Below, one piece after another: positions 1 through 64,000 of a stretch of DNA of 64,000 nt (the first letter of the stretch is position 1; every line of letters begins with the position of its first letter). Below the pieces are notes generated by a model that was not told the origin of the DNA, ran no database searches, and saw only the letters and a list, made by a program, of their open reading frames with translations. Source of the DNA: Liolophura sinensis (Eukaryota; Mollusca; Polyplacophora; Chitonida; Chitonidae); assembly GCF_032854445.1 (NCBI RefSeq), contig NC_088304.1, positions 28,715,732 through 28,779,731 on the forward strand. Direction: 5' to 3'. The position numbers and the translations under genes were made by a program.

Positions 1-345
1 CTGCAGATGGCCGTGAGTTTCACACCATAATGCTGGCCGCCGTCGTCTGCCAGCAGCCTGCAGATGGCCGTGAGTTTCACACCATAATGCTGGCCGCCGT
101 CGTCTGCTAGCAGCCTGCAGATGACCGTGGTTTCCCACCATAATGCTGGCCGCCGTCGTCTTCCAGCAGCCTGCAAATGGTCATGCGTTTCCCACCATAA
201 TACTGGCCGCCATCGTCTGCCAGCAACCTTCGAATAGTCGTGGATTTCCCACCATAATGCTGGCCGTGGTCGTAAAAGTGAAATATTCTTGAGTATATAC
301 AGGGTAAAACACAAATTAAATAAATAAATATTGATAAATAAATTA
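1..345 (+). mobile_element. SINE family A 3' part with internal 57-bp minisatellite
   Basis: About four and a half copies of a 57-base unit (starts near 1, 58, 115, 171 and 226) precede a normal SINE 3' end with the AATATTCTTGAGTA motif and an AAATAAATA-type tail. The unit equals the CACCATAATGCTGGCC segment of the family A SINE seen complete at 45619-45889, so the array is an expansion of the inside of one SINE copy. The tRNA-like head lies outside the window or is missing. Confidence 0.75.
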
Positions 346-1100
346 ATAAATGAATAATATACATGAGAAATTCTTGGGGCAGAACGAAACACCAAGAAAT
401 TAATAAATACATAGATAATGAATAAGTAAATATAATGAATCAAATCTCCCACGGTCATTGTTTCTACAGATAAAACCACATGTATAGCCTATACTAATAT
501 GAATGATCACATAATTCAGGTATTTACAGATCACAGAAATATTTATAAATAAATAATGCATTGATACCTATGTAAGCCTAAGTCTACCTATATATTATTT
601 ATCGATATGCAATGGATAAATCATTCATAGATAGGTTTGACTCGGGTTAAGGTTAGTCAGGTGATTTTAAGTGTACCGGTACCTAACCACCAGAAAAGCA
701 AAAAAAAAGAAAAAGAAACTATTCATATATTTAAGCGGTCTTTCCGTTGATATGATTGTGGGCGAAAAGGTTTATAACCTTTAACCTAATTTAATATTCA
801 TCTTATCACGCGTGTTTTTAAATCTCAAGATTTGACACTGCGACTTGATTAAAGGATTAGCGTCCAGATCCGTTATTTATTCATAATTAGCTACCGCTGT
901 ATATATTGTTAAATTAAGAGTAAAGAAATATTGGGAAAAAGAACAGCAGTCTGAGTAATATGTCATTAAAATCACTAGATAATGAGGCTGGTTTTATACA
1001 TTTTGTCCGCCAACACTCTGTAGTCTCCGCCGAATGACGCCATGCAAGTCCAACCTTCAGGAGCTGTCAGTGTTTCTCCATTTGGTTCAGTGTTAAAAAG
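346..1100. other. AT-rich stretch, nothing recognised
   Basis: AT-rich DNA with many short TAAATA runs. I see no convincing open frame, RNA gene or repeat array here. Confidence 0.5.
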
Positions 1101-1140
1101 CCACACAAGTGACAACAAGCATATCTAATTTCTCCACGAA

Positions 1141-1380
1141 ATGGTTGGCTGTTCTGCAAACGGTTGTAAAAACAGTTCGTCGAAGAACCCTGAAGTTAGT
1201 TTTATCAAGTTTCCAGACTATTTGGCCCTCAGGAAAGCGTACATTAGCGGCACAAGACGGGAAGGATTTACACCCACCAAACACAGCCAAATCTTTGCCC
1301 GGCTGACAGGAGTTAGGATGACATCCTGTCGGGCAGCTAAATTTTAACAGCACGGAGGACGAATTAGGCTTTAAATACAT
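1141..1380 (+). pseudogene. THAP-type zinc-finger remnant, frameshifted
   Basis: From the ATG at 1141 the frame reads MVGCSANGCKN, then SFIKFP, then GFTPTKHSQIF. This is the order of a THAP DNA-binding domain: start Met, C-x(2-4)-C, an F-x-x-FP-like block, and the W/F-x-P...S-x-I-C stretch. The second Cys-x2-His pair is lost: the expected ICSxHF reads IFA, followed by an inverted repeat (1296-1335) and a stop. A plausible continuation, NFNSTEDELGFKY, lies from about 1334 in the +1 frame. THAP domains occur in transcription regulators and in P-element-type transposases; too little is left to choose. I read it as a decayed copy, though a split first exon with an assembly error is possible. Confidence 0.55.
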
Positions 1381-1439
1381 GTATATAAACCCTAGAGATA
1401 TGGTTTGGTGGGTGTAAAACAAAGCGGGAGTTCATTCGT

Positions 1440-2768
1440 CACTAGTTTTATCAATCATCGGTATGCCGGTAAAGTGAAAGAAAAGTATAGGTACAGCCAC
1501 TTGATGGCTTCCAATGAGAGTCGCTTTGATACACGCCACCCTATTGGCCGTGTCTCTACTGTAGTCAAACGAGTGAGCTTCTAACAAATTGTGAACTGCG
1601 TACAACAACGCAATGGCCGTTTTTGACAGCTATGGCAATGCAAGCGATTGCTGACCGGCTACAGCGGACGATTAAAACCGAAAACAATCGAAAGCTAATC
1701 GTGTTGCTTCACTGCGATAATCAAGAATTAATGACCGGAGTTGAAATACTGGTTGTTGATTAAAATCACTCATCAAAGATGCGAAAACAAGTAACATCTG
1801 TCTGAATACTGCTCAGAAGGCCTAGGTGTGAAAGCAATCTTACATAGTGATAATCCATCCTCCATTGTATTAATTTCTGATCCAGATTACGAGGATTAAC
1901 AAAAACGCAGGAAACAAAAGAGGATTAATGCCAGCCTTCATAATACCTGTTTGACATGCTTAAGTAATTCTGATCATAATATAACTAGGAGTAGGCCTAT
2001 TAAGCAGTTGTAGGAATTTTTTTCAGTACTGCCTTGATTAAATGCACTAAAATTAATTCCCGCGAACCCATTTTTGAAATACATTCACTGTGATAATAGA
2101 ATGATATTTACTGTGAAGCAGACAGAAGGCTCGAATGAATAGTAAATATTAAATCTGATATACACACGAAATGTAGACCTACAGTGTAGCACAGGACAAA
2201 CCTATAGCTTACCGGCCCGTATTGCCAGTGCGGTTGGAAATGCCTGGACAAAGATCAAATTCAACGTGTGAAAACTCGGTCTTTGAAGTCTGACCAGAGA
2301 TGCCCTTGTCATAAATCGGAACTTCAACGTCGTCAAATATGGGTTCAGATTGATACAGCAATATATTTGCTCCCCTGCTCCTGTGTAGTTAGAATCTATT
2401 TCGAAAACCATATCGTTTTGATACGAATTCTCAGGCTATAGCCAGCTCGACTTGGTTTGGCCATCTATGACGTCAGCCGCTCAGCTCTACCGGGAGGGCG
2501 GCTGGAGATCGGCTAGGATAGTAGGCCCTAAATGTATTTCTTTTGGTGGATTTAAAGTGTTAATTACGTTTCTCAGAGGCCCTCCTGGTAACATTTTGTT
2601 AAACAAGTTATAATCTATGTGATAAGAACAAGTAGCTATATCTAAACACTAATGCGTTGAGAACCCCATGCATGCATTTGTAGAGCTATATGCCTCGATG
2701 GATAGCCGATGTGTTGGCGAGCACGGACATGCAGTTCAAGGGAGATAATCGCTACCGGTAGTGCCCGC
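1440..2768. other. Intergenic, upstream of CFAP119
   Basis: No coding frame recognised. It holds a perfect CRE octamer TGACGTCA at 2468-2475, about 400 bases before the CFAP119 start codon. The rest is AT-rich and unremarkable. Confidence 0.5.
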
Positions 2769-2771
2769 ATC

Positions 2772-2784
2772 GTTCCCAAGCAAC
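2772..2784 (+). promoter_or_regulatory. X-box-like RFX site
   Basis: GTTCCCAAGCAAC fits the RFX X-box rule of two imperfect inverted half-sites, RYYNYY then a 1-3 base spacer then RRNRAC. It lies 85-97 bases upstream of the CFAP119 start codon. RFX factors drive many ciliary genes through X-boxes close to the start, so position and gene identity agree. It is a motif match only. Confidence 0.5.
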
Positions 2785-2868
2785 CCAAAGGCGCCATCTT
2801 TCAACAATTTTGATCGATGGCATTGTGTTAAAATCAAGTTCTCTCTAAGTTCTGTGAATCGAGGAAAA

Positions 2869-2928
2869 ATGGTTCTAACTGGGGAAGATACGACACCTTA
2901 TGCTCAAGAGCCTACAAAGTTAATTCAG
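2869..2928 (+). CDS. CFAP119: CFAP119 exon 1
   Basis: Twenty codons from MVLTGEDTTPY to KLIQ, ending at a CAG|GTAGGT donor, phase 0. Confidence 0.75.
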
Positions 2929-5900
2929 GTAGGTTTGCACATGGTATAAGCAACACCTAGACTTAGAAACCAGATGAATGGAAAATGCCATGAACAACAA
3001 CAACAACTTGAACATCAGCGATGTTTCGGTTTTTCATCGTCAGTGACCGTGCCATAGTACATAGTTTTAGTTTGCATTGTATATAGTATTATACATGGCA
3101 CTAATGCCTGAACATATGTTGAGACGTTACCATTCATGTGTCGAAATGTAAAGTGCACTATACATTCTCACAATTTAATTGTGAAAAGAAACGGAAAATA
3201 GGACGGCTAAGCTTGGTACACACATTGATACAGGTTTACATTGATCGACCTCTGGGTATATATTTTTTTCCTTTTGTTTTCAAAAGGCTGAAATGGCTCA
3301 GATATGATAACAAAATCCATAAGTTTTCCACGAAGACCACTGATCATATTTCCACTGCAATCTAGATATGTCATACTTAGACCATTTGGGAAGAAATGCC
3401 TCAGGCAAGAAAGTAGGCTATTCATTCATTCATTAACAACAGTAATATGTGCCCATACTAAATTCAGGACTTTTTATTATTAAACCTTATGTTTGTATAA
3501 TTTGTATAATTCCTTGTCAAATATATGCAGTGTTTCTTTACTTACTGTAATTCATTTCCATGTTTCATCTGATATTTTTAATTCCTGGTGGTCCTTATCT
3601 TTCAACATTAAACGAAGGACCTAAAATGTGGCAGAGGAGTTTTTTGTTTGTATCAAAACATTAAATGGGTGGTATAATTTCTATTGTTTTGTTCCTTTCA
3701 GCCTCGGTCTCACACAGCAAAAATATGCATCTGGTAAGTGCATCACTACATCAATAGTATGGACACTCACAATACGTATTTATTTATTTATTTATTTGAT
3801 TGATGTTTTACGCCATACTCAAGAATATTTCACTTATACGACGGCGGCCAGCATTATGGTGGGCGGAAACCGGGCAGAGCCCGGAGGAAACCCACGACCA
3901 TCCGCAGGTTGCTGGCAGACCTGCCCACGTACGGCCGGAGAGGAAGCCAGCATGAGCTGGACTTGAACTCACAGCGACCGCATTGGTGAGAGACTCTTGG
4001 GTCATTACGCTGTGCTAGCGTGCTAACCAACTGAGCCACGGAGGCCCCCAATAGGTATTTAAATAGAAAATCATGGTGTTTACTTTTGTGGAATTATACA
4101 ATTTTAACCATTGCTGCAATATCAATATTTTTGGCGACATTGAAAGACAGTGAACCCACGTCATTATAAGTATGTTTTATTATTACATATGTATGATCCT
4201 CAGTCATTATAACCTAATGCAAACCTAATATAATTATAAATGTTTTTTTTCCTCATTTGTTCAGGGCAGATTTATCTGTGGATGACATTGACAGACTGAA
4301 TGAATCCCAGAATGCTGACCATATCAAAAAGTAATTTATTATATATGTACCAATACATTACTAATGTCAAGAGCATTAATGTGCATCTGTTTCTATGGTT
4401 GTTGTTTTTAGTCATGTTAACATTTTATATGTAAGTTCACCCAAAACCTGCATTGTAAAAGTCCATCATGTATAATATCAGTTGAGTACACCTGAAAACA
4501 CCTGTTCATTTCACATTAGCGAAACACATGCTCATCTTTTCCCCTTCTATAAAAGCAATTCTGTATCATTTATTTTTGGCCAAGAATTTGTTTCTTTAAA
4601 TATGTCAGATTAGGTAATACTTCTGAAAATAAGAATGGATGATTATGGTTTAATGCAACTGAGGCAGTATCGCAGTGTTCTGGTAGTTAAGAAAAGGACA
4701 CTACAGAATCATAACATGGGTTGTGTACTTTACAACATTTGACAAAGAGATACAGTCATTGGGTTAAATCTGACTCCTAAATCCAGTGTTCACCTGGACT
4801 TGTTTTTCTTTCAGAGTGTTGGCAGAAATATTTCACCTGGAGGATTACCAACAGGATCTGAAAACTGGAGTACTCATTGACCTCTACTATTACACTGTTC
4901 AGTTTGCCAGAGATCATTCCTTCAACAAGGAGCAGACCTCCACATTATTCTCTATTGTCAAGAAGACTCACGAGGTCTGCATAGGTAAGGATGACTCATG
5001 GTTGAATCCTGTATTATCACTTAGGCCACACTGATTTAAATACTATTACTAAAACATGGTTGAAAATTCCACCCAGTTCAGTCACTGAACTTTACAGGAC
5101 ATCTGGTGATAGGTGAGGGTTTTTCTGAACTCAAGAAAAGGTAGAAATTCCTCTGGCACAATCAGACAGTGCCATCACTCATAATGAGGTAAACTATTTT
5201 TACCCATGAAAATGCCAGGTGAAAGTGAATGGTATGATATATTACTGGTCCACAGGGGTGTTAGCTGTCCTCTCTGAATGTTCTGGGACTTCATTATCTG
5301 ATTGTTCATTTCATTTCCAACTAAGGCCACACCAGTTTAGTTTGTTGTTTTATGGGTAGAATAAATTTTTTCCAATGTCAGAGGGTATAAATATACAACT
5401 TTCAATATCATTGAATTTTGTATCATAGTAGCCTGATAAATTTAAAGACACGTTTGTTTCTTTACCTAAAGTGTACATTGGACTACTCTGGCTGTGTGTG
5501 CTACTTGCAGCATATCATGAAATCTTCTTCCTAGATTTCTATTAAACTTTGATGAAATTTTCATTGGATGGGACTTTGGAGCTTATTAGACATTTCATTG
5601 TTTAGTTTGTCTGTCTATCTAGCTGTACGAGGACCCTCGGCTTGCTCATTTGGCTCAAATGTCACCCTTGCTGTAGTTGAACTGCTCTTTTCCAATTATT
5701 TTGATATGGTTTGCTTAGTGTTTTGTTAAGCGCGTACTGAAGAATATTTCACTTATATAACAGTAGCTGCAACTACGGCTGCTGGCGGACCTGGCTTCAT
5801 GTGATGAGGAAGCCAGTATTAGCTGGACCTTAACTCAATGCAGTCGCATTGTTGAGAGCTTCCTGTGTCATTCTACTGCGCTTGCATGGTAAGCTCTAGG

Positions 5901-8900
5901 CCAGCCCTTCTCTTGACCAAGGAGGTTGTGGGCTCAGTTCTTGCCTCTGAGAGTTTAGGCTAGGTCTGTATTCAAGCGCAGAGGTTTGTCTGGTATCCAG
6001 CAAAGGGCAGGCCTTCTAAACACAAGCTGTATGTCCATAAACCTGTCTTGCCAGTGCAAGTCAAAGATTCGAGACATTCAGACACTTCACTCGTACAACA
6101 CAGCCGCAAGCAGAAGACAAGGTAAAAGATAACATGGAAGGTATAGGGAAATGAGCAAAATTGCATGATACGTCTGATAATGACCAGAAATCATAGTATG
6201 TAAGACAACAGAACAGTGTGCACAGCACATATAAATTGTCAACACAACATGATTTTGGACTTACAGAGTATGAGGTCATGAAGCAGAGTTATGTATTACA
6301 ATGTAGCTCCCATGTTATTTTGACAATGTTTTCACGAGTGTGAGCGAGTAAGCTTGTTGGCGTGAGTAAAACGGCAAATGCTCAAATGCCTGTGATCTTG
6401 AATTCTGGAATATGATTACAGTGCAACATGCCAATGTACAGGTACATCCATCAGCTGTGTTGATCCATCAAGATGGCTCGGTAAATTCTTTTTCCATAAT
6501 TTTATCTATGTTCTCTCTCTCTCTTTCAGATACAGGGAAGATATAAATTTCCTTAAATAAAGGCCTGCACTTCTATCACATGTAGTGCTTAACAGCAGTT
6601 TACACATGTACAGTATGTCATGTTACTTTTCCAGAAACTCCATTTGGAAATGTTGATCAGACGTTTGCCTACTTCAAAGAGCTCATGCTGTGCCATGCTG
6701 TAAATGTAAGTAGATGGTGTTCCAGTGAGGTAGCACCAGTGAGGCAGCCCTGTAAATGTCAACAAGAGATTACTCCTCAGTGTCATATAACATATATATA
6801 AGAACCAAACAGTGTTGAAAGTGAAATTAAAACCTTATCAAGCATATAACCAACATGTAAGAACCTAACCTCTACAAACTACATTTACTTTTGTCTCAAA
6901 ACTTTTAATGTGTTAATTTATTTTACCTTTATTGCCAGCGCCCACCCCACAGTATTGAGCTATTCAGTGCAGATGAGGTGAAGAGCATCACAGAGTATGT
7001 GATAAACACATACTTCAGACATTTCAAGATGTACAAGTATGCATTCACACCCTTGGTAAGTAACTTGTGGCCGCTGGAGGTTATAGAGTTATCATGTGGA
7101 ACGATAAAGCTGTCCTTGAAGTGTGACATTGAATTTAGGCTTAAACCAGTTGTTCAAAACTGGTTTAAGACTTGATACCAGATTTAAATTTAATCCAAAT
7201 CTTCAATTTTGTACTAAGCCTGAAAAAATTGTGTACCAGTGTTTAAAATATGAACTAAGACTGTTGCTGTTATACTGTGACTATGGAGAAGTGCATTGGC
7301 TGCTGAGTTTGGCTAAACTTTTAAATATAAAATAGGACTTAATACCACTGTTAACTAATACACTTTTGAACAACTGGGCACAAGAGGACAAGGTAGCAGT
7401 GTATCAAGACAAGGTGGCAGTGTATCAAGACAAGGTGGTAGCGTATCTAGACAAGGTGGCAGTGTATTAAGACAAGGTGGCAGTGTATCAAGACAAGGTG
7501 GCAGTGTATTAAGACAAGGTGGCAGTGTATTAAGACAAGGTGGTAGTGTATCAAGACAAGGTGGCAGTGTTTCAAGACAAGGTGGCAGCATGTCAAGACT
7601 ATGTGGTAGTGTATCAGGACAAGGTGGTAGTGTATCAAGACAAGGTGGCAGCGTATCAAGACTATGTGGTAGTGTATCAAGACAAGGTGGCAGAGTATTA
7701 AGACAGGGAGGCAGTGTATCAAGACAAGGTGGTGGTGTACAGCATTAAGACAAGGTGGCAGCATATCAAGACTAGGTGATAGTGCATCAGGACAAGGTGG
7801 CAGTGTATCAAGACAAGGTGGCAGTGTATCAAGACAATGTGGTAGTGTATCAAGACAAGGTGTTAGTGTATCAAGACAACGTGGCAGCGTATCAAGACAA
7901 GGTGGCAGCGTATCAAGACTAAGTGATAGTGCATCAGGACAAGGTGGCAGTGTATCAAGACAAGGTGGCAGTGTATCAAGACAAGGTGTTAGTGTATCAA
8001 GACAACGTGGCAGCGTATCAAGACAAGGTGGCAGCGTATCAAGACTAAGTGATAGTGCATCAGGACAAGGTGGCAGTGTATCAAGACAAGGTGGCAGTGT
8101 ATCAAGACTATGTGGTAGTGTATCAAGACAAGGTGGCAGAGTATTAAGACAGGGAGGCAGTGTATCAAGACAAGGTGGTGGTGTACAGCATTAAGACAAG
8201 GTGGCAGCATATCAAGACTAGGTGATAGTGCATCAGGACAAGGTGGCAGTGTATCAAGACAAGGTGGCAGTGTATCAAGACAATGTGGTAGTGTATCAAG
8301 ACAAGGTGTTAGTGTATCAAGACAACGTGACAGCGTATCAAGACAAGGTGGCAGCGTATCAAGACTAAGTGACAGTGCATCAGGACAAGGTGGCAGTGTA
8401 TCAAGACAATGTGGTAGTGTATCAAGACAAGGTGTTAGTGTTTCAGGACAGCGTGGCAGCGTATCAAGACAAGGTGGCAGCGTATCAAGACTAAGTGATA
8501 GTGCATCAGGACAAGGTGGCAGTGTATCAAGACAAGGTGGCAGTGTATTAAGACAAGGTGTTAGTGTATCAAGACAAGGTGGTGGTGTACAGCATTAAGA
8601 CTAGGTGGCAGTGTATCAAGACAAGGTGGCAGCATATCAAGACTAGGTGATAGTGTATCAGGACAAGGTGGCAGTGTATCAAGACAAGGTGGCAGTGTAT
8701 CAAGACAAGGTGGCAGCATATCAAGACTAGGTGGTAGTGTATCAAGACTAGGTGGTAGTGTATCAAGACAAGGTGGTAGTGTATCAAGACAAGGTGGTAG
8801 TGTATCAAGACAAGGTGGCAGTGTATCAAGACAAGGTGGCAGTGTATTAAGACAGGGTGGTAGTGTATCAAGACAAGGTGGCAGCATATCAAGACTAGGT

Positions 8901-11900
8901 CATAGTGTATCAAGACAAGGTGGCAGTGTATCAAGACAAGGTGGCAGTGTATTGACAGGGTGGTAGTGTATCAAGACATGCCGGCAGCATATCAAGACTA
9001 GGCGGCAGTGTATCAAGACAGGGTGGCAGTGTATCAAGACAAGGTGGCAGTGTACAGCATTAAGACTAGGTGGCAGTTTTATCAAGACATGCCGGCAGCA
9101 TATCAAGACTAACCTAAAATTGATCACAGTTTTATCTTTGAATTATCAGTGTGTCAAGACAAGGTGGCAGTGTATTAAGACTGGGAGGTAGTGTATTTAG
9201 ACAAGGTGGGAGTGTGTCAAGACAAGGTGGGAGCGTATCAAGACTAGGTGACAGTGTATTAAGACTGGCAGGGTATCAAGACAAGGTGGCAGCGCATAAG
9301 GACAAAGTTACAAATACGCTACTATTTTAAGAAATTTATTCTGTTTTCTGCATTAGTTTTATTCTGTCCTTTGCATTAAAATTTTTCTGCCAGTTGTAAG
9401 TACATATATATACTTAACATATTTAAAGGAGCGTGGGAGCTCAATATTTGCCACCTACATGTACATACATATAAGCTTGTTCCAACCAAAGTGAAAACGC
9501 ATCATTTCTGCTATTCGGCTGCAGTTCTTGTGAACTATCTTTTTGGTTTTTGAATGCAACTGTACAGAAACAGTGACAGGCTGAAGAAAAGAACAAAAGA
9601 GCACTCCGCTTAGATTGACTAGTGTTAAATGTGCTCTTTGTTCCCCCGATATTTCACGAGTGATTTTCAGAATGATACATATAGTTTTAACATACATGTG
9701 TTGTCTTGACAGGTGAGGTTAGATCTGAGCATGAACTACATCGGGATGCCTGACCCCCCACCAGAGCCTGAAGGTCAGTTTGACATGTACATGTAGTGTA
9801 TGGAGAAACTGAGGTACGCATGATGGAAATCACATCATTTCAGTTATGGTAAATGACCAAATATTGCATTTTTAGAGGCAAGTAAAGGTCATAAAATATT
9901 ATTCTCTGGAGCTGAAACTTTTGTTTTTTTCCTCAAGGATATCATCACGTTTCTAAGATGAACAAAATTGTGAGAATTAGACAAAATGTGCAACTTAGTG
10001 ATTGGCAAAATTTTCGATCATTCTTACTAAATGCTGCTTTATAGGTACATGTATATATGCTGTTCGAAACTGAGAAGCCTTGCCCTTGTCATTTCAGTCA
10101 TGAGAATTTATCTTTAAATGTAAGTCCCCACGCGTAGGTGTTTCTTGTCTCTCTCCAGGATTTAAGGCATAGCATGATGTTAATATAAGCCATTGAGAAC
10201 TGGCAGCAAGTTAAAGGGAGAGACTGGCCATCAGATCTTAAATGCAAACTCTGTTTCATATACTCATCTTTTCTCTGCAGAGTCTGGAGTTGTCTCTCCT
10301 GAGTCAGGTGCACCAGAAGAGGGAGTTGGTGGACATGAGACACCAACCAGTGAAAGAGAAAAGAGTGATCTCATGGAGGAACCAGAGGCCAAGCGTAAGT
10401 TACTCTGACACTGCTTTAAAGTGTGCTGTAATCAGTCTGTGGAAGGATGAAAAGTCAGTGAGGTTTATGGGGGACAAAGCCAGTGCCTTCTCCACTGGTT
10501 CAAAAATGGATGTTTTGTCGTCTGATGCTCACCAATGCAATACTCTGTCACTGGAGACAGACACTCCATATCCCTTACAGAGATGCCAGCAGCTGCAAGT
10601 AAAGCCACAGCTGAGCCAGTGAGAGCTGGATTAGTGTCTGCAGCCTCAGTAACAGGCATGTTTCTTTAGTAAACTAAGCTTGAGAGGCTTACCTGATATA
10701 AAACTTTAATAATTGAATAGTAAAGTTGACATGTATTGTGTATTGTGTGTTATTACCCTAATTTTTCAACCTTTTTAACCACCTTTGCAACCAATATTTT
10801 GAAACCTTCTGACAGAATTACATGTATGGGGTGTACAGAAATAATTTGTACAGTTTTATGAAGCTTGTGTCTTTAATGACACAAACTGATCATTTTAGCT
10901 TAATTTTCATGAAAATGGTATCACAAACGTGCTTCAGTGGTTGAAAAGGTTGAAGATCTACAGTAATGAAGTCTTTTTATATTACCTCGATCGCCACAAT
11001 ATAGCTGAAATACGTTAAGCCATAATAAGCCTTCGTTCATTTGTCTTGCCTCGTCTGAGTTTTTCCATTTTGGCCAGTTGCCTATTTCAAGGTCAGTGTA
11101 GAGATCTGAAGTTTCTATTAATTGATTGTGTGTGTTGTGATCAGAGTATATCCATGAGACCACTACATTTCTACTATAACTGAACATACGCTGCTCAAAT
11201 GCCATTCTACCGGCAAACACAGCTGTTGTCGTCAATGGACTTATACCAAGGTTGCTGAGACACAACTATCACATCATTCTGCATCGATGCAACCCACCCC
11301 AACACGGACAGTTTCACTAAAAAACTAGAGCCCAAGGGCTGTGAAATGAATCTAATGCTCTTCTTCTATTTTTATTTTCCTTGTAACTAATGACCAATTG
11401 TCTTCTAACACAATCCATTGATCTTCTTCACCCAAAAAGTGCCTATCAGTTATTCCGTCTGTAACGGATGACCTGGCCCCATCTCATTATGACATGACTT
11501 TAAAGAGAATGCATTGCACCAGAACGTCATATTATGATATACTGTAAGATTGTAGACATTTTCTCGAAATTTGTTTATATCCAAGTCATTCCCATTTCTA
11601 TTTGTTTGGTTAGTGTGAAAATCGTAATTATTTGTGCCACTGTCACATGCCAACGGATCAGGGCAACATATCGTAATACAATCCGTCAAGACATGGCAAA
11701 GTATGTGTTAGCTGTTAAACTATTGACAGTGAAATCTAAAGTTGAGTGCCCTTATATTATAAGGCAATACAAAAAAACAAATTCCCTGTGAAAACTAATG
11801 TTGGAAGAAATTTGCAAACAGCTAGCATGTGTAACTTGATTATGATGTTAAACAAGAATGAAATAAATGAATGAATTGACACAATGATTTATGTATTTTG

Positions 11901-12111
11901 TATTCCTCTAACAGCTGAAGAGTCTGCAGCCAAGAAGGAACTGCGCTCCATGATCAAAAACTACCTGGCTGAGGAGATGAAGAAGATGAAGATGTCAGTA
12001 GAGGATCAGCTGAAAACCACAGAAGATGTGCTGATTAAGAAGTTAGAGGTGGTGGAGGGGGCTACGGCCAAGAAAGGTGGAAAAGGATCAGCAAAGGGGA
12101 AGAGAAAATAA
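2869..12111 (+). CDS. CFAP119: CFAP119 (CCDC189), cilia- and flagella-associated protein; 10 exons
   Basis: Joined exons 2869-2928, 3702-3733, 4265-4330, 4815-4984, 6635-6705, 6939-7055, 9713-9773, 10281-10394, 10581-10655 and 11915-12111 give 963 bases, exactly 321 codons including the stop, with every splice phase matching. The product is 320 residues. Its N-terminal two thirds has the DUF4464 (CCDC189/C16orf93) pattern: CIWADLSVDDID near residues 28-40, then helical text with VLAEIFHLEDYQQDL, YFKELMLCHAVN and EYVINTYFRHFKMYKYAF. The C-terminal part is acidic, then forms a charged coiled-coil-like helix and a basic Gly/Lys tail (KKGGKGSAKGKRK). The family is associated with motile cilia and flagella and is reported to be needed for sperm flagella in mouse. 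The start was taken as the first ATG in frame with good context (AAAAATGG); the frame is open upstream without another ATG. The exon at 10581-10655 could be skipped without changing frame. Confidence 0.88.
3702..3733 (+). CDS. CFAP119: CFAP119 exon 2
   Basis: A 32-base exon between TTTCAG and CTG|GTAAGT. It encodes PRSHTAKICI and the first two bases of the Trp in the conserved CIWADLS block. Its small size and exact phase (0 in, 2 out) support it. Confidence 0.8.
3776..4050 (-). mobile_element. SINE family A, near full length, reverse
   Basis: Reads on the minus strand as a tRNA-like head (GGCCTCCGTGGCTCAGTTGG, A-box-like, then a B-box-like GAGTTCAAGTCC), a body with CACCATAATGCTGGCC, and a TAAATAAATA tail. 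It sits in CFAP119 intron 2. Confidence 0.85.
4265..4330 (+). CDS. CFAP119: CFAP119 exon 3
   Basis: From TTCAG|GGCAGAT to AAAAA|GTAATT. It encodes ADLSVDDIDRLNESQNADHIKK, the end of the conserved CIWADLS region. Phase 2 in, phase 2 out. Confidence 0.85.
4815..4984 (+). CDS. CFAP119: CFAP119 exon 4
   Basis: From TTTCAG|AGTGTT to ATAG|GTAAGG. It encodes VLAEIFHLEDYQQDL through KKTHEVCI, the core of the DUF4464 helical region. Confidence 0.88.
5714..5893 (-). mobile_element. Decayed SINE family A copy
   Basis: Degenerate minus-strand match to family A: GAATATTTCACTTATA near the tail side, and AGCTGGAC...ACTCAATGCAGTCGCATT near the head side. Several deletions; an old copy in CFAP119 intron 4. 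Confidence 0.6.
6635..6705 (+). CDS. CFAP119: CFAP119 exon 5
   Basis: From TTCCAG|AAACTCC to AAT|GTAAGT. It encodes ETPFGNVDQTFAYFKELMLC and HAVN. Confidence 0.87.
6939..7055 (+). CDS. CFAP119: CFAP119 exon 6
   Basis: Thirty-nine whole codons from TGCCAG|CGCCCA to TTG|GTAAGT. It encodes RPPHSIELFSADEVKSITEY and on through YFRHFKMYKYAFTPL. Confidence 0.88.
7141..7168. repeat. Perfect 11-bp inverted repeat
   Basis: TTAAACCAGTT, a 6-base loop, then AACTGGTTTAA. It lies in an intron 85 bases after exon 6. No rRNA, tRNA or terminator context is present. Confidence 0.6.
7380..9310. repeat. 21-bp minisatellite, about 90 units
   Basis: Unit CAAGGTGGCAGTGTATCAAG plus A, repeated with variants for 1.9 kb in CFAP119 intron 6. 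Because 21 is a multiple of three, the minus strand shows long heptapeptide-repeat frames; these are by-products. Higher-order blocks are visible: a segment containing GGTGGTGTACAGCATTAAG recurs near 7731, 8177 and 8581. Confidence 0.95.
9713..9773 (+). CDS. CFAP119: CFAP119 exon 7
   Basis: From TTGACAG|GTGAGG to GAAG|GTCAGT. It encodes VRLDLSMNYIGMPDPPPEPE. Phase 0 in, phase 1 out. Confidence 0.87.
10281..10394 (+). CDS. CFAP119: CFAP119 exon 8
   Basis: From TCTGCAG|AGTCTG to AAGC|GTAAGT. It encodes an acidic Gly/Pro/Glu-rich linker (SGVVSPESGAPEEGVGGHE and on). Phase 1 in and out. Confidence 0.82.
10581..10655 (+). CDS. CFAP119: CFAP119 exon 9, GC donor
   Basis: From CCTTACAG|AGATGCC to ACAG|GCATGT. 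It encodes QMPAASKATAEPVRAGLVSA and ASVT. The donor is GC instead of GT. Phase 1 in and out, so the exon could be skipped in frame; it may be a cassette exon. Confidence 0.6.
10753..10966. mobile_element. MITE-like element with CTTCAACC-type inverted ends
   Basis: Left end TTACCCTAATTTTTCAACC; right end GGTTGAAGATCTACAGTAA, imperfect inverted copies. The inside resembles the other copies (TTTTATGAAGCTT, TTTCATGAAAA). No coding capacity. About 214 bases in the last CFAP119 introns. Confidence 0.6.
10970..11760. other. Intronic stretch with unrecognised open frames
   Basis: The minus strand has open stretches of 114 codons (10921-11265) and 79 codons (11450-11689) without family resemblance that I can name. 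They overlap a MITE end and do not join through splice sites. Probably chance or an old insertion. Confidence 0.3.
11915..12111 (+). CDS. CFAP119: CFAP119 exon 10 (terminal)
   Basis: From CTAACAG|CTGAAG to the TAA at 12109-12111. It encodes AEESAAKKELRSMIKNYLAE, a Lys/Glu-rich coiled-coil-like helix, then the basic tail. Confidence 0.88.
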
Positions 12112-13889
12112 TCTAACCACTGTTTCAAGTAATTCACTTCTATAATGAACTATTCTTATGGGCACGAGGATTTGGGGGTTGTAAAGGTTAGGGTGTTGCC
12201 ATTGTTCGGCATTGACCTACTTCTCAGATTTTCACTGTAACAACCAGGTTCTTAAATGAACTCACTTCACATTCTGTACCACGTGGGATCTACTTGCAGT
12301 TGTCAACATCCATATTGACACAAGCAAACCATGCTTCCCATATGCTCCATGATCCTTGCTTGAACAGAAAGGTCAATCCTTACTTCCAATTAGAATCATT
12401 TCAGAATAGAAATGGGAACGGTTGTCATAACTTTTCAAAACATAGACACAAGAATTCATTTCACCAAAAGGCGCAGTGATTTATATTACAGCAAATGTAG
12501 CAAGTCAGTGAGAGGGAGTTGCTACAAGATCAGGCCTAGGGATCACAGAGCAATCCTCATCATAGACACCAGTCAAAATTTCATTCATTAAATTTAGTAT
12601 GTTACTTTTCGTTATTTTAGCTGAAATTTGTTACCAATAACTTACAGAGAATTTACGTTGTCAAGCTATATTTTTGACAGTATAAGAAATAAATAATTTT
12701 AAAGTGATCTGAAAATCGCTTTGTGATTCCCGGGCGCAGACTTCAACTAAATGAGGCAGTGAAGGGTAACATGACAAAAGACAATAGCAAGGTCATCAAG
12801 TGAACATAAAGTCAGCCACTAAAGCTGAATTAATTCATAAAGTAATATTTTAGGAATTTTCTAAAAATTTTACACCCCTTATCAACAAGATAATTAAGAA
12901 TCAATCGTCAGTACCTAGCCACTTATTTGGTGACTCCATTTTGAAATGTTATACTATTAGAGTTGTGTTTAGCTGTCCGGCTCGTCCTTGTCCGGAAAGG
13001 GTGTTCTCGGTTCCCTTCTTATAAATGTGTGCTTCAAAATGCATCTGCTTAACACTTAAACTTAAACAAGCGCAAAATCCAATTTATTGCATCCATATCT
13101 GTCTATCCACAATAAGAAACCACACTGACAATCAAGAGTTAATAGGTTTTTTGACATGACAGACAATTATCACGTGACGCTTTCAGCACTAGTGATTAGC
13201 CAACTTCATAAGGGCTTCTACAAAGTGGCTGCTGGGAGTGAATGTCCATCAGTGCCATGTCCCCAACACTAAACTTCATCTTCTCGGCTTTCAAAACAAA
13301 GTCTTTTCACATATTTTTCTGTGATAACTATGTCCAACATCGTCTTTTCTATGTATATATAGTGGCAGACTTTATGTTCACTTTAACCACAGGCTGGTGT
13401 ATCATATGTTGCGGGCACTACATTCTCTTCACGGGAATAAACGTTACTGATAAATGACCTAAAATTTCGCCCATGACTTCGTACACCAGTTTACCCCATT
13501 CTGGGAGTTCATTTACCTTCAGAAAGGTATTTTGAGGTCCTTTGAAAGGTACTTTCTTATTGTACTGGAAAAAATATATTTCAGCACAAAAAGCAGTATT
13601 TTATGACATTTATTTTCCTCTAAAGATGCACTCTTTGGCAAAATTTCAGGTCATTCTACTGCATCACGTTTTTAAGTTTAACCACGATCAGTGTTCACGC
13701 TCTTCCTTCGGGTTGAGCAGTTGTCCTCTCAGGAAGCAGTTTAAATCAGACAAAAGTACAGAGACCAAAAACAATCAAGCCTCTTGCGGTGTGCTTGTCA
13801 TTTACTTGATGTAAAAGGTGAAAGAGATGTTGTGCAGACATATAACTGCTACTTACTGGTTTTTGATAGATGATATTTGTCATTGACAA

Positions 13890-13935
<46 letters not shown>

Positions 13936-14160
13936 CAATGAAGAGGACCATCACTGAAAATGCATATTTAATGGTTGGTGTATTTGTAAAGAAAATATAT
14001 ATGAAAATAAACAAGTTATCGTTGCACTTTGGGTCTCGTTTCTTCTTTAACAACCAACAGTTTATCATGCATGTATCATATATAGTCTATCTAGTCTCTT
14101 TTTTCAACTTTGTATTCAGGTGTTTTATGTGTACCTACACACTATACACATAATATACAT
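12112..14160. other. Gap between convergent genes, first part
   Basis: Contains the CFAP119 3' untranslated region and, at 12688-12693, an AATAAA that could serve as its polyadenylation signal. An AT dinucleotide run lies at about 13890-13931. I could not find the RAD51C terminal exon here. Confidence 0.45.
12688..12693 (+). terminator. Candidate polyadenylation signal of CFAP119
   Basis: AATAAA, 577 bases after the stop codon. An earlier, non-canonical signal cannot be excluded. Confidence 0.35.
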
Positions 14161-14164
14161 GTAT

Positions 14165-14590
14165 ATGGCAGGTGGACGCTTTGCTTTGGCACGACTCCAC
14201 AAATGTAAGGCATTTTGGCAGGTGGACGCTTTGCTTTGGCACGACTCCACAAATGTAAGGCATTTTGGCAGGTGGACAATTTGCTTTGGCACGACTCCAC
14301 AAATGTAAGGCATTTTGGCGGGTGGACGCTTTGCTTTAGCCCGAGTCCACAAAGGTAAGGCATTTTGGCAGGTGGACACTTTGCTTTAGCCTGGCTCCAC
14401 AAATGTAAGGCATTTTGGCAGGTGGACAATTTGCTTTAGCCTGGCTCCACAAATGTAAGGCATTTTGGCGGGTGGACGCTTTGCTTTAGCCCGAGTCCAC
14501 AAAGGTAAGGCATTTTGGCAGGTGGACACTTTGCTTTAGCACGACTCAACAAATGTAAGGCATTTTGGCAGGTGGATGCAGCGCAGTTTC
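14165..14590. repeat. 50-bp minisatellite, about 8.5 units
   Basis: Unit begins GGCAGGTGGACGCTTTGCTT and ends AAGGCATTTT. Variants differ at ACGACTCC/CCGAGTCC/CTGGCTCC. It starts just after an AT-rich run. Confidence 0.93.
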
Positions 14591-14699
14591 AGCAAATGTG
14601 AGGTCTTTGGCAGATCTGTATTTTCATCTGTTCACATGATCTCAAGGCACTGGGAATGTTCCCCTGCAAATGGGGAAGCTTTTTGACAGGTCTCTTTTT

Positions 14700-15118
14700 T
14701 TTTTCCCCATCTTCATATGATACATGTATGATCTCCAGGCACTAGGAATTTTCTCCTGTTCATATGATACATGTATGATCTCCAGGCACTAGGAATTTTC
14801 TCCTGTTCATATGATACATGTATGACCTCCAGGCACTAGGAATTTTCCCCTGTTCATATGATACATATATGATCTCCAGGCACTAGGAATTTTCTCCTGT
14901 TCATATGATACATGTATGATCTCCAGGCACTAGGAATTTTCTCCTGTTCATATGATACATGTATGATCTCCAGGCACTAGGAATTTTCTCCTGTTCATGT
15001 GATACATGTATGATCTCCAGGCACTAGGAATTTTCTCCTGTTCATGTGATACATGTATGATCTCCAGGCACTAGGAATTTTCCCCCATTCATATGATACA
15101 TGCATGATCTCCTGGCAG
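14700..15118. repeat. 47-bp minisatellite, about 8 units
   Basis: Unit contains CATATGATACATGTATGATC and GGCACTAGGAATTTTC. It follows the 50-bp array after about 110 bases but is unrelated in sequence. Confidence 0.93.
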
Positions 15119-16131
15119 TTGGGTTGTTTCCTCTATCAATGACGAGGTCTTTTGGCTGGCGGGTGTTCCTCTGGACTAGAGTCCCTCACTCTCTCTGAGT
15201 CCTCACAAACATCACGTATCCCACCAACCTAGACAAAAACACATGCCAAACATTAGCATTATAAAAAAGGCACACAATGTTTTGAACCACTTGTAATATA
15301 CATATTTATTTTATTGATTTTTAAATACAATAGAATTTTCAGTTTCACTATGGTGGCTAGTTTTATGGGTGGAGGAAACCACAGGGCATTGGCAAGTTAC
15401 CGGCAAACTCTAACATGCATGACATTTCTCATATGGGTGGAAGGCAAAGTCATCTTCAGACCACAACAGAGTCATATCCTACTGGAAAAATATGTTTCAG
15501 GGCGAAAAGTAATATTTTGTATAGAGTCATACACAGTCCTCAAATATTGCCACCAAGTCCCTGAGGGCAAGGGAAGCTCGGGGAAATAAGAAAATCCAGA
15601 GACCAGAACACACTCTTGCGTGACCTCGCAATCCAAAGGCCATCAATTAACCACTTGTGCAAAGGCCTCCTCAAACTAATATTCCCACCAATGCCCTGAG
15701 AACAACATAAACTGGGGGAATTCAGAAAATCCAGAGATTAAGAGTGATCGCACATCTCGTGTGACCTCATGATCAAAAGGTCATCAACTTAACTACTTGG
15801 CCAAGGTATGCTGGCTGTATTTCTATATAACCAACACCTTCACAAACATGTACTATTACCAGGATGTTGTTGAAGATCAATGTGACTTTATTATTCATTT
15901 CATTTTAAACTATAGGCCACACCATTTTAAATTGCTGGTTTACAGGCAAAATCAATATGTTTCCAATGTCAGAGGGTATAAAAATAAAAAGAAAACTTAA
16001 ATATTGCCTGATTTGTGGTAAATGTGAACTGTGTTATCAATTTTATTCCTGTTGAGGATGTATTTACATTATAGGAAAGCTGTGTCGCCTATAAATGTCC
16101 ATGCAAATCAAGAGTAAAAATTGAGATTTAC
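15119..16131. other. RAD51C downstream region
   Basis: Probably holds the 3' part of RAD51C, but no exon with the expected C-terminal text was recognised. A short fragment at 15350-15420 (GGGTGGAGGAAACC) resembles the body of interspersed elements seen at 22150-22330. Confidence 0.35.
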
Positions 16132-16329
16132 CGTGACCTGGTACTGAACGACAGTCTCTTGTCTGGATGGGGACTTGTAGAGCAGGGCGTACCTCTGCTT
16201 ATTCTCCCAGTAAAGAATCACGCGGATGGTGCTGGCATGACCCCAACTCTCTCCCAGCGCGGGTACCAGGTGTGACCTCCCATGAGGCTCCTTGCTTATC
16301 TTTGTCGTCATCTGATTGGTCAGAACAAC
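16132..16329 (-). CDS. RAD51C: RAD51C exon 6
   Basis: Sixty-six whole codons from GGCAG|GTTGTT to CACG|GTAAAT. It encodes [10 protein letters not shown], then [17 protein letters not shown], then [20 protein letters not shown]. Confidence 0.92.
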
Positions 16330-19300
16330 CTGCCAATCAAACAGCAGAGCTGATGTGGGTCTTCTACACTTTATGGACACAATACAAAGCTTCAGTTAGG
16401 ATCTTATTCAAACTGTTCATGCATATACTTAGTGCCAACTACCACCATAGCTTAAGTAGATTTAGATAAACAAAGGTATGCAGTGATGTTAACTGCAATA
16501 TAGACTATAACACTGGTTTAGAATTACCGGTACTCAAAATGCTGTATTTTCATCACATTTAATATACAAACGCATCAAAACAATACAAAGGGACCAACGA
16601 TGACAGTTGCTTTTCACATAGCGGTGAAGTAAGACAATATCACTATGAGACAGGTAAAATCTTGATTATTGTTTCATTTATTTATATATTTGATTGTTGC
16701 CATAAAGTATCCAGGATGAACCATCAAATTTTGATAAGTTGCTGACAAACTTTCCCACAGGTGATGTTCAAATGATCTTCAACACACGTTAGGCTGCATC
16801 GAAGACCACATAATTATCACCGACGGATTTGTTATGATGATGGCACTACAAATGGTGAGAGCAAGGGAGTCCAAAAGCCCCCTTCCCAAACTATGGCATG
16901 TCAGTCATGTAAGGCAATATCACGCTTGAGAGCGAGATTTGCAGGTTATCAAATAGATTTGTAGTCACATGTCAGTCCTATGATTTTTAATAAAATTTAT
17001 GCTGAGAAGCAGGGTTTTGCACAATATGAACTATCTCCGCAAAGCTGGGACTGAAACTGAAGTGTTCTTCTGCATCCTTGTGATTGAAAAAAATAAAGTT
17101 TCTTATCCGATTATGGTTTAATGACAATTCTAAAAACACACTTTGATTTCACTTTCTCTTACCGCCAGTCTGTTTGCTGTCGCCATGGTGATGAAGCTTT
17201 GGGCAAGTCCTGCAAGTAGGCGTGTCCTCAGTGCCAAGTCTTCGAAGTCATGACGGAAGTGAAATGCAATGCTGTCCACGACAACCAACTTGACCTGTAA
17301 AAACATGCCCATTTGTCAGTATACATGCTGCCAACGACTCCCTGTGTATCCCAGTATGCATGTAAGTGTGTCAAGTCCAAAATGTAAAGGCAATGTGACA
17401 GCTCTGTGGCATCTGTTTGTAACCATGAAACTGCTTTTGAATAAGTTAGAGTAAATAAGACAAACTATAGCTTTGGAAAATCTTTTGGGGTCAAATTTGT
17501 ACGAACATTTATATACTTAAATATAATTATTCCAAGAGGCTATACCTTATACAAAATATTAGACTTGTATGTACATGTGTTATCACTTAAAATTGGAAAA
17601 TAAAGTTTTATTTATAATGCAGGTCACTTTTTCAAACTTAAGAATCATTTTTACACTTAATAATACAGCTGAGAGTCTGATATTTACTAAAAGACATTAA
17701 TTTCAGATATTCCTGGTAAATAACCGGCCCGGATAGCACAGTTGGTAGAGCATCCGCTTTGGAAGCGGTAGATCCAGGATCAATCCTGGATTGAGTCACA
17801 CCTAAGACTTGTAACTTAGTTGTAACTTCCTCGCTTGGCATTCAGCATGAAGGGGATAGGGCAATGACTGGTTGACCCGTATCAGTATAATGGCTCAGTA
17901 TAACTGATCCATAACATTTTTTCCCCAAAATGATACGATATATACACCAGTTTTATTTTGTTTTACAGAGGAGCCGCCAATAAAACATCAAAAAATGCAA
18001 TTAAAATAGAAAATGCATCGTTTTATTTCCTCTAATGTGATTTCCCAGGTTTTCAAGACATTTCGATCACATAATTAAGATCGTAACAGGAACAATTGCT
18101 GGGACTTTCAGTTATAATTTTTTATACCTTCCTTCACTTTTGAGAAAAGATTCATTCTGCTGGTACAACAATGGTTTCAATTGGTGTGGCTTAAAGCTAA
18201 AACTGGTGAGATTGCATCTCCTTGGTGAGGCTAAAAGCCAAAACTGCTGCATGATGCATCTCCTTGGTGTGGCTTAAAGCTAAAACTGCTGCATGATGTA
18301 TCTCCTTGGTGTGGCTTAAAGCAACTGCTGCATGACGCATCTCCGTGGTGTGGCTTAAAGCTAAAACTGCTGCATGATGCATCTCCTTGGTGTGGCTTAA
18401 AGCTAAAACTGCTGCATGATGCATCTCCTTGGTGTGACTTAAAGCTAAAACTGCTGCATGATGCATCTCCTTGGTGTGGCTTAAAGCTAAAACTGCTGCA
18501 TTATGTATCTCCTTGGTGTGGCTTAAAGCTAAAACTGCTGCATGATGCATCTCCTTGGTGTGGCTTAAAGCTAAAACTGCTGCATGATGCATCTCCCTGG
18601 TGTGGCTTAAAGCTAAAACTGCTGCATGATGTATCTCCTTGGTGTGGCTTAAAGCTAAAACTGCTGCATGATGCATCTCCTTGGTTAGGCTAAAAGCCAA
18701 AACTGCTGCATGATGCATCTCCTTGGTGTGGCTTAAAGCTAAAACTGCTGCATGATGCATCTCCTTGGTGTGGCTTAAAGCTAAAACTGCTGCATGATGC
18801 ATCTCCTTGGTGTGGCTTAAAGCTAAAACTGCTGCATGATGCATCTCCTTGGTGTGGCTTAAAGCTAAAACTGCTGCATGATGTATCTCCTTGGTGTGGC
18901 TTAAAGCTAAAACTGGTGCATGATACATCTCCTTGGTTAGGCTAAAAGCCAAAACTGCTGCATGATGTATCTCCTTGGTGTGGCTTAAAGCAACTGCTGC
19001 ATGATGCATCTCCTTGGTGTGGCTTAAAGCTAAAAATGCTGCATGATGTATCTCCTTGGTGTGGCTTAAAGCTAAAACTGCTGCATGATGTATCTCCTTG
19101 GTGTGGCTTAAAGCAACTGCTGCATGATGCATCTCCTTGGTGTGGCTTAAAGCTAAAACTGCTGCATGATGTATCTCCTTGGTGAGGCTAAAAGGCAAAA
19201 CTGCTGCATGATGCATCTCCTTGGTGTGGCTTAAAGCTGAAACTGGTGCATGATTCATCTCCTTGGTGTGGCTTAAAGCTAAAACTGCTGCATGATGCAT

Positions 19301-22300
19301 CTCCTTGGTGAGGCCAAAAGCTAAAACTGCTGCATGATGCATCTCCTTGGTGTGGCTTAAAGCTAAAACTGCGGCATGATGTATCTCCTTGGTGTGGCTT
19401 AAAGCTAAAACTGCTGCATGGTGCATCTCCTTGGTGTGGCTTAAAGCTAAAACTGCTGCATGATGCATCTCCTTGGTGAGGCTAAAAGCTAAAACTGCTG
19501 CATGATGCATCTCCTTGGTGAGGCTAAAAGCTAAAACTGCTGCATGATGCAACTCCTTTGGTAACGGATACATGATTACCATCCTGACTCAGGATCGACT
19601 CGGAATTAAAACAGCTCGTTATGTTATGTTTATTACGAACATAAATGATCTTGTAATACTTTAGTGTAACTCCAAAAAACGAAAGGCTCATTCTGACTCA
19701 ATATTTCGGCACTTTATTTTGTCATCATCAGAAGCAATCTCATTGGTTAAAACTCACTCAAGGAACAGTGAGTGCTCCTAAACCCAGGCGCATCAGAGGG
19801 AATTTGAAAGTGGTATGGCCATCGGTTGATTATCCTAGCACAAAAGGCCAGGGTCCAGGGGCCACCTAGGGCCCATAAGCTTTGGGATGCTACAGTGGAG
19901 GTTGGAGATGTCCTGAAATGGTTTTACAGGGTATTTATTCTTCACACAGATCCATCGTAGTTTTATATGCTTGACAGTCTACAGTGCATGTGGGTCTTCA
20001 TTTTGTTGGTCACCATTGATTTGGTTCGACCTTTTTTTTTTTTTTTTTTTTTTTTGACAAAAAGTGGCCATACTGCTTCCAACACCACTGTAAAACTCTA
20101 TATTTTGTGATCAGAACAGAGTGGTATCAAAGTTAGTGAGTGAGTGAGTGAGTGAGTGCGTGCTTGGGGTATAACGTCGTGCTCAACAAGGTATCAGAGT
20201 GTGCAGTGTTCAGGATATACGGGGACTCACCTTCGGGTGTTCTTTTATAAAGTCTGGTAAGAGATGGACAGTGGCTAGAAGTTGAACATAATCGTGACAC
20301 CTGTAGTAGTGGACTCTGGATAACACAGACTCCAGACTGAATGTCTGCAGGGCCTCCATTTGCTCTGAGAACAACAATAACAGTCCTGATGACACAACAA
20401 CCATAACACAGTGTGGACACCTGATAAGACAGAAACAATATCATACAGTGAGGACACCTGATAACACAGACTCCAGGTTGAATGTCTGCAGGGCCTCCAT
20501 TTGCTCTGAGAACAACAATAACAGTCCTGATGACACAACAACCATCACACAATGCAGACACCTGATAACACACACTCCAGGCTGAATGTCAGAGGGTCTC
20601 AGTCTGCTCTGAGAACAACAATAACAGTCCTGATGACACAACAACCATCACACAGTGTGGACACCTGATAACACACACTCCAGGCTGAGATCAAGAGAGA
20701 TAAATTCTTGAAAAGGGAAGTAGCTTATGTATTAATTCGGAATTTTGTGGTTGATTAATTTTCATCATACTGTTACTTCCAAATGCTTACAGCCTTGGGA
20801 AATTAGCCTGTTACTCTCCGTGAAGGGAGGTAACCTACGCATTACAAGAATATGGAATACCTCAAGCAACTGATACATGTAGATCTTCTTTGCAAGCAAT
20901 TTACATTAGGGCAGGCTCCATAGGCTTGTCTTTTGTTGTGAGATGAAGTTGTGAGAATGGTTTGACAGTGCTATTTTATAGTAGGGCGCAATCTCTTCCT
21001 AATGCTTTTCACCTTACAACATAAACAGCTGTTGGAGAAACTGGCCACCAAATTAGGCGTGAACGATTGTTTGCGTGGCAGTTACGTGGGGTGTAATTGT
21101 GCAGACGGATAAATCGGTTATGCTGATCTGCTCCCCGGAGCGTTCCTACAATTGCATCGCTTGAATTGCCTAGTGCTCAACTACGACAGCTACCAAAAAA
21201 TAGAAGTCTTCCCAGGTTATTTTAATGCTTGTTTGTTTGCAAAAAACGAGTCTTAATATGACCATGAACAAAAACCATGGAACTGCAAAGTATTCTATTG
21301 AACTTGAACCTAAAGCCATTATGCATTAATGCAGTCACCAGCTTTCTGCTCTGGCCAAATTTGAGGTCTGCGCTCTATTTAATAATCGGGTCAATGCATC
21401 CGTGCTGTCTCCTGTCATTTTGCCCTCAAGTCCAGTCAACTAACCAAATATTAACTTAGCAACCGCGTATAGGTAACTCCTGAGAAAGCTTCCGGATTAA
21501 AACAAAATATTAAAACTTTTGGCTGAGAAAATACCATTCAACTTTCAGCCACATTTTCCCCACCGTGACCATGTGCTCTACATGTCTCCTTTGCTATGTA
21601 CACAGCACGTGCTAGTTGGTGGCATTTGTGCTCTTGGTAAGCTAGCGATAGGCAGAGAAAGGTGACATTCAGTTTGAACTGGATTTAACTTTCACTAGTC
21701 AACAGCTTCCCTGAGCTGGTCATCACTGACAATCTCTCCTGTCAATGGCTATGTCATTTCACCCTGTGGATGAAACCCTTTTATCAGAGAGGGATGGTGA
21801 GGGCTCCATAAGCCAGTTGGATATTACACACACTACAAGTAGCAAACTATAGAAGTAATTATTAATCATCAGGAGAAAAAAAAAACACTCAGGAATGCAA
21901 CACATGCTGATCTGGCCTTGGAAGCCATGTGATGCTGAGTGTGTATGACAAATATGTTTTATACTGGCTTCCTGATCCACCCTGATCAGTGCTGATCACA
22001 GTTCATGCTGTGTCCCCAATGTAGCCATTGTGCTGAGGATTCCCCTGCAAATGCATGATGGCAGGCTGTACTGCACTGCAACCGACTTCACGCGCAAATT
22101 AATAGGTTTTGCCGCAGTTACAGTGAGTAAAAGAGAAAAATCTATTAAATTTCTGTAGACGACTTTCAGGTTTATGGGTGGAGGAAGCCAGTGTGCCCAA
22201 GTAAACCATGGACCTTCACCAGGTACCGAACTAACCCTTTGAAATAAAAGTGCATCTGAAACAGCGAGAGCTGGATTTGAACACGAAACTTCAATGATAA

Positions 22301-24831
22301 TCAGCCAGAACTTTGACCATCTATTAAAACCAACAGGTCCCAACCAATGCTTATGAAATGACCTCTGATACCTGCATTGTCACTGATGGCTGCTATCTGC
22401 TGACAGTGTTCTACCGTGGCTGAGGCAATGTCCACCAGTCGCTCTACAATAAAACTTCCCTCTGTATCCACATAAACAGCCTCGCCCCCCAATCCTCCAA
22501 ATGCCTCTGGGATCTGGACGTCAACGGACAACTGAAGGCTGAAGAGAATTCATTTCTTAAGCATATACTGGATTTGTCCCAAATGTATACCTGAATATGT
22601 GCATTTTTCTACAGGCACTTTAAATTTAAATATACAAAATAATATAACAATTTATCACTTAGATTACTTGCACCTGCAGCTGTGTTGGATCTCAAGAACA
22701 GAAATATTATGGTCCAGTTCACATAGCTATCATGAAAGGTGACAACCATGGAATTTTTCTTTAGAGATCCAACACGGTCTGCTTGTCCCAGCCAGAAACA
22801 AAATTAAGGTCTCCTTTTATAGTTAAGTAGGCTACACAGGGAAATTAACTACAAAAAACATTGAGACCTTTGCCACTGCTGTCACACAGCCCCAAGTGCA
22901 AACCATGTGCTTGTCTCACCTCAAAAAACAAAAAAAAAAATTAGCCTGAAAGACATCCAGAGCTTTTTGCCATTATTAAGAAGTTCTGTCTTATATTAAA
23001 AATTTTCGCCCATATTCCATCACCACATATATGATTAGTAAGACATTTACAATCAAAGTACACATATGTGGACATCTCTTACCAGACTTGTGTCTTGCCG
23101 ACCCCTGGGGCCCCACAGAGCTCTGTAACCTTACACAGCGGCACTCCTCCACCAAGCATCTCATCCAGCTGCTCTGAAAATGTGATAATGCCCCGTGAGG
23201 AGTCTTCCTGTCTGAGGATGTCTAGTGCGGTGCGGGTTTGACTGACGCCAACCTTACTGCTAAAGCCTTGCACAGTGGTCAGGATATCCAGGGCCTCTGA
23301 TGCGGATACTCTCAGGTCTGAAACAGTGAGAAATACAGCTGAACGTAGACACAGTAGACAGGTATCCATCATCAACGAACTTTTGTAGTTTCACAATCTC
23401 TAAAGGAAACACCTTTAATAAAAACATGCCTACGGTAAATGACCTAAAGTTTCACAAGTGAGTTGATGTCGTTTTACTTTCACACGATCCAAGTTGGCGG
23501 CAAGATGACAGAAAAGAGTGATAAGCCCCCTTTCCGTTCATTACCCTGCATGGCACTTAGTAGCTCTGATAGCTAATCCTCGCCACATGGGGTCAAGTAA
23601 CTGACAGTGAGGTGTATATGTCTCCCGGCTAGTTGGCCTAGTATCAAGACAGTTGATGTCTACTAGAAACCTTCAAAGTAGCACTGTGTGCAAGTCTGGT
23701 ATATTGGGAGATAGGACTTGTTTGAGCTCTTATCACATTAGTGAATCTCACAACAATATCTGGCTCTATATCAAATTAAAATGCATGTTTTATGATTTTT
23801 TGTGTACAGTTTTGCCCAGATGTGATTTACGCGTCGCCAGCGACAGACAAGATTATTGTTTTACCTCTCACTATCAAAAATCACGTGATCGATGGGTAGA
23901 CATAAGGAAATTTCATAAAAACCTATCTGTATGACTTTAATTTCATCCAAGGGGACTCAATGAAGTATTAAGAAAATTAAGCATTCTTCTTGACAAAATA
24001 TGGGTGGAAGTTGATTAGTCTTTCAAATTAGGCCAGAATAAACAAAACATGTTTAGCTGTAGCATTGCAAACGCACGTGTGTAGGTGTCGCTTTAATCAC
24101 AGTTTGACATCTTCATCTTATCTGCTGGTAGGTCTAGTTTGCAAGTATTGATTCGTAGTATGCTAAATTGTGCTACAGCTTTGTATACGGAGAGCCCTGC
24201 AGTTTAAAAACAGATATTTGACACGACACTACACATGCGTAAAGGTACTGGGTAGTCACACAGTCACACAGTTAATCTCCACAGAGTTTTCTCCCAAATT
24301 CCCATTAATCATAAAATATCGATAACAAAACAACCAACCTGTTGCACAGTGCATATACTAAAATCATAGTGATTAAAACTGAAGAAAACATGAACTGTTG
24401 GTAGTAGGAGCATAGACTAACTGCTCAGTGAAGCGTGAGCTTGTCTATTCTTGAAATGTCTGTATAATCCCCCTGACCACACCTGATGCTCTCCCATGGC
24501 GCTCAGTCAGTAACAACAACAACCAACACAATAAAATGTGAATAAATTGAAGGGTCATTTAAGAGATGTAAAATATGCCTCAAAATGAACCATTCTTATT
24601 ACTTTTTCTTTTCTCCAGTTCCCTTAAAACCATAATTCTTGTTTTCAGGTGTTCTTTTCATGTATCTTTTAACTACAGCTGACCACAAATTTCAGCATTC
24701 TAACCTTTAGCCAGTTCTGTAGGGCGTACATCCTTTAAATCATCAACTGTTAAAAACCCAGCCGAGGACAACTTCACTTTGTGGGCTGAGGACAAAGGGA
24801 AGCTACTCAGTTCTCTTTGACTTTGCATCAT
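16132..24831 (-). CDS. RAD51C: RAD51C, RAD51 paralogue; 6 exons found, last missing
   Basis: Exons 24831-24705, 23317-23083, 22538-22372, 20364-20231, 17294-17163 and 16329-16132 join in phase to 993 bases, 331 codons. RAD51C is a RecA-fold ATPase of the BCDX2 and CX3 complexes that act in homologous recombination. Seen: an N-terminal [20 protein letters not shown] helix-hairpin region; Walker A GAPGVGKT at residues 111-118; the [11 protein letters not shown] and VDTEGSF segments; YRCHDY; Walker B LVVVD at 224-228; and LTNQMTTK with [14 protein letters not shown]. Agreement with vertebrate RAD51C is close along the whole length. The human protein is 376 residues, so a short terminal exon is missing. 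Reading through the last donor would add only VNLNFYS before a stop. Start: two adjacent ATGs (24831, 24828); the first was used. Confidence 0.92.
17163..17294 (-). CDS. RAD51C: RAD51C exon 5
   Basis: Forty-four whole codons from TTACAG|GTCAAG to GGCG|GTAAGA. It encodes [20 protein letters not shown] through ATANRLA, including Walker B. Confidence 0.93.
17724..17908 (+). mobile_element. SINE family B, 3'-truncated
   Basis: Begins CCGGCCCGGATAGCACAGTT (tRNA-like head with A-box GGTAGAGC) and continues with GATCCAGGATCAATCC, ACACCTAAGACTT and GACCCGTATCAGTATAATGG. It matches 49164-49529 and then breaks off. It lies in RAD51C intron 5-side DNA. Confidence 0.8.
18195..19570. repeat. 42-bp minisatellite, about 33 units, with a 461-codon frame
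   Basis: Unit contains CTTGGTGTGGCTTAAAGCTA and ACTGCTGCATGATGCATC. It lies in RAD51C intron 4. On the minus strand (19582-18197) the array is open for 461 codons as a 14-residue repeat ([14 protein letters not shown]). Three units lack the same 3 bases, so the frame survives. I treat the frame as a consequence of a 42-base unit, not as a gene. Confidence 0.95.
20033..20055. repeat. Poly(T) run
   Basis: More than 20 consecutive T in RAD51C intron 4. Confidence 0.9.
20130..20195 (-). mobile_element. SINE family B, 3' tail fragment
   Basis: AGTGAGTGAGTGAGTG followed by GCTTGGGGTATAACGTCGTG is the reverse complement of the family B 3' end (ACGACGTTAAACCCCAAGCACTCACTC type) seen at 49490-49529. 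It lies 36 bases past RAD51C exon 4. Confidence 0.75.
20231..20364 (-). CDS. RAD51C: RAD51C exon 4
   Basis: From TTCTCAG|AGCAAATG to CCGAAG|GTGAGT. It encodes [20 protein letters not shown], then [19 protein letters not shown]. Phase 1 in, 0 out. Its 5' part is also present in the tandem copies just upstream. Confidence 0.9.
20310..20690 (-). repeat. Tandem copies of the RAD51C exon 4 acceptor region
   Basis: Three copies of a roughly 105-base unit (one enlarged by about 36 bases). Each holds TTGTTGTTCTCAG|AGCA, the real exon 4 acceptor, plus the first exonic bases. The middle copy still reads [17 protein letters not shown] after its acceptor; the outer copy has decayed to [11 protein letters not shown]. 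Confidence 0.85.
22150..22330 (-). mobile_element. tRNA-type SINE fragment, third body type
   Basis: On the minus strand GTTCAAATCCAGCTC looks like a tRNA B-box. Downstream lies a body with TCCTCCACCCATAAACCTG. The body resembles 39655-39740. Lower certainty than families A-C. Confidence 0.5.
22372..22538 (-). CDS. RAD51C: RAD51C exon 3
   Basis: From CTTCAG|CCTTCAG to GCAG|GTATCA. It encodes [20 protein letters not shown], then [20 protein letters not shown], through SDNA. Phase 2 in, 1 out. Confidence 0.92.
23083..23317 (-). CDS. RAD51C: RAD51C exon 2
   Basis: From GTTTCAG|ACCTGAG to CTG|GTAAGA. It encodes [19 protein letters not shown] through [20 protein letters not shown] and KTQV, with Walker A. 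Phase 1 in, 2 out. Confidence 0.93.
24705..24831 (-). CDS. RAD51C: RAD51C exon 1
   Basis: From the ATG at 24831 to AAAG|GTTAGA. It encodes [42 protein letters not shown]. It aligns with the human N-terminus from the MQRDLVSFPLS region. Confidence 0.9.
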
Positions 24832-25384
24832 TGGAGTTCATCATTCAAACTTCAGATAATTTATGTGGGGACATCATACGAAACACCTGAAACATAAAAT
24901 GTTGAAGAAAAGGTATAAACTGAATGTTCCATTGCTCCGACCATCCTTCAGTACGAAGCAGGTCATAACATGATCAAATCAAAATGTCACCAAATAAGAC
25001 TGCTCACATTTGCAATGTGAAGCTAACGCCTTCACAAATATACATGTATATAGGGCAACAAATGTATTACATTTACCGTACAGTACGGCCAGACACTCGA
25101 CATTAATTCTACATCCACAGTGGCCAGAGGATACTCTAGCGGTCAGCCCATGGTCAGCTTATGATAAGCCGACCATGCACCTTCATACGCGTACCGTGAC
25201 GCGATACTCTGGTCATCGCACGCGAACCATCAGCGGACTGCAGGCCAATCATCCGCCCATGATCTGTAAATGCTTTAACACTAAATTCAGACCTGTAAAC
25301 CCTCATGCCTCTTATGAACATTGTGATGGTTCACATGTTTGTGCTCCCTAATGTTCTGTTCCTCCACCTGTATGCACCGTTCTC
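24832..25384. other. RAD51C upstream region
   Basis: Presumed promoter; no TATA box is evident. A near-perfect palindrome lies around 25152-25174 (GGTCAGCTTAT / ATAAGCCGACC), function unknown. Confidence 0.4.
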
Positions 25385-26140
25385 TTGACAAAAGAGGATT
25401 CAAGTTTATACTAGGCATCTCAAGTACCTGTACACACCATTCTCTTGAGGACAGATGATTCAAGTTTGTACTGGGCGTCTCAAGTACCTGTACACACTGT
25501 TCTCTTGAGGACAGATGATTCAAGTTTGTACTGGGCGTCTCAAGTACCTGTACACACCGTTCTCTTGAGGACAGATGATTCAAGTTTGTACTGGGCGTCT
25601 CAAGTACCTGTACACACCGTTCTCTTGAGGATAGATGATTCAAGTTTGTACTGGGTGTCTCAAGTACCTGTACACACCGTTCTCTTGAGGACAGATGATT
25701 CAAGTTTGTACTGGGCGTCTCAAGTACCAATACACACCGTTCTCTTGAGGACAGATGATTCAAGTTTGTACTGGGTGTCTCAAGTACCTGTACACACCGT
25801 TCTCTTGAGGACAGATGATTCAAGTTTGTACTGGGTGTCTCAAGTACCTGTTCACACCATTCTCTTGAGGACAGATGATTCAAGTTTGTACTGGGCGTCT
25901 CAAGTACCTATACACACCCTTATCTTGGGGACAGATGATTCAAGTTTGTACTGGGCGTCTCAAGTACCTATACACACCCTTCTCTTGAGGACAGATGATT
26001 CAAGTTTGTACTGGGCGTCTCAAGTACCTATACATACCCTTATCTTGGGGACAGATGATTCAAGTTTGTACTGGGCGTCTCAAGTACCTATACACACCCT
26101 TCTCTTGAGGACAGATGATTCAAGTTTGTACTGGGCATCT
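25385..26140. repeat. 60-bp minisatellite, about 12.5 units, open on both strands
   Basis: Unit contains ACAGATGATTCAAGTTTGTA and CTGGGCGTCTCAAGTACC. Copies are 95 percent or more alike by eye and uniform in length. A 241-codon frame on the plus strand and a 198-codon frame on the minus strand both cross it, because 60 is a multiple of three and the unit lacks stops in these frames. The CCTG/CCTA and CCGT/CCCT variants separate the left and right halves. Confidence 0.95.
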
Positions 26141-28440
26141 AGAGTATACAATATTTTGTATACAGCATAAATTACTTCACTTATTATTAAATAACAAGCC
26201 TACTTAGAGGCATTTATGGCAGAGTTATATGCTGTTTCCAAATTTGAAAATGGACTCAAGTTCTTTGTTTTATCAATTTACCACAGTTTCATATTGGATA
26301 CAAAACTACACAAGAATATTTGACTTTGGTGTGTGTAATGTGTGCCAGCATGCATGATTCTATACAGCAAAAGGCACTTTAAAAAACCAAGTTTGAAAAA
26401 GTACGTCATGAATCATACTGGTAGATCACACAAGGCAACCTACAATTTACAAAATTCAAATCACTGACTCGAAGGAAGGTCTGCATGTTAATGTTTTCCA
26501 TTTAATCTAGCGTCCATTAAATGTATCCTCAATTCACAATCATCATTTGTTAATTCTTAAAGCACAAAAATGTATTTATTATAAGTGTGCGCATGACTAA
26601 CGCAATTATGTGTAGCCTTTACATACATCTACGGGTGAACACATGTGATGTAGGCCCTCAGCCTTTATATACATGTAGCCTAAATCTTGCAAGCTGAAAT
26701 TTTTGGTACCAGTAGAAAAATCTAGTCAGTTCCAATCGAGTTATTTCTGTTACTTTAGAATAGCCCAAATAATTACCTGTCACAAAATATCAGCCTTGTG
26801 TGTGTAAACGTCACATTCAAGATTGGTAATAAAGTTCCCAAAATTTACACAGCAATGATTTTAACAATTTAAATGGCACAGGTAGGAGTCTGGCATTATG
26901 GTGGGAGGAAACTTGTATCAAATAAGTGTTCACACTGTACAACATGCAGGTTATGTGGTGTGAGGTAAAAATTTCAAAGGATTCTTTTGTCAGATCAGTA
27001 ATATACCTGTCCTTAGCTTTGTGCACTTTAATGTGTCAGTCCATCATTAACAAACAGATGTTGAGGGTAACCTGACTAACCCATCAAAAATGGGTTGTTC
27101 TAAAGTTTTTATCTGGCCATTGAGGATTTTTTCTTTTTTTTTTCAATGTTAATTTCCTTAAAATCACTATGTCCTTCATTAGCCAATAGGCTATGTTCCT
27201 GTAACAAAGAATTTTTAAGAATTGCCTCAGTTTTCACTCCCCTCTGTTAATATCATACTCACACCGGGCCAATCACTTATCAGTCATGTTTCCTTGCTCT
27301 AACCACTCAGTGCTGAGCGCCAAGTACCATTTTTAAAGTCTTTGGTACAATGAATAGTCAGTTACGTCACTGTTATTTGTACATTATGCCATCCATGTTC
27401 GTCGCTCATTTTTTATGAGAACGACGGTAAGTATTCCTGTTGAAATTCGAAGAAAATATTTATTTTATCACACAGTATTTCAAAACTCACAAAACACTGG
27501 GGGTTTTGTTCAGCGCTGGATTTTTAACTAGCTCTTTATGTATTTAAAATTTTTTTTTAGTTTGCAAGTGTGATGCAAAAGCAAATAAAAAGCTGTAACT
27601 TCAGCTTATCTGCATACCGTTTGAGGAAAGGTACAGAGCAGCATGTGTAAGCATTGGTACATAAATACACCTTGAAAGGCGGCATGACACATGGCTTTAT
27701 TGCAAACAGGCCTTTTATTAGTCCATGTCAGGAACGACAGAAGTTTTTTCAACACAGGGTGGGGGGATCCTGCCAATGAAAAATGGCTTCTCTCCAGACT
27801 AAATTTAAAAAGCTGATGCAGTTACTGTACCTGTGCAGTGTGCTTTCCATAAAGCTTACCATAAATCGCCAGACGAAAAGATAGGAGCACAAGTGTCTGA
27901 AAATTAAAGGCCATGGAGACGTACTTGATAGATAAATTTTGTCTCAAACGCCGAGAAACACTGTCACGGCAACTGTATCTGGTTTTTAAATGGAACACGC
28001 TCTGGCTTTGGTTTGAGGTCTTACATGACCAAACAAAATTTTGCCAAATCGAACATAAGGGCAATCTCGGACTGCATTCATTCACTGTACTATTTTGTAG
28101 TTCTGACATTCTTCATCATACTGTTTATATTATTGGCGTTGTGGATTTCTGAACACCAACTCAATGAAACTCATCTCACTGAGGTCGACACTGGTGGCAC
28201 TCAAAGTTATCTGCACTAGCTAACATAATTTAAGCCAAAACTAGACCATTAAGGGCAGAGATTCCGTCATGCCCGCTGCCGCACTACAAATGAATTTGCG
28301 ATGAAGGCACCTAAACCTACCGCAAATAATTGCAAAATTCACATATTTTTACCGCTGTGAGAAAATCAAAGTATTTTAGCAGTGAAAATACCAGCCTGAA
28401 ATTTATGTGAGCAGTCGTTTTTCCCGCGGCGACCTCTGCT
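26141..28440. other. Intergenic between RAD51C and the phosphatase
   Basis: Divergent intergenic DNA without recognised genes. A small family A SINE fragment (CTGGCATTATGGTGGGAGGA) lies near 26890. Open frames on either strand around 27822-28219 show no family resemblance. Confidence 0.45.
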
Positions 28441-28482
28441 CCCGAGCGCCGACTTCTTCTGTCAAATCAACGCGAGAGTTGA

Positions 28483-28490
28483 TGACGTCA
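28483..28490. promoter_or_regulatory. Perfect CRE octamer before the phosphatase start
   Basis: TGACGTCA, the CREB/ATF consensus, 41 bases before the start codon, in a locally GC-richer stretch (CCCGCGGCGACC near 28423). Likely promoter-proximal or in the 5' untranslated region. Confidence 0.45.
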
Positions 28491-28530
28491 AGGAAACATG
28501 GGTGTACATTGGTAATGTTAGTGTTTCGTG

Positions 28531-28715
28531 ATGGGGGAGGCGCACAAAAATAATGTTCCGGCATTCAAACGATTCTTAGAGAAATTCTGCGAAGTTATCG
28601 AGAAGCGAACAGACGGAGACGATGACCTGCCGATAAGGCTTGCCCCGTCTTATCTGGTCGAATCCGAAATAGAGGGCGAATGTTTGGACTGGTTTCTTCA
28701 ATATCTTACTACAAA
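28531..28715 (+). CDS. PPM1E: PP2C phosphatase exon 1
   Basis: From the ATG at 28531 to ACAAA|GTAAGT. It encodes [20 protein letters not shown], then [20 protein letters not shown], then the [16 protein letters not shown] block. Phase 2 out. Confidence 0.85.
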
Positions 28716-31700
28716 GTAAGTATAAGCATTGCAACAACAACAACCGTTAACAGCTGACTAAAACTTAGCGTAAATGGGACGGGTGCGCTGATCTTAAGTA
28801 CCTGTCATCTTACTGCATTGTTGGGTTTTGCCAGGAGCTGGTCGTGAACTTTGATTTATCCTGAAATTTGCACATCATGAGATAATTTATTCATGTGATA
28901 TATTGACTGATATGTTGATTATTCCGAATTCTGGCTAGGCCGTCATGGCAGGGCACTGTCAACACTTACAGACAGTGATTCTGAGGTAATTGACTTCACA
29001 GTTCCTTGCCAACATTCTGACTTCCGTAAGAATCCTTCTCCTGTCCTGAGACCAAGTAAAAGTATGGTTTCGCTGTTCTTTCAACGTGCTTGATGTGCCA
29101 TGGGAGACATACACACTTTTTAGTCCTGTGACTAGAGTACTGGAGGTGAAAACAAACCGAATTTAACCCAGGCGAAATATACCTTGAATAAGTATGTATA
29201 ATTAAAAATATAGCTTTTAGGTAAAGATTTTTTTCCTGGAAAAGTAACCAGAATGTGCCTAAACTTAAAGTATGATACTTTCATTGTCTTGTAGTTCTTT
29301 AAACCTTAGATATCGACAAAAATCAGTGTTACGCCCAGTTAGCTCCATATTATTAATCACCTCCTGGTCTTGGGGAGGAACCCAGATGCTCAAAGCTATG
29401 AATTTAGTGTCCTGAATGACTGGTCCAGCTAGGCTCTTTCCTAGACCTCCTCAAAGTGTGTGAGGTGAATATAATTAACACATACCCTGTAGTTTCATTC
29501 TAGCCCATTCATAACATGGCTTCTGCCATAATTTTGTCAAACTACTATAACTGTTTGATATTGTATATTGAATGACATGTGAATGGACATGCTTAGATTG
29601 TAAAGATTTGCTGTATAGATTATAGACAAGGATTATTGTAGATTTCAGCTTTAGAGTTTATTAAAATCTCAGAATCTTGTGTATAGGTATGTTTTAAGCC
29701 AACATTTGATAAAACAGACACTTAACAATAAGTTAAATTATTACAATTTTGTTGTGCACAGCATACAGTAAAGCATAGAACAGCGTCAGAATTTGTTGGC
29801 TCTTATATAAATAAAAGTTTATATATATGTAAACATGTAGATATATATATATATGGTACATCCTGCTATATGATAATGTTTAATATAATTGATAATGATA
29901 TTCAGAAACACATGAACATGTATGGCATATGAACAGTAATTTTGTGTGCTGGCAGGAGGTGAACTGGGTCTCTAGAGGTCCCATCTACGAATATACAGTG
30001 TACTATCTGTGCATAAGGCAAAAATAGTTGTGGCCAGTTTTCTGTGTTTTTCTGTAGATAAAAAGCATGAAATTATTCATGCAAATGGGTAAATACAGGG
30101 ATAAACTTATGCACAACAAATACATTCAAAATTATATGTAAAGAGATCATCATCAGTTGATAGGTGGTGATTAAGTCTGTGTATGTATCCTGAAGCCCTA
30201 GAGCCAGTGTGTTTTGCTTTGACTTGTTGATACATGTATGGCATCCATGAACTTCCTCATTGTTGTGTATTTGCGATGTTGTTATTCATTTGCTGTCAGT
30301 TAATTGGATAGGCATACATATGATATGCCATGCATTTTTCAGCCATCCAGATTTGACCTGTTGTCTGGTTAAGCTGTGCTGGAACATGAAACTCTTGCCA
30401 TATCAAATCAACTTTCCTTCACTTAATAATTAAAAGCACTCAGTACTGTTTAGTATATGCACAGTTTCAATTGTTTGTTGGGGTTTTTTTCTGTATTTTT
30501 TTGTAAGTTTCTCATACATGTACATATGTGTAATCAAGTAAAGCATAATATACAAGTACTTGTACACTGATCAATACGGTATTGCTAATTGATGATATTT
30601 TCATGCATGCAACAATTGTAGAGCACTTCGCTTGCTAAATTTTGCACTCACGCTTTTATTGTTTGAGTGTATGAAATGAAATGCCTTGTTATTGAAAATG
30701 CATTTCATGTAACCAATATCCACAGTAAATTTTATGGGAAATAGCTGAATTTATAGTCTATATCTTTCACACTGGTCCAAGTCCAGGCATATATGTGCAT
30801 ATATATATACATGTATTGATGTGGATGGGTATGTGCAGTATACGCTACAGGTTCTAGTAGTTGAGCAGGAATCCTGCATCAAGGTTTTCGGGGGGGAGGC
30901 GGGGGAGGCGGGATGCTATGTCTTGATCATCGCACGTACTATAACCCCAGAACTTTGTCCCACTCATCGATCACCAGTATGTGGCTGTTGCTGCTGCTGC
31001 ATTGATCGCGATCAATCCTCAGCTGAAGGGTTTATTGATAGAATTCTGCCGTGGGACTAAATGGCTAGCTGTATGACTACACAGATGAACATCATTTACA
31101 CGCACAGCCACATTTGGAATATACGGCTGCTCCAAGGGCTTAATTATGGAGTCCTATTGATTGTGATTTGTTCTCATTTAGCGGTTTATCTCAGAGTTCC
31201 ATTGACCAGTTCTTTGTGCGATGACCGTCAACCTATTACAGAGTCCCAGGTGACTTTAACACTTCCACACCTATTCTTTCCCTGCACAGTCTCATCCTCC
31301 TTAACATCTAGCCTAACTATAGAGGCTTTGCTCAGAGCTTTATAGCAGCAACCTTTAATCCTCAGCAGACATACACATAGCACACATACACGTAGCACAC
31401 ATACACATAGCACACATACATGTACACGTACTCCTGTGCATGCACTACTGGTATAAATTTATAACTGTTAAGATGCCTTCACAAAGCCATTCTCACAAAA
31501 TACACATGTTTGTTTTGTAGAACCTTAACACCTACTTTATTTCTTCTAAATTTTGGAACACCTGGTCTGCTCATTTTAGCCAATTTATGTGTAATTCTAG
31601 CAGGAATATTGAGTTTCTTGTTTCTCACAAATGAACAACATACTCATATGTTTACTTTTGCAAAAGGCTGGTAAAGGAATGTGATATTCAACTTTCAACA

Positions 31701-34700
31701 CAACTAATATCTGTCCCAAATTTTAGAAGAATAAAGGTACCCACCAAAAGGAACCCTATATGCAAATGTTCTTATTGAGCATTTCTTCAGAAAAATCTTT
31801 TATTGTTTTGTTTCTGATGTGTTTTTGTATTCTATTTGAAGGACGTCCTAAATTTGTTTCGTAAACCGTAATCTACCCACATACTGTATAAATGTACTCA
31901 TTGAGCATTTCTTCAGAAAAAGATTTCTTTTTTTGTTTTTATTTTGGATGTGATTTCCTGTGGAAACAAAGAAAAAATGACCTTCTCTAATGGTCCACAT
32001 ACATAATTGCAAATGATATGGCCAGATCATCTGAAACCAACATTGTTTAACAGTTTAAGGATGGTCTAATAGGTGTAGACTAAATGTTGTCACTTTTCTG
32101 TTTGCTGTTACATGTATTTATGTAAATATTGGTATATTTGTTTATTCGTATAAGCAAAGAGCAGATAAGTAAATGTGTGTCCTGTAGCATGATGTGCCTG
32201 TGGACAAGCAAACAGTATGTACTGTACAATAACATGTATGTCCTGTTAAACATGCATATCCTGAAGATTAAAAAGGGGAGCAAACATGTACGTCCTGCCA
32301 TCAACATGGAGCATGTGTCACAAATAGATATGTGTTCAGGTGTTTAATAACATACTGTATATGCCTTTGAACGTATCGCCGGCCGTACGTTGGAAGGTCT
32401 GTCAGCAACCTGCGGATGGTCGTGGGTTTCCCCTGGGCTTAGCCTGGTTTCCACCCACCATAATGATGTCTGCCGTCATATAGGTGAAATATTCTTGAGT
32501 ACGGCGTAAAACACCAATCAAATAAATAAATAAATAAATAGAACTTATCGCTGCAACACACAAGGTGTGAGTTTCAAACTGGCCTTTGGCAGGGAATAAT
32601 ATGGTGTGCATATCTGCTTATCACATGTGGAAATCTTCATCAGTAACTTGCCAAAGGTCGGTGGTTTATCCTAGCACTCATTACCGAGTGTGTCCACCAT
32701 TAGCATCATGAAGAGCATGAACTGTATACCAACCTCTCTGTTTTTGCCCTGCCATAGGTCCTAGATTATCAAGCCTAGAATTTTGACAAGAATCTGCGAA
32801 TCGATTCGTGCAAAGACTCGCGCCACACTTGTCACACTTGAGAGTCCACACAGAGAAAATGTATCCTACCTAACATTTTTGGCTGTACTCAACCTGTGTA
32901 GGGAGAGATTATAGCATTCTGTGCTTCTTTTATACATGTTGATCCAACACTGACAATCAAAAGTATACATATATAAAATATAGACATACACTGTATGGGC
33001 CTGTGTGTACATGTAGGTGTAGCTAGCGGTAATTAGGAATCCTGCGGACACTATTGTTAGGACAGAGCATAATCTCCCATTGTTTTCTGCAGACTTGTTT
33101 AAGATACATGTATACTTGGGCAAACACGTATGTTGTGTACTGGCAGGGTTCCAGGCAGTTTCCTGTTGGTGTATCCAACCCTGCTGTCTGTCTGAAGATT
33201 TAGCTGTTTGGTTGGTGATTAGTTCTCATTAGGCCAGTCATGGCATGTGTGTATTCATGCATATGGCTCTGTTTTAGATAGTAAAAAAAAAAGCACCTCT
33301 ATATTATTATATACTCTAATTCCTCAACCTTTTCATATATCAAAAAGAAGCATTCAGTGTAATTTATGCACATTTATAATCTGATTTTGGAGACAAAAAC
33401 TACACTGGTTGGATTGGCCCAATTCAGGGCTTCACCAAAAGTATTCTTTTCTCTGTCTACGTGGAATAATGCCTTCAGGATATGCCTGGATAAACACCTC
33501 GCAAACATGCAAAAGGTTGAAGAATTACAGTGAGTAAATTGTAAAGTCATGAAAGTTTACCTTTCTTTTGAGAAATAAAGTCCTGTTTTGCACTAGTGTT
33601 CTTCAGTATCATGCTGATTCTTCAGTGATTACTATATTCTTCAGTGTTTTCCCTGCTTGTGAAAGCTTATATTTATTGTAATAGAATTTCTACAAAATGG
33701 GCCGGGATCCCGTCGTCTCTTACCCCACTTTACATGTATGTCTCAGAACTCCCATTTTGTGCTGAAATTATGTTTGGCAAAAGAAGGTTAGATGCATCCA
33801 GACGTTCAGACATCCAGACATCCAGACATTCAGACATCCAAACATTCATACATTCAGGCATCCACACATCCACACACCTAGACATTCAGACATCAACACA
33901 TCCACACATTCAGACATCTACACATTCAGACATCCACACATCCAGATGTTCATACATCCAGAAATTCACACATCCAGACATCCACACATCCAAACATTCA
34001 GACAACCAGACATTCACATGTCCACACATCCAGACATTCAGACATACACACATTGACATCCAGACATTCACACATGCAGACATTCACACATGCAGACATC
34101 CACTCATTCACACATCCACACATTCAGACATCCATACATTCAGACATCCACACATTCAGACATCCACACATTCAGACATCCATATATTCAGACATCCACA
34201 CATCCACACTTTCACACATCCAGACATCCACACATCCACATATTCTCACATCAACACATTCACTCAACCAGACATCCAGACATTCACGCATCCAGATATT
34301 CAGACATCCAGCCATTCACACACCCAGACATTCACACATTCACACATCCACATATACAGGCATCCACATATTCACACATTCAGACATCCACATATTCATT
34401 CATTCAGACATCCACACATCCAAGCATTCAGACATCCCCACACTCACACATCCAGACATTCACACATCCACACATTTACACACCCACACATTTACACACC
34501 CACATATTCACACATCCACACATACAGGCAATCACACATGCACATATTCACACATCCACACATTGACACGTCCACAGATTCACACATCCGCATATTTAAA
34601 CATTCACACATCCAGACATCCACACATCCAGACATCCATACATTCATAAATTCACACATTCAGACATCCACGCATCCACACATTAAAACATCCAGACATC

Positions 34701-37700
34701 CATTCAGTAGAATAGTAGCACAGTAACCAGCTTTTAAATCTAGTTATAATCTTTATTTGAGCCTTTTTTTACAAATAATTTAGATCTTTTGAATAGATCG
34801 CTTTTCTTTTAACACTATTCTCCTTTTTGCCATGGTGTACAATACATGGATGTTCTTGTTTAAAACTGCTAGGGATCCATTGAAAAGGGACACCAAACTT
34901 GAAACCTCAACAATAAAACCGTTGAATGTATACAAAGTTACTGTAAATCTTCAACCTTTTCAACCACTAAAGCACTTTCTCAGTGGAATTTATGAATACA
35001 TTTATAATGAAAACGACAAGAAAAATAATTTATTTGTGTTACTAAAGATGCAAGTTTCGTAAAAGTGTTTAAATTATTTCTCTACATTCCATACATGTCG
35101 TTCTCTCGGAATGTTTTAAAATATTGGTTGCATAGGTGGTTGAAAACGTTGAAGAATTAGGGTAACAGAAACCTTTCCTGAAAAAAGTAACTTGATCCAA
35201 AGCTGTGTAGTTTGTTGTTCATTTCTGTTTATATGCGATTTTGTTTTGTTGGCAAATTGGTAATATGTTACTCTTACATTACAAGAGGTCAGTGGTCTGT
35301 TCAGCTTGGACCTGAATTGCCATTACACAGGTAAAGGTTCCCAGCTGTGCCTTTACCCTTTCCCAGAAGCAATCCTTTGCTTTTGTTGTTGTTGGTGGTG
35401 GTGGTGATGATTCAATCCACTGTTTTAAACTTGTGCCCAAAAATATCGTGTATCGTAAAGTGTTGCAACAAATTAAAGTAACATAAAAACAAGTTAATAT
35501 TAAAGAAGAAAATAAGATTTTGTGTTTAATACACAGCCATTAGTGGTTTCCATGTGTAGAAATAACCGCAAAGAAAAATGCTGTATTGTACATGTATTGT
35601 TTTTTGGGGTTTTTTTTTACATCTTAGAGTGAATGCCTGTGAGACATTATAAAATGGCTGAACTTTGGTTGTAGAAGATTGTAGTATAGCTATAGTCAGA
35701 CCAGTGGGTAATTCTTTGTATCTGGAGTAATTGTACTGTCAAATATTGCATGAGTTTGCACACTCCCACTCTGTTCAAATCTTTTCTCTTGCCAACAAAT
35801 GCTGAAATGTTCCAGCAAGCCAATTACTGTTACATGTAGCTCCGTTGCAAACATTCTGCCTGACCATGAATAAACAATGGGAAAGCTTTTACTGATACGA
35901 TTGGAATGTCTCTCAATTATCTGTATGTATTTATAGTTTCCTTGTGTGCAGTGGTTGAGAAGGAGTAGCATGGTGTATTGAATTTGAGGGACCTTTTTGA
36001 GCAATTAACTGGCATCTGATCTGGGAGTTGTGTTGTATGTCATTCTGAAATAACAGTATATAATAAAAAAGCATAAATGTTAAAATGAAAATGGATGGAA
36101 GGACATTGTCTTGTGCTGCACCAAATAGCATTTAGACAGAGAAGAATAACTTTGTGGAACTTCTTTAATAATGTCTTTAATAAAGCTGAAAGATTTGCCA
36201 TTATGGCCTGCACCAACTTAAAAATTATATCCAGGCTTGCAAACTGCTTCGGTGGCCTAATGGTTAGAGCATCCACCTCATAGTCAGGACACCCAGGATC
36301 AAACCAGGGTCAGGTCATACCAAAAACTTTAAAAATGGTACTTCTTGCTGCTTTGCGTGGCATTCAGCACTCAGAGGTGAGAGCAAGAAAACAGCCTGGT
36401 GTCAGCATAATGTGATTGGGTCGGGGTGTCATTTCTGCTAGTGTCCGCAGCATGGTACATCAGTGGCTGCAGCGGTTTGGCGGCATGAACTCACTGCGTC
36501 ACCATGCGACAAGAAGTATATGTATATGTACACACACCTAATAGCTCTTCGTCATCAGATGACTTAAAAACTGATGAGTACAACATACAAAAACCAAATT
36601 CATTCATTTCTTCCTACTGGTGTAATTGGATTTTCATTAAAATTTCAGAAAACCATGCTGTATTTGGGTTGGGCCACATCAGTTTTTTCTAAAATTAATG
36701 CTGTTTGAACATAGAATGGTGACCTGTTGATAGTGCATGCCGTTGATGGCGTGGGTGATACACGTACATGTGTATTGAATTGATCTGTAAAGCATAGCCC
36801 TGGGGGGATTTGCCATCTTCTGATGGCTGTTATTTTCTTTCGGGGAACTTGAAAAATTGATGAGCCTGTGACAAAGAAAAGAAAATTTATCCCGAACTCA
36901 TTTAGCTAGGAGTGTTAAGAACAAAACACCCATTATCTGCATTATTAAACCAGTTGTGTAATCAGCATGTTTGAAAGTGTACATCATGTCCTGTGTTCCT
37001 TTGGTTAATTATCCAACATTGTATATGTATTATATTTCATATCTCTGGCTAGAAATCAGTCGAGGAAGGGACTGGGTGCAATGTACACTTGTCAAGAAAG
37101 GTGAAGGGTGCCAACTGTCCACTATCTATCTGTTAACATTGAGTCTGACAAAAAAGGGACATGGAGGCAACTGTCCACTGCCTATCTGTTAACATTGTGT
37201 GTGACAAAAAGGGAAAAGCTGGCAGGTGTCCACTGCCTCTCTGTTAGCATTGTGTCTGATAAGAAAGGGGAGAGGGGACAACTGTCCACTGCCTGTCTGT
37301 TAACATTTTGTGTGACAAGAAAGGGGAATTGGACAACTGTCCACTGCCTGTCTGTTAACATTGTGAGTGCCAAGAAAGGGGAAGGGGGACAACTGTCCAC
37401 TGCCTGTCTGTTAACATTGTGTGTGATAAGAAAGGAGAAGGGGGGCAACTGTCCACTGCCTCTCTGTTAACATTGTGTGTGATAAGAAAGGGGAAGGGGG
37501 CAACTGTCCACTGCCTGTCTGTTAACATTGTGTGTGATAAGAAAGGGGAAGCGGACAACTGTCCACTGCCTGTCTGTTAACATTGTGTGTGATAAGAAAG
37601 GGGAAGGGGGACAACTGTCCACTGCCTGTCTGTTAACATTGTGTCTGATAAGAAAGGGGAAGCGGACAACTGTCCACTGTCTGTCTGTTAACATTGTGTG

Positions 37701-40700
37701 TGATAAGAAAGGGGAAGGGGACAACTGTCCACTGCCTGTCTGTTAACATTGTGTGTGATAAGAAAGGGGAAGGGGACAACTGTCCACTGCCTGTCTGTTA
37801 ACATTGTGTGTGATAAGAAAGGGGAAGGGGGACAACTGTCCACTGCCTGTCTGTTAACATTGTGTCTGATAAGAAAGGGGAAGGGGACAACTGTCCACTG
37901 CCTGTCTGTTAACATTGTGTCTGATAAGAAAGGGGAAGGGGACAACTGTCCACTGCCTGTCTGTTAACATTGTGTGTGATAAGAAAGGGGAAGGGGGACA
38001 ACTGTCCACTGCCTGTCTGTTAACATTGTGCCTGATAAGAAAGGGGAGAGGGGACAACTGTCCACTGCTTGTCTGTTAACATTGTGTGTGATAAGAAAGG
38101 GGAAGGGGACAACTGCCCACTGCCTGTCTGTTAACATTGTGTGTGATAAGAAAGGGGAAGGGGACAACTGTCCACTGCCTGTCTGTTAACATTGTGTGTG
38201 ATAAGAAAGGGGAAGGGGACAACTGTCCACTGCCTGTCTGTTAACATTGTGTGTGATAAGAAAGGGGAAGGGGACAACTGTCCACTGCCTGTCTGTTAAC
38301 ATTGTGTGTGATAAGAAAGGGGAAGGGGACAACTGTCCACTGCCTGTCTGTTAACATTGTGTGTGATAAGAAAGGGGAAGGGGACAACTGTCCACTGCCT
38401 GTCTGTTAACATTGTGTGTGACAAGAAAGGGGAAGCGGACAACTGTCCACTGCCTGTCTGTTAACATTGTGTGTGATAAGAAAGGGGAAGGGGACAACTG
38501 TCCACTGCCTGTCTGTTAACATTGTGTGTGACAAGAAAGGGGAAGCGGACAACTGTCCACTGCCTGTCTGTTAACATTGTGTGTGATAAGAAAGGGGAAG
38601 GGGACAACTGTCCACTGCCTGTCTGTTAACATTGTGTGTGATAAGAAAGGGGAAGGGGACAACTGTCCACTGCCTGTCTGTTAACATTGTGTGTGATAAG
38701 AAAGGGGAAGGGGACAACTGTCCACTGCCTGTCTGTTAACATTGTGCCTGATAAGAAAGGGGAAGGGGGACAACTGTCCACTGCCTGTCTGTTAACATTG
38801 TGTGTGATAAGAAAGGGGAAGGGGACAACTGTCCACTGCCTGTCTGTTAACATTGTGCCTGATAAGAAAGGGGAAGGGGGACAACTGTCCACTGCCTGTC
38901 TGTTAACATTGGGTGTGATAAGAAAGGGGAAGGGTGCATATTTTAGGGAAACAGTGCAGCACGTTTAAAATCCTGGGTAGAGGTATGTGTTTGGTAGTTT
39001 TACATTTTTTTTTAATATCCACTTGCATACTGAATACACACCAAATCTTTGAGGAGGTTGGATTTAGGGTCACCGAATCAGTAGGATGGTTAACAAGCGT
39101 TATTAATAGGGACGGGAGTTAGGTGTATGGGGAACCGTTGTATGGTCATGGCAGGCGATTCATGGCCAGAGTGCCATCTAATCCTGCTATATCAGGAGCT
39201 GCAAATGTTAAATAATCATAGAGTTGCCGAAAGGGTAAGCCATCATGTCACACCCACACAAAACACCTAGCATGTCTACGGTGTACCCGGGCTGAGAGTG
39301 GATGAACAGTGGCTCGATCTGTCACGACAAGAGTTTGTAACTGATGAAGGGACATGTTAAGTGCTGTGGGCAATATTGGCAGCCGAGAAATGATCATTTA
39401 TAAGGGTTTAAGTAGTAATCTCTGCTTCATTAGGGACGCATTAATGGCAAAAAATGAGAGATTGATGTATGGAGTGTGGTATGTGTGCTGTATCATCCAG
39501 GTGTGGTTTGGGATTATAAATATCTTTGAAACATGTTTTAGGAAAAGAGTAAACTGAATTGAACAGGCACCTGTTCATATAGTGTGAAATTTGAGATTAA
39601 TTTATTTATTGTATATTTGATTAGTGTTCAGTGTTGAGCCTGAGATTTTGTTTTAACTTCTACGACAGCAGTCAGGTTTATAGACAGAGGAAACTGGATA
39701 GCCCAAAATGCTATGTACATGTAAACCCTAAACCTCGCCGCATCACTTACCTGACAAACCTGATGACTATAAGCCACAGGCTATGCTATGTATATGTAAA
39801 CCCTAAACCTGCATCACTTACCTGATAAACCTTCTGACTATAAGCCACAGGCTATGCTATGTATACGTAAACCCTAAACCTGCATCACTTACCTGACAAA
39901 CCTGATGACTATAAGCCACAGGCTATGCTATGTATATGTAAACCCTAAACCTGCATCACTTACCTGATAAACCTTCTGACCATAAGCCACAGGCTATGCT
40001 ATGTATATGTAAACCCTAAACCTGCATCACTTACCTGATAAACCTTCTGACTATAAGCCACAGGCTATGCTATGTATACGTAAACCCTAAACCTGCATCA
40101 CTTACCTGATAAACCTGATGACTATAAGCCACAGGCTATGCTATGTATACGTAAACCCTAAACCTGCATCACTTACCTGACAAACCTGATGACTATAAGC
40201 CACAGGCTATGCTATGTATATGTAAACCCTAAACCTGCATCACTTACCTGACAAACCGGATGACTATAAGCCACAGGCTATGCTATGTATACGTAAACCT
40301 GCATCACTTACCTGACAAACCTGATGACTATAAGCCACAGGCTATGCTATGTATATGTAAACCCTAAACCTGCATCACTTACCTGATAAACCTTCTGACT
40401 ATAAGCCACAGGCTATGCTATGTATACGTAAACCCTAAACCTGCATCACTTACCTGACAAACCTGATGACTATAAGCCACAGGCTATGCTATGTATATGT
40501 AAACCCTAAACCTGCATCACTTACCTGATAAACCTTCTGACTATAAGCCACAGGCTATGCTATGTATATGTAAACCCTAAACCTGCATCACTTACCTGAT
40601 AAACCTTCTGACTATAAGCCACAGGCTATGCTATGTATATGGAAACCCTAAACCTGCATCACTTACCTGACAAACCTGATGACTATAAGCCACAGGCTAT

Positions 40701-43700
40701 GCTATGTATATGTAAACCCTAAACCTGCATCACTTACCTGACAAACCTTCTGACCATAAGCCACAGGCTATGCTATGTATATGTAAACCCTAAACCTGCA
40801 TCACTTACCTGACAAACCTTCTGACCATAAGCCACAGGCTATGCTATGTATATGTAAACCCTAAACCTGCATCACTTACCTGATAAACCTTCTGACTATA
40901 AGCCACAGGCTATGCTATGTATACGTAAACCCTAAACCTGCATCACTTACCTGATAAACCTGATGACTATAAGCCACAGGCTATGCTATGTATATGTAAA
41001 CCCTAAACCTGCATCACTTACCTGATAAACCTTCTGACTATAAGCCACAGGCTATGCTATGTATATGTAAACCCTAAACCTGCATCACTTACCTGACAAA
41101 CCTGATGACTATAAGCCACAGGCTATGCTATGTATATGTAAACCCTAAACCTGCATCACTTACCTGATAAACCTTCTGACTATAAGCCACAGGCTATGCT
41201 ATGTATATGTAAACCCTAAACCTGCATCACTTACCTGATAAACCTTCTGACTATAAGCCACAGGCTATGCTATGTATATGTAAACCCTAAACCTGCATCA
41301 CTTACCTGACAAACCTTCTGACCATAAGCCACAGGCTATGCTATGTATATGTAAACCCTAAACCTGCATCACTTACCTGATAAACCTTCTGACTATAAGC
41401 CACAGGCTATGCTATGTATACGTAAACCCTAAACCTGCATCACTTACCTGATAAACCTGATGACTATAAGCCACAGGCTATGCTATGTATATGTAAACCC
41501 TAAACCTGCATCACTTACCTGATAAACCTTCTGACTATAAGCCACAGGCTATGCTATGTATATGTAAACCCTAAACCTGCATCACTTACCTGACAAACCT
41601 GATGACTATAAGCCACAGGCTATGCTATGTATATGTAAACCCTAAACCTGCATCACTTACCTGATAAACCTTCTGACTATAAGCCACAGGCTATGCTATG
41701 TATATGTAAACCCTAAACCTGCATCACTTACCTGATAAACCTTCTGACTATAAGCCACAGGCTATGCTATGTATATGTAAACCCTAAACCTGCATCACTT
41801 ACCTGACAAACCTGATGACTATAAGCCACAGGCTATGCTATGTATACATAAACCCTAAACCTGCATCATTTACCTGACAAACCTGATGACTATAAGCCAC
41901 AGGCTGTGCTATGTATATGTAAACCCTAATCCAGCTAAAGAGCTGTTTTTAAGAAAAAGAAGGATTTTCAAAGTGTCTATTAAATCTTTGACCAGAATTT
42001 ACCAAAACTAATCATTTTACTAATGTGAGTCAGCTAGTACAAAACAGTTTTAATGGAAAAGATTCTTTTCCGTGCATACCCGTAGCTTTCTGTGTTAGCC
42101 CTTTTTGTGTGTATATGTGTGTGGACAACATTTTCACTACTTTATTACAAATTCCAAAATTACTCAAGTACCTGTTGAAATTTGTGAGGTGTTTTTGATG
42201 ACTCAGCTGTGAGATGTGGATCATGAAGCCCGTTTAAGGCAATATTTCTATCATTAAGCTTGGTTTGTTCTTATCTGTTATTTTAGTTCTTAATTGTGTT
42301 ACAGTAACTTACCCACAATTTATGTTGTCAAGCAATATCTTAGAGTTAAGTGTGAGATAGCTTCGTGACCCCGGGCAAGGCCCCAACATCACCATTCTGT
42401 CTTAGAGTTAAGTGTGAGATAGCTTCGTGATCCCGGGCAAGGCCCCAACATCACCAATCTGTCTTAGAGTTAGGTGTGAGATAGCTTCGTGATCCTGGGC
42501 AAGGCCCCAACATCACCAATCTGTCTTAGAGTTAAGTGTGAGATAGCTTCGTGATCCTGGGCAAGGCCCCAACATCACCAATCTGTCTTAGAGTTAAGTG
42601 TGAGATACATGTAGCTTCATGATCCCAGGGCAAGGCCTCAACATCACCAATCTGTCTTAGAGTTAAGTGTGAGATAGCTTCGTGATCCCGGGGCAAGGCC
42701 CCAACATCACCAATCTGTCTTAGAGTTAAGTGTGAGATAGCTTCATGATCCCAGGGCATGGCCCCAACATCACCAATCTGTCTTAGAGTTAAGTGTGAGA
42801 TAGCTTCGTGACATCGGGCAAGGCCCCAACATCACCATTCTGTCTTAGAGTTAAGTGTGAGATAGCTTCGTGATCCTGGGCAAGGCCCCAACAATACCAA
42901 TCTGTCTTAGAGTTAAGTGTGAGATAGCTTTGTGATCCCGGGCAAGGCCCCAACATCACCAATCTGTCTTAGAGTTAAGTGTGAGATAGCTTCGTGATCC
43001 CGGGCAAGGCCCCAACATCACCAATCTGTCTTAGAGTTAAGTGTGAGATAGCTTCGTGATCCTGGGCAAGGCCCCAACATCACCAATCTGTCTTAGAGTT
43101 AAGTGTGAGATAGCTTCATGATCCCAGGACAAGGCCTCAACATCACCAATCTGTCTTAGAGTTAAGTGTGAAATAGCTTCATGATCCCAGGGCAAGGCCT
43201 CAACATCACCAAGCTGTCTTAGACTTAAGTGTGAGATAGCTTCGTGATCCCAGGGCAAGGCCTCAACATCACCAAGCTGTCTTAGACTTAAGTGTGAGAT
43301 AGCTTCATGATCCCAGGGCAAGGCCTCAACATCACCAAGCTGTCTTAGACTTAAGTGTGAGATAGCTTCATGATCCCAGGGCAAGGCCCCAACATCACCA
43401 GTCTGTCTTAGAGTTAAGTGTGAGATACATGTAGCTTCATGATCCCAGGGCAAGGCCTCAACATCACCAAGCTGTCTTAGACTTAAGTGTGAGATAGGTT
43501 TATGATCCTGGGTCAAGGCCTCAACATCACCAAGGTGTCTTAGACTTAAGTCAGACTCAGTTTTTACTTGTGATATTACTCTTTAACATAGATTTGAGCA
43601 TGAATGGCTCTGACAACTCTCAGTATTAAATCAAAAAGCCGTGAAAGTGGGTCACAATTTTAGCATAGTAAGTCTGAATGAAGTCTACAACAGCTTTGTG

Positions 43701-46700
43701 TTATAGTAAATTAACCATCTACCTTCTAAACATGATTGACTGCTTCCTGGTGGTTCCTGGCCTAGCCTATTATAGTTTGATTTAGACGTCAGTGAGGTTG
43801 TGATGCAGGCCATCCATATGCCTTCCGGCCTGTCTAGGGCTTTGAAGGGTGCTTGTATGAGACTGGACAAGTCATCCTCTCAGTTTGCCTCCAGGTATGT
43901 GTGTGCTGTCAGGGTTGTTAAGTGATAAGTGGAAAGCTGTTTGTCCCTGGACACTGTCAATGCCCAGTCTCCGCCTATAACCCCAGCCACAGAGCCAATT
44001 AATAAGTCCTTGGCAAAAATGTGACTGTCCCTGTTGTATGAAGTTTCCACCAATGCTGCATGCACTGTGTGGTTCTACATTGCACATTTGAAGGTTATTT
44101 CAAATGTTTTATTGTCCACGCGATTCTGTGTATCTTATTGTCGTGATGACCCTGTAAACCAAATTTATTTGAATCTGCTCGGATTCTTGTAAAAGACACC
44201 TATTTTAACTCACTTTGGTTTTCGTTTTTTGAATAATAAAGCACACATTGTTTTCCACTGTCAAATACAAAAAAACACACATTGTTTTCCACTGTCAAAT
44301 ACAAACTCCCCATGTCTGTTTGCTGTGTGTCAAAACCATTGCCTTTGGTCAACTGCTTTGCTGCAGTAGCTTTGCACAATTGTGATTCTGGTGGATTCAG
44401 GTTATGAAATTCCACAGGAATCCATTTAGATTCTGGTAAAAAAAACATGACAAAAATAAATGCCTGTGAATGTATAGTAACGCTAGGCCAATAGAAGAAA
44501 ATAGTTGGAGTGCTTTAGGGCTAACATTTCATTTGTATGCCGATTTGAAGTCACACTGATCATAAAGTTTTGTGCACATGTACGTGTATGTATTTGCTTA
44601 TCGCATACATGTAAATGTACATGTCATATGTACTTGTATCAAGAATTTTCATGGTTTGAAAGGCAGCTTAAATTACATGTGGTTAAGTGTTTATATATTC
44701 TGTAACTCTTCAACCTTTTCGCAGATTTGCAAGGTTTTTAATTAAGCATATTCTGAAGTCCTTATTCTCTGTAGACACTTGGCATGAAGGCCTGTAATCA
44801 ATTAACTCAACCAATATAGTTTTGTCTCTAAAATCAAATTAAGAGTGTGCATAAATTGCACTGAAAGTTGCTCTTTGATATGAGAAAATGCTGAGGAATG
44901 AGTTTACAACAGAACTATTTTAACAAAGTATGTTGACAGGCATGCTGGTGTCTTAGAGATTCAGAATGACGTCATCAGGAATCTGCTGAATGAGCAAACT
45001 ACCTCCTCGTGCTCGCCTCTTTATTGAAAACCCAGTTAACTGTAACATTGATAAACCTGTGGTGTCCTCAACCTGAAGTAGTCTCACTATTAATAGTGTA
45101 TATTAGTGTATGAAGTTTGTATCCTGTTAAACAGACGTAATTGTCATTCTACACACGTGTACATGTAAATAGTATCAAGGCTAAAAATACAGGTATGTTT
45201 TTGACAAAAACCCATCCAGGTTTATTTCAAATCATTGTTCATGACACATCTTAGGGGCTTTTATGGCCCACAACTTGAAACAGATAGATGTATACTGCTT
45301 ATAAAGCCTGTTAGTTGTGTGTGAGTGAAATACATGTAGTAGTAATAATGAAGTCGAGGCATGACGACGTAAATGTAACAGATTGGTGCACTTATTATTA
45401 TTATTATTATACATGTAGTTTAATGGCCTTTTTAAACACGTAAACATGACTTTGACATGTACTTGTTAAAACACGTAATATGGCTGAAAAAAGTAAAATG
45501 GTCAGAACACAGCAAGAATTCTTTCACTCATTATTACTTTCTAAATGTACATATATTATTGTGATGTCAGGTGTTATGTTTGGTCCTAAATCTACATGTA
45601 TATATTATTGTGATGTCGGGGGCCTCCGTGGCTCAGTTGGTTAGCGCGCTATCACAGCGTTATGACCTAGGAGCCTCTCACCAATGCGGTCGCTGTGAGT
45701 TCAAGTCCAGCTCATGCTGGCTTCCTCTCCGGCCGTACATGGGAAGGCCTGCGAGCAACCTGCGGATGGTCATGGGTTTCCCCCGGGCTCTGCCCTTTTT
45801 CCTCCCACCATAATGCTGGCCACCGTTGTATAAGGGAAATATTCTTGAGTACGGCATAAAACACCAATCAACTAAATAAATAAATAAATATTGTGATGTC
45901 AGGTGTTATGTTTGGTCCTAAATGTACATATATTATTGTGATGTCAGGTATTATGTTCCGTCATTCATTCATTATTAGAGCTCAAAATAAAAACAACAAT
46001 CTCAAATTGAACAAAGGTCATCTAGTGGAGACCGGTTGGGTGGCCTAATGGTTAGAGTGTCTGCCTTGAAGTTGAGAGACCTGGGATCAAACCCAGGCTG
46101 GGTCATACCAAACACCTTGAAAATGGTACATGAACATGTTGCTTCCTTGCTTGGCACTCATCATTGAGATGTTAGTGCAAGAAAACAGGACTTGTTGGCC
46201 CGGTGTCAGTATAATGTGAGACTGGGTGGGGTGTCATGTTTGGTGTCTGAGGAATGATGCTCCAGTGGTGGCAGCACTTTAGCGGCTCTGCCACAAGTAT
46301 ATGTACACATAGTTAATGACTCCTCCTCATCATGTAACTGGAAAAATTGATTTAAAAACCCAAGGCAAATAGTATATATACATCATAAAGATTGCTTTGT
46401 ATCATGCAAATATTCAAAATGTTAGACACATAATTGATTGTATGTTGTATTTTATCAACATGTTGTTTTATTGACGTAAATGAAATCTAATAGATTTCAC
46501 ACCGTTATGTACATCACATTCGGGTACATCACATTGGTGTACTGCAATTTTTGTTCTTGTCGTCACTGTGAAGAGGTCAAAATACGTAACATTTTGACCC
46601 TTGCAAAAACAATACAAAATTGCTTCGCGCATTTATATTTGTGTTGAGTACACTCATAGATATGTGTTTGTACGTGTTTGTTAGTTGAGGACGGTCTATG

Positions 46701-49700
46701 GGGGTATTCATACAATGTTGTGTTAACTGCACTGCAACGACGACAGCTGCAATATATCAGGCGCAGGTGAATCTCATTATGTGCCCTATGGGCCGACAGC
46801 TAATTGCGTAACACACCTACGTATAATATACAGGTATATGTCAATGTCTCTGCTTCAAGCAGCGTGCAGGCACATGGTTACTATCATGTCAGGTGTACAT
46901 GTAATGGCCATGGACATGCCTTGATGCAGAGGCCTAATTGCAACTTCTACATGTAGTTTCTGTCTGTGTAATTAGCTTCAGAAACATATGCAGAAGTAAA
47001 AATAGCTAAGACACAGCTACTTACCAGGTCCACTGGATTTAGTGTATATGTTTATACTGACCCCTTCCCCCTGATGTGGAAGGATATTTTGAAACATTCT
47101 TTGAGAACCATAAGGTGTAGGCGAAATAATTTGCATAGTTTTATGAAAGTCATTTTTTGCATCATTTTCAGAATAATTGTGTGCATAAATTTCATTGAAG
47201 AAAGTGCATTAGAAGTCGAAATAGTTGAAGATTTACAGCATATACCGGGACAAAATTAAATCATTTCCATGTAATACGCCTTCTTCGATACAATAAATGT
47301 ATTTTTGTCAAAGCTCAGCAACTGACCCTGCCGCATGAATAAAACATTAATGTCCTCAGTCACTGAATCACACTCATACAGACTGAATGGTATGGGTTGG
47401 GCATCATGAATCTGTCCATTTTTCTTTAGGCCTATAACTCAGCACATGCACGTCCACATGTAACCTTGGTAACAGATTTGACCAAGAATGAGACTTTGGA
47501 ATATAATGTCCCATTGTCTAAAGTATTACAAGTGTGATTATAGGGTTTACATATGTTCTTCAGAAATTTCAGAATCTTCTAACATGTTTGTCATTGTAAT
47601 GTTGTGATTTTAACTTATTTATTTATATATTTAATTAGAAAAAAAAAGAACTTTGAAATCCAATATCCTTAAAATTTTAATGTGATTTCTCATGTACATA
47701 CATTCTGGACCATTGTACAATTACCAGTCAAAATTTTAGAATGTGTTGGTCAGCTGGAATTGAGGCTAACACATTTTGCAACCTTAGTTAAATCCATATT
47801 CACACCAGCAAAAGATACATGTGCGTGTACTGCTGGATAAATATTCACAGTTCCTCTCCCTTGCCGAGTTCCATACTACATGTATATATGTGTTTGGTGG
47901 GGTGTGGTGATGGCCATGATTTGACTTGAATATTTGTTATATTTCCAGTAAATGTCCGAGTGTGTTGGCGACTGCCATAGCCCCGCTGTGCATGTGATGA
48001 CCTACTACAGGTGGACCTCACAGAGCTTTATGAGGAAGGAGAGAGCTTTGACACTCAGGATGGCGACCTACAAGAACAGAAACGAGTGCCACGTAAGCCC
48101 TGGAAAAATATGTCTCCTTGCATTTCAGTAATAATATAAAATGTAACAGGGTGCTATATAAATACTATCTACCTGCGGGCTGGAGGGAATTTCCCGTTAG
48201 ACTAGTGTAGAACCCAGAAATCACTGGATCAAAACCTCAGCTGGTAATCCATGGTATTCTGTGAACCATTTTCAGCTTATGATGACAACGGAAAATGTCA
48301 ATATTAAGGCCTAAATATGCTAGTTCAATAGAGACTGGTTCCAAAACACAGACATGTTGTGTGCATGAGCCACTGCACTGCCGATATGAGTCTAAAGTGA
48401 AAACATTTCAATTTCATTTAGCATCTATGTTTATAAATGTATACATCCTAAAGGACCTAAAATTTCGTCCACAAAAATGCATTTTTAAAGGTATATAAAT
48501 GTCACAAAATAATATTTTTGGTGCTGGAACTTAAAATTTTCCAGTACAAGATCACCCATGTTCCAAACAAACCTCAGAACAAACCTTTCTATAAACATAA
48601 ATAGGATTCTGAGAATCAGTGGAAAAATGGACAAGTTAGTCCAGGACCAAATTTGTTGTCATTTAAGGTACATAAGATAGTGTTTGAGAAATTTGTGTTG
48701 CAAGCATATGAAATAATGTTTCAGTTTTGATTGACCAATGGTATGTAAATGTAGGCCTTTGTGTTGACAGAGATTGAGTGTCACCGTCTTGCCAAGGCCG
48801 CGTTTGAAAGGCTGTACAGTGTGTGCGAGCGCTGGAATCGCGAATTGCCGGATATCCCCATGCCAGAGAGGATGTACGAGGTCTATGCACATGCCATCAA
48901 GAACACGCGGCGCAAGATGGAGGACCGCCATATCATCTTACACGATCTGAACAGTCTCTTCAAACTCAAGGTCAGCATCTCAAGGTCATAGTTTGTGTTG
49001 TTATAAGCTAGACATGCCAGAGGTTGCGCTCTTCATATACACTACATGGGTAAATGTTTAATACATATTCATTTGTACTGGGAATACTCTTCAGTATTGA
49101 ATTCACTGAAATCAAATATTTAAAAAAAATAATGACTACCCTGATTCTTCAACCTTTTCAACCGGCCCGGATAGCACAGTTGTTAGAGCGTCCGCTTCGG
49201 GACCGGTAGATCCAGGATCAATCCTTGATCGAGTCACACCTAAGACTTTAAAAGAGGAAGTTGTAACTTCCTCGCTTGGCGTTCAGGATGAAGGGGATAG
49301 TGCAACGACTGGTTGACCCGTATCAGTATAATGGCTCGGGCGGGGTGGCTTACTTGCCTTCGGTAAGTCGTCTCAGTGAAGCAGCACTAAATAAAAAGAG
49401 CGGTGGAAATCCGTCCTGCATCAAGGAGGCACATTACACGTACATGCACCCTAATGATTCCTTCGTCGTCATATGACTGAAAATTGTTGAGTACGACGTT
49501 AAACCCCAAGCACTCACTCACTCACTCACTCAACCTTTTCAACCACCTCTGCGACCCATATATTGAAACATACTAAGAGAACTATGAGATAAAGATAAAT
49601 AATTTGGACAATTTTATAAAGCTTCCTTATTTTAGTGACAGGCAAATCATTTTAAGTGTCATTTTCACAACTGTATGCATAAATTCCACTAAAAAGTTCT

Positions 49701-52700
49701 TTAGAGGTCAAAAATGGAATCCATCTCTCAACAGCAACAGACTTAAGTCAGGAGGTTTAGGAGACACCCAGCAATCAGCCATGTTTTACTCTGATGACTC
49801 TGTCACTGTACATGCACATATTCTCGCGTGTGCTTAAACTCCAGTCAGAAAATTAAACAAATACTTTCCATCATGAATGGTAACCCTTGAAGGCGCCCCT
49901 GTTTGGGACAAGAGTCCATTTACGCTCTCTACAGCTACCTATATTGGAGTTGTTTTCTTGCTGTTTTGTGGGTTTAACAAGCTCATCTGCTACTAAATAT
50001 GAAAATAGAAAAAAAAGAATAGAAAGCATTATTGTCATAAGTTTTAATGTTCATATTCACTTGCATGTGAGTGGATCTTGAGAAATGCAGATTGAACTAA
50101 CAGAGGCCCCACAGGTTCTTTTGTGTTCAGAATGGGGTTGTTTCCCAGGGTTTGCATCCAGTCAGTCGTACTTTGCCGTGTCTGATGGTCACATGCTCCC
50201 GTGTTCAAATCTCCTGTTGTTTCTCTAGGGTTTCCCCCCAGTCAGTTGTACTATTCTATGCATGATGGTCACACGCTCCTGTGTTCAAATCTCCTGTTGT
50301 TTCTCCAGGGTTTCCCTCAGTCATTTGTACCATGTCATGTATGATGGTCACAAGCTCCTGTGTTCAAATCTCCTGTTGTTCCTCCAGGGTTTCCCCAGTC
50401 AGTTGTACTATGCCATGTCTGATGGTCATACATTTCTTTGTTCAGATCTCCTGTTGTTTCTCCAGGGTTTCCCCAGTCAGTTGTACTATGCCATGTATGA
50501 TGGTCACATGTTCCTGTGTTCAAATCTCCTGTTGTTTCTCCGGGGTTTCCCCAGTCAGTTGTACTATGCCGTGTATGATGGTCACATGCTCATGTGTTCT
50601 AATCTGTTGTTTCTCCAGGGTTTCCCCCAGTCAGCTGTACTATGCCATGTATGATGGTCACATGTTCCTGTGTTCAAATCTCCTGTTGTTTCTCCAGGGT
50701 TTCCCCAGTCAGTCGTACTATGCCGTATATGATGGCCATGGAGGGGTGGAGGCAGCCGTTTACACTGCCAGTCATCTCCACTGTCACATGGTCCACAATC
50801 CCCAGTTTGACGGGGATGTGAACACAGCAATAAAGGAGGCCTATCGCAACACAGACAATAACTTCATTGAGAAGGCACAAAGGGAGGTAAGTCTGGCTGA
50901 CAGCATATACATGTATGTATTTTTTTTTTCTAAAAATTAATATTAACACTGATTTGTGATATTTTGTTTAGAATGGTTTAAGGGCAAAGACTATCTGGGG
51001 TGTGCTTCTACCTACACAGGTGCTACAGATCAGTGTTTTCTTGTAATATGAATATGCTGAAATTATTTTTCTTGGACATTGTCTTAGCCACGTAATCAAC
51101 TGAGTTGCAAGAGTGATGGGTGAGCAGTTCTTCAGTCATTGTGGTGACACTTCATATTTTCATTGTTCGCAAGTTGTGGAACTTTGCCCTGAAAAAGGAC
51201 TAGTGGAGGAAACCATTTTGATTGAATCTGAGAACTTTATTGATTTTTTTATTTATTTATTTGATTGGTGTTTTATGTTGTACTCAAGAATATTTCACTT
51301 ATACGATGGCGACAAGCATTATGGTGGGAGGAAACCGGGCAGAGCCAGGGGGAAACCCACGACCATCCGTAGGTTGCTGCAGACCTTCCCACATACGGCC
51401 GGAGAGGAAGCCAGCATGAGCTGGACTTGAACTCACAGCGGCCGCATTGGTGAAAGGCTCCTGGGTCATTACGCTGCGCTATCGCACTAACCAAACATCA
51501 TCAGTGGTTGGTTGGTCGCTGCAAAGAAGTATCTCATCAAGTGCAGCAGATGAACCTCTTAGCGGTGTTAACGCTATGAGTTCAAGTGCAGCTCATGCTG
51601 GCGTCATCTCCGGTCGTAGTTGGGAAGGTCAGTCAGCAGGCTGTGACTGGTTGTGGATTTCCCCTGGGCTCTGCTCATTTTTCTTCCATTCTAACGCTGG
51701 CGGGCATCGTATAAGTGAAACATTTTGAAATACGGCGTACAATTGTAATCAAATAAATAAATCAATCAATCAGTCTACACATGTTATCTTGTTACTGCTG
51801 TCAGGGATTGCGGAGTGGAACTACCTGTGTGACAGCTTTAATTCGGGGTCAGATGTTACACCTGGCCTGGCTGGGGGACTCCCAGGCTGTCCTGGTGAAG
51901 GATGGCCAGGTACATGATGTGATGAACCCCCATAAACCAGAGAGAGAGGTAAGAGTAACTGTCTATATATTACTTCAGGTCTAGTTGCCATAACTTAGTA
52001 CGACACAGTTGCTTGAAGTTATCCATGTGTGAAGGATATATATAGAGAGGACGTACAATGAGTGACCTATTATATCAGTTTTATTAAACGAATGGTGTAA
52101 TTTTCATTTGTTTCAATACTCTGGCTAGGAACAAAGGAAAATTATGTCACGAGTTTAAATATATTTAAACCACATAGTTTATTTTGAAGGGATTTAGGTG
52201 GTTGATAAGATTTATTTATTTGATTGGTGTTTTATGCTGTACTGAAGAATATTTCACTTGTATGACAGAGGCCAGCATTATGGCGGGAGAAAACCGGGCA
52301 TAGCCCAGGGAAAACCCACAACTATCTGCAGGTTGCTGGCAGAACTTCCCATGTTGTTGATAAGAGAAGACATCATGCATTGACTTGCAAGGTGCGAGGA
52401 GCGGTGATTATGGGATAAATGGGTTTAAACCGTTGTCATGAAATTTTAATACTTCACACTCAGGCTTTAAGACTCTATGTCCATTTACCCTTCTCAACAC
52501 ACAGGCAATTATTTTGTTGTGAAGTCAAGACATGCAGCCAGTGCCAATGTACAGGTGTAGTGGAATGTCGCGTCACATTGAAAAGTGATGCTAGCTGAAC
52601 GTGCTTGTGCCTGTGCAGTAATTTTGCTGTATGAATTATATACTGCCCCTCCCCCCAATGTGATTTATATACACCCACCCCTATTACCTCTCATCCCCCA

Positions 52701-55700
52701 GTGTGAGTTATGTATACCAACCCTGGTACCTACCTTCCCCAATGTGATTTATTTACACTCACCCCTACCACCTCTCCATCCCCAGTGTGAGTCATTTACA
52801 CCTACCCCTACTACCTACCCATCCCCAGTGTAGTTTATATACACCCACCCCTTCTACTTACTCATCCCCGTTGTGATTTATATACACCCAGCCCTACTAC
52901 CTCTCCATCCCCATTGTGAGTTATGTGTACCACCCCTACTACCTACCCATCCCCAATGTGATTTATATACACCCACCCCTACTACCTCTCCATCCCCATT
53001 GTGAGTTATTTACACCCACCCCTACTACCTACCCATCCCCAGTGTGGTTTATATACACCCTCCCCTTCTACTTACCCATCCCTATTGTGATTTATATACA
53101 CCCACCCCTACCACCTATTCATCCCCAATGTGATTAATGTACACCCACCCCTACTACCTCTCCATCTCCATTGTGAGTTATGTATACCACCCCTACTACC
53201 TACCCGTCCCCAATGGGATTTATATACACCCACCCCTACTACCTCTCCATCCCCATTGTGAGTTATGTATACCACCCCTACTACCTACCCATCCCCAATT
53301 TGATTTATGTACACCCACCCCTACTACCTCTCTATCCCCAGTGTGAGTTATTTACACCCACCCCTACTACCTCTCCATCCCCAGTGTGAGTTATTTACAC
53401 CCACCCCTACCACCTCTCCATCCCCAGTGTGAGTTATTTACACTCACCCCTACCACCTCTCCATCCCCAATGTGTTTTATATACACCCACCCCTTCTACC
53501 TACCCACCCCCTATGTGATTTACGTACACCCACCCCTACTACCTCCCTATCCCCAGTGTGAGTTATATACACCCACCCCTACTACCTACCCATCCCCAGT
53601 GTGAGTTATTTACACCCACCCCTACCACCTCTCCATCCCCAGTGTGAGTTATTTACACTCACCCCTACCACCTCTCCATCCCCAGTGTGTTTTATATACA
53701 CCCACCCCTTCTACCTACCCACCCCCTATGTGATTTACGTACACCCACCCCTACTACCTCCCTATCCCCAGTGTGAGTTATATACACCCACCCCTACTAC
53801 CTACCCATCCCCAATGTGATTTATGTACACCTACCCCTACTACCTACCCATCCCCAATGGGATTTATGTACACCCACCCATACTACCTACCCATCCCCAG
53901 TGTGATTTATATACACCCACCCCTACTACCTACCCATCCCCAGTGTGATTTATATACACCTACACCATTATATACTACCCATCCCCAATGTGATCCCCAA
54001 GTATATATCGACATTTTAACTCATGAAATGAAGTCAAGGGCAGTCAAGAATCAGAGACACGTGTCAAAGTTAGCACGTCTGCATGTTGAAATTTGTTCAG
54101 GGTAAGTGGTATTAACTGTCGTGATTTGTATTCATTGTACACATGTACATCGCTGGCATGTTGAGCACTTATAGCCTGGCTGCCCTGCTCTCAGTGTTGA
54201 TAGGGCCTTGGTAACAGTATATCATATATAGGGATAATAATCCTTGCTTTTGATTCTATTTGTGCCTTTAAGGATGAGAAGAAAAGGATAGAAGACCTTG
54301 GAGGCGTCGTTGTCTGGTTTGGAACATGGAGGGTCAACGGAAACATCGCCGTTTCAAGAGCAATAGGTAAATACATAACACAGCAGAAGTCTTCTGTTAG
54401 ATATATGTAATCGGTTATGCATGTACAAGTGAGATCCCAATTTTGTGTGTGACCGATTTTGATCTCGAGGTTCTGCAGCAAGAAAATGGTGTGAGTCTGA
54501 AAACGCAGATCTCCTTCTAACCCCTTGGCCATCTTGTATTATTCCACGTGGAAAGTCATTTGCATCACGAAAAAAAAAAATGTGCAGATACAACTGAAAT
54601 GTGTTGATAATTCTGAAATCATCCCTTTGGAAAAGTGCTAAGACTTACAGTATGTTAAAATTATATAAAATTTGCCCATGGTTAGTAGGGTACTTTTCAA
54701 AAATATCACTATTTTCATGTTTGTAGATAGGCTTTTCTGGTTTTTAAAGTCGGTTGATTATTATAAAGCAGCTTTCATTGGATTCCTATGTGACCTTTTG
54801 ATAAAAATCCAATTGTTAACCATGACTCCCATAAACCAAAGCTGGTTCCTGGAAAGTTACAAAGATATTTTTTTAAACATCCAGATGTTTTCAAATGTCC
54901 AATGCCTAAGTGCCATACCTCCTTTGGGCACCTTAGAATTTCACACCATTAAAGTTAATTACATGGAATGCCAAAAAGTTAGTTATTTTTATTTACTTAT
55001 TTATTTATTTATTTGATTGGTGTCATACTCAAGAATATTATTGCTTATACAATGGTGTCCAGCATTATGGTGCTAAGAAACAGGATAAAATGCATAGGAA
55101 AACCCATGACCATCTGCAGGTTGCCGGAAGAAAAGTTAGTTGTAAGTAAAAAAAGCATTTCCCCCCAAAGTCATGTAGTGTGTTTGTCTGCTGTACAGGT
55201 GACATTGAGCACAAGCCCTACATCTCAGCGGTACCTGACATTTTGAGCGTAGAACTGGATGGCACAGAAGATTACCTGATTCTAGGCTGTGATGGTGTCT
55301 GGGACACACTACCCAAGGAGGAACTACCTGAGATCATGTACACATACTTGCAGGAGTGCGACGGTGACCGCACCATGGTTGCCCAGCGCCTCGTCAGTAT
55401 AGCCCGCGACAATGGCTCCACGGATAATATCTCTGTTGTTATCGTCTTCTTCAAGGATGACATTTCAGAGCCCAAGCCAACGAGATCCACCATTGAAGAG
55501 GCCAAGAGATCTGATATGGATGCGAAAGGCAAGGGAGATAACTGTGAAGGAAAGGAAAATTCTGATGGAGATTTGTCTCCCCTTGGCACATCAGGCGGTC
55601 TAGGGTCCTGTGATAATAATGCAGGGTCAGTAAAGAAATGCAACGGTGTCACATCTGATAAACAAAACAGCAGCCGAAAGTCACGACGTGATGGAAGCTG

Positions 55701-56394
55701 CAACGCAAACAGCAGACAGAAAAAGAATTCCACAAAAAATGGGTTAAAGGCAAAGAAGAAGCGAACCACAACATCAACAACAACGACATCAACTAAGGAT
55801 GCAGGCAAAGATAATTTCATGGAAACTGGCAAGAAACCGCTACGGTCCAGTTCCCAAATAAACACAGATTCCAGAAAGTCAAGGTCTAAGTCATGCACAT
55901 CCAGAAACAAAAAAGTCAAGAACAAAACAGATAGTAAAGAAACTGTTTGGGCTTTTACGGGTAAGTGTCAAACACGTGTACAAAACCACAGGCTAAATCA
56001 TAGAGCACAGGCCCCAGCACGATTAACTCAGGCCAGCATCGGTCCAGCAAACTCGTACATGAGCAAGGAATGGCTGTCCAAGACAATGACGCGAATCCTT
56101 GAGAAAAGGCAACATGGCGGAAAGCAAACCCAGCCAGAAGCAAATCGAACAGAGGAGCCACAGCATGAAACGCTGATCCCATGGTACGCCCAGCGAGAAG
56201 ACGAACTGTCCGACGAAGAGGACGGAGTATTAGTAGATGAGACCTTGTACGGGAATCAGAGCACGTTGTACCAGACCAAAGGGAGGTCACTCTTGATGAC
56301 GTCTGGCCTCAAACATCAGCAGGGGAGTATGAATCCTAGCACATCGACAACCCTTGGCAGTACCAGAGCAACACCACTCTGTGGCTCTAGATAA
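28531..56394 (+). CDS. PPM1E: PPM1E/PPM1F-type (POPX) PP2C phosphatase; 7 exons, frameshift in exon 2
   Basis: Exons 28531-28715, 47949-48092, 48771-48970, 50698-50886, 51805-51948, 54273-54366 and 55199-56394. All phases agree, to 716 codons plus stop, if one base is dropped from the CCCC run at 47981-47984. PPM1E/POPX1 and PPM1F/POPX2 are Mg/Mn-dependent Ser/Thr phosphatases that counter PAK and CaMK kinases. Seen (corrected numbering): [15 protein letters not shown] near 48-62, as in PPM1E; RRKMED 156-161; YDGHGG with D188; SGTT 243-246; GDS with D264; SRAIGD 315-320; CDGVWD with D350; TDN with D394. All PP2C metal-binding acidic positions are present. The tail (about 405-716) is Lys/Ser/Thr-rich, with a basic stretch around 500-520, and is PPM1E-like in length. 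Choice between PPM1E and PPM1F is uncertain; invertebrates often have one co-orthologue. Confidence 0.88.
32377..32541 (+). mobile_element. SINE family A, 3' half
   Basis: Starts inside the body (CCGGCCGTACGTTGGAAGG), runs through CCACCATAATGATG and TATTCTTGAGTACGGCGTAA to a TAAATAAATAAATA tail. Confidence 0.8.
33313..33535. mobile_element. MITE-like element
   Basis: Left end CTCTAATTCCTCAACCTTTT; right end AAAAGGTTGAAGAATTACAG, inverted. About 220 bases, no coding capacity. Inside: TAATTTATGCACATTTATAA. Confidence 0.65.
33790..34712. repeat. Irregular CAYACATYCAGACAT-type array
   Basis: About 0.9 kb of interleaved hexamer-like units (ACACATCC, AGACATTC, ACACATTC). The strand is almost free of G apart from CAGACA, giving strong strand asymmetry. 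All three plus frames are open for long distances (up to 360 codons) as His/Thr/Ser/Ile-rich text; not treated as genes. Confidence 0.93.
34937..35166. mobile_element. MITE-like element, most complete copy
   Basis: Ends GTTACTGTAAATCTTCAACC and GGTTGAAAACGTTGAAGAAT...GGGTAAC form a roughly 30-bp terminal inverted repeat with few mismatches. Length 230 bases. Confidence 0.75.
36247..36600 (+). mobile_element. SINE family C
   Basis: tRNA-like head GGTGGCCTAATGGTTAGAGC with GGATCAAACCAGG as B-box-like part; body GTCAGCATAATGTGATTGGG; 3' part CTTCGTCATCAGATGAC and TGATGAGTACAACAT. It shares body and 3' part with family B. Confidence 0.8.
37085..38935. repeat. 55-bp minisatellite, about 33 units
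   Basis: Unit contains GACAACTGTCCACTGCCTGT and CTGTTAACATTGTGTGTGAT. The first units are degenerate and the central ones nearly identical (about 38100-38400). Some units carry one extra G (56 bases). Contains the palindrome GTTAAC in every unit. Confidence 0.96.
39655..39740. mobile_element. SINE-like fragment that leads into the 71-bp array
   Basis: CAGTCAGGTTTATAGACAGA and GGAAACTGGATAGCCC match the body of the element at 22150-22330. The sequence continues without a break into the first unit of the array that follows. Confidence 0.5.
39695..41930. repeat. 71-bp minisatellite, 31 units, with higher-order structure
   Basis: Unit contains AAACCCTAAACCTGCATCAC and ATAAGCCACAGGCTATGCTA. Variants differ in GATAAACCTTCTGAC versus GACAAACCTGATGAC, CTATAAG versus CCATAAG and TATATGT versus TATACGT. 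A block of seven units (497 bases) starting near 40797 repeats near 41294 with the same order of variants. One unit near 40290 lacks CCCTAAA. Confidence 0.96.
42340..43550. repeat. 62-bp minisatellite, about 19 units
   Basis: Unit contains TTAGAGTTAAGTGTGAGATA and GGCAAGGCCCCAACATCACC. Variants: GATCCCGGG/GATCCTGGG/GATCCCAGGG, and an inserted CATGTA in at least two units. Begins 410 bases after the 71-bp array and is unrelated to it. Confidence 0.96.
43685..44448 (-). other. Unrecognised protein-like open stretches inside intron 1
   Basis: On the minus strand, one frame from about 44065 reads through [20 protein letters not shown] and [20 protein letters not shown], meets a single TGA, and stays open as [20 protein letters not shown] to 43685. 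Another open stretch (44448-44200) precedes it. The residue mix looks more protein-like than chance, but I cannot name a family. It may be a decayed gene or element fragment. Confidence 0.25.
44697..44907. mobile_element. MITE-like element
   Basis: Left end CTGTAACTCTTCAACCTTTT; right end GCTGAGGAATGAGTTTACA. The inside (GTGTGCATAAATTGCACTGA, AGTTTTGTCTCTAAAATCAA) closely matches the copy at 61101-61264. Confidence 0.6.
45619..45889 (+). mobile_element. SINE family A, full length, with target duplication
   Basis: Head GGGCCTCCGTGGCTCAGTTG, B-box-like GAGTTCAAGTCCAGC, body GGTTTCCCCCGGGCTCTGCC and CACCATAATGCTGGCC, and an AAATAAATAAATA tail. Flanked on both sides by TATTGTGATGTC, a clear target-site duplication. 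Best reference copy of the family here. Confidence 0.92.
46031..46370 (+). mobile_element. SINE family C
   Basis: Head GGTGGCCTAATGGTTAGAGT, then GGATCAAACCCAGGCTGGGT, body GTCAGTATAATGTGAGACTG and a 3' part CTCCTCATCATGTAACTGG. Same family as 36247-36600. Confidence 0.82.
47084..47240. mobile_element. MITE-like element, one end missing
   Basis: Internal text (AATAATTTGCATAGTTTTAT, GTGTGCATAAATTTCATTGA) and the right end AGTTGAAGATTTACAGC match the family; the left inverted end is absent. Confidence 0.5.
47949..48092 (+). CDS. PPM1E: PP2C phosphatase exon 2, with a one-base frameshift
   Basis: From TTTCCAG|TAAATG to CCAC|GTAAGC. The first part reads [12 protein letters not shown], matching YNCPSFLAAALA of PPM1E, then hits TGA TGA. 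From the next frame it reads [20 protein letters not shown], matching RATSDEVLQSDLS. One extra C in the run at 47981-47984 explains both, and the exon then ends in the phase needed by exon 3. Confidence 0.8.
48771..48970 (+). CDS. PPM1E: PP2C phosphatase exon 3
   Basis: From TTGACAG|AGATTG to CAAG|GTCAGC. It encodes [20 protein letters not shown], then [15 protein letters not shown], the first PP2C motif, through FKLK. Phase 1 in, 0 out. Confidence 0.92.
49137..49725. mobile_element. MITE-like element split by a SINE
   Basis: Left end CCCTGATTCTTCAACCTTTT at 49139-49158, then SINE family B, then the MITE inside resumes at 49530 (CCACCTCTGCGACCCATATA, TTTTATAAAGCTTCCTTATT). The right end is not clear. 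Confidence 0.65.
49164..49529 (+). mobile_element. SINE family B, full length, nested in the MITE
   Basis: Head GGCCCGGATAGCACAGTTGT, GATCCAGGATCAATCC, body GACCCGTATCAGTATAATGG, 3' part CCTTCGTCGTCATATGACTG and GTACGACGTTAAACCCCAAG, and a (CACT)n tail. Flanked by the 15-base duplication TCAACCTTTTCAACC (49149-49163 and 49530-49544). Confidence 0.92.
50125..50697 (+). repeat. 78-bp tandem copies of the phosphatase exon 4 acceptor region
   Basis: About seven copies in front of the real exon. Each has TTTCTCCAG|GGTTTCCCCAG, 42 exon-like bases ([14 protein letters not shown]) and 36 intron-like bases (TGTTCAAATCTCCTGTTG). Acceptor variants: CTAG near 50228, CCGG near 50541. The copies end after the DGH of the PP2C DGHGG motif. 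Confidence 0.93.
50698..50886 (+). CDS. PPM1E: PP2C phosphatase exon 4
   Basis: Sixty-three whole codons from TCTCCAG|GGTTTC to GGGAG|GTAAGT. It encodes [20 protein letters not shown], then [15 protein letters not shown], with the DGHGG metal site. Confidence 0.93.
51245..51496 (-). mobile_element. SINE family A, reverse, left arm of an inverted pair
   Basis: TTTATTTATTTGATTGGTGT tail, CATTATGGTGGGAGGAAACC body, and a GGTCATTACGCTGCGCTA head end; the last head bases are missing. Directly faces the next element. Confidence 0.87.
51500..51772 (+). mobile_element. Divergent SINE family A, right arm of an inverted pair
   Basis: Contains GAGTTCAAGTGCAGCTCATG, TTTCCCCTGGGCTCTGC, CTGGCGGGCATCGTATAAGT and a CAAATAAATAAATCAATC tail. 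Ends 32 bases before phosphatase exon 5. Confidence 0.75.
51805..51948 (+). CDS. PPM1E: PP2C phosphatase exon 5
   Basis: Forty-eight whole codons from CTGTCAG|GGATTG to GAGAG|GTAAGA. It encodes [48 protein letters not shown]. Confidence 0.93.
52205..52358 (-). mobile_element. SINE family A, 3' part, reverse
   Basis: TTTATTTATTTGATTGGTGT, GAAGAATATTTCACTTGTAT, CCAGCATTATGGCGGGAGAA, then ends at the body. Confidence 0.8.
52640..54000. repeat. 43-bp pyrimidine-rich minisatellite, about 31 units
   Basis: Unit contains TACACCCACCCCTACTACCT and CCCATCCCCAGTGTGATTTA. It fills most of phosphatase intron 5 and ends 272 bases before exon 6. The unit pairs a C/T-rich run with CAG, so each unit looks like a 3' splice site. 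Two alternating types (CTACCCATCC/ATTTATATA and CTCTCCATCC/AGTTATTTA) are mixed, with a long duplicated block around 53386-53600 and 53601-53820. Confidence 0.95.
54273..54366 (+). CDS. PPM1E: PP2C phosphatase exon 6
   Basis: From CTTTAAG|GATGAG to AATAG|GTAAAT. It encodes [20 protein letters not shown] and [11 protein letters not shown]. Phase 0 in, 1 out. Confidence 0.92.
54990..55137 (-). mobile_element. SINE family A, 3' part, reverse
   Basis: TTATTTATTTATTTGATTGG, CATACTCAAGAATATTATTG, CCAGCATTATGGTG, then ends. It lies 61 bases before phosphatase exon 7. Confidence 0.75.
55199..56394 (+). CDS. PPM1E: PP2C phosphatase exon 7 (terminal)
   Basis: From TGTACAG|GTGACA to the TAA at 56392-56394. 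It encodes the last motifs ([21 protein letters not shown]), then a Ser/Lys/Thr-rich tail and an acidic patch ([11 protein letters not shown]). A consensus donor ACGG|GTAAGT lies inside it at 55960/55961, so a shorter spliced form is possible. Confidence 0.9.
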
Positions 56395-57176
56395 TTGGAA
56401 TTTGCTTTACCATCTGAACTATTACTGTATCGAAGCTTGCATGTGGTCTTCTGTATGTCTGCGTGTGTGTGTGGCACATGTATGGAATCTTGTTGTTGAT
56501 GTTGTTGTTGTTGTTATTGTAACATTCTGTTTACAGGCAGCTGTATTCTGGTCATAGTCTTCGATATTTTACCTATAATTTTTTGTGTCTCTTCCCCCAT
56601 ATTTATACTCTTGTTGTGTCCTTGTGTTATCTTCAATCACTTGTGAACTTGTACTCTCATCAATATATTTATTGCAGTGTGTTTATTGACACTACAAAGA
56701 TGCCAATTTTTATATTTAACTACACGGAAACGTCAACTTCTGCTACAAGGAAAGACCAAAAATGAATGAACGTTTTTTTTTTTTGTTGTTTTCTTTCTCC
56801 CCACTATTGCCCATGGATACTTTTTTCACCACCTGTGAAATTTGGGCCTATTCAGGACTCTTTTTATAGCCCAAATGTCATTTTATTAGAATAAACAATC
56901 AAGTGCATCTGGTTTGTTGCCCAATTTGGGCAAGAATAAGATTTAATCTGTTGCTTATGTATATGTTCTCCAAAGCATGAAGTAGTTGACATATTGTAAT
57001 GAAACGAAATTTGTTCAAGACAACAAAACTGTGTAAGTGGATGGGCTTTTCTTATCTTCACAATGAGTTGATGCAAATGGCCTACATGCCCTTCGTTATA
57101 GAACTGTGTGGCCATATTCTCAAAGGCCCATAGAACATATGCATATGGAACTCCCAAGGGCATGCATTGCCCACAG
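56395..57176. other. Phosphatase 3' region
   Basis: Presumed 3' untranslated region. An AATAAA at about 56890-56895 is a candidate polyadenylation signal, some 500 bases after the stop. A TTG trinucleotide run lies near 56492-56515. Confidence 0.4.
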
Positions 57177-57177
57177 A

Positions 57178-57316
57178 GCTTACAGACTGCCATGGTACAC
57201 ATAGGTGAATTCTTGTATGTCTGCTTACAGACTGCCATGGTACATGTAGGTGAACTCTTGTATGTCTGCTTACAGACTGCCATGGTACACATAGGTGAAT
57301 TCTTGTATCTCTGCTG
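57178..57316. repeat. 45-bp repeat, 3 units
   Basis: TACAGACTGCCATGGTACAC plus GGTGAATTCTTGTATGTCTG, starts 57181, 57226 and 57271. Each unit carries CTGCTTACAG, which resembles a 3' splice site. Confidence 0.9.
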
Positions 57317-60300
57317 AAGGTAATGTGTGAAACCAGCCTCATGATTTTAATGTACATTTTTTTATATAGATTGTGTGCTTTTGTTTTTAGTGCTTTTCAG
57401 TGAATTCTCATTTTAATTATAGTTACAATGTACTTTATGTACGTGTATGTGTGTTATTGGAAGGATGACGATGTTGCACAAGCCGTAGGGTTTTTATGTT
57501 ACCTTCAGTCAAAATGCTTGTAAAACTCACGACAATGCACAAATCTGCAAACCCACAAACAAAGGAGCAATACATATACAGTGTAAGCCTGGTTACCGAG
57601 TAGACTGCCACTACCTCACCTCTAGCCTGACAGAGGTTTGCAGGTGGCACGATTGCGTGAAACTGAATGAAAGTTTCACTCATCTGGTCTCTGTATGTAG
57701 ATTATATCTACAAACCACACTAAGACTAACTTTTTCATCTCGGCCCAGTTTCACAGGGTGGTGTATGACCTTTTTCTCCGTACATTTGTCACACTATATT
57801 TTGTACGTCGCTATTACCGTACCATTATCCTATGCGTGCGATTATCGTACATGTACGACATCTTTGTGAAACTGAGCTGATGTGTGTAAGGTAGATAGTG
57901 AAATGCTAGAAGGCCATTACAGGTGTGCTACTAGTGATCCAGTGGCCTGCTATGAGTGTGCTGGTTGTAAACTAGTGTGCCAAAATGACTAAGGCCTTCA
58001 GTCTGTGTGGTACTGTGCAGTGAGATCACTCCTGTACCGTGGGCAATCACCAGGCAGGTCATCAAAAGCAGTGCACTGTAAAGAAATACTATCTTGAAAG
58101 GAGTTTGTGAGACTTCTTATTCAAAGTCATTGTTTCATTTATATAAATGTAGTTGTTTGAGTACAAATACATGTATACATGCAGTGGTTCGGAAGCCATT
58201 CCATACATGTAGTGCACACTGGTAGGCTGGCTTTTCCATAGATACACGTACATTTCAGATATGAAGTTAGTACTGTTGTAGGTATGACTATGTTACTCTG
58301 AAATTGAAAGAGGTTGAAGGGACTGTTGATTAAAATTAGCTCATGTGCATGTATATTAATTAGTATGATTACCATGTTATTGTTGTTTCTAGTTGGAGGG
58401 GCCACTCAATATTTAAAATGACCAAAAAGTTAAATCTGAAAGATTCCTATAAACCTATATCACCTCAGTCATTCAACTGACAGTTGAGCTTTCAGTTTGT
58501 TAAATTTATATTTAATTTTAATATCTCTGTTTTGTGTGAGTATATATGTATTTAAGCTTCCCCTGTTCACTACAATGTCACTCACAGATAAAACATGCTG
58601 TTTTCTAGTACATTTCTTTTCATGTGAGGCGTACCGTAAACATTTTACATTACGTGTAATTCAATTTTAACACTGGAATTTCTCTTGACAGACTTTCCAC
58701 TTTGAAATGAGTGGTTTTAATCCCTGAATGAAGACATGAGATATTGAAAATGACATTAGAAAAAAAGATTCAAATAGGCTTATTTATTCAAATAAAGCCA
58801 AATATCACTTTTCGTATGTTAAAAAAGATTGGTTATTCATAAAAACAAGGTAGAAAACAAAATTAATGTTCTGCGTATATCTTTACATTTACGTGTACCT
58901 TAGTACGGTATAAAGTACGAAACTGAAGGCTGGTTTAACACTGAACATTGCATTGACCTACACCTATTTTCAGGTCATTTCTCCAAAAAGGTCTATTGCA
59001 GCCAAAGATTACATGTGAGTATAGAAACATTCAGTTATGCTACAATATTATGTGCCAAATGTAACAACAATCCCAACCATTTTTTCTGTGTTCAGTGTGG
59101 TGTCTCTGGATTTTATGTCATGAAGTTTTATTTATTTTTTATATTATATCACAGTTAGCAAAGATGTTTTTTTATATTGTTGATATTCCTACGTCTGGGT
59201 CTTCATGGAGTAAGGACCAATCTTAAGCACATTTCCTCTTGTTGTATACTTACTTTTAATTCCAAGTGTCTATGAATGAAAAACCGATACCTTGTATAAA
59301 GAAAGAGATAAAGATTTCTTAAAGGAATGCCGGATTAATTCTGATTGGCTGGTACAAGAGATTTGCAAGTCCAAGCCATGCCTAGGGTAAGCGAAATTTG
59401 GGGTATCCAGATTTATTCAAGCGTGACCAAAGCTGGAGGGATTAACCCAGGAAACCCAGTCTCCACTGTTTGCCAATCAGTGTCGATCCTGGATTCCTTT
59501 AAAACTCAAAACGACAAATCAATACGAAATCAAGGAAAGTTGTGAGTTTTAAAGAGAAACTTGCAAAATGTTTAGTTTACTTTATACAGGGCAGACAAAA
59601 CTTCAAGACGACTTTGTATTTATTCTTCTGTCTCTTGAAATTGCATAAATATTTACCATGTTACCTCAGAACAGATCAAATTCCACTGGATGTACATATT
59701 TGAGAATTATTGGGAGGTGGGAAATCCATATAGGAAGTGTTACATAACTGTTCAACAGGGACACAAGCAAGAAAGAGATGTCATACAAATATTCAGAATT
59801 GGCATTTTGAGTGTCATTTTATTGTAAGACTGAGAATAACTTGCACAGTTCTTTCATTTTTCATTTATTTTTATAGTCCTATTTACTGGATCCTCTCTGC
59901 TCTAACTGGCTTTCTAGCATCAACTAAGAAATGAAAGTCAGTAAGACCATCAAGGTCACTTGTTTCCCTTTGTCACTGCATGACAATATGGTTACTTGCT
60001 TCAGCTGTGCATGTATACCGGCCTCACAATTCAGTCACACCACACCCCCAAACCACATCCTCCTCAAACCACACACCCAAACTGCACACCTAAACCACAC
60101 ACACAAACTACACACACAAACCACACCCACACACCCAAACCACACGCCCAACCACACATCCAAACTGCACACCCAGACTGCACACCCAAACCACTTCACA
60201 ATTCTACCTATATTATCTCACTCAACCGTCTCCCAACCCCACCTGCCCCACCACCATTTGTTAAGTGTATATGTATGTTAATTAGGTCAGTAATTTTTTT

Positions 60301-60690
60301 GTGTAAGTTGTTTGTATATATCTGGTTATATGTACATTGTGTTAAGTCAACACAGAAGCCAAAAAAATAAAAATACTGAAAAAATGTAAGGTAAGCATGA
60401 GGAAAACAAAATACCTGTATACATACATGTGTAGACACAGCAGATGTGTTGATGTGTTTAGGTCAGTATAATCAAAACATACACCCCTAAATAACATATC
60501 CCATCCAGTGTCAATTTCACCAGCAATAATGTTTTTGATGATATTGAGTAGATAATATGTAAATATACCTATATACATGTACTTATATGTCATTTCTTTA
60601 TAATTTCAGTATGACGGTGTACACATACATGTGTGTAATTGTGTATATACTGTAAATGTACAGTTTTTGGCATCCATTTTAATTACCTCT
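57317..60690. other. Intergenic, no gene recognised
   Basis: AT-rich DNA. A CA-rich tract (CACACACCCAAACTGCACAC type) lies at about 60030-60195. Open frames here are short or biased by that tract. Confidence 0.45.
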
Positions 60691-61010
60691 AAACACCAGA
60701 TTAGGGCTTGCTTGCACATGTGACTTCTGCAAATGAAAGCATTCTCTTTTAGTTTGGATGACCTTCAGACAATGACCTTGACATGTATCATAGAGGCTGA
60801 ACGGTTCAAAGCGCATGTTGAGCTTATTATATGTCTGTATTACTTGTGCAGTACAGGAACACCAGATTAGGGCTTGCTTGTTCATGTGACCGCTGCAAAT
60901 TAAATGTATTGTGGAGGCTGAACGGTTCAATTTTAATTGTCTTTGATCTTGGATGACCTTCAGGCAATGACCTTGAGACTTATCATGAATTTTTAACAGG
61001 TTAAAGGGCA
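60690..61010. repeat. Two imperfect 165-bp tandem copies
   Basis: AACACCAGATTAGGGCTTGC occurs near 60694 and 60859, GAGGCTGAACGGTTCAA at about 60794 and 60916, and ATGACCTTCAG about 60758 and 60953. The copies have diverged and differ in spacing. Confidence 0.7.
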
Positions 61011-61100
61011 TGTTGGGCCATTGTGGTCTCAGATGGTATTTATATGTTATAATATATGTTATGTTTAGGTCATATTGTACATTTATACAAGTATTGTGTA

Positions 61101-61264
61101 CTGTAATTCTGAAGGCGTTGATTGACAAATTGTACTTTTTCTGAAGCCCTGAATCTGGCCAATCCAGCCAATGTAGTTTTGTCTCTAAAGTCAAAGTAAA
61201 AATTTGCATAAATTGCATTGAAAGTTGTTCTTTCATATGCAGAAAGGTTGAGGAATGAGAGTAT
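61101..61264. mobile_element. MITE-like element
   Basis: Inside text AGTTTTGTCTCTAAAGTCAA and TTGCATAAATTGCATTGAAA matches 44697-44907; right end AGAAAGGTTGAGGAATGAGA. The left end is degraded (CTGTAATTCTGAAGGCGTTG). Confidence 0.55.
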
Positions 61265-61639
61265 GTGCAAAGCTTCACATGTGGCTCTTTTGATTAAATT
61301 ATTAGATGACATAACTTGGCCACATATTATGTACAACATTTATGTACATTTAACGCCTGGATTCATTGTAGGTGCTTGCATGCACCTTTTACGTATTTAT
61401 TTGTTTCTTTTTTTTGTATTAAATGAAAAACCTGTAATAAATACAACAAACTGTTCGGAGGTCAAGAGGAACGTTTTTTTAGGATGATGTAAATGACTGC
61501 TATGACCAACCAAATAATTCAGCCATTATAGTTTGTGAGAATCTACCTGTACAGCTTACATTTGTTCTATGATCTCAGACCATATGCTTATGTGATTGTA
61601 TTGGAATTCGTGTTCAGCTTCCAAAATTTTGGTAATTTT

Positions 61640-61985
61640 GGTTATGGTCTCTTATGCTCAGCTTCCATCAAACATCCACCATGGCCTTGGTGTGTGTGTA
61701 TCAGATGCTTATGTTTTGCTTATGTTCTCACATGTTTAGCTTCCATCAAATATTCAGTATAGCCTTTGTGTACGCTTGTGTTTTGCTTGTGTTCTCACAT
61801 GTTTAGCTTCCATCAAATATTCAGTATAGCCTTTGTGTACGCTTGTGTTTTGCTTACGGTCACAGATTTTCCGCTTCCATCAAACATCCAGTATGGCATG
61901 AGTTTGTGTACACGTGCATCAGTAGCCTGTGTTTTATGTGTGGAAGTAGATTTTCAACTTCCATCAAACATTTTTAGTATGGCCT
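61640..61985. repeat. About 69-bp degenerate repeat, 4-5 units
   Basis: Unit contains AGCTTCCATCAAATATTCAG, TAGCCTTTGTGTACGCTTGT and GTTCTCACATGTTTAGC. The middle units are nearly identical; the outer ones have drifted. Confidence 0.8.
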
Positions 61986-62041
61986 CACTACATGAACAGA
62001 TTTTACTAACGTATACATACATACACGTATGTGATCTCTGT

Positions 62042-62400
62042 ACTTTGTAATGTGGAACACACATTCTCCCTGCTCTGTTGTCTGTACATCTGTATGTAAA
62101 GTGGAACACACATTCACCCCACTCTGCTGCCTGTACATCTGTATGTAAAGTGGAACACACATTTACCCCACTCTGTTGCCTGTACATCGGTATGTAAAGT
62201 GGAACACACATTTACCCCACTCTGCTGCCTGTACATCTGTATGTAAAGTGGAACACACATTTACCCCACTCTGCTGCCTGTACATCTGTATGTAAAATGG
62301 AACACACATTTACCCCACTCTGCTGCCTGTACATCTGTATGTAATGTGGAACACACATTCACCACGCTCTGCTGCCTGTATTTTGTAGTAAGTAGTGTGG
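62042..62400. repeat. 49-bp minisatellite, about 7 units
   Basis: Unit contains GTGGAACACACATTTACCCC and CTGCTGCCTGTACATCTGTA. Starts 62101 and 62150 give the period. Confidence 0.93.
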
Positions 62401-62564
62401 AACACCAGTGGTCACCGGTGTGATATATATTCATACATGTGGTTGTATTTTATCTGCAATGTGCTGGTGTTAATGTGGATGTAGCCCTACAGGCCAATGT
62501 GTATGTGATAGTACTGTAATTACTTGTACATTAACCAGCATGGTACGGTGCATGTATGTATAAA

Positions 62565-64000
62565 GTTTTCTGTGTCAGACAGTATGTGACCAGTGTGTCA
62601 GTCAGTATGTGACCACTGTGTCAGTCAGTGTGTGACCAGTGTGTCAGTCAGTGTGTGACCACTGTGTCTGTCAGTGTGTGACCACTATATCAGTCAGTAT
62701 GTGACCTCTGTGTCAGTCAGCGTGTGAGCACTGTGTCAGTCAGTATGTGATCACTGTGTCAGTCAGTGTGTGACCACTGTGTCAGTCAGTGTGTCAGTCA
62801 GTATGTGACCACTGTGTCAGTCAGTATGTGACCACTGTGTCAGTCAGTATGTGACCTCTGTGTCAATCAGTGTGTGACCACTGTGTCAGTCAGTATGTGA
62901 CCACTGTGTCAGTCAGTATGTGACCTCTGTGTCAGTCAGTTTGTGACCACTGTGTCAGTCAGTATGTGACCGCTGTGTCAGTCAGTGTGTGACCAGTGTG
63001 TCAGTCAGTGTGTGACCACTGTGTCAGTCAGTATGTGACCACTGTGTCAGTCAGTATGTGAGCACTGTGTCAGTCAATATGTGACCACTGTGTCAGTCAG
63101 TATGTGACCTCTGTGTCAATCAGTGTGTGACCACTGTGTCAGTCAGTATGTGACCACTGTGTCAGTCAGTGTGTGACCACTGTGTCAGTCAGTGTGTCAA
63201 TCAGTGTGTGACCACTGTGTCAGTCAGTATGTGACCAGTGTGTCAGTCAGTATGTGACCACTGTGTCAGTCAGTGTGTGACCAGTGTGTCAATCAGTGTG
63301 TGACCACTGTGTCAGTCAGTATGTGACCACTGTGTCAGTCAGTATGTGACCACTGTGTCAGTCAGTGTGTGACCAGTGTGTCAATCAGTGTGTGACCACT
63401 GTGTCAGTCAGTATGTGACCACGGTGTCAGTCAGTATGTGACCACGGTGTCAGTCAGTATGTGACCACGGTGTCAGTCAGTATGTGACCATGGTGTCAAT
63501 TAGTGTGTGACCACTGTGTCAGTCAGTGTGTGACCACGGTGTCAATCAGTGTGTGACCACTGTGTCAGTCATTATGTGACCACTGTGTCAGTCAGCGTGT
63601 GACCTCTGTGTCAGTCATTATGTGACCAGTGTGTCAGTCATTGTGTGACCAGTGTGTCAGTGAGTATGTGACCTCTGTGTCAGTCAGTATGTGACCACTG
63701 CGTCAGTCAGTGTGTGACCACTGTGTCAGTCAGTGTGTGGCCAGTTTGTCAGTCAGTGTGTGACCACTGTGTCAGTCAGTATGTTACCACTGCGTCTGTC
63801 ATTGTGTGACCACTGCGTCAGTCAGTGTGTGACCAGTGTCAGTCAGTATGTGACCACTATGTCAGTCAGTATGTGACCACTGTGTCAGTCAGTGTGTGAC
63901 TTCTGTGTCAGTCAGTTTGTGACCACTGTGTCAGTCAGTATGTGACCACGGTGTCAGTGTGTGAGCACTGTGTCAGTCAGTGTGTGACCACTGTGTCAGC
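62565..64000. repeat. 23-bp minisatellite, about 60 units, cut by the window end
   Basis: Unit CACTGTGTCAGTCAGTATGT plus GAC, with variants CACGG, CAGTG, CTCTG and GTGTGTGAC. Occasional units are shortened by about 11 bases (CAGTCAGTGTGTCAGTC). True length unknown. Confidence 0.95.

Follow-up and report, generated by a model that had tools for sequence, protein, structure and literature searches.

Introduction

Several splice acceptors in a row are familiar from NAGNAG tandem acceptors, in which the alternative AGs lie three bases apart. Tandem arrays have also been connected with intron origin: human introns are said, in work by Zhuo et al. in 2007, to derive from them. For human genes that lie in segmental duplications, PMC2812944 (Genome Biol 2009) describes minisatellites on exon-intron boundaries, which can alter splicing; 27 such intron modifications are reported there after manual inspection. 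Earlier work on how the spliceosome chooses among equal sites used test constructs with duplicated sites, as well as alternative sites that occur in pairs. The available text of PMC9225289 gives exon- and intron-centric proximity rules and cites the duplicated splice sites of Reed and Maniatis. It states that introns longer than 250 nt favour the sites closest across the exon, and that the usual upstream preference of competing 3′ sites is reduced, not reversed, with long introns.

Here we describe a locus in a stretch of the chiton Liolophura sinensis (the window; 64,000 nucleotides of contig NC_088304.1) that an earlier note had read as an acceptor-bearing minisatellite next to a genuine phosphatase exon. 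TRF and a match to PF00481 bore out both parts of this description. The array is not of the NAGNAG kind, since its AGs lie 75–80 nt and not three bases apart. Given this spacing and a pyrimidine tract in each unit, the copies would compete at first recognition and not, as NAGNAG sites do, at the second step. As in repeats of the PMC2812944 type, the boundary lies within the unit: each unit has an AG (in copy 6 a remnant) and about 42 exonic nt.

Methods

The assembly that was searched with the array query comprised 609,464,459 bases in 632 contigs. For the survey of exon-edge arrays, the listing held 286 family matches (PP2C, 23; myosin, 81; kinesin, 132; TCP-1, 50), of which we examined 230 (PP2C, 14; myosin, 57; kinesin, 119; TCP-1, 40). 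They were sampled in batches of 30 myosin-exon loci, 120 kinesin, TCP-1 and myosin regions, and 80 kinesin, PP2C and myosin regions. The sample excludes most rows with two or more internal stops (L025 and L050 were kept despite such stops), the four PP2C rows that come from the window, matches that were long or had no intron, and the bottom rows of some lists. The larger sample was prompted by one array among the first 30 loci (L020); another array there (L028) was recognised later, and the remaining 200 stretches gave 14 arrays. Junctions were placed by a simple home-made score, and by eye for the doubtful L028, L087, L037, L135, L192 and L210. In the later 200 stretches the flank was 300 nt, and copy numbers are lower bounds where arrays reach the end of the stretch. 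Since the search for the sampled arrays started out from exons, it already presupposes in part that the functional site is the one nearest the exon.

For the anchoring test, 215 donor and 214 acceptor junctions (of 230 each) were callable. The number of arrays expected under even density was estimated crudely: we took the array density over the first 200 nt and assumed, as rough values, that arrays reach 70 nt into the exon at donors and 50 nt at acceptors.

Results

The phosphatase gene lies on the plus strand. Its exon 3 (48771–48970; placed by reading frame and homology) ends with LFKLK and the donor GTCAGC. Exon 4 (50698–50886) stands behind acceptor 8, whose AG is at 50696–50697, matched PF00481 with E=7.5e-08 and is followed by the donor GTAAGT at 50887. 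The introns on its two sides measure 1,727 and 918 nt. Exons 5 (51805–51948), 6 (54273–54366) and 7 (55199–56394; the end of the domain and a long C-terminal tail) were placed by family match and spliced model. When exons 3 to 7 were joined via acceptor 8, an open product of 606 residues was obtained (the model starts at exon 3, without exons 1 and 2). Its first 307 residues covered positions 3–255 of the 255 in PF00481 (E=2.8e-66), so that it belongs to the PP2C (PPM) family. The model aligned with solved phosphatases across the junction; against PPM1A, a five-residue gap fell just before the junction. Among the PDB matches, PPM1A was the highest (122 bits), and the CaM-kinase phosphatase 4jnd reached 110.8 bits. 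The subgroup may be PPM1E/PPM1F (POPX/CaMKP), judging from PPM1F sequence. The exon 4 protein had six matches in the assembly: the exon itself (E=3.4e-39), array copies 5 and 6 (E>1) and, weakly, three places elsewhere (E 0.09–0.8). Neither this query nor the array DNA query found a second copy of the phosphatase gene in the assembly.

A minisatellite of eight copies spans the boundary of intron 3 and exon 4 (50117–50739, plus strand). TRF placed its core at 50137–50735 (score 857, period 78, 7.7 copies); the degenerate outer ends were set by eye. In the unit, the last 36 nt or so of the intron, with a pyrimidine tract and the AG, are followed by roughly 42 nt from the start of the exon. Its first exonic base falls at 50149, 50229, 50309, 50388, 50466, 50544, 50619 and 50698 in copies 1 to 8, with spacings of 80, 80, 79, 78, 78, 75 and 79 nt. 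The tandem repeat of acceptor and exon start that the earlier note had seen in front of exon 4, with a 78-base unit and 42 exonic bases, was thereby confirmed at a spacing of 75–80 nt and with the exon copy as the eighth. The AG is present in seven of the eight copies, including that of the exon. Copy 6 (50544–50618, 75 nt before the next copy) is indeed, as had been claimed, a copy without AG: its acceptor has become GG and reads CCGG. The outermost copy 1 (50149–50228) keeps its AG and is the most diverged, with 24 of 77 positions unlike the exon copy. All of copies 2 to 5 (50229–50543; starts at 50229, 50309, 50388 and 50466) keep the AG. Copy 7 (50619–50697) is the last upstream copy and ends, in its 3′ half, with the polypyrimidine tract and AG in front of the real exon 4. 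It carries the frame-shifting extra C that had been noted; this C exists, but in copy 7 and not in the exon copy. Copies 2 to 8 are 86–95% identical, with 4–11 pairwise differences in 74–78 positions. A 364-base array query against the whole 609-Mb assembly gave two overlapping matches here and no other locus, in a search that skips very common words. A dispersed or mobile source of the unit was dropped, as the query matched a single place.

The copies had been expected to be mostly readable in frame. This holds for copies 4, 5 and 6, which continue the frame of exon 3 with GFPSQLYYA(M/V)(S/Y)DGH (exon 4 itself reads SQSYYAV). Copy 2 is open, though in another frame, and copies 1, 3 and 7 soon reach a stop. 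In the phase of exon 3 the stops are at 50263 (from copy 1 in phase 0), 50342 (copy 3) and 50652, in copy 7 (from copies 2, 4, 5, 6 and 7), so that none of the seven upstream frames remains open as far as exon 4. The stop at 50652 also ends a chance open frame of 141 codons across copies 2 to 7 (50229–50651, plus strand). Such a frame is the kind of product expected from arrays with units divisible by three; the 42-bp array of the window, described below, gives another.

We built spliced models with each of the eight acceptors. Exon 4 is 189 nt long with acceptor 8, 268 nt with that of copy 7 and 343–738 nt with the others. The models with the seven upstream acceptors ended after 77–207 residues, counted from exon 3, and only acceptor 8 gave the full phosphatase product. 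The product of acceptor 4, the single upstream model that was profile-searched, was without a Pfam match at 0.001. A frameshift had been named as the price of a wrong choice of site, and the stops behind the upstream start points agree with this. An insertion of 26-residue repeats had been named as the other outcome, and here the models speak against the note: as all seven upstream starts hit a stop, a lone upstream acceptor cannot put such repeats into a working enzyme.

Comparison of copies 2 to 7 with the exon copy covered 459 positions, of which 49 (10.7%) differed. Neutral decay at this divergence predicts 1.2 lost AGs among the six copies, and one was observed. Since a single lost AG is what neutrality predicts, the claim that the upstream copies are being silenced is unsupported; moreover, copies 2 to 7 hold five intact acceptors, and four of these (acceptors 2, 3, 4 and 5) differ from acceptor 8 at 0–1 of 25 bases. 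Copy 7 differs at 8 of 25, most of these differences being due to a 3-base deletion that puts the alignment out of step. That acceptors 2 to 5 are nearly the same as acceptor 8 makes a selection of the site by strength alone unlikely. In the exonic halves of copies 1 to 7, differences from the exon were found at 10 of 98 first, 11 of 98 second and 17 of 91 third codon positions. Codon positions 1 and 2 are not spared. The higher value at third positions might stem from changes within the exon copy. We dropped a coding role for the copies in view of the stops, of differences at every codon position, and of unit lengths that are divisible by three in only 7 of 17 arrays (that of the window and 16 sampled ones).

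The array is also no singular oddity: tandem arrays across an exon edge were found at 16 of the 230 exon matches that were sampled in the genome from myosin, kinesin, TCP-1 and PP2C genes (7%; 95% interval, 4–11%). Twelve were on the donor side (L020, L028, L047, L063, L087, L090, L097, L105, L107, L144, L206 and L231) and four on the acceptor side (L037, L135, L192 and L210). The units of L135, L192 and L210 hold only about 7–15 exonic bases, and those of two of the four acceptor arrays 7–10. At the donor of a myosin exon (L020, 56–1514; C12:685229-688414), a 66-bp unit is repeated about eight times and TCAG/GTATG occurs eight times; next to it, about 38 units of 25 bp form an array in which TCAG/GTATG recurs ten times. 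The array of L107 has a 109-bp unit with ACAAG/GTGAGT at least 3.7 times at 98% identity, and in L144 the unit is 124 bp long and occurs at least 3.5 times with 97% identity; such high unit identity points to recent or ongoing growth. TTTGTAG/G occurs ten times in the 32-bp array of L135, and in L037, too, one upstream copy has lost its AG.

At a kinesin locus (L047, 405–768, with L190, 1–697; C11:27412683-27415130), the end of the exon and its donor are repeated in a 73-bp array. About 1.7 kb beyond the L047 array, a partial second copy of the exon lies within a similar array (L190), a higher-order duplication. L190 shares the contig and the array family of L047 and was not counted separately. 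L058, L140, L026, L045, L085 and L200 were rejected as junction-spanning, the array being only near the edge or the junction uncertain, and L184, with 2–3 copies at 73%, was doubtful and not counted.

Arrays are common near exons in general: among the first 150 exon matches, 49 lie within 300 nt of one (unit of at least 12 nt). In the anchoring test, array ends fell inside the exon at 13 donors and 5 acceptors (L190 is in both counts; two of the donor ends and four of the acceptor ends were placed by eye). Into the intron, the counts at donors and acceptors were 9 and 12 within 0–100 nt, 7 and 6 within 101–200 nt, and 4 and 2 within 201–300 nt. With the rough reach values chosen, the 12 donor arrays were in mild excess over the 5.6 expected (P ~0.012), and the 4 acceptor arrays, against 4.5 expected with equally rough values, showed no excess. 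The 12:4 split between donors and acceptors is not significant alone (two-sided binomial, 0.077); among the first 150 matches it was 10:2 (0.039).

The window holds further repeats. At 39708–41929 a 71-bp unit occurs about 31 times, with TCAG/GTAAGTG 30 times on the minus strand, possibly an orphan donor array. It was dropped as a second exon-edge case in the window, as no exon was seen by eye at either end. A 42-bp unit repeated 33 times at 18181–19558 creates an open frame of 463 codons on the minus strand (18200–19588); the minus-strand exons upstream of it, judged by eye, may belong to RAD51C. The plus-strand exons at 4774–12108, which by eye resemble CFAP119/CCDC189, have between them a 21-bp array of about 90 units (7387–9292). 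An apparently dispersed SINE-like element (TTTATTTATTTATTTGATTGG...) was recognised by eye at 1–273, 45600–45900 and 51240–51490, and at 1–273 a 57-bp part similar to the element occurs in tandem copies.

Discussion

We propose that the minisatellite in this PPM-type phosphatase gene arose and expanded by tandem duplication of a segment across the boundary of intron 3 and exon 4. The last copy alone is continuous with the complete exon and the donor behind it. As this is the sole copy so linked, the spliceosome is proposed to take acceptor 8 by exon definition. The seven upstream copies would be near-identical intronic decoys that are removed with the intron and undergo neutral decay. If just one of them were used, a premature stop would follow, and the protein would be protected while the exon-proximal site wins. 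The locus is one of a frequent class in the chiton genome, in which tandem arrays are seeded across exon edges, at donors as well as acceptors. We give this account as a whole (boundary-spanning minisatellite, acceptor 8 used by exon definition, neutral decoys, one of a frequent class) a probability of roughly 0.8. We infer from the models and the gene structure that RNA is spliced at acceptor 8 and that this is due to exon definition, which would seem the best available reason for acceptor 8 to win. The flanking introns of 1,727 and 918 nt are within the range above 250 nt given in the available text of PMC9225289.

In the same text the upstream preference of 3′ sites is only reduced, so that some leak to copy 7, with its 268-nt exon, is to be expected. 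Were upstream acceptors used at a meaningful level, the array could be a brake that is tuned by copy number via nonsense-mediated decay. Such a brake would draw on six upstream acceptors with AG, four of which differ from the real acceptor in no more than one of 25 bases, on the stop that follows every upstream choice, and on the general lean of 3′ site choice to the upstream side (available text of PMC9225289). We nevertheless regard it as unlikely, because there is no sign of selection keeping the sites: the AG was lost in one of the six copies 2 to 7, as drift predicts. The opposite kind of selection, silencing the upstream acceptors while slips would insert 26-residue repeats, was the reading of the earlier note. 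It could account for the one lost AG and the one frameshifting extra C, but against the 1.2 losses of AG expected neutrally among six copies the one seen needs no selection, and no upstream acceptor is open through the exon. It is thus very improbable.

The copies might also have been invented or multiplied in assembly, and the HiFi depth of 14x given in the available part of PMC11068029 is modest. However, the mean HiFi read in the same source is 8,347 bp, so that the array of 0.6 kb lies well inside a read of average length. Copies 2 to 8 also differ from one another (4–11 of 74–78 positions), and like arrays recur in unrelated genes, which makes an artefact extremely unlikely. Hardly more credible is a series of tandem mini-exons, each unit having its own acceptor and a cryptic donor, that makes repeat-bearing isoforms. 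GTATGAT, a weak donor-like string, occurs in copies 3, 5, 6 and 7, but in units of just 75–80 nt it would leave an internal intron of about 50 nt, and copies 1, 3 and 7 have stops in the phase of exon 3.

The boundary-spanning minisatellite with neutral decoys therefore remains our preferred reading of this locus. For the class, a plain account is that chance seeding, together with tolerance if the exon-proximal copy keeps working, explains most exon-edge arrays. A more far-reaching idea, possible but doubtful, is that minisatellites arise preferentially at exon edges or are tolerated there, that thousands of exons carry series of near-identical sites, that the arrays are a selective sieve for exon-definition splicing, and that some set output via copy-number-dependent decay of mis-spliced RNA. 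Under such a sieve, donor arrays (12) would outnumber acceptor arrays (4) because the exon-proximal donor wins easily and upstream acceptor copies compete. If about 7% of exons carry site series, RNA-seq could measure the choice rule at donors and acceptors over many spacings and copy numbers. RNA-seq is listed for five tissues in the available part of the assembly paper PMC11068029, and the data for testing this rule thus already exist. If true, these findings would also mean a route by which introns grow outward from the exon edge, and a load of frameshift-prone loci.

We found no report of frequent splice-site minisatellites in a mollusc in the literature searched, which covered few subscription papers. 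Within the scope of these searches, what appears to be new is how often they occur in conserved genes of a single animal, and that they offer natural series of near-identical competing sites. In the human introns of Zhuo et al. (2007), tandem copies reportedly supply the splice sites, as they do in the chiton array. The chiton array, however, appears to lengthen an existing intron and not to found a new one, the phosphatase frame being unchanged. The duplicated sites of Reed and Maniatis and the rules in the available text of PMC9225289 share with the chiton arrays the competition between sites and a choice that depends on position, but they concern competing pairs, whereas the naturally occurring chiton series run from about two sites to ten or more, all nearly identical. 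Minisatellite units on exon-intron boundaries are common to the chiton and to the human repeats of PMC2812944. In the available part of that paper the human repeats were sought among recent paralogues and tied to the formation of novel introns. The chiton arrays, in contrast, lie in conserved mollusc gene families, were found at 16 of 230 sampled exon matches, and have as their coding copy the one nearest the exon.
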